64,000 nt of DNA from Terramyces sp. JEL0728 (taxonomy: Eukaryota > Chytridiomycota > Chytridiomycetes > Rhizophydiales > Terramycetaceae). Positions 1 through 64,000 of this stretch are shown in pieces. A program made the position numbers and the translations under genes. The stretch spans positions 124,001 to 188,000 of the forward strand of contig JADIIU010000008.1 of the NCBI GenBank assembly GCA_027603945.1, in the 5' to 3' direction. Each line of letters begins with the position of its first letter. Within the stretch, counting starts at the first letter, position 1. The notes beneath the pieces are model-generated. The model saw nothing but the letters and a program-made list of their open reading frames with translations, made no database searches and was not told the origin of the DNA.

Positions 1-2
1 AC

Positions 3-1205
3 GCTGAACAGCAGCAGCTAATCATCAGCTACCACAAAGTAATCAATGAACATGAAAAACTGGAGCTTTCCATCAGATCTTCCTCTGAAGAACTGAATAA
101 CCTAAAGTAATATCTTGCTAATGGCAGAATGGAAATTGTAATGCGAGACAAGAGAATCCATCAGCTCCAAGAACATTTGGATAAACTCTCCCAGGAAGTT
201 ACCAAATACAAAATTGATAACCACGCCTACGAAAAGCAAGAGAGCAGTAATACTCGTTGATATAGATCTTGCTAGAACGCTCGCAACGGCTGAACGAAAT
301 ATTAAGCAATTGGAAATGGATAAAGCCAGGTTGCAAAAGGAAATTGATGTTTGCAGGGAGTTAACACAATCGATAAATCGCTCAAAGGAAGATATAAACC
401 AAAGATTTATATCTTGCAACGTAGAAAATGAAAAGCTGGAGAACTTACTTCACAAGAATACTGTAGAGTATGATTCATTGAAAACTCAACTGCAAGCTCA
501 AGTAATTTGCGTTAGAACTAGATTCTCAAGTGTGAGCGTTTAGAAGAGCTACTGAATAATGAAAGGACAAGAAAAATGCAGTCTGAACAGTCTTCCAAAG
601 ATTTACAAGCATCCCAGGGAAATTTGGAGATACAGCTGCAAAAATTAAACGAGCAACAAGCAATGAATTTGAACCTGCTTAGCAAGCAGCTCGAAGAATC
701 GAACTCGGAAGCAGAGAGTCTCAAAGCCAGATTGGCGTCTATGGAGAAGCTTTTACACGATGCACAGCTTCGTAACAATGCCTAATGTTAGAGATTGCTG
801 ATTCAAACAAAGTATTTGGAGAAAATATGGATAGATTAAAGAGCCTTGAAAAGAGATTAACAGACAAAGAAAACACCATCCAAGACTTGTTGCAGTTATT
901 CACAAAAGATGCAAGCAATGACGAGCCTGGGAGCGATGCGCTCAAAATGCGTATCATCAATCAGATTCAAGAATTGAGGAGAGAAAAAGAAAAGAATAAT
1001 AGAGAAATCTCTGAAAAAATGTCTCCAAAAAGTAGGATCTCATCAGTGGCTTCTGACTACTCGAATTCGTCAAGGGATTCTGCAGCCGATGGTATTTATG
1101 ATTAATCCAGTTTACCTTGAAAGATTGAAACAAGAAAATATTGAAAAGGGTAAAGAAAACAAGAGGATTTTGGAAACGATTGCGTCTGCGACAAGCGGAC
1201 TGTGA
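3..1205 (+). CDS. Coiled-coil protein, 5' end outside the window
   Basis: I do not recognise this gene. It enters the window already open and ends at a TGA at 1203-1205. Removing five microintrons (21, 19, 20, 20 and 19 nt, near 113, 228, 500, 771 and 1090) gives 367 continuous residues. For example, one intron is GTAATACTCGTTGATATAG. The protein is almost entirely heptad-like and rich in E, K, Q, L and S, with long runs of charged helices and no membrane segment. The last 70 residues become serine-rich (SRISSVASDYSNSS) before a short helical tail. This is a cytoskeletal-type coiled coil. A flagellar or centrosomal role is only a guess from its composition and the axonemal genes nearby. It converges on the succinyl-CoA ligase gene with 117 bp between stop codons. 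Confidence 0.75.
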
Positions 1206-1322
1206 GGACGAATAAACTTTTAATTTAACTTTATCCTAGTGCGTTTCAACCAAAAGCTTTGTGACTGCAAAATAATACAAAAAGTCAAACTAATAAATTT
1301 ATGAGGTTTAGAAATGAGGATT

Positions 1323-2723
1323 TTACTTTGCTGCAGAAAATGATACGTCGATTTTAGCTTGTCTTGCCAATTGAACAATTTCACTCATTTTTACAGCTTT
1401 AGAAGCGGCTTCGTCCAAATCATCGATAGCTAGAATCTTTAATCCTGATTCAGCAATCAATTTCTTGGCAGCTTCTACTTCAGTACCTTGCAATCTAACT
1501 ATAAGTGGGAGTTTCAGACCAAGTTCATGCACTGCAGCAATAATACCTTCAGCAATGATATCACATCTCATGATACCGCCAAAGATGTTGACCAAGATAG
1601 CACTGACACTAGGGTCAGACGAAATAATTTTGAATGCTTCGGCTACTTGTTCTTTTTGAGCACCACCACCAACATCTAAAAAGTTGGCTGGGTCTCCACC
1701 ATGAAGCTTAATGATATCCATAGTTGCCATAGCTAAACCAGCACCATTTACTAGAATTAACGAAATGTACCCAAACAGCCAATGTTTCCGTCCAAGCCAA
1801 TGTAGTTAAGATTCCATTTAGCAGCAGCAACCTCACGGGCATCTTCTTGGGTCTTGTCACGAAGAGCAAAGATATCTTTCTGACGGAATTCAGCATTGTC
1901 ATCAAATCCAAATTTAGCATCCATGCACATTACTTCGCCAGATTGAACTTCAGCAAGTGGGTTAATTTCAACCATAGTTGCGTCTTTTTCAATAAAGACT
2001 TTGTACAGTTTCATAAAGGTATCAGCTGCCTCATGTTAGCAAAATATACCTTTTCGATTGCATCTCCTTCAAACCCAATTTTGGTAGCAACATCGGCAGC
2101 ATCAACGTAGGTTAGTCCGTATTTAAGATCAATGGCGTGAGTAACGATAGCTTCTGGGGTTTCATGCGCAACGGTTTCGATATCCATACCGCCTTGTGAA
2201 GAAGCAATGATAACAGGACCTTGTGCTTTACGATCCATAACAATTGCGAAATAATATTCACGACGAACATAAACCCTTTCCACAACAAAAACCTGAGATT
2301 ATACAGCAATTACTTCATTGCAAGGGCGACCTCCTGCGCCAGTTTGTTTGGTGATCAATTTGTGTCCCAACATTTTCTTGGCGTAACTGGCAACCTGTTT
2401 CGGGCTGCAATTAAATAAATATTACGAATATGCCAATTTAACACCTCCCTGCAATCCAGAATCAAAGTGACCTTTGCCACGGCCACCAGCTAATACTTGT
2501 GCTTTGACTACCACATCTTTGCTTCCTAATTCCTTTGCAATAGTTTCGGCATCTGCTGCGGTTTTTGCAACCCCACCTCTGGCGACAGTTACCCCGTACT
2601 GCTTTAACAAATTCATTGACGAGTGTTCATGAATGGAAAGATATCTTTTGGTGTGTTGCTAATATTAACAAATAATTGTACTTGGAAAGATTTTGAGAGA
2701 ATTCGTTGCGAAGCTCTAAACAT
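1323..2723 (-). CDS. SUCLA2: Succinyl-CoA ligase (ADP/GDP-forming) subunit beta, mitochondrial
   Basis: This is the beta subunit of the TCA-cycle enzyme that converts succinyl-CoA plus NDP to succinate plus NTP in the mitochondrial matrix. Five introns (23, 21, 21, 20 and 20 nt) restore 431 residues, the usual length. The start at 2723 gives a basic, serine-containing presequence ([14 protein letters not shown]) followed by the conserved [20 protein letters not shown] type of mature start. The ATP-grasp part shows [11 protein letters not shown], and the C-terminal ligase domain shows [16 protein letters not shown] and [13 protein letters not shown]. The motif around [19 protein letters not shown] is exactly restored across the intron GTACATTTCGTTAATTCTAG. 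A perfect E-box palindrome lies 44 bp upstream. Whether it uses ADP or GDP cannot be told here. Confidence 0.95.
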
Positions 2724-3215
2724 TTTTTAGATGATTTGTCGAGTAATTATTTTTTTACAGAAGAAAGTCACGTGACAGCCACATAAACAAAGGGAGACTC
2801 TGGTCTTAGGTAGCATGCTTGTTTGATCAAGCGGAGAATCCATGGTAACCGCGGGTTTAAAACAGCGTGATACACAGCCAGTATAAAATACTGTCTTACT
2901 TTGGGCAATCTTAAATGACGGTACAGGTGATTTCTTTGCCGCTGGATTTACATCAACGCGGGGAACTTAATTCATCGTCTCAATCAAATTTTCTGATTGA
3001 TCTTGTCTGTCACATTGTCTAGAACACGTAGGTTACACAAGGAATTTGAATCTGCTACAAGTCCGGATGTAAATTCCCAGATCTACCACTGATTCAACAA
3101 TTCGTTTTGATTTATCGTGGATCTCATTCAGTTCAAAGGTTGTGTGGGCTTTTCAGAGAACAATCAGCGCCACGTTGATCATTCTTTAAGGCGAGAATGT
3201 CTATTTTTCCCCAAA
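2724..3215. other. Divergent intergenic region, 492 bp
   Basis: This lies between the divergent SUCLA2 and membrane-protein genes. Apart from the E-box at 2767-2776 I see no ORF with a supported frame, no tRNA and no repeat. A GTG-initiated upstream extension of the plus-strand gene (3117-3215) is open but lacks an ATG and is treated as 5' UTR. Confidence 0.5.
2767..2776. promoter_or_regulatory. E-box palindrome GTCACGTGAC upstream of SUCLA2
   Basis: A perfect 10-bp palindrome centred on CACGTG lies 44 bp before the SUCLA2 start codon. In fungi CACGTG is the core bound by bHLH factors such as Cbf1, Pho4 and Rtg-type regulators of metabolism. The perilipin-like gene at 63116 has CACGTG at nearly the same distance (42 bp). 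Function is inferred from position and palindrome only. Confidence 0.4.
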
Positions 3216-4073
3216 ATGAAATTCATTCACTTGTTGCTCTCTGCGGTTCTAGCTACTCCAATTCTAAAGGACGAACATAAGACTCAAATCAAGCTTATTC
3301 CGATTGAAGGGACTGCTCAGGAACCATCGCACTTTGCGGTAACTGTTACCAGAGTCGATGGCTTGGTCAATGAAAAGGATGAAGAAGTCGCTGTAAAAAT
3401 ATCTGCTGTATTGTTGAAATTTGACGTTGATACTAACGGCCAAGCTTTGGTTAACGACGTTCCAGTGCCAATGGGGCTTTCCAAAGTCGAAGTTGCTGCA
3501 AAGACAATGGTCGCCAGGAAAGACATTGAAGGAATTACTGATCAAGAGCTATTGGAATCTTTCGACGAAGGAATTATCGGTGTTGAAATTAATGTAAAGG
3601 GATATGAAATGAAGCATAACGATGTTATGATTCGCCGCTTAGCTATTACTGAGCGTATCTTGGAAATCAACGGAAAAGAAGTTGAACAAGAAGAAGCTGT
3701 TCAACAAGTATTGGAAATTCTCCCTGACGGATCAATGAAGAAAGGAATGCCTTGTCACCAAGGGCAAGACAAGTTACAGTCTGATCTCGTAGGTCCGCAC
3801 CACCATCATAAGCACCACCGTCGTTCGTTCTTGGCTTTCTTGTGCTCTGGCTTGTTGCTTGGATCTCTTGCTGCAGGATTCTACTATCTCATTACTGCCC
3901 TTGTATCTTTGTTTACTCTCAACAGATATGAAAAGGTTGACACTGTCGAAATTATCTTTGAAGATGAAAAATCTGAAAAGACATTCAGCGAAGCAACCCA
4001 GACTTCAGAAGAGCAATTGCCAGAATATATTCCAAAAGCCCCAGAATACGACCCAGAGTATCCTGAAAATTAA
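3216..4073 (+). CDS. Putative type I membrane protein with His-rich segment and acidic tail
   Basis: I do not recognise the family. The ATG at 3216 is chosen because it starts a clear signal peptide (MKFIHLLLSAVLATP) and has A residues just before it; the frame upstream has no ATG. The 285-residue product has an ectodomain of about 190 residues with regular beta-type hydrophobic alternation. Next comes a short His/basic patch (HHHHKHHRR near residue 195), then one long hydrophobic segment (SFLAFLCSGLLLGSLAAGFY onward). The acidic tail repeats P-E-Y (PEYIPKAPEYDPEYPE). There is no intron. The topology suggests a surface or secretory-pathway protein. The His patch could bind metal, and tail tyrosines could be sorting signals; both points are inference. 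Confidence 0.7.
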   Translation: MKFIHLLLSAVLATPILKDEHKTQIKLIPIEGTAQEPSHFAVTVTRVDGLVNEKDEEVAVKISAVLLKFDVDTNGQALVNDVPVPMGLSKVEVAAKTMVARKDIEGITDQELLESFDEGIIGVEINVKGYEMKHNDVMIRRLAITERILEINGKEVEQEEAVQQVLEILPDGSMKKGMPCHQGQDKLQSDLVGPHHHHKHHRRSFLAFLCSGLLLGSLAAGFYYLITALVSLFTLNRYEKVDTVEIIFEDEKSEKTFSEATQTSEEQLPEYIPKAPEYDPEYPEN

Positions 4074-4212
4074 TAAACACCTTGTAATTAACTTTATTCA
4101 TCCCCAAGTGAGTCTTTGTACATGGTCGGTCTTTCTGTTTGTACTTTTGATGAAGCCCAGAAATTGCAACTCATTAACACCTTTCAAGAACCTCGCCCTG
4201 TATTAACACTAA

Positions 4213-6091
4213 TTACTCTATATTGTCATGCTTGCTAAGCACTTTAAACGCTTCGAACCAATCTTGAAGATTAATCAGTCGCCCACATTCCAAATACAGC
4301 TTGTATAAAATATTAGTGTCAACAATAGTGCTGGTATACACCTGCGGATACTTTAATCCGGTTTGTATCACCGATCGTGGCTCCGCTTTAATTGCTTTGT
4401 TTACATTGCTGTCAAAGTACAATAGTTCATTCAAAACAATGGCGGAATATTTTTGTAGATGCTTTGTGAAATAATTGGAGAGAAAAGTAATGATTTTTGA
4501 TAGGATTTGTTGGTCTGGTTTCTTTTCAAATAGAGAGAATGATAAATCCAACTGGTTGCGTTTCCTGGTTGATGATAACTCTTGGCGAACTCTTTTCAGA
4601 CCTTCCTTTATAATGTATTTTTCGTCGTCTTCCTCTACATCTATATTAACAAAGTGTACCAATGAGTTCTAGCTCTGGTATCTCGCTGATCAATTCCAGA
4701 AATTCTGATTTATCGTGAACAATAAGTGTACAGTCTGACAGAAATTGCTTGATCACCGGTATCTGTAGTTTTCTATATCAACGTGAATTACCTCAGAAGT
4801 AATAGGCAGGATTTGCAATAGTCGCTTTCTCCCAAGTTACTTTTGAGGGCATCTACATAAAGGGTTCTTATTGGCCGTTTTAATGAACTAGTAGAAAACA
4901 GGGATTGCATTTTTTCAAATACTCGAATTGCATTGTTGAAATCGCGAGTGTATTCGTTCAGTTTTACGATTTTATCTTTTGCCCATTCAAACAACACCCT
5001 GTCGTCATTTAATAATAGTTTGATTTCCTTTTTTTTCTTTTCATCGTCATCATCCGTCTCCTGTTCATTTGCAGTCAGTCTTTTGATTTCTTCATTGATA
5101 TACGATTTAAAGGATGGGAGCATTTTCAATAATTTGAACGAATCCTTGTCAAAGGCTTCATAAGCTAACTCCAAGAAACCTAAATACGGGTTTCCAAAAC
5201 AATAAGACATTAAACAGTACTTGATTCCGTTCTTGAACATTTCAATCGACAAAAAAGAAAGATGGAAATTATCCAGTAGCGATTTAAACGGAATGTAGCC
5301 CAGTTTAAAATCCATGTTCATGATTATCCTAGTGATTTCATCGATGATTTCTTTAGAATTTTCAATCTGGAATGGTTTCGTAATCAGCGAATTCAGAGCT
5401 CTTGGCGACAGGGTGTTGATATGATCCAAAGTGAAAACACCTATCACTAATTTAATCTGTGTTGACTGAATTAATAATTGAATCAGCTTTTCGAGCACGG
5501 ATAAATTGAATTCTTCAAAGTTTGGAATAATTACAACAATTTGCTTGTTGGTGTGTTCTTGAATCTTTAATACTCGTTGGAAATCCAAATCACTGGTGTT
5601 TAAAATATCTTGGGAGAGCCCTTTGGACAGTTGTTGGTTAATTGATTTCACAACATCTTTCAAAGAACCAACATGAGCCAATTTTGCAAACAGAAAATCC
5701 TGATTTTCCATCAAGTGAGAATAGAATGTATCATGATCAGATCTATTATATCCAGTCAAAACAACAGCAGTTTCCAAGAGTGGAAGGTGGTTCTTAATTT
5801 CGTTTGATCCGTATAGAAATTCCGAAATTTCTTTGATTGAATTCAAGTAATGGCTTTGAATTATATCCTAGTTTTAGAAACACAAACCGTAAATGCCAGA
5901 TCGATTTTCTTTTGGATTTGGTTGAATTTATCAACTCTGAATTTTATTGATTGTTGAGACTCAGTGTCGTGGGTTGGAATGAAATTACTACTTGGTTTTA
6001 GTTTCCTATCTGGTAATTTGATTGAGAATGAATCTGTTAGTAGTCCCAGGGTGGACATTAGATTTGTTTTGGACAAATAAAGTCTGGACAA
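4213..6091 (-). CDS. ORC3: Origin recognition complex subunit 3
   Basis: ORC3 is part of the six-subunit complex that marks replication origins and loads MCM helicases. Three introns (20, 19 and 19 nt) join four exons into 606 residues. The middle carries the AAA-like region of the ORC3 N-terminal family. It includes VVIIPNFEEFN in the degenerate Walker B position and the ORC3-typical stretch FHLSFLSIEMFKNGIKYCLM. The C-terminal winged-helix part has ILYKLYLECGRLINLQDWFEAF, matching the conserved ORC3 end. One intron is GTAATTCACGTTGATATAG. The start is either the ATG at 6091 or the one at 6058. A 16-bp-period repeat overlaps the first of these, so the later start is possible. It converges with the membrane-protein gene (139 bp). 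Confidence 0.88.
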
Positions 6092-6108
6092 AATGTAGTC
6101 TGGACAAA
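6068..6108. repeat. Three direct repeats of a TGGACAAA element, 16-bp period
   Basis: The element TTTGGACAAA (6068) recurs as TCTGGACAAA at 6083 and 6099, giving two spacings of about 16 bp. The block sits across the first candidate ORC3 start codon (6091) and upstream of the second (6058). It may be a promoter element array or simple slippage. Confidence 0.45.
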
Positions 6109-6218
6109 TGCTCTGATAAACCAGAGCTCAACGTAGCTCGATTCTCGGCTACAAGCGATTTATTAATATGGAGGACAGGATTGGAAACCGCTTAGTTTAT
6201 TCCAACACATAATCATTC

Positions 6219-7558
6219 TCATTTCTTTTTACCCTTCTTGTCCTTTTTACCCTTTGCTTCATTCTAATTGAGAATGTGTTTACCTTTTTACGCTGTATTT
6301 CTCGTCTTACAAAGTGGCCTCTCCAAATCTTTTGGATCATCGTAGCAGCAGAATTAAGCCTGGCCTTGATCGACTCTTCTTCCTACGATTAGAAACACTC
6401 ACTTTTTTCTTTTCTTCCAATTTTCGTCTGTTGTCGAGGATAATCTCGTATTCCTTTTGCAAATCCGAGTACTGTCCTTGCAGCTCATCAAGATGCGATT
6501 TTTCTTCGAGGAAGAGAACCTGAGTTAATTAGTAGTACTGTAATATCGTCAATTTCCACTTGTTTTTCTTCAAGATCTTGATCGTACTTGTGAATCCAGT
6601 TTTCAACTTCACATTCGATTTTAAACTTTTTCTTTCTTGCCAGCGCTTCTTCTTCCCTATGATTGATTACATCTGTTTCTAATTGGTTTTTCAATGTTTC
6701 TATTTCCAATAATAACGCAGTTTCCTTTTCCTTTGAAGCTTTAATATCCAAATCTTCCTTTTGTTTCGACCTACTCTCTAATTTTCTGGTGGTTTCTTCT
6801 GCTTGCTGTTTAATATCTCTCAGCTCCTCTTTAGTTTAGAAACCAAGCACCTTTTAACCTGCGGATAATGTCGTTTCTCTTGTTTATTTCCCCACTTCTT
6901 TCTTTCTTTGCCTTTTCCAGTTCTTCACGGAGTGTTTTCACTTCGCTGCTTGTTTTTTGTTCTTTGGCAATGATTAATGATAGCTGATCTTGTTTCTGGC
7001 TCTCTTCTTCTACCGTAGTTCGCAGCCTGTCATAAACCAGTGTTTTGATTTCCTGCAAGCGGTGTTCAAATTGGGCAACCAGAGGAGCTTTGTTGCTTTT
7101 CAAGTATCTTAACTTTAACATATTGTTTTGGTTTTGAAGAAAGTATCTGCCGATTGTTCGGGTGAGCACTTTAATAGCTTTCGCAGTTTCTTTGGCATCA
7201 TTCTGAGTAAGAAATAAAGTACTATTTGGCCTTCATATGCCTTCTGTTCTACGATTTGCTTGTATTTTTGTTCCAAAAGCCCGGATTCTTTGATCAGTGT
7301 TAGTGCGTCTCCTGTCAAAACAGTCGAAGTTTTCTTGTCCATGTTTTCAGGTATTAAACCCATCAAATATACTTTCTTTTGGATTTCTTGCAATACTGCC
7401 ATAATCCTTTGAGCTTCAACATTTGTTAATTTGCTAGAGTAGGAAAAATCATCCAGAGACACTTGATTGGTAATATTATCCGCTTCGTAGGAGCTATTTT
7501 CCCTTTTAATGCTTGGTAAAACTGTATTCTTTGAAAATGGTAATGCTTGTGCTGCCAT
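6219..7558 (-). CDS. Dynein regulatory complex subunit 9/10-like (IQ motif, coiled coil)
   Basis: This is a nexin-dynein regulatory complex subunit of the 9+2 axoneme (IQCD/DRC10 or IQCG/DRC9 family). Five introns (20, 22, 19, 20 and 20 nt) give 412 residues. Near residue 45 it has the family motif LTNVEAQRIMAVLQEI with a following hydrophobic helix pair. A long coiled coil then contains RKKKFKIECEVENWIHKYDQ, the most conserved DRC9/10 block. An IQ motif (AATMIQKIWRGHFVRREIQ) is followed by a lysine-rich end (GKKDKKGKKK), which is typical of both subunits. The motif in the first third looks closer to DRC10, but I cannot separate the two paralogues by eye. It is divergently paired with ODAD3, with only 50 bp between the two start codons. 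Confidence 0.85.
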
Positions 7559-7608
7559 TGAAAGACAAGACGCGAAGGTGATGTCATCTTCAAATTTACC
7601 TTTTTTAT
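7559..7608. promoter_or_regulatory. 50-bp bidirectional promoter between two axonemal genes
   Basis: The DRC9/10 and ODAD3 start codons face away from each other across only 50 bp. The spacer holds ACGCGAA and a CRE-like TGATGTCA (7579-7586), followed by an A/T run. Shared transcription would couple two parts of the same organelle. This is inferred from geometry. Confidence 0.5.
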
Positions 7609-9382
7609 ATGCGGCAATTCAATAAAGCAACAGTAGTTGACGAAGAATTGCATGATCTCAAGTTAAGATTTGAATTGCTAGGTCTGCGGATGTTAATTTT
7701 AGAGGGTGACAGGAAAGCTTATTACGAAACTTCCCAATGGGCAATTAGAAGGAACAAGGAGGAAATAAACAGCCTACGACAACAGAATAAACAGTTATCC
7801 GAAGCAATTGCAAGAATTAAAAAGGTGTTTGGTTTTAATTGAAGAGCGAAATCGAGGTCTGCAGCAGGATTTCTTTGACCGAGCTGGAAAAGTTTGATCA
7901 AAAGATTTGTGATATTCAAAAAAAGTATGACGAACTGCAAGCAGAAGCTCGCAACAAGGAGCAAAAGTTGCGCGGCCAAATGGATTTACTTGCAGATATC
8001 AAACGGGAAGCTGAAATGGTTCACTCCAATTCAAAAGACTCTGTACAAGCAAAAGTACGTAGAGTATAATCATAGGAAATCAGAATGCTCGAAAATAGAC
8101 TTGATAAAGCTGTGATTAAATACAACGAAGCGCAGTCCATCAAAAAAACATACGAATTAATTGTTAAAAGACTGCAAGAGGAACGATTGACATTTGACAA
8201 CCAATTGGCAAATTTTGAAAAGACAGTGCGTGCGAAAAAGCAAGACTCTGCTGAATTGGAAATGATGTCAAGAGATGCTAATCACGCTAAAGAAGTAGCC
8301 AAAGCAGAATTGGCCCAATTTGAACAGCAAATAAACGAAGAACGCAAGCAAAGAGAAAAGGATTTGCTTACTAGAAAAGAAATGGTAAAGCACAAATTGG
8401 AGGTTGCAGACAAAGCAGATAGAAAAGTACCAAAGAGCTAATGTAGATTACCAAAATGGACGAATTAAACGCCGACTCGAATGGAAATAGCGATGAGAAA
8501 GAGCAGTACGACGAAGCCACCGAAAAGAAGCTGGCAGAATACGAAGAGACTATGCGCTTAATTAAAGAAGCAACTGGCGTGTCAGACATTTCAGAAGTAA
8601 TCGCCAAATTCCAGTCGCAAGGAGAGACTCACGCTCAACTAACTCAACTCCAAAAAATTAACGAAGTCAAGATTGCCGAATTAAAAGAAAAGAAAAAGAA
8701 AGTCCAAAAAGAAAATGAAGAATTCAAATTCATGGGAGAATCCAAGCATGCGCATAGTCAAAGAACGATTGAAGAATTTGAAACTCATCTTAAAGAAGGC
8801 GAACAAGCTTATATTGATGCCAAGCAAAAATATGAACGTACGGTAAAGATTTTGACCAACGCAAAAGCTGGAGTTCAACACTTGGCAGAAAAATTGGATG
8901 CAATTAAAGTGGTAACATTTAGCTTATATCAGGGCTCAAACGCTCCAAAAGCACCAGCAGTGAACAACGGTACGGTGGTTGAAGCATTGCAGATCTGTGT
9001 AAAGAAGCTGGAATCTTTGGCTTTGTCACTACAATTCAAGGAGCTGCCAGAAGTACTAGTTTTTAATATCAGGCTCCTCCAAAGGATATCAGCCAACAAC
9101 AACAACCAGGAGAAGTTGTCAACATCCTCGTTGTCAATCCGGCTGTTTTACCACAGCACAACACTAGAGTAAAGTTGAAGCCTGTTGATTTTGAAGGAAC
9201 CGAACAGGATGGTAAGTTAAATTAATGCAGATGAAGACGAGAACGATGATGAGTTTGGTGAAGTTCCAGACAGAGAGTCGCTCAAGAAGCACACTTTACA
9301 ATTAATCAATTCTAGACTCAAGGCTAAACAGCCAAAGAAAGTTAAAAAGAAGAAGGCTGCAAAGGATGACGACGATAGCTGA
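7609..9382 (+). CDS. ODAD3: Outer dynein arm docking complex protein ODAD3 (CCDC151)
   Basis: This coiled-coil protein anchors outer dynein arms to axonemal doublets. Five certain introns (20, 21, 20, 20 and 19 nt) plus one probable 21-nt intron at 8912-8932 give about 550 residues, close to animal CCDC151. Family blocks are plain: LEGDRKAYYETSQWAIRRN at the start of the coil, EIRMLENRLDKAVIKYNEAQ and LQEERLTFDNQLANFEKTV in the middle, and IKEATGVSDISEVIAKFQSQ with AGVQHLAEKLDAI later. An acidic patch (DEDENDDEFGEVPDRESLKK) and a lysine-rich tail end it. The start at 7609 is the only ATG in the correct frame; an ATG at 7581 is out of frame. It is head to head with the DRC9/10-like gene. Confidence 0.92.
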
Positions 9383-9804
9383 TTTTCCGTAATAAAATCG
9401 TTTAAAGAAATTGCTTTTTACCGCATTTTGGAAACCCACATTGCTTTTTTTACGGGACCAACCACACTCGACATGGTCAAAGACAATTCAGAGCTAAAAC
9501 TTCTGCGGGCTACAGATGCTATTTCGGAAAACGGTTCCAGCCATGGCCTAATTTTTTGTATCTTTTTCGGAGACTAAACGAGGTACCCTGATCGCCACTT
9601 ACATCAGTTGCGGTGGCGCTAATAGCCACCAAAATTGTAAATTGGAAAAAACTAGTGGAATACCGATATAAATCAATATACGACCATAGCATCGCCACTA
9701 ATGCAGCCATTATAACCCAATCGAGCCGGTTCTCCTCTAGTTTCGCTGTCGGGGAATTCCCAGCCTGTTTATGCTTGAACAAAAATCAAAAAAAACTTCT
9801 CCTA
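9383..9804. other. Intergenic region, 422 bp
   Basis: This lies between ODAD3 and the small PPxY protein. Open frames exist on both strands (for example minus 9519-9782) but none has a recognisable domain or supported splice structure. I see no RNA gene or repeat. Confidence 0.4.
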
Positions 9805-10170
9805 ATGTACGAATATCCCATAATTGCCTTCCTCTGCGTATTCGTATTCCTCGTCGTTGTATTGTGGATAGTCAAAATATACAGCAATCCAGTGGGTATG
9901 GAGTATACTTTTGATCTTGCTGGAATTGAAAGTGTGTTTATTTCCCCAATGTCGATATATCATGCAGGTATTCCCGTAAGAAATAACTATGAATCAGAAG
10001 AGCCACGAGTGGTTGTTGTGCTGCAACAAGAGAAAGAGGAAGAGGAAGAAGACTTGCCTGTATACGAAGAATCTGTGGTTGATATCCCACCTGTTTACAC
10101 TGGCGAAGCTACAAACGGAGCCAATCCACAGGATCCAGTTCCATATCTGTCGATATACCCTACTCAATAG
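9805..10170 (+). CDS. Small single-pass membrane protein with PPxY motif
   Basis: I do not recognise this 121-residue protein. The frame is open for 64 codons upstream, but the ATG at 9805 is preferred. It begins directly with a hydrophobic signal-anchor (YPIIAFLCVFVFLVVVLWIV) followed by KIYS. The cytosolic-type part contains an acidic run (KEEEEEDLPVYEE) and the sequence DIPPVYTGE. This includes a PPxY motif of the kind bound by WW domains such as those of Rsp5/NEDD4 ubiquitin ligases. An adaptor role in membrane-protein sorting would fit, but that is inference. It has no intron. It converges on HSP110 with only 38 bp between stop codons. Confidence 0.65.
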   Translation: MYEYPIIAFLCVFVFLVVVLWIVKIYSNPVGMEYTFDLAGIESVFISPMSIYHAGIPVRNNYESEEPRVVVVLQQEKEEEEEDLPVYEESVVDIPPVYTGEATNGANPQDPVPYLSIYPTQ

Positions 10171-10208
10171 CCTAATAATAAATTTGATATGCAGTTTTAT
10201 TAAAATAC

Positions 10209-12724
10209 TTAATCAAGATCCATGTTTTCCTTTTCTTGCACAGGTTCAAGCGGTGGAGCATCGTCACCTTCCATTGGAACATCCTTGGATTCTTCAGTAG
10301 CTTCCTTTTCTACTTTAGGTTCTTCCTTCTTTTCTACTGGCTTTGGCTTTGGCTTGCTCAAAATAGAAGTTGCAAAGGTGCGTAAAGCTGCTTGTTCTTG
10401 TTTGATCTTTTCAACTGCAACAACAGGCTCTTTGTGCTTTGGCGATTCATTTTGCTTGGAAATCTTTTCATTGATCCATTGCAGCTTCTTGTTTGCTTCG
10501 TCATTGACCTTTTGTAATTCGTCCTTTCCAATGTGTGCATAACGATCGTCCTGGCATTAAAAACTAATTACCTCAGCTTGGATATCTAACAACACAGAGT
10601 TGATGTATTCACGCAATTCCTTCTCAGCATAAGGTCGTTCTTCGTTTTGTTGGAATCTATGAGCAATTGGGTTTCCAATTTTTTTAATTTCAACCAATTT
10701 TTCAACGTAAACTGATTTGGAGGCATCTTCACCTTCTCCGTAGAGCCAGTCTATATTAACAAGAGTTTACCTTCAGTATCATAAAGAATCTTTGTGAATG
10801 ACTCTCTATCAGCTTCCAAAGCAAATTCAGCCCATTGATCAGACAACTTGGAACGAGTTTCGTATACATATTCTTCCAAAGTGTTGCGCTTTTCAGCAGT
10901 GTCAATAACCAAACGATCAGCGGCTGACATTTCCCCTTCAGCAGCTCTCCAGGAGTCAATCAATTCTTGAGCAGCACCATGGGTTGTTGAAGTGACGGTA
11001 AGGGGATATCTCTTTACAATCTTCTTGGTTTTTGCTTTAGCATCCTTTGCGTCTTTGTCGGTCTTTTCTTCGCCTTCTGCGGCCGGAGCTTCTTCAATAG
11101 GTACAACAACTTCTTCAGTTTGGTCTGCAGATTCGATAGAAATCAAACCATTCCCGTCCAATTTGGCCTTGACTTTGATGTTGGCCTTGGAAGAAACTTC
11201 ACGATCACCTTCCTTGACAACACACGATTCCAACTTTTGGATACCACCGACGGTCCATTCCCCAATCTCTGCTTTAGTGCCGGTTGGCAAAACAGCTTCC
11301 TTTGTGTAGGCAGCCTTGATCGACATGGAAACAACACCGGCAGTACCCAATTCCTTCTTGCGAAGAGCACGGACTAGTGAAAGAGCTTTGGCACTTGGAA
11401 CAGGAGAGTGAGCGCCGAAAGCTTCAAAGCTGGTGACATGCTTTTCTCCCTTCTTTGGGTCTGGCATTTGGTTGACATCCCAAGTAAGTTCAATTGGGTG
11501 AGGATTGATATCTTGCACAGTAAAGTCTCTGACTTTGAATACCGGCGATAAAACGGCACATTTTAGTGCACATCCACGAGCAACAGCTTCGTCCTGGTTC
11601 ATGGTGGTGGCCAACTTGTTTTCGCCTTCCAAAGATCCGCCAAAGAATTTAGCAATAGCCTCCTTGACCATTGGAATACGGGTGCTGCCTCCGATCAACT
11701 CAACAAAGTCAACGTCCTTAATAGAAACCTTGGCTGCATCAAGAGCTTGTTGAATTGGAGTCAAGACTCTTTGGGCCATATCTTGAGACATTTCTTCAAA
11801 GTCAGCACGAGTAACCACAGCAGAAACATCCTTGTCATCCAACAAACATTCAATGTTAAACGGAGCTTGAGCATTTGCAGACAACACTTTCTTTACCTTT
11901 TCAGCACCTTGGCGCAATCTGAAGGTGGCTTTTGCATTGGATCCAATATCCATCTTGTATTTCTTGTTGAATTCTTTGGTATAATGTTCAACAATAACTT
12001 GGTCGAAATCTCTTCCGCCCAAGTTTCTGTCACATGCAACACCAAGGATAGTCAACTTGCCTTTGACAAAGGAGACTACGCCAACCTGGCACGACGAGTG
12101 GCCAATATCCACAAAGGTAACAATCCTTGGTTTGACTTTAGCGTCAACTGGATCTGGTAAATCGGTCTTGGTAATACCATATCCAAGTGCTGAGGCAGTG
12201 GTGTCGTTTAGTAAACGAAGACAGTTTAGCCCAGCAACATTAGCAGCATCCAAAAGAGCTCTTCTTTGAGAATCAGTGAACCAGGTTGGGCAGGAGATTA
12301 CACAGTCAGAAACTGGGATCCCTAGCTCTTTTGATGTGAATTCTTTTACCTTTGCCAAGAACATGGCATTCAATTGAGTGAAGGAAAACGTATTTTCTTC
12401 GTTTAAATAATTGACAGCAACAGCGGCTTCTTCACGATCACCTTTAACGACGCGAGAATTAATGAATTGCATTTCCTTTTCAATGATTTCAGGGTCATCA
12501 TAGTGTCTTCCGGCTAGACGCTTTAGAGAAGCAACTGTGTGTTTGAAATTTGAAATTTCCAATGTTTTTGCGCCTTCACCCAAGAATCTCTGTTTATCAG
12601 TGAAAGAAACGAGCGATGGTGTAGCTCTGTTTGAGGTTTCGTTTGTAATGACATCAATACCACGATTACGGGCGACAGCGACGACTGTATTTAAATTTCC
12701 TAGATCAATTCCTACGACAGACAT
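10209..12724 (-). CDS. SSE1: HSP110 / SSE1-type chaperone (Hsp70 nucleotide exchange factor)
   Basis: This cytosolic Hsp110 acts as nucleotide exchange factor and holdase for Hsp70. The start at 12724 gives the canonical MSVVGIDLGNLNTVVAVARN. The nucleotide-binding domain follows (VELIGGSTRIPMVKEAI near residue 340). Next come a beta domain and an acidic linker (APAAEGEEKTDKDAKDAK), which is longer than in Hsp70, then the helical domain. Two introns (20 and 21 nt) lie near the 3' end. The first restores TEDWLYGEGEDASK, an Hsp110 signature, and the second is near 10555. The protein has 824 residues and ends ENMDLD, like the MDxD end of many Hsp110s. There is no ER signal or retention motif. 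Confidence 0.95.
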
Positions 12725-13208
12725 ATTTGTAAATGTATTTGAATTTGTTAAAATAGGAGGAGTGCGTTTTTTTGTAGTTGGGGTTTTCTTTTGGTAAAAA
12801 TAATAAAATGCAGCTGAGAGTAAAACTAAAAGTGCAAGAGCGATGAGGATAAGACTTGAAATCGTAAGTCTCGTTTAAAAAACCAAAAGCAGATTCCGTC
12901 CTAAAAAATCTTTTTTTTTTTCAAGCCACAGGAATCTTGAACATTCTTTGACTTTCTTTGTCGATTGGGAACGTGCAAACAAGGCAGTCGCAACAAGATC
13001 ATCCGTGGTGAATCGGAATATAATAAGGATGAGGTGCAACTATACAGCGAGTGACTTGCAATAAAGACCCAACTTTATGGGTCTGCGTCGTAATTACTGG
13101 TATCGTTTTATCAAAGCACTATTATTGACAGTCGAATCCATCTTGGGTAGACAAGAATATATCCAACGCCGTTTGGTTTCCTATTTTAAAAACGCGTGAC
13201 GACTTTAA
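12725..13208. other. Divergent intergenic region, 484 bp
   Basis: This is the upstream region shared by HSP110 (minus) and the first B9D2 (plus). No supported gene is seen. A copy of AAAACGCGTGA (core ACGCGT at 13192-13197) sits just before B9D2. It lies outside the duplicated block, so the second B9D2 copy lacks it. Confidence 0.45.
13192..13197. promoter_or_regulatory. ACGCGT box 11 bp before B9D2 copy 1
   Basis: ACGCGT, within AAAACGCGTGA, ends 11 bp before the B9D2 start codon. The same 11-mer precedes the coiled-coil gene that starts at 44169. ACGCGT is the MluI cell-cycle box core in yeasts. Its role here is inferred. Confidence 0.35.
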
Positions 13209-13774
13209 ATGGCAGAATTACATATAATAGGAACGATATCAGGAGCCAGCAATTATCCCAAACAAGATTTATGCTGCAAATGGTGTGTAATAACAGGAGA
13301 CGGATGGAATTTACTCGAAGGTAATGCTTCAGGACAAACACACGTAGATTTGCCAATAAATCAAACAACAACAATATGGGATCATCCGATAGGTACCTGC
13401 AACTAATCCAGATCTGCATTACTCTACAAAAACAATAGCTGGATGGCCGAAACTTGTCGTTAATGTTTATTATCAGGATATGTTTGGCAGACACGAGCTG
13501 TATGGATACGGGTTTACGCATTTGCCTACCACTCCCGGCCATCACACAGTTGAAATACCGACTTGGCGGCCATGCGGTAACACTAGCGAACAAGTATGGA
13601 GTAATATATGCTAATTTAGCAATGTTCCTCGGAGCAACACCACAGCTAAAAGACTTGAACATGGTACACGATCCAACAGATAGATTTAGGTTAATGACTA
13701 AATCTATGGGAAAAGTACTGTGCAAGTTTGATATTGTCGTTCGCAACTTTAAGAGTAATGGGATATCGCTTTAA
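13209..13774 (+). CDS. B9D2: B9 domain-containing protein 2, copy 1 (intact)
   Basis: B9D2 belongs to the MKS/B9 complex of the ciliary transition zone. Two 19-nt introns (GTACCTGCAACTAATCCAG and GTAATATATGCTAATTTAG) restore 175 residues, the same length as the human protein. The single B9 (C2-like) domain spans nearly all of it: MAELHIIGTISGASNYPK at the start, then GQTHVDLPINQ, HPIDLHYSTKTIAGWPKL, YGYGFTHLPTTPGHHTVEIP and RLMTKSMGKVLCKFDIVVRN. It is strong evidence for a cilium in this organism. The duplication begins inside its sixth codon region (13224). This copy keeps the native start, upstream DNA and ACGCGT box, so it is the likely main functional copy. Confidence 0.95.
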
Positions 13775-13871
13775 TAAACTTTTTTCATGTTTTATCTATT
13801 TCGGTTGGCGTTTGGATACCCCAAATCACTTGGAAACGATGCGGTACGAGCAGTTAATGTAGGTTGTTGGT

Positions 13872-14084
13872 ATGCTTAGTATCTCTGATGGTTATACTTG
13901 CTTTGACTGCGGACAAGAGAATATCCCTGACATAGACGCGGATAATGCAAAGTACAGTACCGCCGAAGAGCACAATTATATCGTTATTTTGATGCTCGCG
14001 CTTATTCTGGTGCTATTATTTGCGCTGAAAAGCAAATCGATTAAATCTGTTGATGTAAAGCGAGAGGGAAACGATATCCTCTAA
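13872..14084 (+). CDS. Small putative tail-anchored membrane protein, copy 1
   Basis: I do not recognise this 70-residue ORF. It has an N-terminal hydrophilic part with a C-x2-C pair (CFDCGQEN) and acidic residues. One hydrophobic helix (YIVILMLALILVLLFAL) and a short basic tail (KSKSIKSVDVK) follow. The other copy differs at two residues (P to L, R to Q). An alternative reading exists: ATG at about 13849 spliced over GTACGAGCAGTTAATGTAG gives a signal-like MRLLVCLVSLMVILAL in another frame that soon stops. The start is therefore uncertain. It may belong with the 7TM genes that follow. Confidence 0.45.
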   Translation: MLSISDGYTCFDCGQENIPDIDADNAKYSTAEEHNYIVILMLALILVLLFALKSKSIKSVDVKREGNDIL

Positions 14085-14117
14085 ATAAAACATGATGGAT
14101 ACGTAATCAAATCTTGT

Positions 14118-15083
14118 ATGACGCTATTCTTTATGAATAGTACATTTTATCTGCAAGATATCTGTGATTATCGCATCAATTACCTTGGCTGTAATTCAGA
14201 CTTGCAACGAAATTTCCTAGTGGTAGATTTCGTGCTAATAATTCTGCACAGCTTGTCGATTCTCGTGTTTGCAGGATTAGTAATTCGGAATCAAAGTCGA
14301 AAAGCAAAGATTAATTTCAAAACAACAGATAAAGTGTGTCTCATATCTATTATCTCTCATTCCTTCAGGATTGCAACTTTGGTGAATATTAGAATGATTG
14401 AGCCAAGTGTCCGATATGTACAAACTAGCATTGTGTTTGATTACTTGTATTTCGCAGCTGGGTCTATCGCAGCCCATTTGTTTCTTATCGGAGTAGTTGC
14501 TGTTGGTGCTGGTGTAAATTTATACTCTGATGTCAAAGTTGCAAGTGCGAATATCAGGCCTGAAAAGGTTCTTAATTTGGTTAGACTGCTTGTACTAATG
14601 TTTGGATTATCGTTTATTATTGGCTGGTCAACTGCCGGTGTTCATAGTGGCCAGTATTGGTACACGATATTCCGCAGGTGTGTCTATTCATTGCCAATAT
14701 TTGTAGTAGTTTTCATTTCACTCCCGTCGATCATCTTCTTTGGCAACCAAGTATTGGAAACCTTGCAAAAAAGTCATTCAATGGGGAATGCAGAGACAGA
14801 AGGATCCGCAGTGGAATCTAGCGTAGTCAAAGAAGAAACTAACCCGTCTCCACTCAAGGTACAGAGGCCAAGAGATGCTAAAATTGCTACTTTTCGATTG
14901 GGATTGAATCTCTGTATCTGGGTAGTGTATATCCTGACTGTCTTGAACATGACCTGCTTGATGTTTGGATACGAATACCATTTTACTAGTGATATGTCCC
15001 ATATTGCTGTGAAAATACTTGGCGATGCGGCAGTGTGGACTTCAACCAGCACCGTCTGTATTTATCTCTTTTATGCAAGCTAG
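14118..15083 (+). CDS. Orphan seven-transmembrane protein, family 1 member A, copy 1
   Basis: This 321-residue single-exon protein has seven hydrophobic segments, near residues 35, 75, 110, 155, 190, 265 and 300. It is the first of three paralogues in a row. Shared family marks are an N-terminal motif C-D-x-R-x-N-Y-x-G-C before TM1, a D-K-x-C segment entering TM2, W-S/A-T-A-G then YWY-x-x-FRR before TM5, and a long polar loop between TM5 and TM6. The layout (short N-terminus, long third cytosolic loop) resembles a GPCR. I see no known GPCR motif such as DRY or NPxxY, so it is an orphan. The start could also be the ATG six codons downstream. Confidence 0.75.
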   Translation: MTLFFMNSTFYLQDICDYRINYLGCNSDLQRNFLVVDFVLIILHSLSILVFAGLVIRNQSRKAKINFKTTDKVCLISIISHSFRIATLVNIRMIEPSVRYVQTSIVFDYLYFAAGSIAAHLFLIGVVAVGAGVNLYSDVKVASANIRPEKVLNLVRLLVLMFGLSFIIGWSTAGVHSGQYWYTIFRRCVYSLPIFVVVFISLPSIIFFGNQVLETLQKSHSMGNAETEGSAVESSVVKEETNPSPLKVQRPRDAKIATFRLGLNLCIWVVYILTVLNMTCLMFGYEYHFTSDMSHIAVKILGDAAVWTSTSTVCIYLFYAS

Positions 15084-15214
15084 TCGCGCAGTCGCAATAA
15101 AATTGAAATTATCGCTTGTTCCCATGTTTCTGCATGAACATTCAAGCTTTTTATTAATCAAAATCAATTTTAGTCAGGGGTTTGAATCCAAGGTGATGAC
15201 GTACAGCTTCTTAC

Positions 15215-16224
15215 ATGAATAACAACACTGTCCTGAGATCGATATGCGACCAAAGAATGAATTATTTCGGATGCAAACCAGAAACAGCGTATTTATTTTC
15301 AATGGTTGACACGATCATGCTCGTTCTAAACTGCTGCAGTGTCGGATGTTACTTGTACAAATTACTAGGATCAATGTACACTGGCAGAAACGCAAAATAC
15401 AAGCTGGGCCCTACAGATAAACTGTGTGTGGTTGGTATAATATCCACTGTCGGTAGAATAGCCCAGATGGCTAATTCGTTGATTGCGTACCGCTACAGAA
15501 ATGGACTTTCTGATATCCAGATTATCAGGCATTTCCAAGCAAATGTCGTGCTGGAGTTTATTTTTTATTCTTCTGGTGCTATTGGCTCAAATATCTTTTT
15601 GGTTAGCGTGGTATCTGCAATTGCGGGTGTAGAAATGTACCCGGACTTGGTAGTAGGACAGAGAACTATATCGCCAGCAAAGATATTATCACTGGTCCGC
15701 CTTTCGATATCGCTGTTGGCACTTTCAGTTTCAATAAGCTGGGCAACGCTTGGCACGCAAGCACTGTACTGGTACGTCACGTTCAGGAGATTCAATTACC
15801 TCTTGTCGGTATGCATTATCGTCTGTATATCTTTGCCAGTAATCTCATTCTTTGGAAACAAAGTTGTAAAGTTCTTGGAAAGCACTATCGCAGTGCTGGA
15901 AAAGAAAAGAACCGTTTATACGCAAGGAGAGAGCACGTTAAAGGCAGCTGACCCTGGTAAGAATAGAACTAACGAGAAAATGGAGAATTTGCAGTCATAA
16001 GCAGACAATCCAAGCTTCATCATTTTAAAAGCACAATGTATGCCATGGTGGTCGGCATGTACTTGTTCACCCTCTTCAATCACAGCTGCCTGCTAATTGG
16101 ATTTGAATCGGCGTATTTTCAAACCAATACCATGCCGGTAGTCATTCTGAAAGCGTGCGGAGACTTTTCCCTATGGATGACAGTATCGTTTGCTATCCCG
16201 TACTTGAAAAAAGAAGTTTCTTAG
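15215..16224 (+). CDS. Orphan seven-transmembrane protein, family 1 member B, copy 1
   Basis: Two exons join over the 20-nt intron GTAAGAATAGAACTAACGAG into 329 residues. Without splicing, the frame would stop after TM5. The N-terminal motif ICDQRMNYFGCKPE, the TM2 entry KLCVVGIISTVGRIAQ, and the TM5 entry YWYVTFRRFNYLL align with members A and C. TM6 and TM7 are encoded by exon 2 (VVGMYLFTLFNHSCLLIGFE and the following helix). The intron lies in the long TM5-TM6 loop, as in member C. No ligand or G-protein partner can be named. Its location between two paralogues indicates older local duplication before the 12-kb event. Confidence 0.78.
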
Positions 16225-16316
16225 AATAAACAGTTGCAGTTTACCAAAAGCATGTTCCTGAACAATGCAACGATGAGATTATAGAGATGGCTTGGTGACG
16301 ACACCTCTTGACAAAT

Positions 16317-17329
16317 ATGAATAAAACTTATTTGCTAGAAATATGCGACTACAGAATGAATTACTTTGGATGCAAACCAGAACAAATCCACTACTTTGCA
16401 ATCATAGACATGGTGCTAATTGTACTGCACAGCTGTTCTGCACTGGCTTTCGTGTCGCTGCTCTTATTAGCAATTCTGAAAAGCAGAGATAGTAAATTTG
16501 TGTTTGGCGCTCGAGACAAGATTTGCGTTGTTGGGATTATGGCTTTACTTGGCAGAATAGCGCAACTTTCGAATGCGCGAACTGCGTCATATACAAACAT
16601 GGATCTTCCAGATTCAGCAATAATAAGATATTTCCAAGCCAATGTAATGTTGGAGTTTGTATTTTATACTGCTGGGGCATTAGGATCGAATATCTTTTTG
16701 GTTGGTGTTGTGTCTGCTAGTGCTGGTGTGAAATTGTACCCAGACATGTACGTTGGAGGGAAACTATTATCTCCGGAAAAGATCTTGTCCCTAGTAAGGC
16801 TGACTTTACTCTTGCTCTCTTTTTCAATAGCAGTCAGCTGGGCAACTGCTGGAGCGTGGAACGGCGTGTATTGGTACGTTACATTCCGAAGATTCACTTA
16901 CTTGCTCTCAATAGTCGTAGTGGTATGTATTTCTTTCCCCGTACTATGTTTCTTTGGGCTGAGAATGAATCGAGTGATTGAAAAAACAGTGCAAGTGCTG
17001 GAAAGACCAAAGACTACGTATACAGTTGAAGCTAGTACAAACGAAACGTCCGAGCAGGATATAGGTATTCCCAAATTGATATAGTTAAGCCTGCAGAACA
17101 GCCAAAAACAACCCACATCAAAAGCTTTAGACTAGCAATTAAAATGACAATCTGGTGCATGTACGTCCTGACTGTATTCAACAATATTTGTTTATTGCTT
17201 GGGTTTGAATTGCAATTTTTTCAGAATAATCTAGTACCGTTATTGGTGTTAAAAGTGCTGGGGGATTCATCTTTGTGGGTAACTACTTCTTTTATATCCA
17301 TATATTTGTATCAGTTACGCAAATCTTAA
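16317..17329 (+). CDS. Orphan seven-transmembrane protein, family 1 member C, copy 1
   Basis: The ATG at 16317 starts MNKTYLLEICDYRMNYFGCK; the longer frame begins with TTG and is not used. Splicing GTATTCCCAAATTGATATAG restores 330 residues and seven TM segments. It is closest to member B (KICVVGIMALLGRIAQLSNA, SWATAGAWNGVYWYVTFRR). The long loop before TM6 carries acidic and threonine residues (TYTVEASTNETSEQD) that could be phosphorylation sites. The protein predicted from the second duplicon is identical, all nucleotide differences in the coding part being synonymous. The 3' end faces SUV3, with 135 bp between stop codons. Confidence 0.78.
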
Positions 17330-17464
17330 TAAAGACGATGCGACCCCGAAAATTCTTGAGTTTCTTTAGTAGTCTGTGGTGGGAGCACTTGCCAAGGAGG
17401 AATCCCGTTACTGTGTCTACCAGTCCAATCCAGAACAGCAAACCAAAATAACTTGAATTCTTTA

Positions 17465-19485
17465 TTAATAATGCCTGGATCTCTCCTTTCTAGCAGGCTG
17501 ATTCTTGCGCTTTTCATTGTTTACACTTGCTTGTTGAGGTAAAGCAGCCCCGTCTGTTAATCCACCAATCTGTTTTGCTTTTTGAATCAAGTGTTCTTCC
17601 TCAAACATCCGCTTCCTTTTCCTAAAACTCATGCTCTGCAGTTTTTCATTAATCTTTTCTTCAATCTTTACTTTAAGCACCAGCGATTCATCCAGATCTA
17701 CAAAAGTCTCTGGGAACCGTTGTCCAAGCCATAAATAAAGGATGATAATCTTGTGTAGAGTTTCAAGTGTACTTAGGTTGCCTGATTTGTGGAATTGGAT
17801 GTAGTCTTTGATGTATGCTACACTGTTTTCAGCGTGTTTTTGTGCAAAATCAGCAAAGCAGTCCATAATCTGTTCATGTTTCCCACATGGCGATTGAATA
17901 AAGGCATATCTGTCCTTTAATGTAAGCGGAACTTTTTCTATTTCGTCGGCAAGTCTGCACAGGTCTTTCAAGTTGCAGAAAAAGTAATTCTGATCCAGTG
18001 TTGCCAGCTCCTGGAATCTCAGCAGCAATTCTGACAATTTTAAACCAGGCAGGCTCTGATTAAACCTTTCGATTTGATCAATTTCAGGTAGCAATCCAGC
18101 TTTTTCAATAAATGGAATTTCTGAATTCATATACTGGTGCAACTTTTTCAAATCTTGCTGTTCGAGGGTTGTTACAAGTCCGTTCTCATATTGAGTCTTG
18201 AACCTTCCAGCTCTTCCTATTTTAGTATTAATTACCTGCTATTTGCTTGACTTGACTCACATCCAAAGGTACATTCTTTACTCCGTTGTATTTTTCTAAA
18301 CTTTCAAATATAATTCGTTTAATGTTCAAATTCAGCCCCATCCCAATCGCATCACTTTCATTAACAGAATTCACCTTGCCACCAGTACATTGTACTCGCT
18401 GCTATTAAATAGTCTGGCTTGATCAGCTCTTGTTTCTGGTGGAAGCCCTCCATAAATAACCGCGACAGTATTATTCTTTTCAATTGCTGCTTTTAAGCTA
18501 AAAATATTCTTTCTTGAAAATGTAACAATACAGTCTCCCTTTTCAATATTCCTCAACGTTCTAATTGCTTTGTTTTGTATAGTTAGGGATGTTAATCTAT
18601 TGTATCGGTTGATTTCCATTGTTTCTCCGGTTTCTTCCAAAATTCTTTCTACTAGAGGAACAGCGCTTTCTTCACCACATAAATGGATTTCATGAGCTCG
18701 AACCCCAAGTAACGCTCTTGTCCAAGCCCAACCCCTTTCATTATTTCCAATCTGTTTTAAATCTAAATTACCATTTGTATCTCATCTATCACAGCAACGT
18801 CAAATACTTTTTCCAAATTTGTCATCTCAACAGTAGACGACCATTTGTTCACACCGTCTGATTCTCTCTTTTCTTCTCCAGTAATCAAGTTGCACGGATA
18901 TCCCAATGAATTTGCCTTGTCGTATATTTCATGCGCAAGCAGTCTTAGCGGACCACAATACACACCAGCTTCGCTCTTGTAAAACTTTTGCAGGGCAGAA
19001 TAAGTTTTACCACTATTCGTAGGCCCAATATGCATGATAATCTTTCTCTTCATTTCTCTGGCTTTGTATGATTCCGCTGGAGTCCTTAAATCCGTGCTCG
19101 CCATAATCAAATCAAACTTTTCCACATGAGGAATATTCTCTTGTATGTACCTGAAGAATAGCGGAATAATTTCCAAATCAAAGTTCTTTACTGTGATCAA
19201 CGAATGTCTTGTTAACAGTTTCTACCTGTTTTCATGGTACCAATTCTGGTGTAAATTTTGAACCTGCTTGTCGTTTAAACCCAATATTTCGCACTTGCGT
19301 TTGAATTTCTTTGTTTTTGTAAAGGACTTTAGGTAAGAGTCTAATTTTTGGTTTATTTTGGTGCTGTTAAATCGAACACACAAACCGATATCCCTAGTCC
19401 GTGCTCCTAATAATTGACTGGCGATATCCCGTATGATATTTGCATTCCGATAAACATTGCCTTGAATGATTCTTGCACTTTGCAT
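17465..19485 (-). CDS. SUV3: Mitochondrial ATP-dependent RNA helicase SUV3, copy 1
   Basis: SUV3 is the helicase partner of the mitochondrial RNA degradosome. Four introns (18, 20, 20 and 19 nt) give 647 residues. The N-terminus is basic and mitochondrial-like. Motif I is [17 protein letters not shown], with [18 protein letters not shown] and [10 protein letters not shown] following. Motif II is DEIQ, split from [17 protein letters not shown] by an intron. Motifs V and VI ([14 protein letters not shown] and [16 protein letters not shown]) appear only after splicing. The C-terminal SUV3 domain ends in a basic tail. The first intron is just 18 nt (19208-19225). The start codon at 19485 lies 15 bp from that of SYF1 on the other strand. 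Confidence 0.95.
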
Positions 19486-19500
19486 TTTTCAAAAAAAAAT
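19486..19500. promoter_or_regulatory. 15-bp spacer between divergent SUV3 and SYF1 start codons
   Basis: Only 15 bp (TTTTCAAAAAAAAAT) separate the two ATGs. Both starts are well supported. SUV3 has no other Met in its first exon, and SYF1 needs its first exon for the conserved LPYEEDCFRNP block. Transcription signals must overlap coding DNA, or the 5' UTRs must overlap. The spacer is the same in the second copy (31564-31578). Confidence 0.6.
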
Positions 19501-22193
19501 ATGGTGGATCTGGACTCTTTAATCAGAACGGAAGACTTGCCATGTAATAATAACTAACAGCAGACGAGGAAGATTGTTTCAGGAACCCACACAATGTGCG
19601 ATCATGGGTTCGCTATGTCGACTTCAAAAAGTCTCCAACTGAAAAGATTTTTGTGCTTTCAAGAGCGGTATTCACTATTAATGTAGGTTATTTTACTACC
19701 AAGATCATATAAATTATGGAAATTACTATTGGATTTACAAACTAACGAATTGATTTCAAATGGAGAAGTCAAAATCCCGCTCAATGATCCAATTTGGCAG
19801 CAAGTCAATGGCCACTTTGAAGAATGCTTGGGTAAGTATTATTAACGTAGTGCTCTGTAACAAATTTCCTGTTATTTGGGAAACTTACCTGAGGTTTTTG
19901 ACTAAACAACCCAGACCTACTTTCACCAGACGCACTTTTGATAGAGCATTAAAGGCACTACCAGTTACGCAACACAAAAAGATCTGGGATTTGTACATTG
20001 AATTTGCAAACTATACTGGGGGAGATACTAGTGTCCGTATTTGGAGAAGATTTTTGAAGATTCAACCGTCACAAGCAGAACGGTTTGTAAACACACTATT
20101 GGAAATGACTCCACCAAGAACTGCAGAAGCTGCTAGAGTACTCACAGCGATTATTGAGTCGCCCAACAAATACGCAAATCCAAACGGAAAAACTTTGTAC
20201 GAATACTGGTAATCAATTTTAATTTAGGTCCGTTTTGTGCAAGATTATTATCGATCACCCAGAAGGAATTTCAATGCCACAGCAAGATCATCTGGTACCC
20301 TCATCAGAATTCCAACTCACACAGAGACCAGACACATTAGACGTGGAACTAATTCTTCGAGCTGGAATAAAAAGATTCACAAATGAAGTAGGCGTAATGT
20401 GGAATAGTTTAGCAAAGTGGTGGATCTTGAGACTGAATTTTGAAAGAGCACGGGATGTATTCGAAGAAGGAATCAGAACCGTTATTACAGTAAAGGATTT
20501 CACAATTATATTTGATGCGTACGCTGAAATGGAAGAATCTGTGCTAAATCAAGCCATGCAACAAGGAACTCTAGATGATACCGATATTGATTTGCGGCTG
20601 GCTAGATTGGAGCGGTTGATTGAAAGGAGACCATTCTTGATTTCAGATGTTTTACTAAGACAGAATCCACATAGCGTACTGGAATGGCAGAATAGAATCA
20701 AACTGTTTTTGGAACTGGACGACTTTGAAAACGTAGTAAAAACGTACACAAAAGCTGTGACTACTGTTGTTCCCCACCGTGCTAACGGAAGTTTGACTGA
20801 CTTGTGGCTGCAATTTGCCAATTTCTATATTGAAAATGACCGATTGAAAGATGCAAGAAATGTATTTGAACAAGCAGTCAAAGTGCCGTTCAGGAAAGTT
20901 GATGACTTGGCTCATATCTGGTGCCAGTATGCGGAGATGGAATTGAAATATTCCAACTATCAGGAAGCAATAAATGTGCTTGGAAGGGCCACTGCCCCCT
21001 TGTCCGCAAATCTTGATATCAGGTAGCTATTTAATTAATATAGATTCAACGACGAATCAAAGACACCGCAACAAAGACTATTCAAGTCAATCAAATTGTG
21101 GTCGTTCTATGTTGATTTGGAAGAGTCTGTCGGGACGGTGGAATCTGCTAAGGCTGTATACGACAGAATTATGGATCTAAAAATAGCAACTCCACAGGTA
21201 ATCATTAATTACGCTGCATTCCTTGAAGAAAACAAGTACTTTGAAGAAGTAAACCCAATTAACAATAGAGCTTCAGAGTGTACGAAAGAGGAGTTGAACT
21301 ATTTGGATATCCGATTGCCTTTGAAATTTGGAATTTGTATTTGACGAAATTCATTGCTCGCTATGGAGGAGCTAAACTTGAGCGTGCAAGAGATCTGTTT
21401 GAAAATGCACTTGAAAAATGTCCGCCAAAGTTGGCAAAGCCATTGTATCTCTTGTATGCTAAGCTTGAAGAAGATTTTGGGCTGGCTAGAAATTCCTTGG
21501 CAATCTATGATAGAGGAACAAAGAGCGTCACACCAGAAGATTTATATGAAATGTTCTTGGTTTATATCGCAAAAGCCACTTCTTTCTATGGAATTGTGTC
21601 CACCAGAGACATTTACTCAAAAGCCCTTGAAGTGCTGCCAGACAAGTCGGCAAGAGACATGGCTATCAAATTTGCAGAAATGGAGACCAAGCTTGGTGAA
21701 ATTGACCGGGCAAGAGCCGTCCTTGGTTATTCTTCACAAATTTGCGATCCAAGAGTGGACCAACAATTCTGGCAAATATGGCACGAATTTGAAGCCAAAT
21801 ACGGCAACGAAGATACATATAAGGAGATGCTCAGGTAGATTAAACTAATGTAGAATCAAACGCAGCGTCCAAGCCAGATTCAATTCCCAAGTATCATTCA
21901 TCTCTTCACAAATCCTGCAACAAAGAAAAGAAAATGATTTGGAAGAACAAGAAAACAACAATACCAAAGTTGCTGGATTCGTTAGAGCAGCGGAAACCGA
22001 ACCCAAATTGGAGCAAAGCACTCAAAACGCTGAAAACCCTGACGAGATTGAAATTGAAGAGAGTGACGAAGATGAAGAGCCTGAAGAAGTTGTTGAAAAG
22101 AGCATCCCTAACGCTGTGTTTGGGTCTTTGAAGGAGGAAGACGAAAATCTTGGCGCTATGGAACGGCTTAAACGGAAGAGGGCTCAAGAATAA
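19501..22193 (+). CDS. SYF1: Pre-mRNA-splicing factor SYF1/XAB2, copy 1
   Basis: SYF1 is a HAT-repeat scaffold of the NineTeen/Prp19-associated complex of the spliceosome. Seven introns (20, 19, 19, 19, 21, 20 and 19 nt) join eight exons into 851 residues, against 855 in human XAB2. The N-terminus is EDLPYEEDCFRNPHNVRSW after splicing. HAT repeats run through the protein, for example FTRRTFDRALKALPVTQHKK, WSFYVDLEESVGTVESAKAV and RARDLFENALEKCPPKLA. Near the C-terminus are RIKRSVQARFNSQVSFISSQ and a strongly acidic stretch before a basic end. It is notable that a gene for the splicing machinery itself carries seven microintrons, all kept in both copies. Confidence 0.95.
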
Positions 22194-22335
22194 ACCCATT
22201 CTTTGTAGTTTGTTTAAATATTTCGGATGCATGGTTTCCTATCTTGAAAGTTGACTCTCAACGCTATTCATGGTCTGTTGTTACTGAATACTGCTGAGAT
22301 ACAATGCACGACTTGTAACTTTATTCCATTTGAGC

Positions 22336-23690
22336 CTATTGCCCATTGATAACGCAGGAGCTAAGTATTCGGACAAGTGCTAGTCCAAGCAGCCCACCTT
22401 CACATACACGCATCATTTCATACACATCTTCCTCTGTAAAAACCAGCAACCCAGATTCAACCAGCCCTAAACAGTCATTCAAATGGCGTTCTTGTACATT
22501 GCCGCTTTTAATTAGATCGATAAGTATTCTACTTGCTTCATTGTACTGTTGCTCTTGATACAGCTTTTTGAATTTTTCATAGTGATGGTGAGTATTCAAG
22601 TAAGGCGATTTCAACAAGTATTCCTGTGGATATTCTTTTGTAGGTGTAAAGTACTTGATCAGGTGAAGATCATTAGATTGCACATAGTGTTCGATTGGGT
22701 CTTCGCCGGGGATTTTTGCAAATATACGATGGATTTCACTTTTTTCATCCATCAATGAGTGTTCTTGGCAGTAATCAAATACGCCCGCATCTGTTATACG
22801 GACTACTAGTCCTTTGACATATGCTTTAGGAAGATACTCAAATGCCATTTTCCAATCTTCCAAGATCAACTCTCCATACGTGATCAACTGGCTTTCGTTA
22901 CTCTTGATTTTGTTTTCCAATAAATATAAATCACCCAGATGTACTGCTAGCCATGAATCAAGCCTTGCCCCTAATTCAATAGTGGAATCGTGTTCGTTTG
23001 CCAATATTGAAAACAATACTTGATCAATCGCATTACTAGGATTCAACAAAGACAGAATAAGCGGGAATTTGTAACCGGCAATCAATAGCGCCATCATTTT
23101 GAATGTCCAGTTGAGATCCAATTGAAGAATCATCGTTTCATCGCCAGTCATAACTTCATACACTGTATTAGTAACAAATACCTCTTTTCAACGCGCCGCC
23201 TCTCTTTAACTGGAACTGTAGGCTGTTTCTTTTATCTATTCCTTGTTTCTTCCAAACAGTAAATTCCGGTTCCAGCTTTTCAATAGCTTCGTAAAACCCG
23301 CAACAAGCGAGTGAATCCAGTAAATCGCTGTACTTTGAATCTTGCTTTGGATTTAATAGACCAGATATGCGTTTGTACTCTTGCTGCAAGTCAGACAAAA
23401 AATTCAATTGGATCCACTGCTTCATGTTTTCAAGAGAGTACTGATAATTCAAGATGTGTGATAAATGCACGATTGCGTGTATGGCAGACAGATGCGCTGG
23501 ATTAATTTGTAGTACCTTGGTCTTCTGGGGTTTTGCCGGATTGCACTTGGGAGAGCAGTAGTTTCATGTACGTTGCTGATTTCTCTTGCACAGCAGCTTT
23601 CGATTTGAATACTTGCAGCGAAGATTTGTGAAACTGATTTATTTCTACTTTGAATTTGTATTGTTTGTTTTTCAAAGTGAACCGATTCAT
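22336..23690 (-). CDS. NUP85: Nucleoporin NUP85, copy 1
   Basis: NUP85 is an alpha-helical member of the Y (NUP107-160) complex of the nuclear pore. Two 19-nt introns (GTACTACAAATTAATCCAG and GTATTTGTTACTAATACAG) give 438 residues. Recognisable parts are LDSWLAVHLGDLYLLENKI, the helix pair YEKFKKLYQEQQYNEASRIL, and the C-terminal FTEEDVYEMMRVCEGG. These match the order in animal NUP85. The protein is shorter than the usual 600-700 residues. The N-terminal beta-blade insertion seems absent or too divergent to see. The DNA upstream of the ATG at 23690 carries indels between the two copies, which supports the start chosen. Confidence 0.75.
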
Positions 23691-23791
23691 TCAGATTTTC
23701 AAAAGTTTGCGGACAAATGAAGGGGATGATTAGCACTCACCTCAGAACGCAAATAGTTAAATTGAACGAACTTTATTCAAGAAACCAATCC

Positions 23792-25303
23792 TCAATCCAT
23801 GAATACTAGACCGTAACGTCGCTATGATCAAATTTAATTTACCTGGATCCCTCTAAGCAAATCAATTTTCCCCATGCTTTTCCTCAGCAAATCCTTTACT
23901 GGATCCATTTCTTTGCTAGATTCATACCATTTCACAATTTCATTCAGCCAAGTCAACCACAGCTGCAGACAATCCCTATTCTCGTCATCCTCCAATTGTA
24001 CTTTTAATAAATGCGTAATAAACTCAATCGATTCTCCGTTGATTGCTGATGGTGGAAACGAGACCATTATATCTCTTAATAACTGGACTGGAATTTCTGA
24101 TTGCGGTAGTTGGAGGTGGAATATTACCATCAATGCTTCGTAGATGCTCTTTGCTACTTGCTTATTGGCAGTCGCCAGTTCCACAGAACTACATCTCGGC
24201 GTCTCTTCTGCTTTCAAAATATTTACAAGCGCTTCAATATCTAATTGTTGGGCTATCGAAAGCATCCGGTAATAAATCAAACAGTAGCAGTCAAGTAATC
24301 TCTGACTGTTGCCAGTGATAAACCGCACTTGAAGCAATAAAATTGTGTTTACTTGATTCAATAGGCTCCTGCATTGGTTTAATACCACGGTCTTTACACT
24401 GCGGACTACATCGCTTCCCAATTGATGCCAAATTGGATGAAAGTCGCCCTGGAACCAGTCCAAGAGCAACTGACTCGTTTCCAAACATTCGTTGATATCA
24501 TCCTTTAATCCATTCCATTCTTTAAATTCAGTCTTCCATCTTTTAAATGCTTGGTGCAAAGCCGTAAGTGTGAACGACGATGAAGGAATCCTTCGTACAT
24601 CTTTTCTCTGATGAATAAAATGTGAATGGTAATCCAATGCCGGCGCATTCTCTTTGTTGATTGCCAATTCATATAATTGTATATTTGGCAAGAGCGACAT
24701 TAATCTGTACAAAAGCAAATCAACAATTTCGTTATTTTCGTCTAGTTCTTTGTAAATAAAGTAGCGGAATAGTCCTGAATGGACGAATGGAATGTTTTCA
24801 GTCTTGTCGGTCTTTAAATCTGGCTTTGAGAGACTGCCGACTGTTGATGGGCCAAATGATATCCCAGTGACATCTGCAAGACTGCTGTTTCGTTCCAGTT
24901 GGTAAATAAAGTTGTTGATGGATGCTGGTGAAGTTAGTATTGGATGTTTATACAGTTTGTGTCTCAGTAAACGGTACATTCGTTTGTTTGTCATTGACAA
25001 TTCAGCAACCGTTTCTTGTAATTGCACATGATCAGCAATTACCAGCAGTATTTCATTTGGTAATGACAAGATGCTATTCTTTGGTGATTTTGCATACGAG
25101 ATATCAATAGTGGTTTTCGCTGCGATTGGGTTGGGTTGTTTCTTTGTCTGATTCTTTATTTTTTGGAGTGAATCACATACTAGGAACAGCGTGTTCCATG
25201 TTTTTGTGTCTGTGCCTTCCTCTGAATTTTGCTGGTAGTCTAGTACTAGTATTAGTACTGTGAATAGTTTGTTTATGTGGTGCATGGATAAGATTTGTTT
25301 CAT
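23792..25303 (-). CDS. F-box protein, copy 1 (native upstream region lost)
   Basis: The product is predicted to be a substrate adaptor of an SCF ubiquitin ligase. The F-box is near residue 85 (SILSLPNEILLVIADHVQLQ, then ELSMTNKRMYRLLRHKLY). The rest is helical without repeats I recognise. A 21-nt intron near the 3' end adds a short last exon ending in YGLVFMD. In this copy the ATG at 25303 is the last native codon. Beyond it the duplication junction replaces native sequence with B9D2 DNA, read antisense. The native copy at 37403 has six more N-terminal residues (MQWFQN). The promoter here is therefore new or absent, and the gene overlaps possible starts of B9D2 copy 2. Confidence 0.7.
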
Positions 25304-25852
25304 AATAGGAACGATATCAGGAGCCAGCAATTATCCCAAACAAGATTTATGCTGCAAATGGTGTGTAATAACAGGAGACGGATGGAATTTACTCGAAGGT
25401 AATGCTTCAGGACAAACACACGTAGATTTGCCAATAAATCAAACAACAACAATATGGGATCATCCGATAGGTACCTGCAACTAATCCAGATCTGCATTAC
25501 TCTACAAAAACAATAGCTGGGTGGCCGAAACTTGTCGTTAATGTTTATTATCAGGATATGTTTGGCAGACACGAGCTGTATGGATACGGGTTTACGCATT
25601 TGCCTACCACTCCCGGCCATCACACAGTTGAAATACCGACTTGGCGGCCGTGCGGTAACACTAGCGAACAAGTATGGAGTAATATATGCTAATTTAGCAA
25701 TGTTCCTCGGAGCAACACCACAGCTAAAAGACTTGAACATGGTACACGATCCAACAGATAGATTTAGGCTAATGACTAAATCTATGGGAAAAGTACTGTG
25801 CAAGTTTGATATTGTCGTTCGCAACTTTAAGAGTAATGGGATATCGCTTTAA
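25260..25852 (+). CDS. B9D2: B9D2 copy 2, 5'-truncated and fused in frame to novel start
   Basis: The duplication junction at 25301/25302 removes the first five codons (MAELH). The remaining frame continues upstream into antisense F-box DNA with in-frame ATGs at 25260, 25275 and 25284, giving a new N-terminus MNSLFMWCMDKICF before IIGTISG. The rest of the gene, including both 19-nt introns, is intact. The three coding differences from copy 1 that I found are all synonymous. The native promoter and ACGCGT box are absent. It may be silent, or may have gained expression from the junction. It is a possible young chimeric gene rather than an obvious pseudogene. Confidence 0.65.
25295..25308. other. 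Tandem duplication junction with 3-bp microhomology
   Basis: Comparing the left flank (13221 on), the junction (25301 on) and the right end (37383 on), the sequences share only ATA at the exchange point. Left flank DNA reads CATATAATAGG, the junction CATAATAGG, and the right end CATATTCTG. No longer repeat or mobile element is present. This fits microhomology-mediated or replication-based duplication. Confidence 0.8.
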
Positions 25853-25949
25853 TAAACTTTTTTCATGTTTTATCTATTTCGGTTGGCGTTTGGATACCCC
25901 AAATCACTTGGAAACGATGCGGTACGAGCAGTTAATGTAGGTTGTTGGT

Positions 25950-26162
25950 ATGCTTAGTATCTCTGACGGTTATACTTGCTTTGACTGCGGACAAGAGAAT
26001 ATCCTTGACATAGACGCGGATAATGCAAAGTACAGTACCGCCGAAGAGCACAATTATATCGTTATTTTGATGCTCGCGCTTATTCTGGTGCTATTATTTG
26101 CGCTGAAAAGCAAATCGATTAAATCTGTTGATGTAAAGCAAGAGGGAAACGATATCCTCTAA
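25950..26162 (+). CDS. Small putative tail-anchored membrane protein, copy 2
   Basis: This is the second copy of the 70-residue ORF at 13872. It has two amino-acid changes (P19L-type and R to Q near the end) and one synonymous change. The single hydrophobic helix is unchanged. The same uncertainty about the start applies. Confidence 0.45.
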   Translation: MLSISDGYTCFDCGQENILDIDADNAKYSTAEEHNYIVILMLALILVLLFALKSKSIKSVDVKQEGNDIL

Positions 26163-26195
26163 ATAAAACATGATGGATACGTAATTAAATCTTGT

Positions 26196-27161
26196 ATGAC
26201 GCTATTCTTTATGAATAGTACATTTTATCTACAAGATATCTGTGATTATCGCATCAATTACCTTGGCTGTAATTCAGACTTGCAACGAAATTTCCTAGCG
26301 GTAGATTTCGTGCTAATAATTCTGCACAGCTTGTCAATTCTCGTGTTTGCAGGATTAGTAATTCGGAATCAAAGTCGAAAAGCAAAGATTAATTTCAAAA
26401 CAACAGATAAAGTGTGTCTCATATCTATTGTCTCTCATTCCTTCAGGATTGCAACTTTGGTGAATATTAGAATGATTGAGCCAAGTGTCCGATATGTACA
26501 AACTAGCATTGTGTTTGATTACTTGTATTTCGCAGCTGGGTCTATCGCAGCCCATTTGTTTCTTATCGGAGTAGTTGCTGTTGGTGCTGGTGTAAATTTA
26601 TACTCTGATGTCAAAGTTGCAAGTGCGAATATCAGGCCTGAAAAGGTTCTTAATTTGGTTAGACTGCTTGTACTAATGTTTGGATTATCGTTTATTATTG
26701 GCTGGTCAACTGCCGGTGTTCATAGTGGCCAGTATTGGTACACGATATTCCGCAGGTGTGTCTATTCATTGCCAATATTTGTAGTAGTTTTCATTTCACT
26801 CCCGTCGATCATCTTCTTTGGCAACCAAGTATTGGAAACCTTGCAAAAAAGTCATTCAATGGGGAATGCAGAGACAGAAGGATCCGCAGTGGAATCCAGC
26901 GTAGTCAAAGAAGAAACTAACCCGTCTCCACTCAAGGCACAGAGGCCAAGAGATGCTAAAATTGCTACTTTTCGATTGGGATTGAATCTCTGTATCTGGG
27001 TAGTGTATATCCTGACTGTCTTGAACATGACCTGCTTGATGTTTGGATACGAGTACCATTTTACTAGTGATATGTCCCATATTGCTGTGAAAATACTTGG
27101 CGATGCGGCAGTGTGGACTTCAACCAGCACCGTCTGTATTTATCTCTTTTATGCAAGCTAG
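26196..27161 (+). CDS. Orphan seven-transmembrane protein, family 1 member A, copy 2
   Basis: This is the second copy of the gene at 14118, also 321 residues. It differs by three conservative residues that I can see (V to A before TM1, I to V in TM2, V to A in the third loop). All seven TM segments and the N-terminal C-D-x-R-x-N-Y-x-G-C motif are kept. Confidence 0.75.
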   Translation: MTLFFMNSTFYLQDICDYRINYLGCNSDLQRNFLAVDFVLIILHSLSILVFAGLVIRNQSRKAKINFKTTDKVCLISIVSHSFRIATLVNIRMIEPSVRYVQTSIVFDYLYFAAGSIAAHLFLIGVVAVGAGVNLYSDVKVASANIRPEKVLNLVRLLVLMFGLSFIIGWSTAGVHSGQYWYTIFRRCVYSLPIFVVVFISLPSIIFFGNQVLETLQKSHSMGNAETEGSAVESSVVKEETNPSPLKAQRPRDAKIATFRLGLNLCIWVVYILTVLNMTCLMFGYEYHFTSDMSHIAVKILGDAAVWTSTSTVCIYLFYAS

Positions 27162-27294
27162 TCGCGCAGTCGCAATAAAATTGAAATTATCGCTTGCTCC
27201 CATGTTTCTGCATGAACATTCAAACTCTTTATTTAATCAAAATCAATTTTAGTCAGGGGTTTAAATCCAAGGTGATGACGTACAGCTTCTTTAC

Positions 27295-28304
27295 ATGAAT
27301 AACAACACTGTCCTGAGATCGATATGCGACCAAAGAATGAATTATTTCGGATGCAAACCAGAAACAGCGTATTTATTTTCAATGGTTGACACGATCATGC
27401 TCGTTCTAAACTGCTGCAGTGTCGGATGTTACTTGTACAAATTACTAGGATCAATGTACACTAGCAGAAACGCAAAATACAAGCTGGGCCCTACAGATAA
27501 ACTGTGTGTGGTTGGTATAATATCTACTGTTGGTAGAATAGCCCAGATGACTAATTCATTGATTGCGTACCACTACAGAAATGGACTTTCTGATATCCAG
27601 ATTATCAGGCATTTCCAAGCAAATGTCGTGCTAGAGTTTATTTTTTATTCTTCTGGTGCTATTGGCTCAAATATCTTTTTGGTTAGCGTGGTGTCTGCAA
27701 TTGCGGGTGTAGAAATGTACCCGGACTTGGTAGTAGGACAGAGAACTATATCGCCAGCAAAGATATTATCACTGGTCCGCCTTTCGATATCGCTATTGGC
27801 ACTTTCAGTTTCAATAAGCTGGGCAACGCTTGGCACGCAAGCACTGTACTGGTACGTCACGTTCAGGAGATTCAATTACCTCTTGTCGGTATGCATTATC
27901 GTCTGTATATCTTTACCAGTAATCTCATTCTTTGGAAACAAAGTTGTAAAGTTCTTGGAAAGCACTATCGCAGTGCTGGAAAAGAAAAGAACCGTTTATA
28001 CGCAAGGAGAGAGCACGTTAAAGGCAGCTGACCCTGGTAAGAATAAAGCTAACGAGAAAATGGAGAATTTGCAGTCATAAGCAGACAATCCAAGCTTCAT
28101 CATTTTAAAAGCACAATGTATGCCGTGGTGGTCGGCATGTACTTGTTCACCCTCTTCAATCACAGCTGCTTGCTAATTGGATTTGAATCAGCGTATTTTC
28201 AAACCAATACCATGCCGGTAGTCATTCTGAAAGCGTGCGGAGACTTTTCCCTATGGATGACAGTATCGTTTGCTATCCCGTACTTGAAAAAAGAAGTTTC
28301 TTAG
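27295..28304 (+). CDS. Orphan seven-transmembrane protein, family 1 member B, copy 2
   Basis: This is the second copy of the gene at 15215, with the same two-exon structure. The intron changed to GTAAGAATAAAGCTAACGAG, keeping its ends and its CTAAC box. Four residues differ (G to S, A to T, R to H, M to V). Member B is therefore the most changed of the three 7TM genes between copies. Confidence 0.78.
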
Positions 28305-28396
28305 AATAAACAGTTGCAGTTTACCAAAAGCATGTTCCTGAACAATGCAACGATGAGATTATAAAGATGGCTTGGTGACGACACCTCTTGACAAAT

Positions 28397-29409
28397 ATGA
28401 ATAAAACTTATTTGCTAGAAATATGCGACTACAGAATGAATTACTTTGGATGCAAACCAGAACAAATCCACTACTTTGCAATCATAGACATGGTGCTAAT
28501 TGTACTGCACAGCTGTTCTGCACTGGCTTTCGTGTCACTGCTCTTATTAGCAATTCTGAAAAGCAGAGATAGTAAATTTGTGTTTGGCGCTCGAGACAAG
28601 ATTTGCGTTGTTGGGATTATGGCTTTACTTGGCAGAATAGCGCAACTTTCGAATGCGCGAACTGCGTCATATACAAACATGGATCTTCCAGATTCAGCAA
28701 TAATAAGATATTTCCAAGCCAATGTAATGTTGGAGTTTGTATTTTATACTGCTGGGGCATTAGGATCGAATATCTTTTTGGTTGGTGTTGTGTCTGCTAG
28801 TGCTGGTGTGAAATTGTACCCAGACATGTACGTTGGAGGGAAACTATTATCTCCGGAAAAGATCTTGTCCCTAGTAAGGCTGACTTTACTCTTGCTCTCT
28901 TTTTCAATAGCAGTCAGCTGGGCAACTGCTGGAGCGTGGAACGGCGTGTATTGGTACGTTACATTCAGAAGATTCACCTACTTGCTCTCAATAGTCGTAG
29001 TGGTATGCATTTCTTTCCCCGTACTATGTTTCTTTGGGCTGAGAATGAATCGAGTGATTGAAAAAACAGTGCAAGTGCTGGAAAGACCAAAGACTACGTA
29101 TACAGTTGAAGCTAGTACAAACGAAACGTCCGAGCAGGATATAGGTATTCCCAAATTGATATAGTTAAGCCTGCAGAACAGCCAAAAACAACACACATCA
29201 AAAGCTTTAGACTAGCAATTAAAATGACAATCTGGTGCATGTACGTCCTGACTGTATTCAACAATATTTGTTTATTGCTTGGGTTTGAATTGCAATTTTT
29301 TCAGAATAATCTAGTGCCGTTATTGGTGTTGAAAGTGCTGGGGGATTCATCTTTGTGGGTAACTACTTCTTTTATATCCATATATTTGTACCAGTTGCGC
29401 AAATCTTAA
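28397..29409 (+). CDS. Orphan seven-transmembrane protein, family 1 member C, copy 2
   Basis: This is the second copy of the gene at 16317. The predicted 330-residue protein is identical to copy 1. The nucleotide changes seen in exons are synonymous (for example CGA to AGA for one Arg in the FRRF motif). The intron is unchanged. Confidence 0.78.
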
Positions 29410-29542
29410 TAAAGACGATGCGACCCCGAAAATCCTCGAGTTTCTTTAGTAGTCTGGTGGGAGCACTTGCCAAGGAGGAATCCCGTTACTGTGTCTACCA
29501 GTCCAATCCGGAACAGCAAACCAAAATAGCTTGAATTCTTTA

Positions 29543-31563
29543 TTAATAATGCCTGGATCGCTCCTTTCTAATAGGCTGATTCTTGCGCTTTTCATTGTTT
29601 ACACTTGCTTGTTGAGGTAAAGCAGCCCCGTCTGTTAATCCACCAACCTGTTTTGCTTTTTGAATCAAGTGTTCTTCCTCAAACATCCGCTTCCTTTTCC
29701 TAAAACTCATACTCTGCAGTTTTTCATTAATCTTTTCTTCAATCTTTACTTTAAGCACCAGCGATTCATCCAGATCTACAAAAGTTTCTGGGAACCGCTG
29801 TCCAAGCCATAAATAAAGGATGATAATCTTGTGTAGAGTTTCAAGTGTACTTAGGTTGCCTGATTTGTGGAATTGGATGTAGTCTTTGATGTATGCTACA
29901 CTGTTTTCAGCGTGTTTTTGTGCAAAATCAGCAAAGCAGTCCATAATCTGTTCGTGTTTCCCACATGGCGATTGAATAAAGGCATATCTGTCCTTTAATG
30001 TAAGCGGAACTTTTTCTATTTCGTCGGCAAGTCTGCACAGGTCTTTCAAGTTGCAGAAAAAGTAATTCTGATCCAGTGTTGCCAGCTCCTGGAATCTCTG
30101 CAGCAATTCTGACAATTTTAAACCAGGCAGGCTCTGATTAAACCTTTCGATTTGATCAATTTCAGGTAGCAATCCAGCTTTTTCAATAAATGGAATTTCT
30201 GAATTCATATACTGGTGCAACTTTTTCAAATCTTGCTGTTCGAGGGTTGTTACAAGTCCGTTCTCATATTGAGTCTTGAACCTTCCAGCTCTTCCTATTT
30301 TAGTATTAATTACCTGCTATTTGCTTGACTTGACTCACATTCAAAGGTACATTCTTTACTCCGTTGTATTTTTCTAAACTTTCAAATATAATTCGTTTAA
30401 TGTTCAAATTCAGCCCCATCCCAATCGCATCACTTTCATTAACCGAATTCACCTTGCCACCAGTACATTGTACTCGCTGCTATTAAATAGTCTGGCTTGA
30501 TCAGCTCTTGTTTCTGGTGGGAGCCCTCCATAAATAACCGCGACAGTATTATTCTTTTCAATTGCTGCTTTTAAGCTAAAAATATTCTTTCTTGAAAATG
30601 TAACAATACAGTCTCCCTTTTCAATGTTCCTCAACGTTCTAATTGCTTTGTTTTGCATAGTTAGGGATGTTAATCTATTGTATCGGTTGATTTCCATTGT
30701 TTCTCCGGTTTCTTCCAAAATTCTTTCTACCAGAGGAACAGCGCTCTCTTCACCACATAAATGGATTTCATGAGCTCGAACCCCAAGCAGCGCTCTTGTC
30801 CAAGCCCAACCCCTTTCATTGTTTCCAATCTGTTTTAAATCTAAATTACCATTTGTATCTCATCTATCACAGCAACGTCAAATACTTTTTCCAAATTTGT
30901 CATCTCAACAGTAGACGACCACTTGTTCACACCGTCTGATTCTCTCTTTTCTTCTCCAGTAATCAAGTTGCACGGATATCCCAATGAATTTGCCTTGTCG
31001 TATATTTCATGCGCAAGCAGTCTTAGCGGACCACAATACACACCAGCTTCGCTCTTGTAAAACTTTTGCAGGGCAGAATAAGTTTTACCACTATTCGTAG
31101 GTCCAATATGCATGATAATCTTTCTCTTCATTTCTCTGGCTTTGTATGATTCCGCTGGAGTCCTTAAATCCGTGCTCGCCATAATCAAATCAAACTTTTC
31201 CACATGAGGAATATTCTCTTGTATGTACCTGAAGAATAGCGGAATAATTTCCAAATCAAAGTTCTTTACTGTGATCAACGAATGTCTTGTTAACAGTTTC
31301 TACCTGTTTTCACGGTACCAATTCTGGTGTAAATTCTGAACCTGCTTGTCGTTTAAACCCAATATTTCGCACTTGCGTTTGAATTTCTTTGTTTTTGTAA
31401 AGGACTTTAGGTAAGAGTCTAATTTTTGGTTTACTTTGGTGCTGTTAAATCGAACACACAAGCCGATATCCCTAGTCCGTGCTCCTAATAATTGACTGGC
31501 GATATCCCGTATGATATTTGCATTCCGATAAATATTGCCTTGAACGATTCTTGCACTTTGCAT
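29543..31563 (-). CDS. SUV3: Mitochondrial RNA helicase SUV3, copy 2
   Basis: This is the second copy of the gene at 17465, with the same four introns, including the 18-nt one. About seven residues differ, mostly in the N-terminal presequence region and the basic tail. Helicase motifs I, II, V and VI are unchanged. The start codon lies 15 bp from SYF1 copy 2. Confidence 0.93.
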
Positions 31564-31578
31564 TTTTCAAAAAAAAAT

Positions 31579-34271
31579 ATGGTGGATCTGGACTCTTTAA
31601 TCAGAACGGAAGACTTGCCATGTAATAATAACTAACAGCAGACGAGGAAGATTGTTTCAGGAACCCACACAATGTGCGATCATGGGTTCGCTATGTCGAC
31701 TTCAAAAAGTCTCCAACTGAAAAGATTTTTGTGCTCTCAAGAGCGGTATTCACTATTAATGTAGGTTATTTTACTACCAAGATCGTATAAATTATGGAAA
31801 TTACTATTGGATTTACAAACTAACGAATTGATTTCAAATGGAGAAGTCAAAATCCCGCTCAATAATCCAATTTGGCAGCAAGTCAATGGCCACTTTGAAG
31901 AATGCTTGGGTAAGTGTTATTAACGTAGTGCTCTGTAACAAATTTCCTGTTATTTGGGAAACTTACCTGAGGTTTTTGACTAAACAACCCAGACCTACTT
32001 TCACCAGACGCACTTTTGATAGAGCATTAAAGGCACTACCAGTTACGCAACACAAAAAGATCTGGGATTTGTACATTGAATTTGCAAACTATACTGGGGG
32101 AGATACTAGTGTCCGTATTTGGAGAAGATTTTTGAAGATTCAACCGTCACAAGCAGAACGGTTTGTAAACACACTATTGGAAATGACTCCACCAAGAACT
32201 GCAGAAGCTGCTAGAGTACTCACAGCGATTATTGAGTCGCCCAACAAATACGCAAATCCAAACGGAAAAACTTTGTACGAATACTGGTAATCAATTTTAA
32301 TTTAGGTCCGTTTTGTGCAAGATTATTATCGATCACCCAGAAGGAATTTCAATGCCACAGCAAGATCATCTGGTACCCTCATCAGAATTCCAACTCACAC
32401 AGAGACCAGACACATTAGACGTGGAACTAATTCTTCGAGCTGGAATAAAAAGATTCACAAATGAAGTAGGCGTAATGTGGAATAGTTTAGCAAAGTGGTG
32501 GATCTTGAGACTGAATTTTGAAAGAGCACGGGATGTATTCGAAGAAGGAATCAGAACCGTTATTACAGTAAAGGATTTCACAATTATATTTGATGCGTAC
32601 GCTGAAATGGAAGAATCTGTGCTAAATCAAGCCATGCAACAAGGAACTCTAGATGATACCGATATTGATTTGCGGCTGGCTAGATTGGAGCGGTTGATTG
32701 AAAGGAGACCATTCTTGATTTCAGATGTTTTACTAAGACAGAATCCACATAGCGTACTGGAATGGCAGAATAGAATCAAACTGTTTTTGGAACTGGACGA
32801 CTTTGAAAACGTAGTAAAAACGTACACAAAAGCTGTGACTACTGTTGTTCCCCACCGTGCTAACGGAAGTTTGACTGACTTGTGGCTGCAATTTGCCAAT
32901 TTCTATATTGAAAATGACCGATTGAAAGATGCAAGAAATGTATTTGAACAAGCAGTCAAAGTGCCGTTCAGGAAAGTTGATGACTTGGCTCATATCTGGT
33001 GCCAGTATGCGGAGATGGAATTGAAATATTCCAACTATCAGGAAGCAATAAATGTGCTTGGAAGGGCCACTGCCCCCTTGTCCGCAAATCTTGATATCAG
33101 GTAGCTATTTAATTAATATAGATTCAACGACGAATCAAAGACACCGCAACAAAGACTATTCAAGTCAATCAAATTGTGGTCGTTCTATGTTGATTTGGAA
33201 GAGTCTGTCGGGACGGTGGAATCTGCTAAGGCTGTATACGACAGAATTATGGATCTAAAAATAGCAACTCCACAGGTAATCATTAATTACGCTGCATTCC
33301 TTGAAGAAAACAAGTACTTTGAAGAAGTAAACCCAATTAACAATAGAGCTTCAGAGTGTACGAAAGAGGAGTTGAACTATTTGGATATCCGATTGCCTTT
33401 GAAATTTGGAATTTGTATTTGACGAAATTCATTGCTCGCTATGGAGGAGCTAAACTTGAGCGTGCAAGAGATCTGTTTGAAAATGCACTTGAAAAATGTC
33501 CGCCAAAGTTGGCAAAGCCATTGTATCTCTTGTATGCTAAGCTTGAAGAAGATTTTGGGCTGGCTAGAAATTCCTTGGCAATCTATGATAGAGGAACAAA
33601 GAGCGTCACACCAGAAGATTTATATGAAATGTTCTTGGTTTATATCGCAAAAGCCACTTCTTTCTATGGAATTGTGTCCACCAGAGACATTTACTCAAAA
33701 GCTCTTGAAGTGCTACCAGACAAGTCTGCAAGAGACATGGCTATCAAATTTGCAGAAATGGAGACCAAACTTGGTGAAATTGACCGGGCAAGAGCCGTCC
33801 TTGGTTATTCTTCACAAATTTGCGATCCAAGAGTGGACCAACAATTCTGGCAAATATGGCACGAATTTGAAGCCAAATACGGCAACGAAGATACATATAA
33901 GGAAATGCTCAGGTAGATTAAACTAATGTAGAATCAAACGCAGCGTCCAAGCCAGATTCAATTCTCAAGTATCATTCATCTCTTCACAAATCCTGCAGCA
34001 AAGAAAAGAAAATGATTTGGAAGAACAAGAAAACAACAATACCAAAGTTGCTGGATTCGTTAGAGCAGCGGAAACTGAACCCAAATTGGAGCAAAGCACT
34101 GAAAACACTGAAAACCCTGACGAGATTGAAATTGAAGAGAGTGACGAAGATGAAGAGCCTGAAGAAGTTGTTGAAAAGAGCATCCCTAACGCTGTGTTTG
34201 GGTCTTTGAAGGAGGAAGACGAAAATCTTGGCGCTAAGGATCGGTTTAAACGGAAGAGGGCTCAAGAATAA
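31579..34271 (+). CDS. SYF1: Pre-mRNA-splicing factor SYF1/XAB2, copy 2
   Basis: This is the second copy of the gene at 19501, with the same eight exons. Differences are one D to N near the N-terminus and several changes in the acidic/basic tail (TQNAEN to TENTEN, and AMERLK to AKDRFK). The HAT repeats are unchanged in the exons I compared. Two expressed copies would double the dose of a stoichiometric spliceosome scaffold. Confidence 0.93.
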
Positions 34272-34413
34272 ACCCATTCTTTGTAGTTTGTTTAAATATT
34301 TCGGATACATGGTTTCCTATCTTGAAAGTTGACTCTCAACGCTATTCATGGTCTGTTGTTACTGAATACTGCTGTGATACAATGCACGACTTGTAATTTT
34401 ATTCCATTTGAGC

Positions 34414-35768
34414 CTATTGCCCATTGATAACGCAAGAGCTAAGTATTCGGACAAGTGCTAGTCCAAGCAGCCCACCTTCACATACACGCATCATTTCATA
34501 CACATCTTCCTCTGTAAAAACCAGCAACCCAGATTCGACCAGCCCTAAACAGTCATTCAAATGGCGTTCTTGTACATTGCCACTTTTAATTAAATCGATA
34601 AGTATTCTACTTGCTTCATTGTACTGTTGCTCTTGATACAGCTTTTTGAATTTTTCATAGTGATGGTGAGTATTCAAGTAAGGCGATTTCAACAAGTATT
34701 CCTGTGGATATTCTTTTGTAGGTGTAAAGTACTTGATCAGGTGAAGATCATTAGATTGCACATAGTGTTCGATTGGGTCTTCACCGGGGATTTTTGCAAA
34801 TATACGATGGATTTCACTTTTTTCATCCATCAATGAGTGTTCTTGGCAGTAATCAAATACGCTCGCATCTGTTATACGTACTACTAGTCCTTTGACATAT
34901 GCTTTAGGAAGGTACTCAAATGCCATTTTCCAATCTTCCAAGATCAACTCTCCATACGTGATCAATTGGCTTTCGTTACTCTTGATTTTGTTTTCCAATA
35001 AATATAAATCACCCAGATGTACTGCTAGCCATGAATCAAGCCTTGCCCCTAATTCAATAGTGGAATCGTGTTCGTTTGCTAATATTGAAAACAATACTTG
35101 ATCAATCACATTACTAGGATTCAACAAAGACAGAATAAGCGGGAATTTGTAACCGGCAATCAATAGCGCCATCATTTTGAATGTCCAGTTGAGATCCAAT
35201 TGAAGAATCATCGTTTCATCGCCAGTCATAACTTCATACACTGTATTAGTAACAAATACCTCTTTTCAACGCCCCGCCTCTCTTTAACTGGAATTGTAGG
35301 CTATTTCTTTTATCTATTCCTTGTTTCTTCCAAACAGTAAATTCCGGTTCCAGCTTTTCAATAGCTTCGTAAAACCCGCAACAAGCGAGTGAATCCAGTA
35401 AATCGCTGTACTTTGAATCTTGCTTTGGATTTAATAGACCAGATATGCGTTTGTACTCTTGCTGCAAGTCAGACAAAAAATTCAATTGGATCCACTGCTT
35501 CATGTTTTCAAGAGAGTACTGATAATTCAAGATGTGTGATAAATGCACGATTGCGTGTATGGCAGACAGATGCGCTGGATTAATTTATAGTACCTTGGTC
35601 TTCTGGGGTTTTGCCGGATTGCACTTGGGAGAGCAGTAGTTTCATGTACGTTGCTGATTTCTCTTGCACAGCAGCTTTCGATTTAAATACTTGCAGCGAA
35701 GATTTGTGAAACTGATTTATTTCTACTTTGAATTTGTATTGTTTGTTTTTCAAAGTGAACCGATTCAT
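34414..35768 (-). CDS. NUP85: Nucleoporin NUP85, copy 2
   Basis: This is the second copy of the gene at 22336. It shows A to V and G to S changes and otherwise the same protein, with both 19-nt introns kept. Three single-base insertions relative to copy 1 lie just upstream of the start codon, in non-coding DNA. Confidence 0.74.
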
Positions 35769-35873
35769 TCAGATTTTCAAAAGTTTGTGGACAAAATGTA
35801 AGGGGATGATTAAGCACTCACTTCAGAACGCAAATAGTTAAATTGAACGAAATTTATTCAAAGAAACCAATCC

Positions 35874-37403
35874 TCAATCCATGAATACTAGACCGTAACG
35901 TCGCTATGATCAAATTTAATTTACCTGGATCCCTCTAAGCAAATCAATTTTCCCCATGCTTTTCCTCAGCAAATCCTTTACTGGATCCATTTCTTTGCTA
36001 GATTCATACCATTTCACAATTTCATTCAGCCAAGTCAACCACAGCTGCAGACAATCCCTATTCTCGTCATCCTCCAATTGTACTTTTAATAAATGCGTAA
36101 TAAACTCAATCGATTCTCCATTGATTGCTGATGGTGGAAACGAGACCATTATATCTCTTAATAACTGGACTGGAATTTCTGATTGCGGTAGTTGGAGGTG
36201 GAATATTACCATCAATGCTTCGTAGATGCTCTTTGCTACTTGCTTATTGGCAGTCGCCAGTTCCACAGAACTACATCTCGGCGTCTCTTCTGCTTTCAAA
36301 ATATTTACAAGCGCTTCAATATCTAATTGTTGGGCTATCGAAAGCATCCGGTAATAAATCAAACAGTAGCAGTCAAGTAATCTCTGACTGTTGCCAGTGA
36401 TAAACCGTACTTGAAGCAATAAAATTGTGTTCACTTGATTCAATAAACTCCTGCATTGGTTTAATACCACGGTCTTTACACTGCGGACTACATCGCTTCC
36501 CAATTGATGCCAAATTGGATGAAAGTCACCCTGGAACCAGTCCAAGAGCAACTGACTCGTTTCCAAACATTCGTTGATATCATCCTTTAATCCATTCCAT
36601 TCTTTAAATTCAGTTTTCCATTTTTTAAATGCTTGGTGCAAAGCCGTAAGTGTGAACGACGATGAAGGAATCCTTCGTACATCTTTTCTCTGATGAATAA
36701 AATGTGAATGGTAATCTAATGCTGGCGCATTCTCTTTGTTGATTGCCAATTCATATAATTGTATATTTGGCAAGAGCGACATTAATCTGTACAAAAGCAA
36801 ATCAACAATTTCGTTATTTTCGTCTAGTTCTTTGTAAATAAAGTAGCGGAATAGTCCTGAATGGACGAATGGAATGTTTTCAGTTTTGTCGGTCTTTAAA
36901 TCTGGTTTTGAGAGACTGCCGACTGTTGATGGGCCAAATGATATCCCAGTGACATCTGCAAGACTGCTGTTTCGTTCCAGTTGGTAAATAAAGTTGTTGA
37001 TGGATGCTGGTGAAGTTAGTATTGGATGTTTATACAGTTTGTGTCTCAGTAAATGGTACATTCGTTTGTTTGTCATTGACAATTCAGCAACCGTTTCTTG
37101 TAATTGCACATGATCAGCAATTGCCAGCAGTATCTCATTAGGTAATGACAAGATGCTATTCTTTGGTGATTTTGCATACGAGATATCAATAGTGGTTTTC
37201 ACTGCGATTGGGTTGGGTTGTTTCTTTGTCTGATTCTTTATTTTTTGGAGTGAATCACATACTAGGAACAGCGTGTTCCATGTTTTTGTGTCTGTGCCTT
37301 CCTCTGAATTTTGCTGGTAGTCTAGTACTAGTATTAGTACTGTGAATAGTTTGTTTATGTGGTGCATGGATAAGATTTGTTTCATATTCTGAAACCACTG
37401 CAT
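35874..37403 (-). CDS. F-box protein, copy 2 (native start retained)
   Basis: This is the second copy of the gene at 23792. It keeps its native upstream sequence and can start at 37403 (MQWFQNMKQ) or at the ATG at 37385. With the 21-nt last intron it encodes 496 to 502 residues. Residue changes against copy 1 include A to V, V to A and R to H within or near the F-box, and R to K further on. It is the copy most likely to be expressed as before the duplication. Confidence 0.72.
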
Positions 37404-37504
37404 TCTACTATAGAAGGTCGTAGAATATAATTATCACAGTCCAGCAGTCTGAAGGTCTGAATTCTACACGACTAAAGACTGATTCTGCGGATGATAAAAT
37501 AGAT

Positions 37505-38809
<1,305 letters not shown>

Positions 38810-39306
38810 TATTTGTAGAGAAAATATTTCTTTTGCCCTGTGATTAGTCACGTTATACAAACCCAATGCCAAAACGGTGCGAAATTAATCTACATAGTGG
38901 CTACGAATATTCCTTTAATTCACTGTCCTGCAATGCGGATATATTTCAGCCTCTCATTTTGAGCACCTTGGCCATTTTTTAGACTAGCGAATTCATGAGG
39001 CTGCTATAATCGGCATTTGTTCTATAGTATGCTCTCTCTCAAAGGAATTACATAGCCTCAGTTATATACATGGCTCACTAGTACCAAGTTGCAGCAAGTC
39101 CTTGGACAGAAATCAGGTGATTAGATTAAGCAAAATCTCCATAACAGAATTAAACCAATACCAGATAGGATCAGAAGCATGCTGTTCGGAGTGGTGGATC
39201 CTCTTGCGGTGTCAAGCCAGGAGATAAAACGCTGTTTCAAAATTGCCACGATGCTAGTCCTATTGTGACCTGCTTTACTTTTTTTTCTAATTTGTAAAAT
39301 ACTTTA
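38810..39306. other. Divergent intergenic region, 497 bp
   Basis: This lies between the thiolase (minus) and the kinase (plus). I see no supported ORF, RNA gene, repeat or palindrome of note. A T-rich run precedes the kinase start. Confidence 0.4.
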
Positions 39307-40259
39307 ATGACGCAAACCGATTCCATACAAAACTACGAATTAATTAAAATCATAGGGACCGGATCGTTCGCAAAGGTGTTCCTAGCAAAGAAGGACAGCA
39401 AAGTGGTTGCTATTAAAGCTGTCAGCAAGCGGGACGAACATGCTTGCTCGCTAGTGGAAAAGAGCACCCAGATACTCACTTTACTAAACAAGCAAAACCA
39501 GACAGAGGACAAGGATGCGTACTACGGAAAACAAAACGTGGTCAAATTTTATGAACGAGTAGAGAACAGCGAAGTTATTGGGCTGGTTCTAGAGCATATC
39601 CAGGGAATGGAAATGTTTGATTATATCATTAAATACCACCAAAAAATGTACGGAGAGAGCATTGGTATCCCCGAACACCTGGCAAAGAAGATCATCAGGG
39701 ATTTAATTCAAGGTACCTGTTGTTAACACTAGCTGTATATTTTATCCACTCGCACCGTATAGTCCATGGTGATTTGAAACTGGAAAATGTGATTGTTATG
39801 GATTTGCCAGTTCCAATGATTAAGCTTATTGATTTTGGATTGGCGCAATATGTTCCTGCTGGAGTAACTGATTTGCCAATCAAATCTTCTCAGCCGTATT
39901 TGTCCCCAGAGTGTATCATGCAACAGCCTACAGACCCCTTTAAAGCCGATGTATGGGCTTGTGGTGTTGTTTTATTTTCGCTAGTGACTTCTAGGATGCC
40001 ATTCGATCCGGACAATCATTTATTGAAACAGCTACACGAGGACGACACTGACGAATCGGGATATTTGCACTCCAGATTGACGAGAAGCTTAATGCGAAGA
40101 ATTGCTGTCGGTACATATAATTTCAGAGCGTCCGAATCTGACTCGCTGTCGCCTGAAGTGGTCGATCTAATATCTCAAATGTTGACTAGGGATCCAAAGA
40201 ATAGGATAGACCCCAAGCAAGCACTTAGACACCCATGGTTTAACTCTATTAGAAACTAA
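39307..40259 (+). CDS. Serine/threonine protein kinase (CAMK-like, non-RD)
   Basis: The protein is a bare kinase domain of 310 residues in two exons, joined over GTACCTGTTGTTAACACTAG. It has a glycine loop (IIGTGSFAKVFLA), the ATP lysine in VAIKAV, DFGLAQY, and SPEC in place of the usual APE. DVWACGVVLFSLVTSRMPFD and RIDPKQALRHPWF are typical of CAMK-group kinases. The catalytic loop reads HGDLKLEN, so the usual Arg before the catalytic Asp is Gly. Such non-RD kinases often do not need activation-loop phosphorylation. The catalytic Asp, Lys and Asn are present, so activity is expected. It has no other domain. It converges on TTLL with 66 bp between stop codons. Confidence 0.88.
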
Positions 40260-40325
40260 TAAAACATTTGACTTTCATTCAGTATACAATATTCGTAGGT
40301 TTAAACTATTATACACAATATCCAT

Positions 40326-42211
40326 TCACGCGCTATCCATGTAATACGACTTTTTCAGCCTAGTGTTCATTTTCAAGCTGATTCTAGATAGCTCTTTCTT
40401 TTTCAGTTCAATCAACGGATTGGAATAGAATAAATCGCTGTACTTTGCAATTGTAGATGCATACGAAACAAATCGACTATCATGATTGAATTCGTATGGT
40501 CTCGTAATATGGAAACTGTCGCTCATGTTTTGAACCTTGACTGGGATCGTTTTCTTCTCTCTCAGCGGCAGCGGAGACGAAGCATCTTGATACAGCTGTC
40601 TAGTGTAATCGGCTCTTTTCAAAGTATTAATATCCAACATTTCCAATTGTTTTTTGAAATTAAGAGGGTTGATCGAGGTATTGACTTTGGGGTTAATATG
40701 TTTCTTTGTTTGTTGTTTCAGTTTCCATTTTTCCAGCATAACTTGTTTTCTGTTCTCTTGGTTTTGTTTAGATTCATGATATGCCTTTCTTGCTTTTGTT
40801 GTGTTGGTTTCTGTTGACCAATTCGCTGTTTCGTCCATAAGGTACAGATATTTACCCAGCCTTTGTGTATCTTCCGGTGGAAATATTCTTTCATAATCCC
40901 CAAGCCTTACATCTTCGAATTCAGTCAATTTTTCAAGCACATCACGATTATACTTTTCATGGTACTTGTTGATGGCTTTTGCATATTGATCGCTGGCACT
41001 GATTTTTTCATTCACAAGCGTCGTCTCTGATAACGTCTTTTCCACCCTGGAATCGCTGTTTGGTTTGAGCAATCTACTCAAACTCTGTAGTTTCTGGTCT
41101 TTGGTAAATTTCTTTTTAAACTGATGGGCAAAAGTAATATTCAGTAATTTCATTGCATCTCCAATAACTCCAGATTTAATGTCCTTGTCTAATTGAGTAT
41201 CACAAGCAAATGAGGGTGAGTGATTTACTTCCAATACCCACGCTTTCAGTTTGGAATCCAAGAGGATATCAAAGCCCAGTATTTCAAAACACTGCGAACC
41301 ACAAGAAGTCATTGGAGTTTTCACACTTGCTGGAAACCACGGTTTAACCAGTTTGCATAAGGCAGGCTGGACGGTGATTATAGTTTTTACAATGACATCC
41401 TTGATCCGTCTCCAGATTACCTCTTGTTTCACATCTCTTAGTTTTTCCAATTCATTTAACACCATCTTGATACTTCGTTTGCTTCCGCTTTCTTCGTCAA
41501 CCACAAACCCTTCCGAGTTCTTGTTGATGGCGTAATTGGTTAAATGCATACAAGTTCTGGCGGTATTTCTTGAATTTGGTGTCTGATATGGCTCAGTCGC
41601 AAATCTAGCTAATCCATCCTTGTAAATGAATATGCGAAGCGGATTCACCGAAGTGACCAGTACGTAAACGCGCAAATCAAATTTGAATCCATCGATTAAT
41701 AACGGAGAGGAAATATAAGATTGAATTACTGACTGTAATTTGCAGCTTTCGTCGAGTTCGTCTGGGTCACGAAACAAGAATATTCCTTTTCCCTGACATC
41801 CATGATCAGGCTTGGATATAAAGCACTGGCCACGCTTTGGTTTAAATGAGTGTTTGAAATCCATAAAATCGTGAGGAAAGATCCATGATTTTGGAAAAAA
41901 GTTGTAGTCTTTGGGAAATAGTCTTGACAGTTTCCCCACCTTTCTTGCTAAATAGTCCTTTCTGCAAATCTCATGCATCCCAGGGAAATGATTAATCCTC
42001 TGAAAAGATTTCCTAGTATTAGTTTTTGGTACATGTCGAGAACCCGCTCCAGCGAGACTCCAGTGTCAATCCAAAACAATACCCATTCATCGTGTTCGAC
42101 TATATTGAATCCTAATGATCCTGATATTTCACGGAGGATTTCGTACTTGCAATTTGCCAGGTTTATATTCAGGCCAGCTACTTTTTTCACTCGCTTTAAT
42201 TCTTCCTTCAT
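40326..42211 (-). CDS. Tubulin polyglutamylase, TTLL6-like
   Basis: This is a tubulin tyrosine ligase-like enzyme that adds glutamate chains to tubulin, mainly on axonemal microtubules. One 20-nt intron (GTACCAAAAACTAATACTAG) restores LDMKSFQRINHFPGMHEICR, a TTLL4/6/13 signature. The TTL domain covers about residues 10 to 360. It contains NINLANCKYEILREISGSLG, SKPDHGCQGKGIFLFRDPDE, FDLRVYVLVTS, MHLTNYAINKNSEGF and AWVLEVNHSPSFACDTQLD. The C-terminal 250 residues are basic and poorly conserved, as expected for microtubule-binding regions. Total length is 621 residues. An inverted pair of CRE half-sites lies just upstream. Confidence 0.92.
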
Positions 42212-42217
42212 TTGGAA

Positions 42218-42232
42218 ACGTCATGTTGACGT
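42218..42232. promoter_or_regulatory. Inverted CRE half-sites ACGTCA-tgt-TGACGT before TTLL
   Basis: A 6-bp inverted repeat with a 3-bp spacer begins 7 bp before the TTLL start codon. TGACGT is the half-site of bZIP (CREB/ATF) proteins. A perfect TGACGTCA precedes the 7TM gene at 48791. Function is inferred. Confidence 0.35.
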
Positions 42233-42428
42233 GTTGAATCTAAAGTGACGATGCCCGCCATTATACAGTTATGAATGCTATAGGGATGGAGATGTTGATG
42301 TGTTTATTCTAATCTTGATATTCACTAGGAGTAAAAAGCTTTCCTTTTCAGCTGACTGGCAAGGGTAGGCTTTAGGAAATGGTCCGATCTTGGCGACTTT
42401 GGTTTGGGCATTTTTTCTAATGTCAATA

Positions 42429-44169
42429 TTATTTACCGTCTTCCAGTTGTTTTATGATTTTTGCTTTATAATTCAGCTTGTTGCGCAACAATTTAAGCAG
42501 TCTCTCTGCATTTTCCTCAGTATCAGGCACGTCTACTGCCTCTCTATGAACTACTCGAGGAATCTGTTTTTGAGTATCATGCGTGTTTGGGCTAGACGGG
42601 GAATGAGGCTTGACAGTCGCAACTTTAGCTGGTTCGGTATTTACCATATCATATGTATTGTTTGGCGTTTGGGATGGAATTCCAGAATTGGAGCGATTAT
42701 TCTTTTCTTTGTATAATCCCTTTGATTCGCTAGATATCTGGTCTTGCTTTATATCTGTTGCTGTGTGAGAAGTTGCGGTATATGATGGTAAGAGAGTGTA
42801 ATCGCTACTCAGATAATCTGAAATGGTTGGCGTTCCAGGGTTACTGTCGTTTAGATCCATCTCATTTTGCAAATTAATCAAATTGCCAGTTGAAACTGTA
42901 CTTGTGTGTGATACACTATCATCCAAATCCCATTTTACTTGCTTGGCTGCGATTTTATCCATTAACTTGGTCTCGAATTTTTCCAGCTGTTTTTGCAGTA
43001 TCCCTGGAAATTGATGACGAACAAAGGATTGCAGATGAAGTTGGATCTCAGTTCTGATAAAATCTTTTATTTGCGGCGTAAGACCTCCTGCAGTATCTGG
43101 TGCGTCTTGTGCTCCAATAGAATGCTTCAATATTGATTTGGTTTCTGGTTCAGGTTTGTTTTTAAATGAATGTTCTTGGTACGGAAATTGTGGGAGTACT
43201 GAAAGATTGGGTTTTCGTTGTTTTGATTCTAAAGAACCCTTTGAATTCATTCTGGAACGCGAAAAGTGATTTGTATTCGAATTATCTTGCGCTTTTAATC
43301 GTGGTTCTCGGCTAGTGATACCATCTTCACCGCACGATTCTGGAATATGTTTGCTAGGTGACGAATCAGTTTGGAAATTATCAGGCGTTTGAGTTGCGTT
43401 GCCATTTGAGGTGTTGGTTGAATTTGTACCATATGGCTTTGGTTCATGTTCTATCCCAAACTTTGGTGCTGAAGAATCAGATTCGCTATCTACAGCTGTT
43501 CCACTCTGTTTTTGACTGTTCTCAGTTAATTGCTCTGTTGTAATCGCTACCTTCTCTGATTGAAAAGATGAATCGTCGAAAACAGCCTTGTGTTCCAAGT
43601 CTATAGCTGATTCTTTTTGCTTTTCTTTTAATATTTCTCTGGTTGACTCTATTCTTTGAATAATATCTATTGACTTGGAATTTTCATCGCGCTGCATAGT
43701 CTTTGCTCTGTCCGAGATATCTTTAGTGTTAAAATTAGAAGCGTTTTTATCTGTTGTGCGAGATATTTCTGATGTGGGTATTGGAGTTTTGATTCCATCT
43801 TTGTGGAGCTTACTCTCTGGGTTTGTGATTGATTGGAATGACTGTCTCTCTTTTATCACTTCTGGTTGATCAATCTGGGATTTTAAAGATTCCAGTTCGC
43901 TGTTGATGGATGACAATTTATTGGACAAGTTTGTGCTTTTATCTGTTTCATTTAAAAATGACTTTTCTAGCAGAATATCCAACTGCATTAGTGATATTTA
44001 CTTGAGATTGCAATCCCAGCACAGCGTTTTCCAACAATGCGACTCTTTCTCCTTCAACAGGTAGCTCTTTCATCTCCGGCTCGTTCATTAGCCGTCCAAT
44101 TTCTATTGATATATCTGAATCCAAACTTGAAGTCATTAAAGTTTCAAAATCGTGGATAGCGCTTTCCAT
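42429..44169 (-). CDS. Long disordered protein with terminal coiled coils
   Basis: I do not recognise this protein. One 19-nt intron (GTAAATATCACTAATGCAG) joins two exons into 573 residues. The N-terminal 110 residues predict a coiled coil (ENAVLGLQSQLDILLEKSFL, SSINSELESLKSQI). A long region rich in S, T, N, Q and K without large hydrophobics follows. A short helix (FVRHQFPGILQKQLEKFETK) and a C-terminal coil (ENAERLLKLLRNKLNYKAKI) come next. There is no signal or TM segment. ACGCGT in the same 11-mer as upstream of B9D2 lies 9 bp before the start. A cytoskeletal or cell-cycle scaffold is one possibility, without direct support. Confidence 0.65.
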
Positions 44170-44177
44170 TTCACAAA

Positions 44178-44183
44178 ACGCGT
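44178..44183. promoter_or_regulatory. ACGCGT box before the coiled-coil gene
   Basis: ACGCGT sits 9 bp before the start codon at 44169 within AAAACGCGTGA, the same 11-mer found before B9D2 copy 1. It is a candidate shared cell-cycle-type element; the role is inferred. Confidence 0.3.
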
Positions 44184-44259
44184 GAAAATTAATCTACCTA
44201 CCGTGTTTTATTAGTAATTAATCTGCGGCGGAATAACCTTTTGGGCCATTCTCACTGTT

Positions 44260-44394
44260 ATGGAGGAACGGATCATCGATGTATTCGGACACTTGAATTC
44301 CGAGTATAGTTCGATATTGCAAGACTTGAACCTGCGCATAGCTAGATCAACGAATAAATGGCCAATATCAGTCACAGGAAACTTGTTTCGCTAA
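44260..44394 (+). CDS. Possible 44-codon small ORF
   Basis: This short ATG-initiated frame reads MEERIIDVFGHLNSEYSSIL and continues as an amphipathic helix to a TAA. It is in the 713-bp gap between the coiled-coil gene and the second 7TM family. I found no splice partner or known family. It could be chance. Confidence 0.2.
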   Translation: MEERIIDVFGHLNSEYSSILQDLNLRIARSTNKWPISVTGNLFR

Positions 44395-44882
44395 TCGTGC
44401 GTCTTTTTCCAATGGATTTTAGATGTCTCGATTCCTGGATAAATTTCTTTCAAAATTACAATTGAATCACAACCATCCCCTTCATTAAAGAGAAAACCCT
44501 CTTTACTGGAGCATTCGTCTGTATCTTTTATCTCACCATAGCGCAAGAAAAGTGTACAAAAGAAGGACCTGCCAATTACAGATCAAATACCCTGTCAGAA
44601 ATGCTTGATGGGAATGCCTGGGCATTTGTCTCATTAATAAAATAGATTTTATGTTGATCTATTGGATTTACCTTCTGGATATGAAGCAAATTTACAGATC
44701 GCTTGACCAGGATTGGATTAACTGCAGAGAAAAGAATTTAGGACAACACAATGATTAGCTGTCCCTATTTCAAAGCAGTATTTGCTGCTTTCCATCGCAA
44801 CTCTATTATTCCAGCATAACTCTATCATTCCGGGTGTTCATGATGTCACTCCCAAATCGCGATTAAACTTTCCTATCCAAAT
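44395..44882. other. Intergenic region, 488 bp
   Basis: This lies upstream of the 7TM gene at 44883. It contains only short open frames and A/T-rich DNA, and nothing that I can identify. Confidence 0.4.
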
Positions 44883-45873
44883 ATGTCCAATAACGTTGCC
44901 TATATCGTGCCGACACTCGTATTATTTGGGGCAGGTATTATAAAGAATATGCAGATATACAGTATAGCAATACAATCCTTCAACAAATCACCGTTATTTG
45001 TATACGCTGCTATAATTACTGCAACATTGAATATAGTTTTGATTGGCAGTTACAGTGCGATAGAACAGTATAATCTTGCGCCTTATTCTGCGAACATCAG
45101 GAATATCTTGAATTTTTTTGGGGTAATAGCAGTAGCATTTACACACCTAATCATATATTTTGTGATACTAGTTCGAATACCTGTGGTTCAGAATTTAAAC
45201 TCTACCTTAAACAAACTATTTTTCCTTTCGAATATACTTGGAATTATGTTTCAAATAGTCGCCAATGTGATGAATGGCTTAAATTTTGGGTCTGTAATGC
45301 TGGGATATTTCGACAATGTATACGTTACACCATACACAACAGTACTTTAAACTAATGATAGATAAACGCGCTAGTCGTATTTGTTAATTCAATATTTCAA
45401 GCTTTCAATTACATCACAGCTTCATTTCTATTTATTTACAGCATTGCGAGAGATTTAGGAGTACCTGCCAAAGAAATATATCCGCAATTATTCATGAAAT
45501 ATGCCTTGTTCGATTATATACTCTTGGCTGCATTAAAGATATACGGGTGTATTGCCCTGGTGCTTCTTGTAATGAACCACAATGTCACTACAAACTTTAC
45601 TTTACTTGGGACTGAAGGTACTCTTGCGGTAACATAGGCACCGTAATAGTGTCTCCAATATACGCTTCATTTGTATTCTTTCACTCAAGCTTCAACGCGC
45701 CAAAGCAACTACTCAATGATTACAGTATACTCGGAAAATACCAGATTGTGCAATATGACTCTCAGCCATCAGTTCAAAGCACTTCAAACGCACATTTAGT
45801 TACTCCAGACTCAAATTTGAATAGTTCAGATGCAAATTTGATAGAGTTGCAAAACATTAATTTAAGTAAATAG
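44883..45873 (+). CDS. Orphan seven-transmembrane protein, family 2 member 1
   Basis: Two introns (GTACTTTAAACTAATGATAG and GTACTCTTGCGGTAACATAG) join three exons into 316 residues with seven hydrophobic segments. Examples are PTLVLFGAGI, FGVIAVAFTHLIIYFVILV, YALFDYILLAALKIYGCIAL and SPIYASFVFFHSSFNAPKQL. It is unlike the family 1 proteins at 14-17 kb, but is clearly related to the minus-strand gene at 47893-48791. The C-terminal tail is polar and S/T/N-rich with no TM. An S33 peptidase lies between the two paralogues. Receptor or lipid-metabolism roles are both possible, and I cannot name a function. Confidence 0.72.
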
Positions 45874-45927
45874 CACAGCATTCATCTACAAACATTTTAC
45901 ACAGTAATATAAAAAGTACATATTCTA

Positions 45928-47546
45928 TTAGTATTTAAAAAATGGTTGACTTGAATGTATCTTGCTCAGAGCCAATTCCAGAGCATCTACACTCTGACTA
46001 GTGAAAATCGGTATATCTGGATCGCATGTCGAGTTCTTTGGGGGCAGCACTCCTTCCAGTATAAATTTGCGTGTATGCTTTGACATACATTTAGAGTGTT
46101 GAGATAACGATACATGGCCGTAAGCATTAAATGTCAATAAAATGGCTTGTGGGTCGACATGGCCCTGATTTACCATCTGTTCAACTTTAACTGCTGACGA
46201 ATAAGGAGTAGCTGGATCAAAAGTATTACTTATGAGCATAATCTTGTTTTTCAGCCTTTTGTTCCATGGTCCACTGTACCTTTCTGAATCTGGGTTTCGT
46301 TGCCAAGTTCGGCTGAGTTAGAGAATGCTTACCATCTCAAGAAATAGTACAAGGTATCAACATTAACAAAGTTTTCCTTGTTCAAGATATTAATCCATTC
46401 CTCAAGGGTGTATTTTGTAGTTTGAACATCAAAGTCGGAACACGAAACTCCTAAATGAGAGTATTCTGAATTGGCGGATGATTGTTGAAAATCGCACACG
46501 CTTGTATCTTTGTAAAATAATGCAAAAAATGTCTCTGCATTATTTTCCAGCAAATCTTTTAGTATTTTTGCAAATACCGGCCATAATCGCGGTCTGTATA
46601 GTCGCGAACCTAAAATAGTTTTTATCATTGAAGCAGTAGCGAATTTGGTATACAAACCATTAAAATACCCGATTGGTTCATCTTCTACTCTATCAAGAAA
46701 CGCGGTAACTGTTTCTTTGGTGGTTTTGCCTAAATTATAAAGCAAGAACCTTTTTCATAAAGTGGGCAATCGTACCCCGCCAGATCACACTCTTCGTAAA
46801 ACTTTTCTTGTATCACGTAATAATCCTTGTGCATCCCCTTTACAAAGTCAAATACTGTTCCTTGATATTCATCAGGATCCGTTATCCCATCCAAAATAAA
46901 TTTACCAACTCTGTCAGGAAACATATTAGCAAAAGTTAATCCTAGAAAAGAACCATAGCTGGTCCCGTAATAGTTCAACTCTTCTATTCCCAAGAATTTC
47001 CTAATATACTCCATATCTTTTGCTACATTTGCAGTAGATAAAAAATCCACAAGATTACCACTGTACGTTATACAGTCCTTTGCAAATCCCTGAGATATTG
47101 AATTAAATAATCCAATTTGCTGCCTGCTTGCGTTGACAGGCGGTGTATATATTCCGTCAAACAAGTAATTTTGTTTTTGGAAATCAAAAGAGTCAAAAGA
47201 GCTTCCACATTTGATGGGCGAGCTCATTCCTACTCCTCTTGGGTCGAACCCAATTAGTTCAACATAGTCGCCAAATATTTCCCTGAATGATTCGTAATTG
47301 TCTTGTATCATTTCCACCCCACTTCCACCTGGGCCACCTACATTGAGTACAAGCTACCTGGGTTGAATATTAGAGGAATTGAAGGGTGTTTTATTGCAGG
47401 ATATTTCGCTAGATGAATATCTATGAGTGGGAACGTAGTGGAATGGTTGAGAGGCACCTGCACACTTGAGCATAATAATGCCCCGCAACTGTGCCAGGTA
47501 TTCAGGAGTGGTTCTACGTCAATTGTAAATTACGTTGAATATGCAT
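45928..47546 (-). CDS. S33-family alpha/beta hydrolase (tripeptidyl aminopeptidase-like)
   Basis: This is a serine hydrolase of the prolyl/tripeptidyl aminopeptidase type. Four 20-nt introns give 512 residues from the ATG at 47546. Spliced motifs are SVQVPLNHS, FNPGGPGGSG (oxyanion region, formed only by splicing GTAGCTTGTACTCAATGTAG), IGFDPRGVGMSSP, and the nucleophile elbow GTSYGSFLG. The C-terminal TAP-like region has the acid in LISNTFDPATP and the His in AYGHVSLSQHS. The complete catalytic triad suggests activity. The N-terminus is the weak point: family members are often secreted, but no signal peptide is seen at this start. One more upstream microexon is possible. It converges on the 7TM gene with 54 bp between stop codons. 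Confidence 0.82.
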
Positions 47547-47892
47547 AAAGTGGTAAAATTTTCATCTGCGGCTGCTTTTAAAGCACAATGCTTTTTCGCT
47601 TTTGTGCTTTGAGAAACCTGAAAAAGGAAATGGCTTTTGCGGTGTATGGTAAATTTCAAGATTGGCAATTCGCAATAGCTTAGCGGATGTTTCGTTTCAC
47701 ACGGACCATTTCCATTATAATTTCTTTGATTACTCGGTACTCGGACCATCAAAGGCATTGCGGTCAGTCACAAATCAAGTCTCAACATACTTGGGGTTTC
47801 AAAGCAACTGAAATATTTGCTATAATAGAAAGGTGGTTTATTTAGTTTCTTGTTTGATTCTAGAGCCAGTACCAGATTTGGAACTGTTTGAT
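47547..47892. other. Intergenic region, 346 bp
   Basis: This lies between the S33 peptidase start and the stop of the minus-strand 7TM gene. It could hold a missing 5' exon of the peptidase. An open minus frame (47519-47758) shows no domain. Confidence 0.35.
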
Positions 47893-48791
47893 CTACGTTA
47901 ATGTTGAATACTGTTTAGAGACATTGAAATCAGATAGCAACTGCTTAGAAGCGTTAAAACTGGCATGGACAAACACGAACGCAGCATAGATTGGAGACGC
48001 ATTGACAGTGCCTACATGAAAAACAGAATACCAACAGTAGCAACCAAAGTGACATTTGTAGGAATTTTGTTGTTTTTCAACACGATAATCAAGGCAATAC
48101 AGGAATACAATTTCAACCCAGCAAGGATAATGTAGTCGCACAAGGCATACTTCATAATCAACTGTGAAGCCAATTCTTTACGCGACACACCTAATTTTGA
48201 TGCGATATTGAAAATAAACATGTACGACGCAGCAATGAAATTGATGGTCTGCAAAAAATTGTTTACCATTACCAGCAATGCTTGCATCTATTTCAATAAT
48301 CACCTACTGTCGCGTATGGAGTAACGTACACTGAAACATATTGGCCAGATAGCACAACCCCAGCATTCAAGACATTGACAATCAATGCTGCTACCTGTAC
48401 CAACAATCCAACGACATTACAAGTGAAAAACACCCTAAAAATAAGGCTTTTCTTCTAAATTAGCTCAAGTTACATCCTGGACTACGGGGAGCCGTTTTAG
48501 AATTACCAGGTACAGGATAATATTTGTAAATCCTGTAGCTATTGACGCAAGGAACAGCGGAAAGTTCTGTAGGGACCAATTATACGGAGACACTGTATAA
48601 TCGAGCAACGCAATGTAGCACAGCAGAGTAACTACATTCAGACTTCCACAAATAATTGCTGCGTAAAAGAATGTAGACCCTTTCCCATAATTCTGTAGTG
48701 CAATGTGGAATATTTGAAAGTTCTTTTGTAATGCAGCACCGAATATTATGCCGGTTGGGATTATGTAAGATGAGATTAGTCTGTCCGCCAT
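47893..48791 (-). CDS. Orphan seven-transmembrane protein, family 2 member 2
   Basis: Three introns (GTAACTTGAGCTAATTTAG, GTAGGTGATTATTGAAATAG and GTATTCTGTTTTTCATGTAG) give 279 residues and seven TM segments. It aligns throughout with the gene at 44883: RLPVVQD against RIPVVQN after TM3, MKYALCDYIILAGLKLYSCI in TM6, and ASPIYAAFVFVHASFNASKQ in TM7. The second and third introns lie at the same places as the two introns of its paralogue; the first is absent there. It lacks the long polar tail of its paralogue. A perfect CRE site lies 45 bp upstream. Function unknown. Confidence 0.72.
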
Positions 48792-48835
48792 TTAGTGGAT
48801 TAGCAATATTGGCAACAGTTTTCGCGTTATCACCT

Positions 48836-48843
48836 TGACGTCA
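48836..48843. promoter_or_regulatory. CRE palindrome TGACGTCA
   Basis: A perfect bZIP (CREB/ATF) site lies 45 bp before the start of the 7TM gene on the minus strand, next to a TTTTCGCG box. The distance equals that of the E-boxes at 2767 and 63069 from their genes. Confidence 0.4.
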
Positions 48844-48978
48844 TTCGCCATACCGCTCATCGGAAATTACTAGTGGTTCCTGTTATATCGTGTGAATTAC
48901 CTTGTCCATAATATCTAATCAATAGCAAGATACTTGAATTAAAAAATACGCCTTTAAAATAGAAATTACTCAACGAAC

Positions 48979-49998
48979 CTATACATCTTTAATTAAACCA
49001 ACAAAAGAAGGCCGCTGTTGGTCAAACATGAACCCTCTGGTTCCAACAGAATACCCGATTACGCCATTTCCATACTGAGCACTTCCAACAACCCCGCCAA
49101 CATAAACCTCGTTGATTAAATTCCCGCTAAAATCTATTTCTCGTATCCATCCATCTGTATCACCATACAAAATATCATCCTTTATATCAAAATATAGTCG
49201 CTGGTTTTTAGCCTTCCTTTCTATCAATTTAGTGCTCAGATTCCGCGCGTCGTAAATGGATACCCCGCCATTGCGCATCGAATACACAATGTAATTATCT
49301 TTTTGCTTGATTTGAGTTATTCCATTCGGCTCTTTAATGTAGTTGGTATACCCGTCCTGGTAAAGAGTAATCAACCCGTTAAAAGTGCCGATACAGTTCA
49401 AATGGGTAAAATCCATGCAAGATACAAGTCCCTGTATTTTCAAAGATTCTTTTTCTTGACCGGATATATCGTATACTTGAACCAGGTTCTTGAACCCAAA
49501 GTATAGATCTGTATGATTGAATTTAGCAGTTAGCGGAGTTATTTGCTCACCCAGCAAGTGTGTTTTGTATGCTTGGCGCTGGTAATAATGCACTGAGTCG
49601 TAGAGCACTGGCGGATGGTCTTTTATTGATATCACAAAGCATTTGTGCTGGTCTGATAGGCTGTAGTACGGGTAAAAGTCGAATGAATAGATTTGGTCTG
49701 GGAATTTACAGGCTTTCCTTTCGTCCATTCCAATCCTCTTGATTAGTTTTGTATTTTTTGGGTTCACACTATGCAGCGATTCACTCTCCACTGCATCCAA
49801 CCGCATTGATCGATCCATTGGGTTCAAGTTACTGTCGAATGAGTTTTTGTTCTGTGTGTGGTTTGAATCCAACTCCAGTCGATCCATTGCAGGGACGCTT
49901 TCCAAATCCTGCAAGTGCAATAATTCGTTGAATTCAGTCAGCCCAACCACTTCATTCCCACCAGGTGCAAACCAAATCTGAGAATAAAAATTGTTCAT
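48979..49998 (-). CDS. WRAP53: WRAP53/TCAB1-like WD40 protein
   Basis: In animals TCAB1 binds CAB-box RNAs and brings telomerase and scaRNPs to Cajal bodies; the yeast relative Swt21 acts in splicing. The single-exon gene encodes up to 339 residues. After a polar N-terminus the WD repeats start at QIYSFDFYPYYSLSDQHKCF. Then follow KDHPPVLYDSVHYYQRQAYK, LYFGFKNLVQVYDISG, and the most diagnostic block KNQRLYFDIKDDILYGDTDG (family NQRIYFDL...SG). The repeats are shorter and more degenerate than in animals. The first ATG (49998) overlaps the PI synthase ATG; a start at one of the internal Met codons is possible because the N-terminus is not conserved. Confidence 0.72.
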   Translation of the reverse strand: MNNFYSQIWFAPGGNEVVGLTEFNELLHLQDLESVPAMDRLELDSNHTQNKNSFDSNLNPMDRSMRLDAVESESLHSVNPKNTKLIKRIGMDERKACKFPDQIYSFDFYPYYSLSDQHKCFVISIKDHPPVLYDSVHYYQRQAYKTHLLGEQITPLTAKFNHTDLYFGFKNLVQVYDISGQEKESLKIQGLVSCMDFTHLNCIGTFNGLITLYQDGYTNYIKEPNGITQIKQKDNYIVYSMRNGGVSIYDARNLSTKLIERKAKNQRLYFDIKDDILYGDTDGWIREIDFSGNLINEVYVGGVVGSAQYGNGVIGYSVGTRGFMFDQQRPSFVGLIKDV

Positions 49999-50800
49999 GC
50001 AACAAATCACAATCCTCAAATCTTTTATAGAACAAAAAACGAATACAAAACTCAACCCGGTATTTTTCTACATTCCCAACTTGATTGGTTATTCCAGGAT
50101 TATATTTGGGTTGATTTCATTGCTACTCATGAATAGGTATCCGTATTCAGCCATTTTGTTTTATGGGATTTCTTGTCTTTTGGATGCACTCGATGGATAC
50201 GCTGCGAGGTTTGTTTTGTTAATGTAGGCATTATAATCAGTCATCGCAGTTCGGAGCTGTGTTGGATATGGTAACCGACAGGTATACTCTATTAATCCAT
50301 AGGTAATTAGATTTAACCCTAGGTGTCTAATATATTAATCCACAGGTACGTGGGGTTTTAATGATAGGTAACCAGCATTAACATAGGTCTACTACCGCAT
50401 GCTTGTTGATACACTTGGCCAGACTTTACCCCTCATTCACATTTCTTTTCCAACTACTGGTCTCGCTAGACTTGTCATCTCATTACATGCACATGTTTTC
50501 CTCTCTAAAGTCAGGAAAAGAATCTCATAAACAAGTGGACGAAAACACCAACAAATTCATGCAACTCTACTATACAGACAGGACCGTCTTGTTCCTGGTG
50601 TAATTATTACTAACCGCAGATGTGCTGGGAATGAATTGTGTTTTGTGTTTTTATATGCCCTGTTCTGGTTCACAAACTGGTTTACTATTGGTGGATTGAT
50701 TTTGACTTTACCTGTATGTGGGTTCAAACAATTCATGAATGTGATCCAGTTGCAAGAAGCCAGCACATTTTTGGCCGAGTTGGATACTAAAAATAAATGA
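49997..50800 (+). CDS. PIS1: CDP-diacylglycerol--inositol 3-phosphatidyltransferase (PI synthase)
   Basis: This ER membrane enzyme makes phosphatidylinositol from CDP-DAG and inositol. The spliced product has 219 residues (yeast 220). The CDP-alcohol phosphotransferase motif D-x2-DG-x2-AR-x8-G-x3-D-x3-D reads LDALDGYAARHYNQSSQFGA then VLDMVTDR. It is complete only after a 19-nt intron (50209-50227) is removed. Removing 50282-50386 (five adjoining intron units, 105 nt) joins DMVTDR to STTACLLIHLARLYP without loss or gain of residues. A last 20-nt intron (50600-50619) restores LFLVCAGNELCFVFLY. Several TM segments follow the catalytic motif. The ATG at 49997 is the only one before the conserved FFYIPNLIGYSRI; it overlaps the WRAP53 start on the other strand. 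Confidence 0.95.
50282..50386 (+). other. Array of five back-to-back microintrons in PIS1
   Basis: The 105 nt between two exons of PIS1 divide exactly into five intron-like units of 21, 20, 23, 22 and 19 nt (starts 50282, 50303, 50323, 50346 and 50368). Each begins GT (GTATAC, GTAATT, GTGTCT, GTACGT, GTAACC) and ends AG. Each has TTAAT or TTAAC a few bases before the AG, just like single introns elsewhere in the window. No exon bases lie between units: every boundary reads AG|GT. The protein alignment across the site is gapless, so the whole stretch must be removed. It could go as one 105-nt intron or by successive splicing. Confidence 0.85.
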
Positions 50801-50857
50801 TATTGTATCCGCTATTGAATTATTCCTTTAAAAATCTCAATCTAAAAACAACCGGAA

Positions 50858-52570
50858 ATGAACAAAAAACTGATTGAATTCAACAATCAGTTCTTTAACA
50901 AAGCACAAGAATTTAAAGAATACAAACTACTAATCAAACAATTGCAATTGCTGTCCAAAAAGAAACAATTACTTTTGCACTATTACCAAGAAAGTCAAGA
51001 ATCTGTTCAATCTGCCGACAGCTGTATAGATGATGCTACTAGCGATATCGCATCTTTGATTACAAACCCAACTGATGCTCTAGACAATTCAAAGCTTGTT
51101 TCCATAGATCATGTACAAAATCAAGCAGATCAAATAGAGGATCAAGAATTGGTTATCAATCACACAGAAGATTTGTCACATCGAGTAGAGCTTTCTTCAG
51201 ATCATGTGCAGAAAGCAGCCAAAGACAACGATATAGAACACCACTCTGTAGAAACAAAATGTTCAAGTAAACTGGCAAAAGAAAAACTGATTGATTTGGA
51301 TAAATTAGAAACTGAAATAACAAGAAAGCTAAACAAATTCAATTTAAAAGAACTGGAATTCATTTCGAAAAATCTCTCCATGATTAAATCACCAATTATT
51401 ACAATAATCTCTGAATCAAACATTAATTCATCAATCTTTACATTTGCTTATTTCGTTCAAAACATTTCGAGAATTTCAATTAAAACAGGGTCTGTTTCTG
51501 TAAGAGATTTTGAGCTGTTGATTGATTTTATAGAAAAGAGGAAATTAGATTATTTACAGTTAATTAACCAAGTCGATTTATTCAACTACTCTTCAATTTC
51601 ACTTAAAGACATTCTTGAACGATTGGATTTTTTTAAATGCCAAATCAACGAATTGAGTCTTGTTTGTTTAATGCAAGACAGTTACGAACTACAGTTACCC
51701 AAATACAAGAGTATAGAATTAGTGAACATGGGACTGCGTGATAAAGATCTACTCAATATTGATTTCAGCGATTGTCATACGATTGTGCTAAAGAACAATT
51801 ATTTCACAGAAAAAGGATTACAAAAGACAATAACCAGCAAGTTAAAAGATGTAAATATTTCAAACCAGTATTGCACAATTCAATTCCTTGTATTTGATCA
51901 TTTGGAAAAGCTAGAGTTTGATTTTATTTCATTCACAGAGCAAGAAGCAGAGTATCTGTCTAAAGGGCTAAGAAAATCACGAATCGAAACACTGGTGCTC
52001 AAGGATTGTGGAGTTAGTATAAATGGATTGAAAACTATACTAGTTAGGACAATGCACTTGCAGAATTTGGAGATTAGCAATTTGATTTATACCAGAAATT
52101 ATGTCGAAAAGAAGGGCAACAAGTACCAGGCTACATTTGATGAAATCAAGGAGTCTTTTCAAATTGAGCGATATGCAGTTATTGTGCTAACAGATTACAT
52201 AAAAACAACCAAACTGCTGTCATTGAAATTTCACATCAAGGGCGAATACTATACATTTATGACGTTGATGTATGATACAATGAAGCAATCGCAGAGTATT
52301 GTAGATTTGAACGAGCAATGGTCTTTCTGCAAAGGGTTTGTCAAACAGAACCAAGTGCTACAACAGAAGCGGTTGGTTGAATTGTGCCACAGCGTGCGGA
52401 GTTTAAGGTTGCTGCCGATTGAGGCTGATTTGAGAGGAATTGTTATTAAAGAGCTATTGGTTGGATTGGCACCACTAAAGTACAGCAAGTTTGCTGGTGA
52501 GCTGATGCACAAGTTTGGGCTGCGGTTTCGGAATTATCATGAATTTATTCAACAAATAATAAATATTTGA
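50858..52570 (+). CDS. LRR-like (RNI-type) lineage-specific protein
   Basis: I do not recognise this 570-residue single-exon protein. The first 50 residues form a basic helix (KEYKLLIKQLQLLSKKKQLL). An acidic, disordered part with several DHVQ repeats follows. The C-terminal two thirds show irregular leucine-rich repeats such as INELSLVCL, SIELVNMGLRDKDLLNIDFS, ETLVLKDCGVSINGLKTIL and LQNLEISNLIYTR. These resemble ribonuclease-inhibitor-type repeats of proteins lacking fixed spacing. No signal or TM segment is present. Lack of introns sets it apart from most neighbours. It converges on the megasynthase with 30 bp between stop codons. A protein-binding role is the most that can be inferred. 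Confidence 0.6.
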   Translation: MNKKLIEFNNQFFNKAQEFKEYKLLIKQLQLLSKKKQLLLHYYQESQESVQSADSCIDDATSDIASLITNPTDALDNSKLVSIDHVQNQADQIEDQELVINHTEDLSHRVELSSDHVQKAAKDNDIEHHSVETKCSSKLAKEKLIDLDKLETEITRKLNKFNLKELEFISKNLSMIKSPIITIISESNINSSIFTFAYFVQNISRISIKTGSVSVRDFELLIDFIEKRKLDYLQLINQVDLFNYSSISLKDILERLDFFKCQINELSLVCLMQDSYELQLPKYKSIELVNMGLRDKDLLNIDFSDCHTIVLKNNYFTEKGLQKTITSKLKDVNISNQYCTIQFLVFDHLEKLEFDFISFTEQEAEYLSKGLRKSRIETLVLKDCGVSINGLKTILVRTMHLQNLEISNLIYTRNYVEKKGNKYQATFDEIKESFQIERYAVIVLTDYIKTTKLLSLKFHIKGEYYTFMTLMYDTMKQSQSIVDLNEQWSFCKGFVKQNQVLQQKRLVELCHSVRSLRLLPIEADLRGIVIKELLVGLAPLKYSKFAGELMHKFGLRFRNYHEFIQQIINI

Positions 52571-52600
52571 ATAGTTTATAAACTAGAGAATGTCTGTAGT

Positions 52601-55600
52601 TTATTGCAAACCAAGTTTGGTAACTCGGTAAATTGTACCCCAAGCAGAAGGTGTAACGATGCCTTTCAATACAGTCGGTGTAATGAACCCTAGTTTAGGC
52701 GATGTGCAGCAGCTACTTTCTTGCACATCCTGCCACACTACAACTTGGCTGATTTTCAGAGTTTGCTTGTTCAGTGTTGCTTCAACAACCAAAGCCAATA
52801 ACTGATCAAACAGTCCAACTAGTCTGCTCGCAAAAGAAGGCTTGATGTTCATGTAAATGAAATTGAGTGTTACAGTCGTATCTGACGGCTCAATCAACAA
52901 ATTCATGTCAAATTCACTGTAAAATGATTTTAGGTCGAGGTGTACAGTCCCGTTCCCAAAATTGTATCCTTTGTTGGAGCTGGTTGGCATGTTTTGGTAG
53001 TAGAATACAGAATTCCATAATTTGCTGTGCCATGGAATAGATCCTGACCATTTGATGTAACTTGATAAGCTTGGGTGATGGACACTGGTAGCAAAACTAT
53101 CCGCTTGCACAATTTTAATAAATTCGTGAATTTCCAACGTTTCATCAACCTTTAATCGAGTTGGGGAGACGTGGATGGCACAGCCAACAATACTAAATTA
53201 ATACAATAGTACTCTTCTACGTTCTCTATATCTAAATCTCTTCCTGAAAACATGTTGCCAAACAAAACCTCATTCTTGCCACTAAAAGAAGCAAGAACTA
53301 GTCCCCAAACCGATTTGAATATCATTGCTGGTGTCACTCCCATCATTGAAGCCGCTTTGTTTACATCAGCTAACAGAGTCTGAAATTCTTTGGAGATTTT
53401 CTTTACAGATTTGGAATTGTCGTAGCAAGATGGGTTGAAATCGGGCATGCGTGCGTCTTTCAGGTATTTCTTGAAATAATCTTGGGATAGATTCTGGTTT
53501 GCTTGAATATACTGAGGCAATCCTTTGATGGATGTTGACTGGCGCAGTTTGTTCCCATCCATATGTGCAAAAATGTCGTTTACAATTCTGCTTGATGACC
53601 AACCATCGTATAATACATGGTGCATAGAAAGCACAAGATCGGTGAATTTGCCATTGGTTTCTACCAGGGCCAGTTTGAAATAACAGTATTCAGCAATATT
53701 AAATCCAGTCGCTGCTTTATCTTTTAAATATTTATCCAAGTTGCCGACAATTTGGATTTTATGAGCGAATGGTTTTTGCAAAGCCTGGTACACACCTTTA
53801 TCCGTCAAAAAGAACCTCGTCCTTAGTGCTGGATGAACGGTAATTGCCTGAAAGACTGCAGATTCTAGCTTTACCGCAGCAATGGGAGAATTGATTTTCC
53901 AAGTAATTTGGAAACAGTAGGCATTTGGTTCAACAAGTGTTTTCAAGAATATCGATGCTTGCATTGGAGTTGCAGGATAGATATCAATGATCGTCGGGTC
54001 GCTTTTTTTGACATTGGACATGATTTGGTTTCTAACGCTGTTGCTAGATTAATCTCAGAGTACCTGATACTACATTCCTCGTTAATGATGATTGGTTTTC
54101 CTTTTGGTAGCTCCTTTGTGTACAATGATGCAATTCTGGACAATGTTTGCTTTTGGAATACCAGCGCAGAAGTTAAAGGAAACCCAATTTCCTTTGCTTG
54201 TTTTATCATCCGAGTCAACAGAATTGAATCACCACCCAATTCAAAAAAGGATGAATTCTTGCCAACTATGTTTAAATCAATTTTCAGCAAGTCTGCCCAG
54301 ATCTGAGCCAACTGCATCTCCATTTCAGTTTCTGGTTTTTCAAATTCAACTTTGATTTCCATCTTCATTATGGCTTTCTTGTCAACCTTTCCATTTGAAG
54401 TCAGTGGCAGAGAATCCATTGGAATAATAACCGAGGGCACCATATAAAACGGCATACAGTCCAATGCCAAGTCAAGGATAGCGCCAACATTTGCAGTTAT
54501 TGGAGTTACAAAGGCAACCAATTTCTCATCAATGACCAATACTTCTGCAGATTCGACAAGCTTCAGGTTGTTTTTTACCTCATTCAATTCTATTCTGTAT
54601 CCATTCAACTTGATCATATCGTCATTTCGTCCTAGGAATTCAATTTCTCCATTTTCTGTCCACCTGCACACATCGCCAGTGCGATACAGCTTGCTTCCGT
54701 CATTCACGAATACGTTGTCAATAAATCTTTCATCAGTCAGATCTTGTCTATACAGGTATCCTAAAGCAACACCAGTTCCACCAACCAGTAACTCACCAGA
54801 CACACCAATTGGTACTAGATTCAGTGATTTATCCACAATGTATTGGTTTGTATTTGCTAGAGGCTTTCCAATAGTGATTGTTTCGATATCGGGGTTGACT
54901 TTTAATGACGTGCATGTAATTGTAATTTCGGATGGCCCGTATGTGTTGTACATGCTTACTATTGGTGACCATTTATCAACCAACTCGCGGTCAAGCGCTT
55001 CGCCACCTACAATCAGCTGTTTTAGGTTTGGATAATCGTTAGGATCCAGCGATTTTAATAGTGATGGAGTCATATGCACTGCATCCACTTTATGCAGCAA
55101 ATCAAAGCTGTCTGCTTCTTTTAAAACCAGAGTTGAATAATTGGACAGCACCATAAAGATATCAGATTCGCACGTATCAAAATTGATTGAAACTACATTT
55201 GCCCACTTCATGTGGTTGATTTTGTAAGCGTGTGGAATCTGTACTGTGGCATAATTGGCAAGCGACAAGTGCGAGATTACAACCCCTTTTGGTTTTCCAG
55301 TTGATCCTGAAGTGAAAACAACATAAGCTGGATCTGATCCTGAAACAGCCCTTTCTTGTACTTGGGCATTTTCATACAGAGAACAATCAAGCGAGAACAC
55401 TGCGATCCCCAGCTCCTTCAAGCTGTCAACGATTAAGGGATCTGAATCTGGATGTACTAGTGCCTTTTTTGCGTGTGCCTCTGTAACAATGGTGGTAATT
55501 CTTCCCACAGGCATTGAATTGTCTATAGGGATATAAGCACCTCCAGCTTTCAAAACGGCGAATATTCCTACTATGAATTCGAATGATCTGCTGGTGATTA

Positions 55601-58600
55601 TAGGAATAAATTCTCCTATTTGTACATTTTCCTGAATCAAAAACTGCCCAAGATTTTTTGCATTTTGATTCAATTCCCCATAGGTGATCTGTTTGTTGTA
55701 TTGTTCCAAAGCAACCAATTCCGGGTTGGAGCTGGCAATATCTTCAAATGCATGATGAGCCAGCTGATACTTTATCTCCAAATCTTTGCCGTAACCAAAC
55801 TTCAAGACCTGAGATTTCAAATCGGCAGGCAGTATTCGAATATCACCAACAGAAACATTCCTGTTTCCAACACAACTTTCGATGATGTTGCTGGCCACAC
55901 TCTCAAAAATGTGCAGCAATTTCCAACAATGATCTGCAGATACATTCCAGGGAAGAAAAGTAATATTCAGCAGATAATCCCGATCCTGCGGAAACACTGT
56001 AAGTCCCAGTGGAAATGAAGCTTGGTTTGGATAAAACATTTGTTCCAGGTTGATGGGACAGAGGTTAATGTCTTTAAATCCATGTCGTCGTGTATTTTGG
56101 AACACAAACAATGTTTCCACAAGCGATTTAATCGACACCCAGTTTTGAATCTGGCCAAGCCCAACTGCAGAGAATTCACTCTTTTCCAAGTATTCTACAG
56201 TCATTTTCTGCAGCAAATCAATAATATTCATTCCGTTTGTAGTTACTCTGCATGGTACACTGCTGATTGTCGGGCCAGTGATTTCTTCAATACCGTCAAG
56301 TGCAATTTCTCTTCCAGAAACGACTTCAGCAAATACTACATCTTGGGTTGACGCGAAAATTTGCAGAGTGATTCCCCATGCAGCTTTCAATATTATTGCA
56401 GGAGTAGACTTTGATTTGACTGCGGCTAATTGCAGAGACTGGACTGTAAATGAGCTTGAATGATCAAACGATTGATGTTTGTTTTCATCTGTAGAGATTT
56501 TCTTGTTGAACATTGTTGATGGAATAGAACCTTCTAAATACTTTGCCCAGTACGCTTCAATTTTGCTCGGGTCTTGCGAGTAGTAGTATTGGATGTAAGG
56601 CTTGAAGTTTGCAGCGGCTGGTTCGAAACAACCATTGAACGCCAGCTCAAAGTCTTTAAAGAAAATTCCCAAGCTCCATCCATCATACACTAAATGATGA
56701 AAAGTGTAGATGAAAAATGCTTCATCTCCAGTCTTGAGGATTGTTGCTCTTGACCAATGTGGTTCAGGTTCGGAAAAGCCTGCGCGTTTATCCTGTTCCA
56801 AGAAATCTGCAAGGGTTCCTTCTTCAAATGACAGACTTGGCTTAAATTGGTGATCTACAAACTGAAATACAGAGCTTTCAACTATGCAGAAGCCGGTCTT
56901 TAAAACATTGTGTTTCTCCACTACTTTCAGCCAGGCGTCATAGTAATCAGCTGGAGCATTTTGAGCAACCTTCCAAACAATGTGTTCCAGGTATGCTGAT
57001 CGGGATTCTAGAGTTGCCGCGTACATTTCTTGTTGCATGTTGGTGCATGGATAGCATTCAATATCTTTTAAATCAAACTTTTTGCAAACTTTGCCGTGAA
57101 TGTGGGGTCTGGATTAAGAAATATTACTCTAGTACTAGAGGTTTCAGTTCCGTAGTGGGTGCTGGTTGACCTTTTGCGGCCATGTTCTTGATGGTTTTTA
57201 GAGCGAATATGTCTTTGACAGTCAAGGGAATCCCACGCTTTGTGCACATATTTGCCAATAAAACCGCAGTAACAGAATCACCGCCCAATAAAAAGAAATC
57301 ACTATGTGCCAGCAAGTATTTCTTTTCCAATTCCAAAATATCGATAATCAAGGAAGAAATGGCATTTTCGGATTCAGACAATAAACTTTTCGCATATCCT
57401 GAAATGTCAAACTCTTTTAGATCATCAATATCAATAGGGATACTTTCTACCGATACAACCACACTAGGAATGTTGGCAGGCAAGTTTTCTGTGATTGCAG
57501 ATTTTACCTTGTCCATATCCAATTCAGAATCTTGCTTAATGAACACTACCAGATCATTTTCAATTTCCAACATTCCAAGTTCGTTTACCCCTACTAATTC
57601 TCTGATTCTAGTCTTGTCAATAGCATATCCCTGCATATTCACGACCTCATTTCTATTTTCATTTTCTGGAAGGAAAATCTTGTCCAGTAAATCTGAATAG
57701 GATTCCATAAACACATGTTTGGGTGCAGATGGTTTTACATTGGAGCAAGTGATTTTGCCAATACCAAAAGATTTACCAGGACCAAAGTCTATCACGTGTG
57801 TTGGGGTTACTTTTGAGCAAGCAGTAACCCAATCAAGCTGCTTGCAAAAAATCAAGTCTAAAACAAGGCCAGTCAGGCTCCCCGAATAGTCTCTAATATC
57901 GCTACCTTGATTAGATAAAATTACCATCGAAGGTATTCACGACGGGAAGCTTCAAATCCCTGACAGACCACATTTCCTGACACTCCAAATCTTGGGATAC
58001 CAATTTTGAGCACTTTTCAAGGTACTGCGTATGGAATGGAGCTTTAATGGGCAAGAATTTGTACTGCACTTTTTCATTTGTTTGTTGAGCCTTGATTAGT
58101 AAAAGATACCTTTGAGAGTGCTACTGTGAGTTTGTTCAAGCTAGATTCAAGCCCACACAACACGAGTGTCTTTGGCCCATTGATTAAACCAATATAAACG
58201 GAATCGTTATGCATGTTGAATTCATCAACAATTGAATTTAATTCTTTTCGCGAGAGGCCATTAACAGACAGCATTGATGAACTCGGTGTTGCGACACACA
58301 CTTTACTTGCGTGTTTTCCAATCAGGGAGAGCAAGCGGATCGACTTTGCAAAGTTTAATTTGAAATCATTGAGGGTAGAACTAGCTGAAATGGCGAGAGC
58401 TGAAACAAGTCCTTGACTATGTCCCAACACAACAGAGAATGACTGGTTGAATTCCTGTGGAGTAATTCCTTGTTCCACGCAACAGAGATAGTAATGGCAT
58501 AATTGAGTCAATCCAATTAGAGGGCAGCTAACTGCTACAGATGCCAAGTAAGTAGCTTCTGGCGGATCTTTTGTAATCCAGTCAATTAAAGGCCAGCCCA

Positions 58601-58739
58601 ATTCCTTTGAAGCAATTTCAAAGAGATCTTGCAACCAAGCGTGATTCAAGTGATAAATCTGGGCGAGTTCCTTGAAGTAAAAGTTGTTTTGGCCTTGTCC
58701 CCCAAAGACTGCTACCAAGTTTTTCGAGATTGCAACCAT
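52601..58739 (-). CDS. Acyltransferase-NRPS hybrid megasynthase (SAT-T-C-A-T-C)
   Basis: Five introns (19, 19, 19, 20 and 20 nt, at 58089, 57906, 57109, 54044 and 53193) yield 2013 residues. The start at 58739 opens an acyltransferase like the starter-unit (SAT) domain of fungal PKS: VFGGQGQNN, active serine in VLGHSQGLVSA, PIKAPFHTQYLE and VIDFGPGKSFGIG. Then come a fragment resembling the C-terminal lobe of an adenylation domain without its NGK lysine, and a carrier with FFLLGGDSVT. A condensation domain (FHHLVYDGWS) and a full adenylation domain follow (FTSGSTGKPKG, YNTYGPSE, YRTGD, NGKVDKKA). In the A4 core the sequence INFDTCESD keeps the Asp that contacts an alpha-amino group. A second carrier (FFELGGDSIL) and a terminal condensation domain (SMHHVLYDGWS) end it, with no thioesterase. 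An acyl-aminoacyl product is inferred. Confidence 0.9.
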
Positions 58740-58979
58740 AGAGTAAAAGAGAAACGTTGAATGGATATAAATAGCCTGTTCATTTTGGTCTTGCACGAAG
58801 CAGTCCCGATCTGCCCATCAACCATTTTTAGCATTCACTCCTCTCCTCCTGCACACTTGCAAAACGGTAGCTAACAGCACGAAAATTTGAATAGCGACTA
58901 GAGCACATTATCAATTATTCAATTAATTCTACCAGATTGCCTCGACTAGAATTTTCTTTGAACTATTCGGTGTAACCTT

Positions 58980-60096
58980 GTGACTTATTCCAAATCTGGT
59001 TGCGGTCCGATCTATCCCGAACATTCAACCAATCAATTGAACAAATACATGGGCACAATCGAACTGCTAGTAAAACATAAAGTCAAATTATCACTTGCAA
59101 CGTCCAATTTCAGTTTGGTAGCCATTTCTTGGCCAATTCAGTCAAAAGGAAAACTCTCTTTAAACGCGGATGCATTCTCGTACCTGGACAAGATTTGCTA
59201 ATTAATGCATTTGGAATAACAGCAGTTACTGTTGATGGCAACTATCAAGGGCTGGGAACTGGAAATGCAGGACTAAACTTTTTGGCAAACATTCTCCAGT
59301 ATATTCTAGCTCCAGGGCAGAAATTACCTGAAGCCACTAAAGAATTACAAGCCTGCCATGTAAATAATTATTAATATTAGCTGAAATTACTACCATGGGA
59401 GGCAGAAGGCTACGAAAGGCAATTTTGAGTCAACTAGTGCAAGATGGAACTGTTGATAGCGATGCTCACATTGTGCTAGCTGGTTTGTCAAACATTTACA
59501 CTTCCTATGTAACTACCTATGAAGAATACCTGCAGCAGAGATACGAAGCTGGCTCTACCATTTTTGGTCCTCATACTTTGGAAGCGTACATTAACCAATT
59601 TACTCAGCTGGCCCACTCTTTTGTCTCTACAAACGTCCAATTGAACACTGCACAAGCTGATAGAGAAGGACAGTACACTGAGTTATCCTTGAACGATCAA
59701 TTGATTCACCATGTCGTTCTTGACAGTGGTTCGTTTGGCAAAGTCAACCAAGATGTTCAAAAGACTTATAGAGTAGGCGACACTGTATCTGTTAAATTTG
59801 GATGTGCTCATCCACGTAACCATGGATACTTTAACAAATTCGCAGTAGTTGAGCAACTGGTAAACAACAACTGGCAGACATTCATCAATGACGGGGACTG
59901 GGATATCAAGTTCATGTGGTACAGAACTGGTGGAGGTTTGTCTGGCACTAGTGAGTGCAGCGTTGATTGGAATGTTGGCGAAACGATTCCTGCAAGTCCA
60001 GGGCAGTATAGAATTACAACTTTTGGAACTAGTCAGAATATTCTCAATATGAAGTCACCATTTGAAGGGACTAGTTCTACTTTTACAATTCAATAA
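58980..60096 (+). pseudogene. Neutral ceramidase relic (C-terminal part only)
   Basis: The frame 59395-60096 matches the C-terminal quarter of neutral ceramidase: ITTMGGRRLRKAI (family FTTMAGRRLR), VLAGLSNIYTSYVTTYEEYL, RYEAGSTIFGPHTLEAYINQ, YRVGDTVSVKFGCAHPRN and a final FEGTSSTFTIQ. Just upstream, GNAGLNFLANILQYILAPGQ and PEATKELQACH resemble the segment that precedes it in intact enzymes. About 50 residues between them are missing, the frames do not join, and the 21-nt intron-like piece before the last exon does not restore phase. The catalytic N-terminal domain (several hundred residues) is absent. This is a decayed or truncated gene; the C-terminal ORF alone could still be translated but would lack the active site. 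Confidence 0.7.
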
Positions 60097-60180
60097 ATTT
60101 CTAGATTATAGTTTGGTTTCATGTTGATTTGTGGCGTTGGTACAAAGAGTATAAATTCAATAGACACTGCTTCCTTATCA

Positions 60181-61202
60181 ATGAGAAAAATATTGTGTGT
60201 GCATGGGGCTAGTTCAACACCAGAGAAATTCCAAAAATTACTCGTGCCAACAATTGAATCACTCTCAGACAAGTACGAGTTTGTATTTATCAAATCCCCA
60301 TTTATTGATTATTACGATGGACCAAAGGAAGAATTTAAAGGCAGATCCATGCTCTACTGGATGGAATATGGCAAAGAGCTTGGATTTCACCATGGGTTCC
60401 AAGAAGGATTTCAGATAGTTCAGGATACATGGACTGATGAATTTGAAGGCATGATTGCATTCTCTCAAGGTGGAGTAACAGTTGCCGCTTGTTGCAATTT
60501 AGTTTATCCCCAACCTAAATGGGTACTGATTTACTCTGCAATGTTTCCAAAAACATTAACTCCACTCGACGATTATTATCAACTGATTAATAGTTTCAAA
60601 GGACCTTGTTTGTATGTCAGTGGATTACAAGAGACTCACTTGAATATTGCAGTTCCCCAAATACAAAACGCGGAATTTATTACTCATCCGCTTGGACATG
60701 TAGTTTATCCAGAACAGGATCGTTTGGTTGGCTGGATTAATTCACAGTCCCATCGTTCTAATTTATACTGCATTGGTGCTTTAGTTGATTTAGTGATTGG
60801 GAAACAATGTAAACTTAAAGCAAAGTACGTTTTATTAATCCTAGTTTAATCAACAAAGAAAAAACCAGCAAGTTGGTGGTTGATTATGGTAAAGACGTTG
60901 CACTAGTTTCTGCAAAGATTACTGTACTTGCTCGCGGACCTGAATGGAGTGCCAAGTTGGATGAATATCCTGCAACCGTCAATGCAAATGCTTTGGAATT
61001 TAACGAGTTGGCAGTAGGAACGAGATTTACATTGGAAATTGATTTCACTACCAAATTACAAGGCTACGGAACAGATTTAATTCCTTTTTTTAAATATTTA
61101 AAGACTGAAATAGAAACCAAGATTTACAGAGATGGATTGGTGTATCAGGGTAAGAGTAATATTACTGGATGCTGCTTTGATATCCCACCAGAATTTAAAT
61201 AA
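60181..61202 (+). CDS. FSH1-family serine hydrolase with extra C-terminal domain
   Basis: The N-terminal 220 residues are an alpha/beta hydrolase of the FSH1 (DUF341) family. They show MRKILCVHGASSTPEKFQKL, the nucleophile in MIAFSQGGVTVA, and the His in ITHPLGHVVYP. Fungal relatives include Fsh1-3 and polyketide-releasing thioesterases such as LovG. A 20-nt intron (GTACGTTTTATTAATCCTAG) leads to about 120 further residues of beta-rich sequence (KLVVDYGKDVALVSAKITVL, GTRFTLEIDFTTKLQGYG) that I do not recognise. The ATG at 60181 is preferred to the one at 60121 because the family starts directly before KILCxHG. It lies 1.4 kb from the megasynthase, which has no thioesterase, so a releasing role is plausible but unproven. 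Confidence 0.8.
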
Positions 61203-61350
61203 ATATCTGTCATTCATGTTAAGGTTCCCAAACTTTTTGCGAAATACATTCCCCGGATTTAGAATATTTTGACTGTTTAACGATCATTCAAGATGTAGCA
61301 CAAATCTTTCACGTACAGACCATATCTATCGATCCAGATATTTACAAAAA

Positions 61351-61897
61351 ATGGCAAGTCTCATTCAAAACCCAGACTTTAATGCTTATGCATCTCTGCC
61401 GGTACTTTTGCATTCTTTCAGATCATCTGCAATTGCTCCGTGGTCGATAGTAGGCAATGCAAACTATGAAATTGATCCTCCTAATCGTGGCCGCCATACT
61501 CTGGAGGATGGATCTTTGTGCCTTTTCAGTACAACAAAAAGTGTCTTTGAAAGTATCTTTAATGATTGGCGCAAATTTAAATAGTGCTAAAACAGGATTT
61601 GTTTACGTAACAGGAGGTCCAACCGTAAACTTTACTCACACTCAAGCTGATCCGATCTGGAAAGAAGTTTTGTATCCGTTCACTGCAAATCAAGTAGATA
61701 ACTATTGGAAGTGCTGGACCAGTTCTTGGATATGCCAAATTAGTTGAAATTTCCAGTGGCCTGCTGTAAGTGACGTTTGTGTTAATGTGGGGCAATAGGT
61801 GTTGGAGCTGCCCTACTATTTGCCAGTATGGTGTTTTTGTTTTACCAATACCAGTCAAATGTTGCAGATAAATAATAAACCCTATTTCCCAGTTAAT
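61351..61897 (+). pseudogene. Broken secreted/TM protein gene (two frameshifts, lost splice site)
   Basis: The coherent protein changes frame twice. It runs MASLIQNPDFNAYASLPVLL to GNANYEIDPPNRG in one frame, then SLMIGANLNSAKTGFVYVTG and FTHTQADPIWKEVLYPFTAN in a second. In a third frame it continues TIGSAGPVLGYAKLVEISSG and a membrane helix AIGVGAALLFASMVFLFYQY. Between SSG and the helix lies an intron-like GTAAGTGACGTTTGTGTTAATG ending GTGG where other introns have the AG. The N-terminal part resembles secreted wall-associated domains (DUF642-like, weak). No intact start or signal peptide is seen. It is best read as a recent pseudogene; sequencing error is the alternative. Confidence 0.5.
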
Positions 61898-62018
61898 TGG
61901 TATTTTCGTTCAGACAGATCACAATCACATGATTCTTTGGTGGACCTATCCAATGAGGAGGCTTACCATAAAAACTCTAATTTTCAAGATCTAAATTCAC
62001 ACTGGAAATTGACTGCAA

Positions 62019-62522
62019 ATGACTATAAAATACACTGTAATTCACTACACCCAGCCAACAGATTCAACAAAGTATTTCGTACTGAAACAAGACTGTTCAA
62101 AAGTATACTACATTACAAGCCAAAACAATATGATTACATTCCAGCAACACTCGTTTCGTGGACCTGTAATTTCATCATTTTCACTTACAGATAATGTGTG
62201 GGACGTCCATGAGTACAAGACACTCAACCGGTACTTTATAAAGGAATCGTTCACAAAGACAAAGTTCAGCACAAACAAGGCAGTGTACGCTTGGCACTGC
62301 ATTCCAACCAAAGTTAATTTCATGGGGTGCTTGAAATACCCTGAAAAAATCTGTCAGTCGTATTTGGATTTGGAGTCGATACAGAATGAGGTTTTAAGGA
62401 TTTACATATTGGACAATGTTGGCGAATTTGATCAGATACTGATGAGCGGGGTAGTGCTTGGTATTAGTAATTATTTAAAGTCACTGGTGAGCAATAGGAG
62501 GCAACTGTTTTGTTCGTTTTAA
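62019..62522 (+). CDS. Hypothetical beta-rich protein
   Basis: I do not recognise this 167-residue ORF. It has an ATG start, no intron, and a composition rich in Y, F, S, T and N, with alternating hydrophobic strands (SKVYYITSQNNMITFQQHSF, GPVISSFSLTDNVWDVHEYK). A final helix LMSGVVLGISNYLKSL is followed by a basic end. The pattern is reminiscent of tubby/scramblase-like beta-barrel proteins of fungi, but no diagnostic motif is present. It follows the broken membrane-protein gene, and part of it might be a further relic. Confidence 0.4.
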   Translation: MTIKYTVIHYTQPTDSTKYFVLKQDCSKVYYITSQNNMITFQQHSFRGPVISSFSLTDNVWDVHEYKTLNRYFIKESFTKTKFSTNKAVYAWHCIPTKVNFMGCLKYPEKICQSYLDLESIQNEVLRIYILDNVGEFDQILMSGVVLGISNYLKSLVSNRRQLFCSF

Positions 62523-63115
62523 TAGAGTATTTTTTTGTGTAACATTTTGTCAAAAGAAACCGTTTAGTCTGAAAGAAGCTGTTTTGAAACTGCTTGGCAT
62601 ATCGCTTTGGGTTGAAACGACTGAATTTCGAACTGGGCTTTAAAGGGTATGAGAACCTAGTATGTGAGGCTATGATTGAGCAACCAGATTGGGTTTCAAT
62701 TAATCTCGATTGCACCTCTAATTCCGACTGGTTAAATTAAATGTGGTCCTATAAACATCGTGGATAAATTTCCGTTCATGCAGATCAAATGTCAGGTGAG
62801 TTTTTTGCCAGATCAAACTAATAGTTTGATATTAGTTTTAAAAGGATACAATCTCTAGTAATACATCGTATTATATTAAATAAATCTGCATAATACATAA
62901 TCTTGCTGCCATGTGAAAATAGAATGCTAGCCGACGATGCTAAATATTATTAAAAGTGAGGAGGGTATGCGGGCAATATGCGAATAGCATGCAGGCAATC
63001 CGATGGTGGAAAATAGCATTAACTCTCTTGTATCCGGCCCGTTTGGTTTCTCACGTTTTCCTTATGATCACGTGTTAGTGTTACAATACAGCCACTCTAG
63101 TTTTCTTTTTCACTT
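62523..63115. other. Intergenic region, 593 bp
   Basis: This is the upstream region of the perilipin-like gene. It contains imperfect direct repeats ATGCGGGCAAT, ATGCGAATAGC and ATGCAGGCAAT (62967-62999) and the CACGTG box at 63069. No ORF or RNA gene is supported. Confidence 0.4.
63069..63074. promoter_or_regulatory. E-box CACGTG before the perilipin-like gene
   Basis: CACGTG, in the context GATCACGTGTTA, lies 42 bp before the start codon at 63116. The spacing matches the E-box 44 bp before SUCLA2, hinting at a shared bHLH regulator of mitochondrial and lipid metabolism. Inference only. Confidence 0.35.
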
Positions 63116-64000
63116 ATGGAGGAGCAAGAACAAGTAGCAGTAGAAATCTTGGAGCACTTGAAAACCAAACCACAATTCTTCTCCAGAGTACACTCTTACC
63201 CAATAGTAAACCGCACAATCAGTAATATATCAAGTGCATACACTTCAACTAAAAATTCAAATAATATAGTCAAATATTCAGCAGAGAATATTGAAAATGG
63301 GATTAATATCATGACTAGACCAGTTATCTCTACTTTGGAGCCTGTTCTTCGGCCTTTGAACCAATTCGCCTGTAATCAGTTGGATAAGGTCGAGTCTAGG
63401 TTTGGGATCAATTTACCGCCTATACAAGCTGTGTTGAACGAGACACCTACTCATCAGCCTAATAGGATTTATCAGACTGTTGGTGCGGTTGGTGCGAGTG
63501 TCGGTGTCCTTGGAGATGAAACCATCAAAGCACTAAAGTAATATTTGTTAATGTAGATATTGTTTACAGTACATTGAATTCGCACTGAAATCCATGGTTC
63601 ATTCTATTACTGTTTTAAAGAATTATATCACTGATCAAACAAGTAATGGAATGTCTGTGATGTAAACCCAAATTAACGTAGATCTACAAATTCGCAGTAT
63701 GCTGGAGAAAATATTGTGCTATTTATAGCAAATATCAAGAGAGAGATTGTTGAAACGCTACGAAAAGCCGTCGATATACTAGGTAGCTTTGAATTTACAC
63801 AGGCAAATATTCCAGTAGCTATTTACCAGTAGATGCAAAAAACAGTGTAAAGAATTTTATTTTGTCATTACCCGCTAGACTAAACAAAGCGAAACATACT
63901 GGAGAAATAGATTACAAAAAAGAAGCAGAAAATGTCATTAATTTAGCACAGGAATCTACTAATATGTTGTCGAATGTTGAACATGTTATTGCTAATACAC
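63116..64000 (+). CDS. Perilipin-like lipid droplet protein, 3' end outside the window
   Basis: Perilipins coat lipid droplets and control triacylglycerol storage; filamentous fungi have MPL1/CAP20. The N-terminus has the pattern of the family: FFSRVHSYPIVNRTISNISS, a helix with KYSAENIENGINIMTRPVIS, and LEPVLRPLNQFACNQLDKVE. Three introns (GTAATATTTGTTAATGTAG, GTAAACCCAAATTAACGTAG and GTAGCTTTGAATTTACACAG) keep one frame to the window end. The downstream part is amphipathic helix of the 11-mer type (YIEFALKSMVHSITVLKNYI, NFILSLPARLNKAKHTGEID). At least 275 residues are present. Zoospores of chytrid-like fungi carry prominent lipid bodies, which fits. The family call rests on pattern, so confidence is moderate. 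Confidence 0.65.

Follow-up and report, generated by a model that had tools for sequence, protein, structure and literature searches.

The 105 nt between the second and third exons of the PI synthase gene (PIS1) of the chytrid Terramyces sp. JEL0728 are probably five autonomous spliceosomal microintrons, laid end to end without any exon between them and removed singly, and stacks of this kind, which recur in many genes of the genome, appear to grow mainly by tandem duplication; from the sequence, we put the probability of this reading at about 70%. The gene lies in a window of 64,000 nt (the whole stretch of DNA that was analysed) on contig C8 (223,151 nt) of a 15.0-Mb assembly. Its four exons are interrupted by two ordinary introns, one of 19 nt and one of 20 nt, and by the 105-nt stretch at 50282..50386, as follows (window positions):

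49997..50208, plus strand: PIS1 exon 1, with a probable ATG at 49997 (translation, homology)
50209..50227, plus strand: ordinary solitary intron of PIS1, 19 nt (gene finder, translation)
50228..50281, plus strand: PIS1 exon 2, with the 3′ end GACAG
50282..50302, plus strand: PIS1 stack unit 1, 21 nt, box TTAAT
50303..50322, plus strand: PIS1 stack unit 2, 20 nt, box TTAAC; its donor scores highest among the five units
50323..50345, plus strand: PIS1 stack unit 3, 23 nt, box TTAAT; its donor, GTGTC, scores lowest among the five units
50346..50367, plus strand: PIS1 stack unit 4, 22 nt, box TTAAT
50368..50386, plus strand: PIS1 stack unit 5, 19 nt, box TTAAC
50387..50599, plus strand: PIS1 exon 3, with the 5′ start GTCTAC
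50600..50619, plus strand: ordinary solitary intron of PIS1, 20 nt
50620..50800, plus strand: PIS1 exon 4, including the stop codon

An earlier, sequence-only reading of this DNA had divided the 105 nt without remainder into units of 21, 20, 23, 22 and 19 nt, each running from GT to AG with a box near its end, and re-reading confirms the division. The TTAAT or TTAAC box stands 2–4 nt 5′ of the AG in all five units, and every boundary, four inner and two outer, is AG|GT (6/6), as had been stated. The protein is likewise gapless across the site: the CDP-alcohol phosphatidyltransferase match (PIS1 residues 25–151) contains the joint VTD/RSTTACLL left by removal of the 105 nt, and the run VTDRSTTACLL is also found in the PIS1 homologues P0001, P0002 and P0003. 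Among the 32 possible retention states of the units, two keep the frame to the PIS1 C-terminus: the one in which all five are removed and the one in which only unit 1 stays. Five adjoining introns separated by zero-length exons, the proposal of that reading, is the interpretation that the sequence backs best, and it recurs in the genome. Among the best 120 matches to the spliced PIS1 protein, the names Terramyces and Boothiomyces are absent, perhaps owing to tiny introns that break annotation; the window's HSP70-like protein is 100% identical, across the full query, to a protein of Terramyces sp. JEL0728 (Rhizophydiales), and the nearest named relatives are from Boothiomyces, at 91–93% identity.

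The tiling is far beyond chance. When the 105 nt were shuffled 200,000 times with dinucleotides preserved and ends fixed, none of the shuffled sequences tiled into at least four units with boxes and four did so without boxes. Among all GT..AG segments of 85–124 nt in 264 kb (n = 60,338), six tile without boxes and two with them, both of the latter being the PIS1 stretch itself and its first four units. A second shuffle test (50,000 each) gave 0 for the VPS34 stack and 0 for the ITFG1 stack, both described below, and 2 for PIS1, where the box was not required. A first chain search of the 264 kb returned PIS1 and two lone pairs, which look like chance. A chance pattern, an assembly error or a pseudogene is therefore an extremely improbable account: loose junction patterns do yield many chance pairs, but a chance origin of the PIS1 tiling is ruled out by the shuffle and segment counts, the stacks lie in conserved genes with open frames, and the units of PIS1 are not repetitive in a way that would let an assembler add copies.

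Small introns dominate this genome. With a flat length model, a gene finder made 332 intron calls in 264 kb, with a sharp peak at 19–22 nt (136 calls); 143 of the 332 are 17–24 nt long and the remainder, most of which look spurious, form a thin spread up to 200 nt. Trained on the peak, the gene finder called 399 introns, 380 of them of 17–24 nt with a mode of 20, a range that the length prior of the trained model favours. Their donor is GTA and their box, xYTAAY, lies mostly 2–3 nt 5′ of the AG; all 380 solitary introns start with GT and 303 of the 380 have the box. Nineteen of the calls exceed 24 nt, PIS1 included, and most look doubtful; protein homology confirms only two, of 45 nt in RPS3 (L010 4814–4858) and of 123 nt in RPL7 (L008 3082–3204), and we disregarded a further call, of 44 nt at the beginning of RPL7, because it looked doubtful. 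Neither confirmed intron tiles into units. These two introns rule out an absence of longer introns from the genome and show that the 18–23 nt range, given earlier for the other introns decoded, does not cover every intron here. The suggestion that the splicing machinery may not handle a 105-nt intron is not supported: ordinary introns of 45 and 123 nt exist, so a single 105-nt excision is possible by size.

The sequence-only reading had proposed a genome-wide search for units joined at AG|GT. We searched the genome with strict patterns consisting of a box, YAG|GTA and a second box, taking the reversed pattern as control. At a spacing of 0 between AG and GT, boxes of the form CTAAY gave 46 matches against 6 in the control; TTAAY boxes gave 54 against 14 and CTGAY boxes 25 against 6. 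Pooled, the three patterns mark 125 junctions (PIS1 included) in about 100 places, 13 of which have at least two junctions, and the controls put the number expected by chance at about 26 of the 125. The excess vanishes with one or two bases inserted between AG and GT (CTAAY pattern, 2 matches against 7 in the control at spacing 1 and 4 against 9 at spacing 2). A spacing of 3, one codon, gave 17 against 5, with 10 of the 17 in ACC arrays on contigs C17 and C106 and the other 7 close to the control. A looser first pattern (122 against 109) cannot separate stacks from chance, which the stricter spacing of box and acceptor can. Stacks are nonetheless rare: an unselected sample of 200 kb contained 303 introns, none of which has a neighbour joined at AG|GT (GC donors disallowed).

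We read 22 stacks in full, amounting to 85 units and 63 junctions. Seven stacks have two units, three have three, six have four and two have five; one has six (L054, truncated at the border of the stretch and possibly longer), two have seven and one has eight, the last (L065) abutting within 182 nt. Stack totals range from 38 to 182 nt and unit lengths from 19 to 25 nt, with a mean of 21.1 nt against 20.0 nt for solitary introns. Unit borders were placed at AG|GT or AG|GC; 83 of the 85 units start with GT and two with GC, and 80 carry YTDAY 1–6 nt from the AG. PIS1 was given, three stacks (VPS34, L022b and ITFG1b) were met beside neighbouring matches, and the other 18 came through hits to intact-site patterns, so that their intact motifs are partly ascertained; the short stretches were chosen at pattern hits and are not an unbiased sample. 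Among the 27 loci from the looser pattern, PIS1 aside, nine had stack calls (seven kept, with ten stacks) and 18 had none. The count of 22 leaves out L028 and L033, whose gene models are uncertain, L062 and L064, which are second copies of L052 and L063, and L057, which has 3-nt exons.

Several stacks can be compared with homologous proteins. In VPS34, seven units of 22, 22, 22, 22, 22, 24 and 20 nt (154 nt), the second with a GC donor, have outer limits set by homology to human VPS34, the joined WNEW|ITFPI aligning with WNEWLKLPV without a gap at the stack site. The gene next to it, a divergent neighbour of the ITFG1-like FG-GAP type, contains a stack of seven units (149 nt) before GFGDFNND and a two-unit stack further on. 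Over the seven-unit region the joined protein is gapless against P0247 and P0260 (Batrachochytrium and Globomyces); the Boothiomyces records P0242 and P0243 have other, unlike N-termini that lack the joined sequence upstream of GFGDF. The NCBI Terramyces protein P0241 agrees with our reading over the two-unit stack and starts downstream of the seven-unit stack. Units that start with GC (GCATGC.. and GCAAAT..) lie inside two stacks, L045 1932–2085 and 1453–1601, and GC–AG microintrons may be used in this genome.

Stacks of two or three units also occur in HDAC6-like, TAF5-like, CAP-Gly/LRR, HAT1-like, universal-stress and kinase-like genes. The two-unit stack of the HDAC6-like gene is gapless against HDAC6 domain 1, with small gaps near the junction against domain 2; CAP_GLY, Hat1_N, Usp and PRK domain matches extend across further stacks, and a LisH match across L026 scores 20.9 bits, under the curated cut-off of 21.6. 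Searches of Pfam with the short spliced peptides of L052 and L056 gave no match. For eleven stacks on short stretches (L052–L056, L058–L061, L063 and L065), continuity is judged only by the frames being open to either side. In PIS1, VPS34, the HDAC6-like gene and the stacks spanned by domains, a continuous protein appears to require that the entire stretch be removed.

In the mechanism that we propose, each unit, which has a donor, a branch box and an acceptor of its own, spaced as is usual in this genome, would be recognised by intron definition and excised as a separate intron of about 20 nt, in any order. Each removal would leave an AG|GT junction and thereby keep the next 5′ site intact; because all PIS1 boundaries are AG|GT, the same mRNA would result whatever the order of removal. 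What the sequence itself establishes is the architecture, its presence in many genes, the continuity of the proteins, the tandem copies and the single-unit difference between two gene copies. Both the unit-by-unit removal and its order are what we infer from the arrangement of sites, as are selection on the inner units and the mechanism of copying, and jumps across several units may occur as well. A poly-proline gene (L057 1–350; G000:C106:24991–25340), labelled formin-like by eye only, has eleven introns of 20–23 nt separated in part by eight 3-nt ACC exons, each of which completes one proline codon in frame. Such codon-sized exons would be most simply explained if each intron were spliced alone. 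Only part of these introns differ in sequence, the rest being mutual copies, which weakens the argument, and duplication of a 23-nt unit seems to play a part in this gene too.

Two other accounts of the splicing have to be weighed. That each stack is one ordinary long intron built by tandem copying, using its first donor and last acceptor and keeping the inner sites as relics, is unlikely in our estimate, although the 45-nt and 123-nt introns show that non-tiling introns of such size exist here and the stacks with identical units (L054, L059 and L065) may be young enough for unselected inner sites to survive. If only the outermost sites worked, the inner ones would be expected to decay. In the 15 stacks of at least three units, however, the scores of inner donors and of inner boxes plus acceptors do not fall significantly below those of the outermost sites (p = 0.45 and 0.33; n = 15 versus 46), and they lie far above random GT..AG. 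Stack units as a whole have lower mean donor scores (0.38–0.56) than solitary introns (1.28). In PIS1, VPS34, ITFG1, L053, L056 and L058, the units are unlike and yet the inner sites are intact, with junctions of AG|GT or AG|GC, although borders were set at those motifs and most stacks were found by pattern. The donor of PIS1 unit 1, which would have to serve the whole 105 nt, is weaker than those of units 2, 4 and 5, and it begins GTATAC where the confirmed long introns of RPS3 and RPL7 begin GTAAGT and GTAAGA. The second account holds that any AG|GT donor pairs with any downstream acceptor, often skipping units, so that the stack is a redundant substrate without fixed order. It gains from the PIS1 boundaries, since every complete path through them ends in one product, and from the longer introns that the genome tolerates; the sharp peak at 19–22 nt, which appears even under the flat length model, suggests instead that donors and acceptors are paired with a marked preference for size, and we consider such mixed removal quite improbable. 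Removal of the units one at a time remains the reading that we prefer.

The units also bear on how stacks arise. We judged the similarity of units over their full length against the 99% level of random intron pairs. Of the 63 adjacent pairs, 15 lie above this level; for non-adjacent pairs within stacks the figure is 9 of 94, and for pairs between stacks it is 9 of 3,413. Clearly similar neighbouring units are found in 8 of the 22 stacks. Some units are identical: five 20-mers in L054, three 23-mers in L065 and three 20-mers in L059. The long stacks L054 and L065 (G000:C128, 21651–22900) lie about 1 kb apart on opposite strands. Two near-identical copies of one gene, labelled dynein-like by eye only, on contigs C37 (L052) and C56 (L062) have five and four units, respectively, and differ by one 21-nt unit, with four substitutions in 209 aligned bases. 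Because adjacent units are often alike and these gene copies differ by a single unit, stacks would seem to arise mainly through tandem duplication and loss of whole introns in place. A microintron would be duplicated in register, by slippage or local recopying, and the units of the resulting stack would drift apart afterwards while being selected as introns.

PIS1 itself speaks less clearly. No pair of its units exceeds the 99% level over the full length, and in PIS1, VPS34, ITFG1, L053, L056 and L058 the units resemble one another no more than random introns do. The sequence-only reading had seen likeness near the 3′ ends of units 1 and 3 and of units 2 and 5, and had taken it as a hint of intron duplication. 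Over the last 13 nt, units 1 and 3 agree at 12 positions, a marginal likeness (the best pair in a set of five random introns reaches it with p = 0.013), whereas units 2 and 5 agree at only 6. The idea of duplication is thus well backed by the identical or near-identical neighbours in other stacks and weakly in PIS1, where the stack could represent old, diverged duplications or independent insertions. Independent insertion of introns at one AG|GT protosplice site, in place of tandem duplication, concerns the origin only, and its odds overlap those of the other readings. The lack of significant full-length similarity among the units of PIS1, VPS34 and ITFG1 favours it; at 303 introns per 200 kb, rough arithmetic nevertheless predicts a few dozen doublets genome-wide and almost no triplets, and stacks of four to eight units exist, 8 of the 22 stacks have similar or identical units, and the C37 and C56 copies differ by one unit. 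As a general explanation we regard independent insertion as doubtful. Somewhat better than even, in our judgement, are the odds of a bolder form of the duplication reading, in which introns act like a microsatellite: complete units of about 20 nt would expand and contract as tandem repeats (two to eight or more) and splice themselves out recursively, leaving the protein unaffected.

Drosophila Ubx is a case of recursive splicing. Recursive splicing at zero-length exons is known, and its sites subdivide longer introns (PMC5126111). An acceptor AG abutting a donor GT is common to both systems, and the four inner junctions of PIS1 have this juxtaposed AG|GT; a 5′ site rebuilt by splicing and a junction without any remaining exon would be shared as well. 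The known class is, however, defined by its intermediates and splits long introns; the stacks are identified here from DNA and consist of full units of about 20 nt with their own branch boxes, and with totals of 38–182 nt and units of 19–25 nt they do not subdivide a long intron. Stwintrons are complex intervening sequences of fungal spliceosomal introns that undergo consecutive splicing, and an AG directly upstream combined with a GT directly downstream is absent from the 117 stwintrons considered there (PMC9024468). There the internal intron sits within a donor, branch or acceptor element of the external intron and has to leave first; by contrast, GT, box and AG are complete and uninterrupted in every PIS1 unit, and the order would not have to matter.

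Intron gain by tandem genomic duplication through AGGT, yielding precisely spliced segments bounded by AG|GT, has also been described (PMC3443670). In that route an exonic segment is turned into an intron, whereas the arrays of this genome seem to come from in-place copying of an intron that was already present. Similarity between adjacent copies is found in 8 of the 22 stacks and, in PIS1, not over the full length. Introners multiply introns within one genome, are known in fungi and leave similar copies at many loci. Here, the likeness lies within stacks and not between them: pairs between stacks exceed the threshold only in the 9 of 3,413 cases given above, and stacks compared with each other are no more similar than random introns. 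Ciliate ultra-short introns and the introns of chlorarachniophyte nucleomorphs (18–21 nt) are genome-wide and form a class of about 20–25 nt. All five PIS1 units share the features of microintrons (GT..AG, a branch box near the acceptor and a length of about 18–24 nt). Titles and abstract openings, which included few subscription papers, revealed neither three or more directly adjoining spliceosomal introns nor introns of about 20 nt in chytrids, and no adjoining arrays of ciliate-type ultra-short introns were found in titles and abstract openings. There is a fair chance that stacked microintrons will deserve a name of their own once RNA confirms them.

If the units are spliced singly, the spliceosome handles introns near the lower size limit that are packed without exons, and the stacks test intron definition, the reuse of splice sites and the spacing between successive reactions. 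Because the C37 and C56 gene copies differ in their number of units, the gain and loss of introns can be measured as changes in repeat number; were the microsatellite-like reading true, the stacks would represent a new type of gene architecture and a way of gaining introns that can be observed directly. Annotation is affected as well, the public Terramyces ITFG1 protein P0241 beginning 3′ of its seven-unit stack.

Across the whole window, Rfam at gathering thresholds gave no match and ARAGORN with the bacterial code gave no tRNA. The window also holds a direct repeat, at about 13200–23800 and 25300–35900, with an offset of 12,078–12,080 and about 98–99% identity where the offset holds; both copies carry open reading frames of equal sizes. 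At 53943–57927 on the minus strand, condensation, AMP-binding and carrier domains make up a nonribosomal peptide synthetase-like gene in this chytrid.
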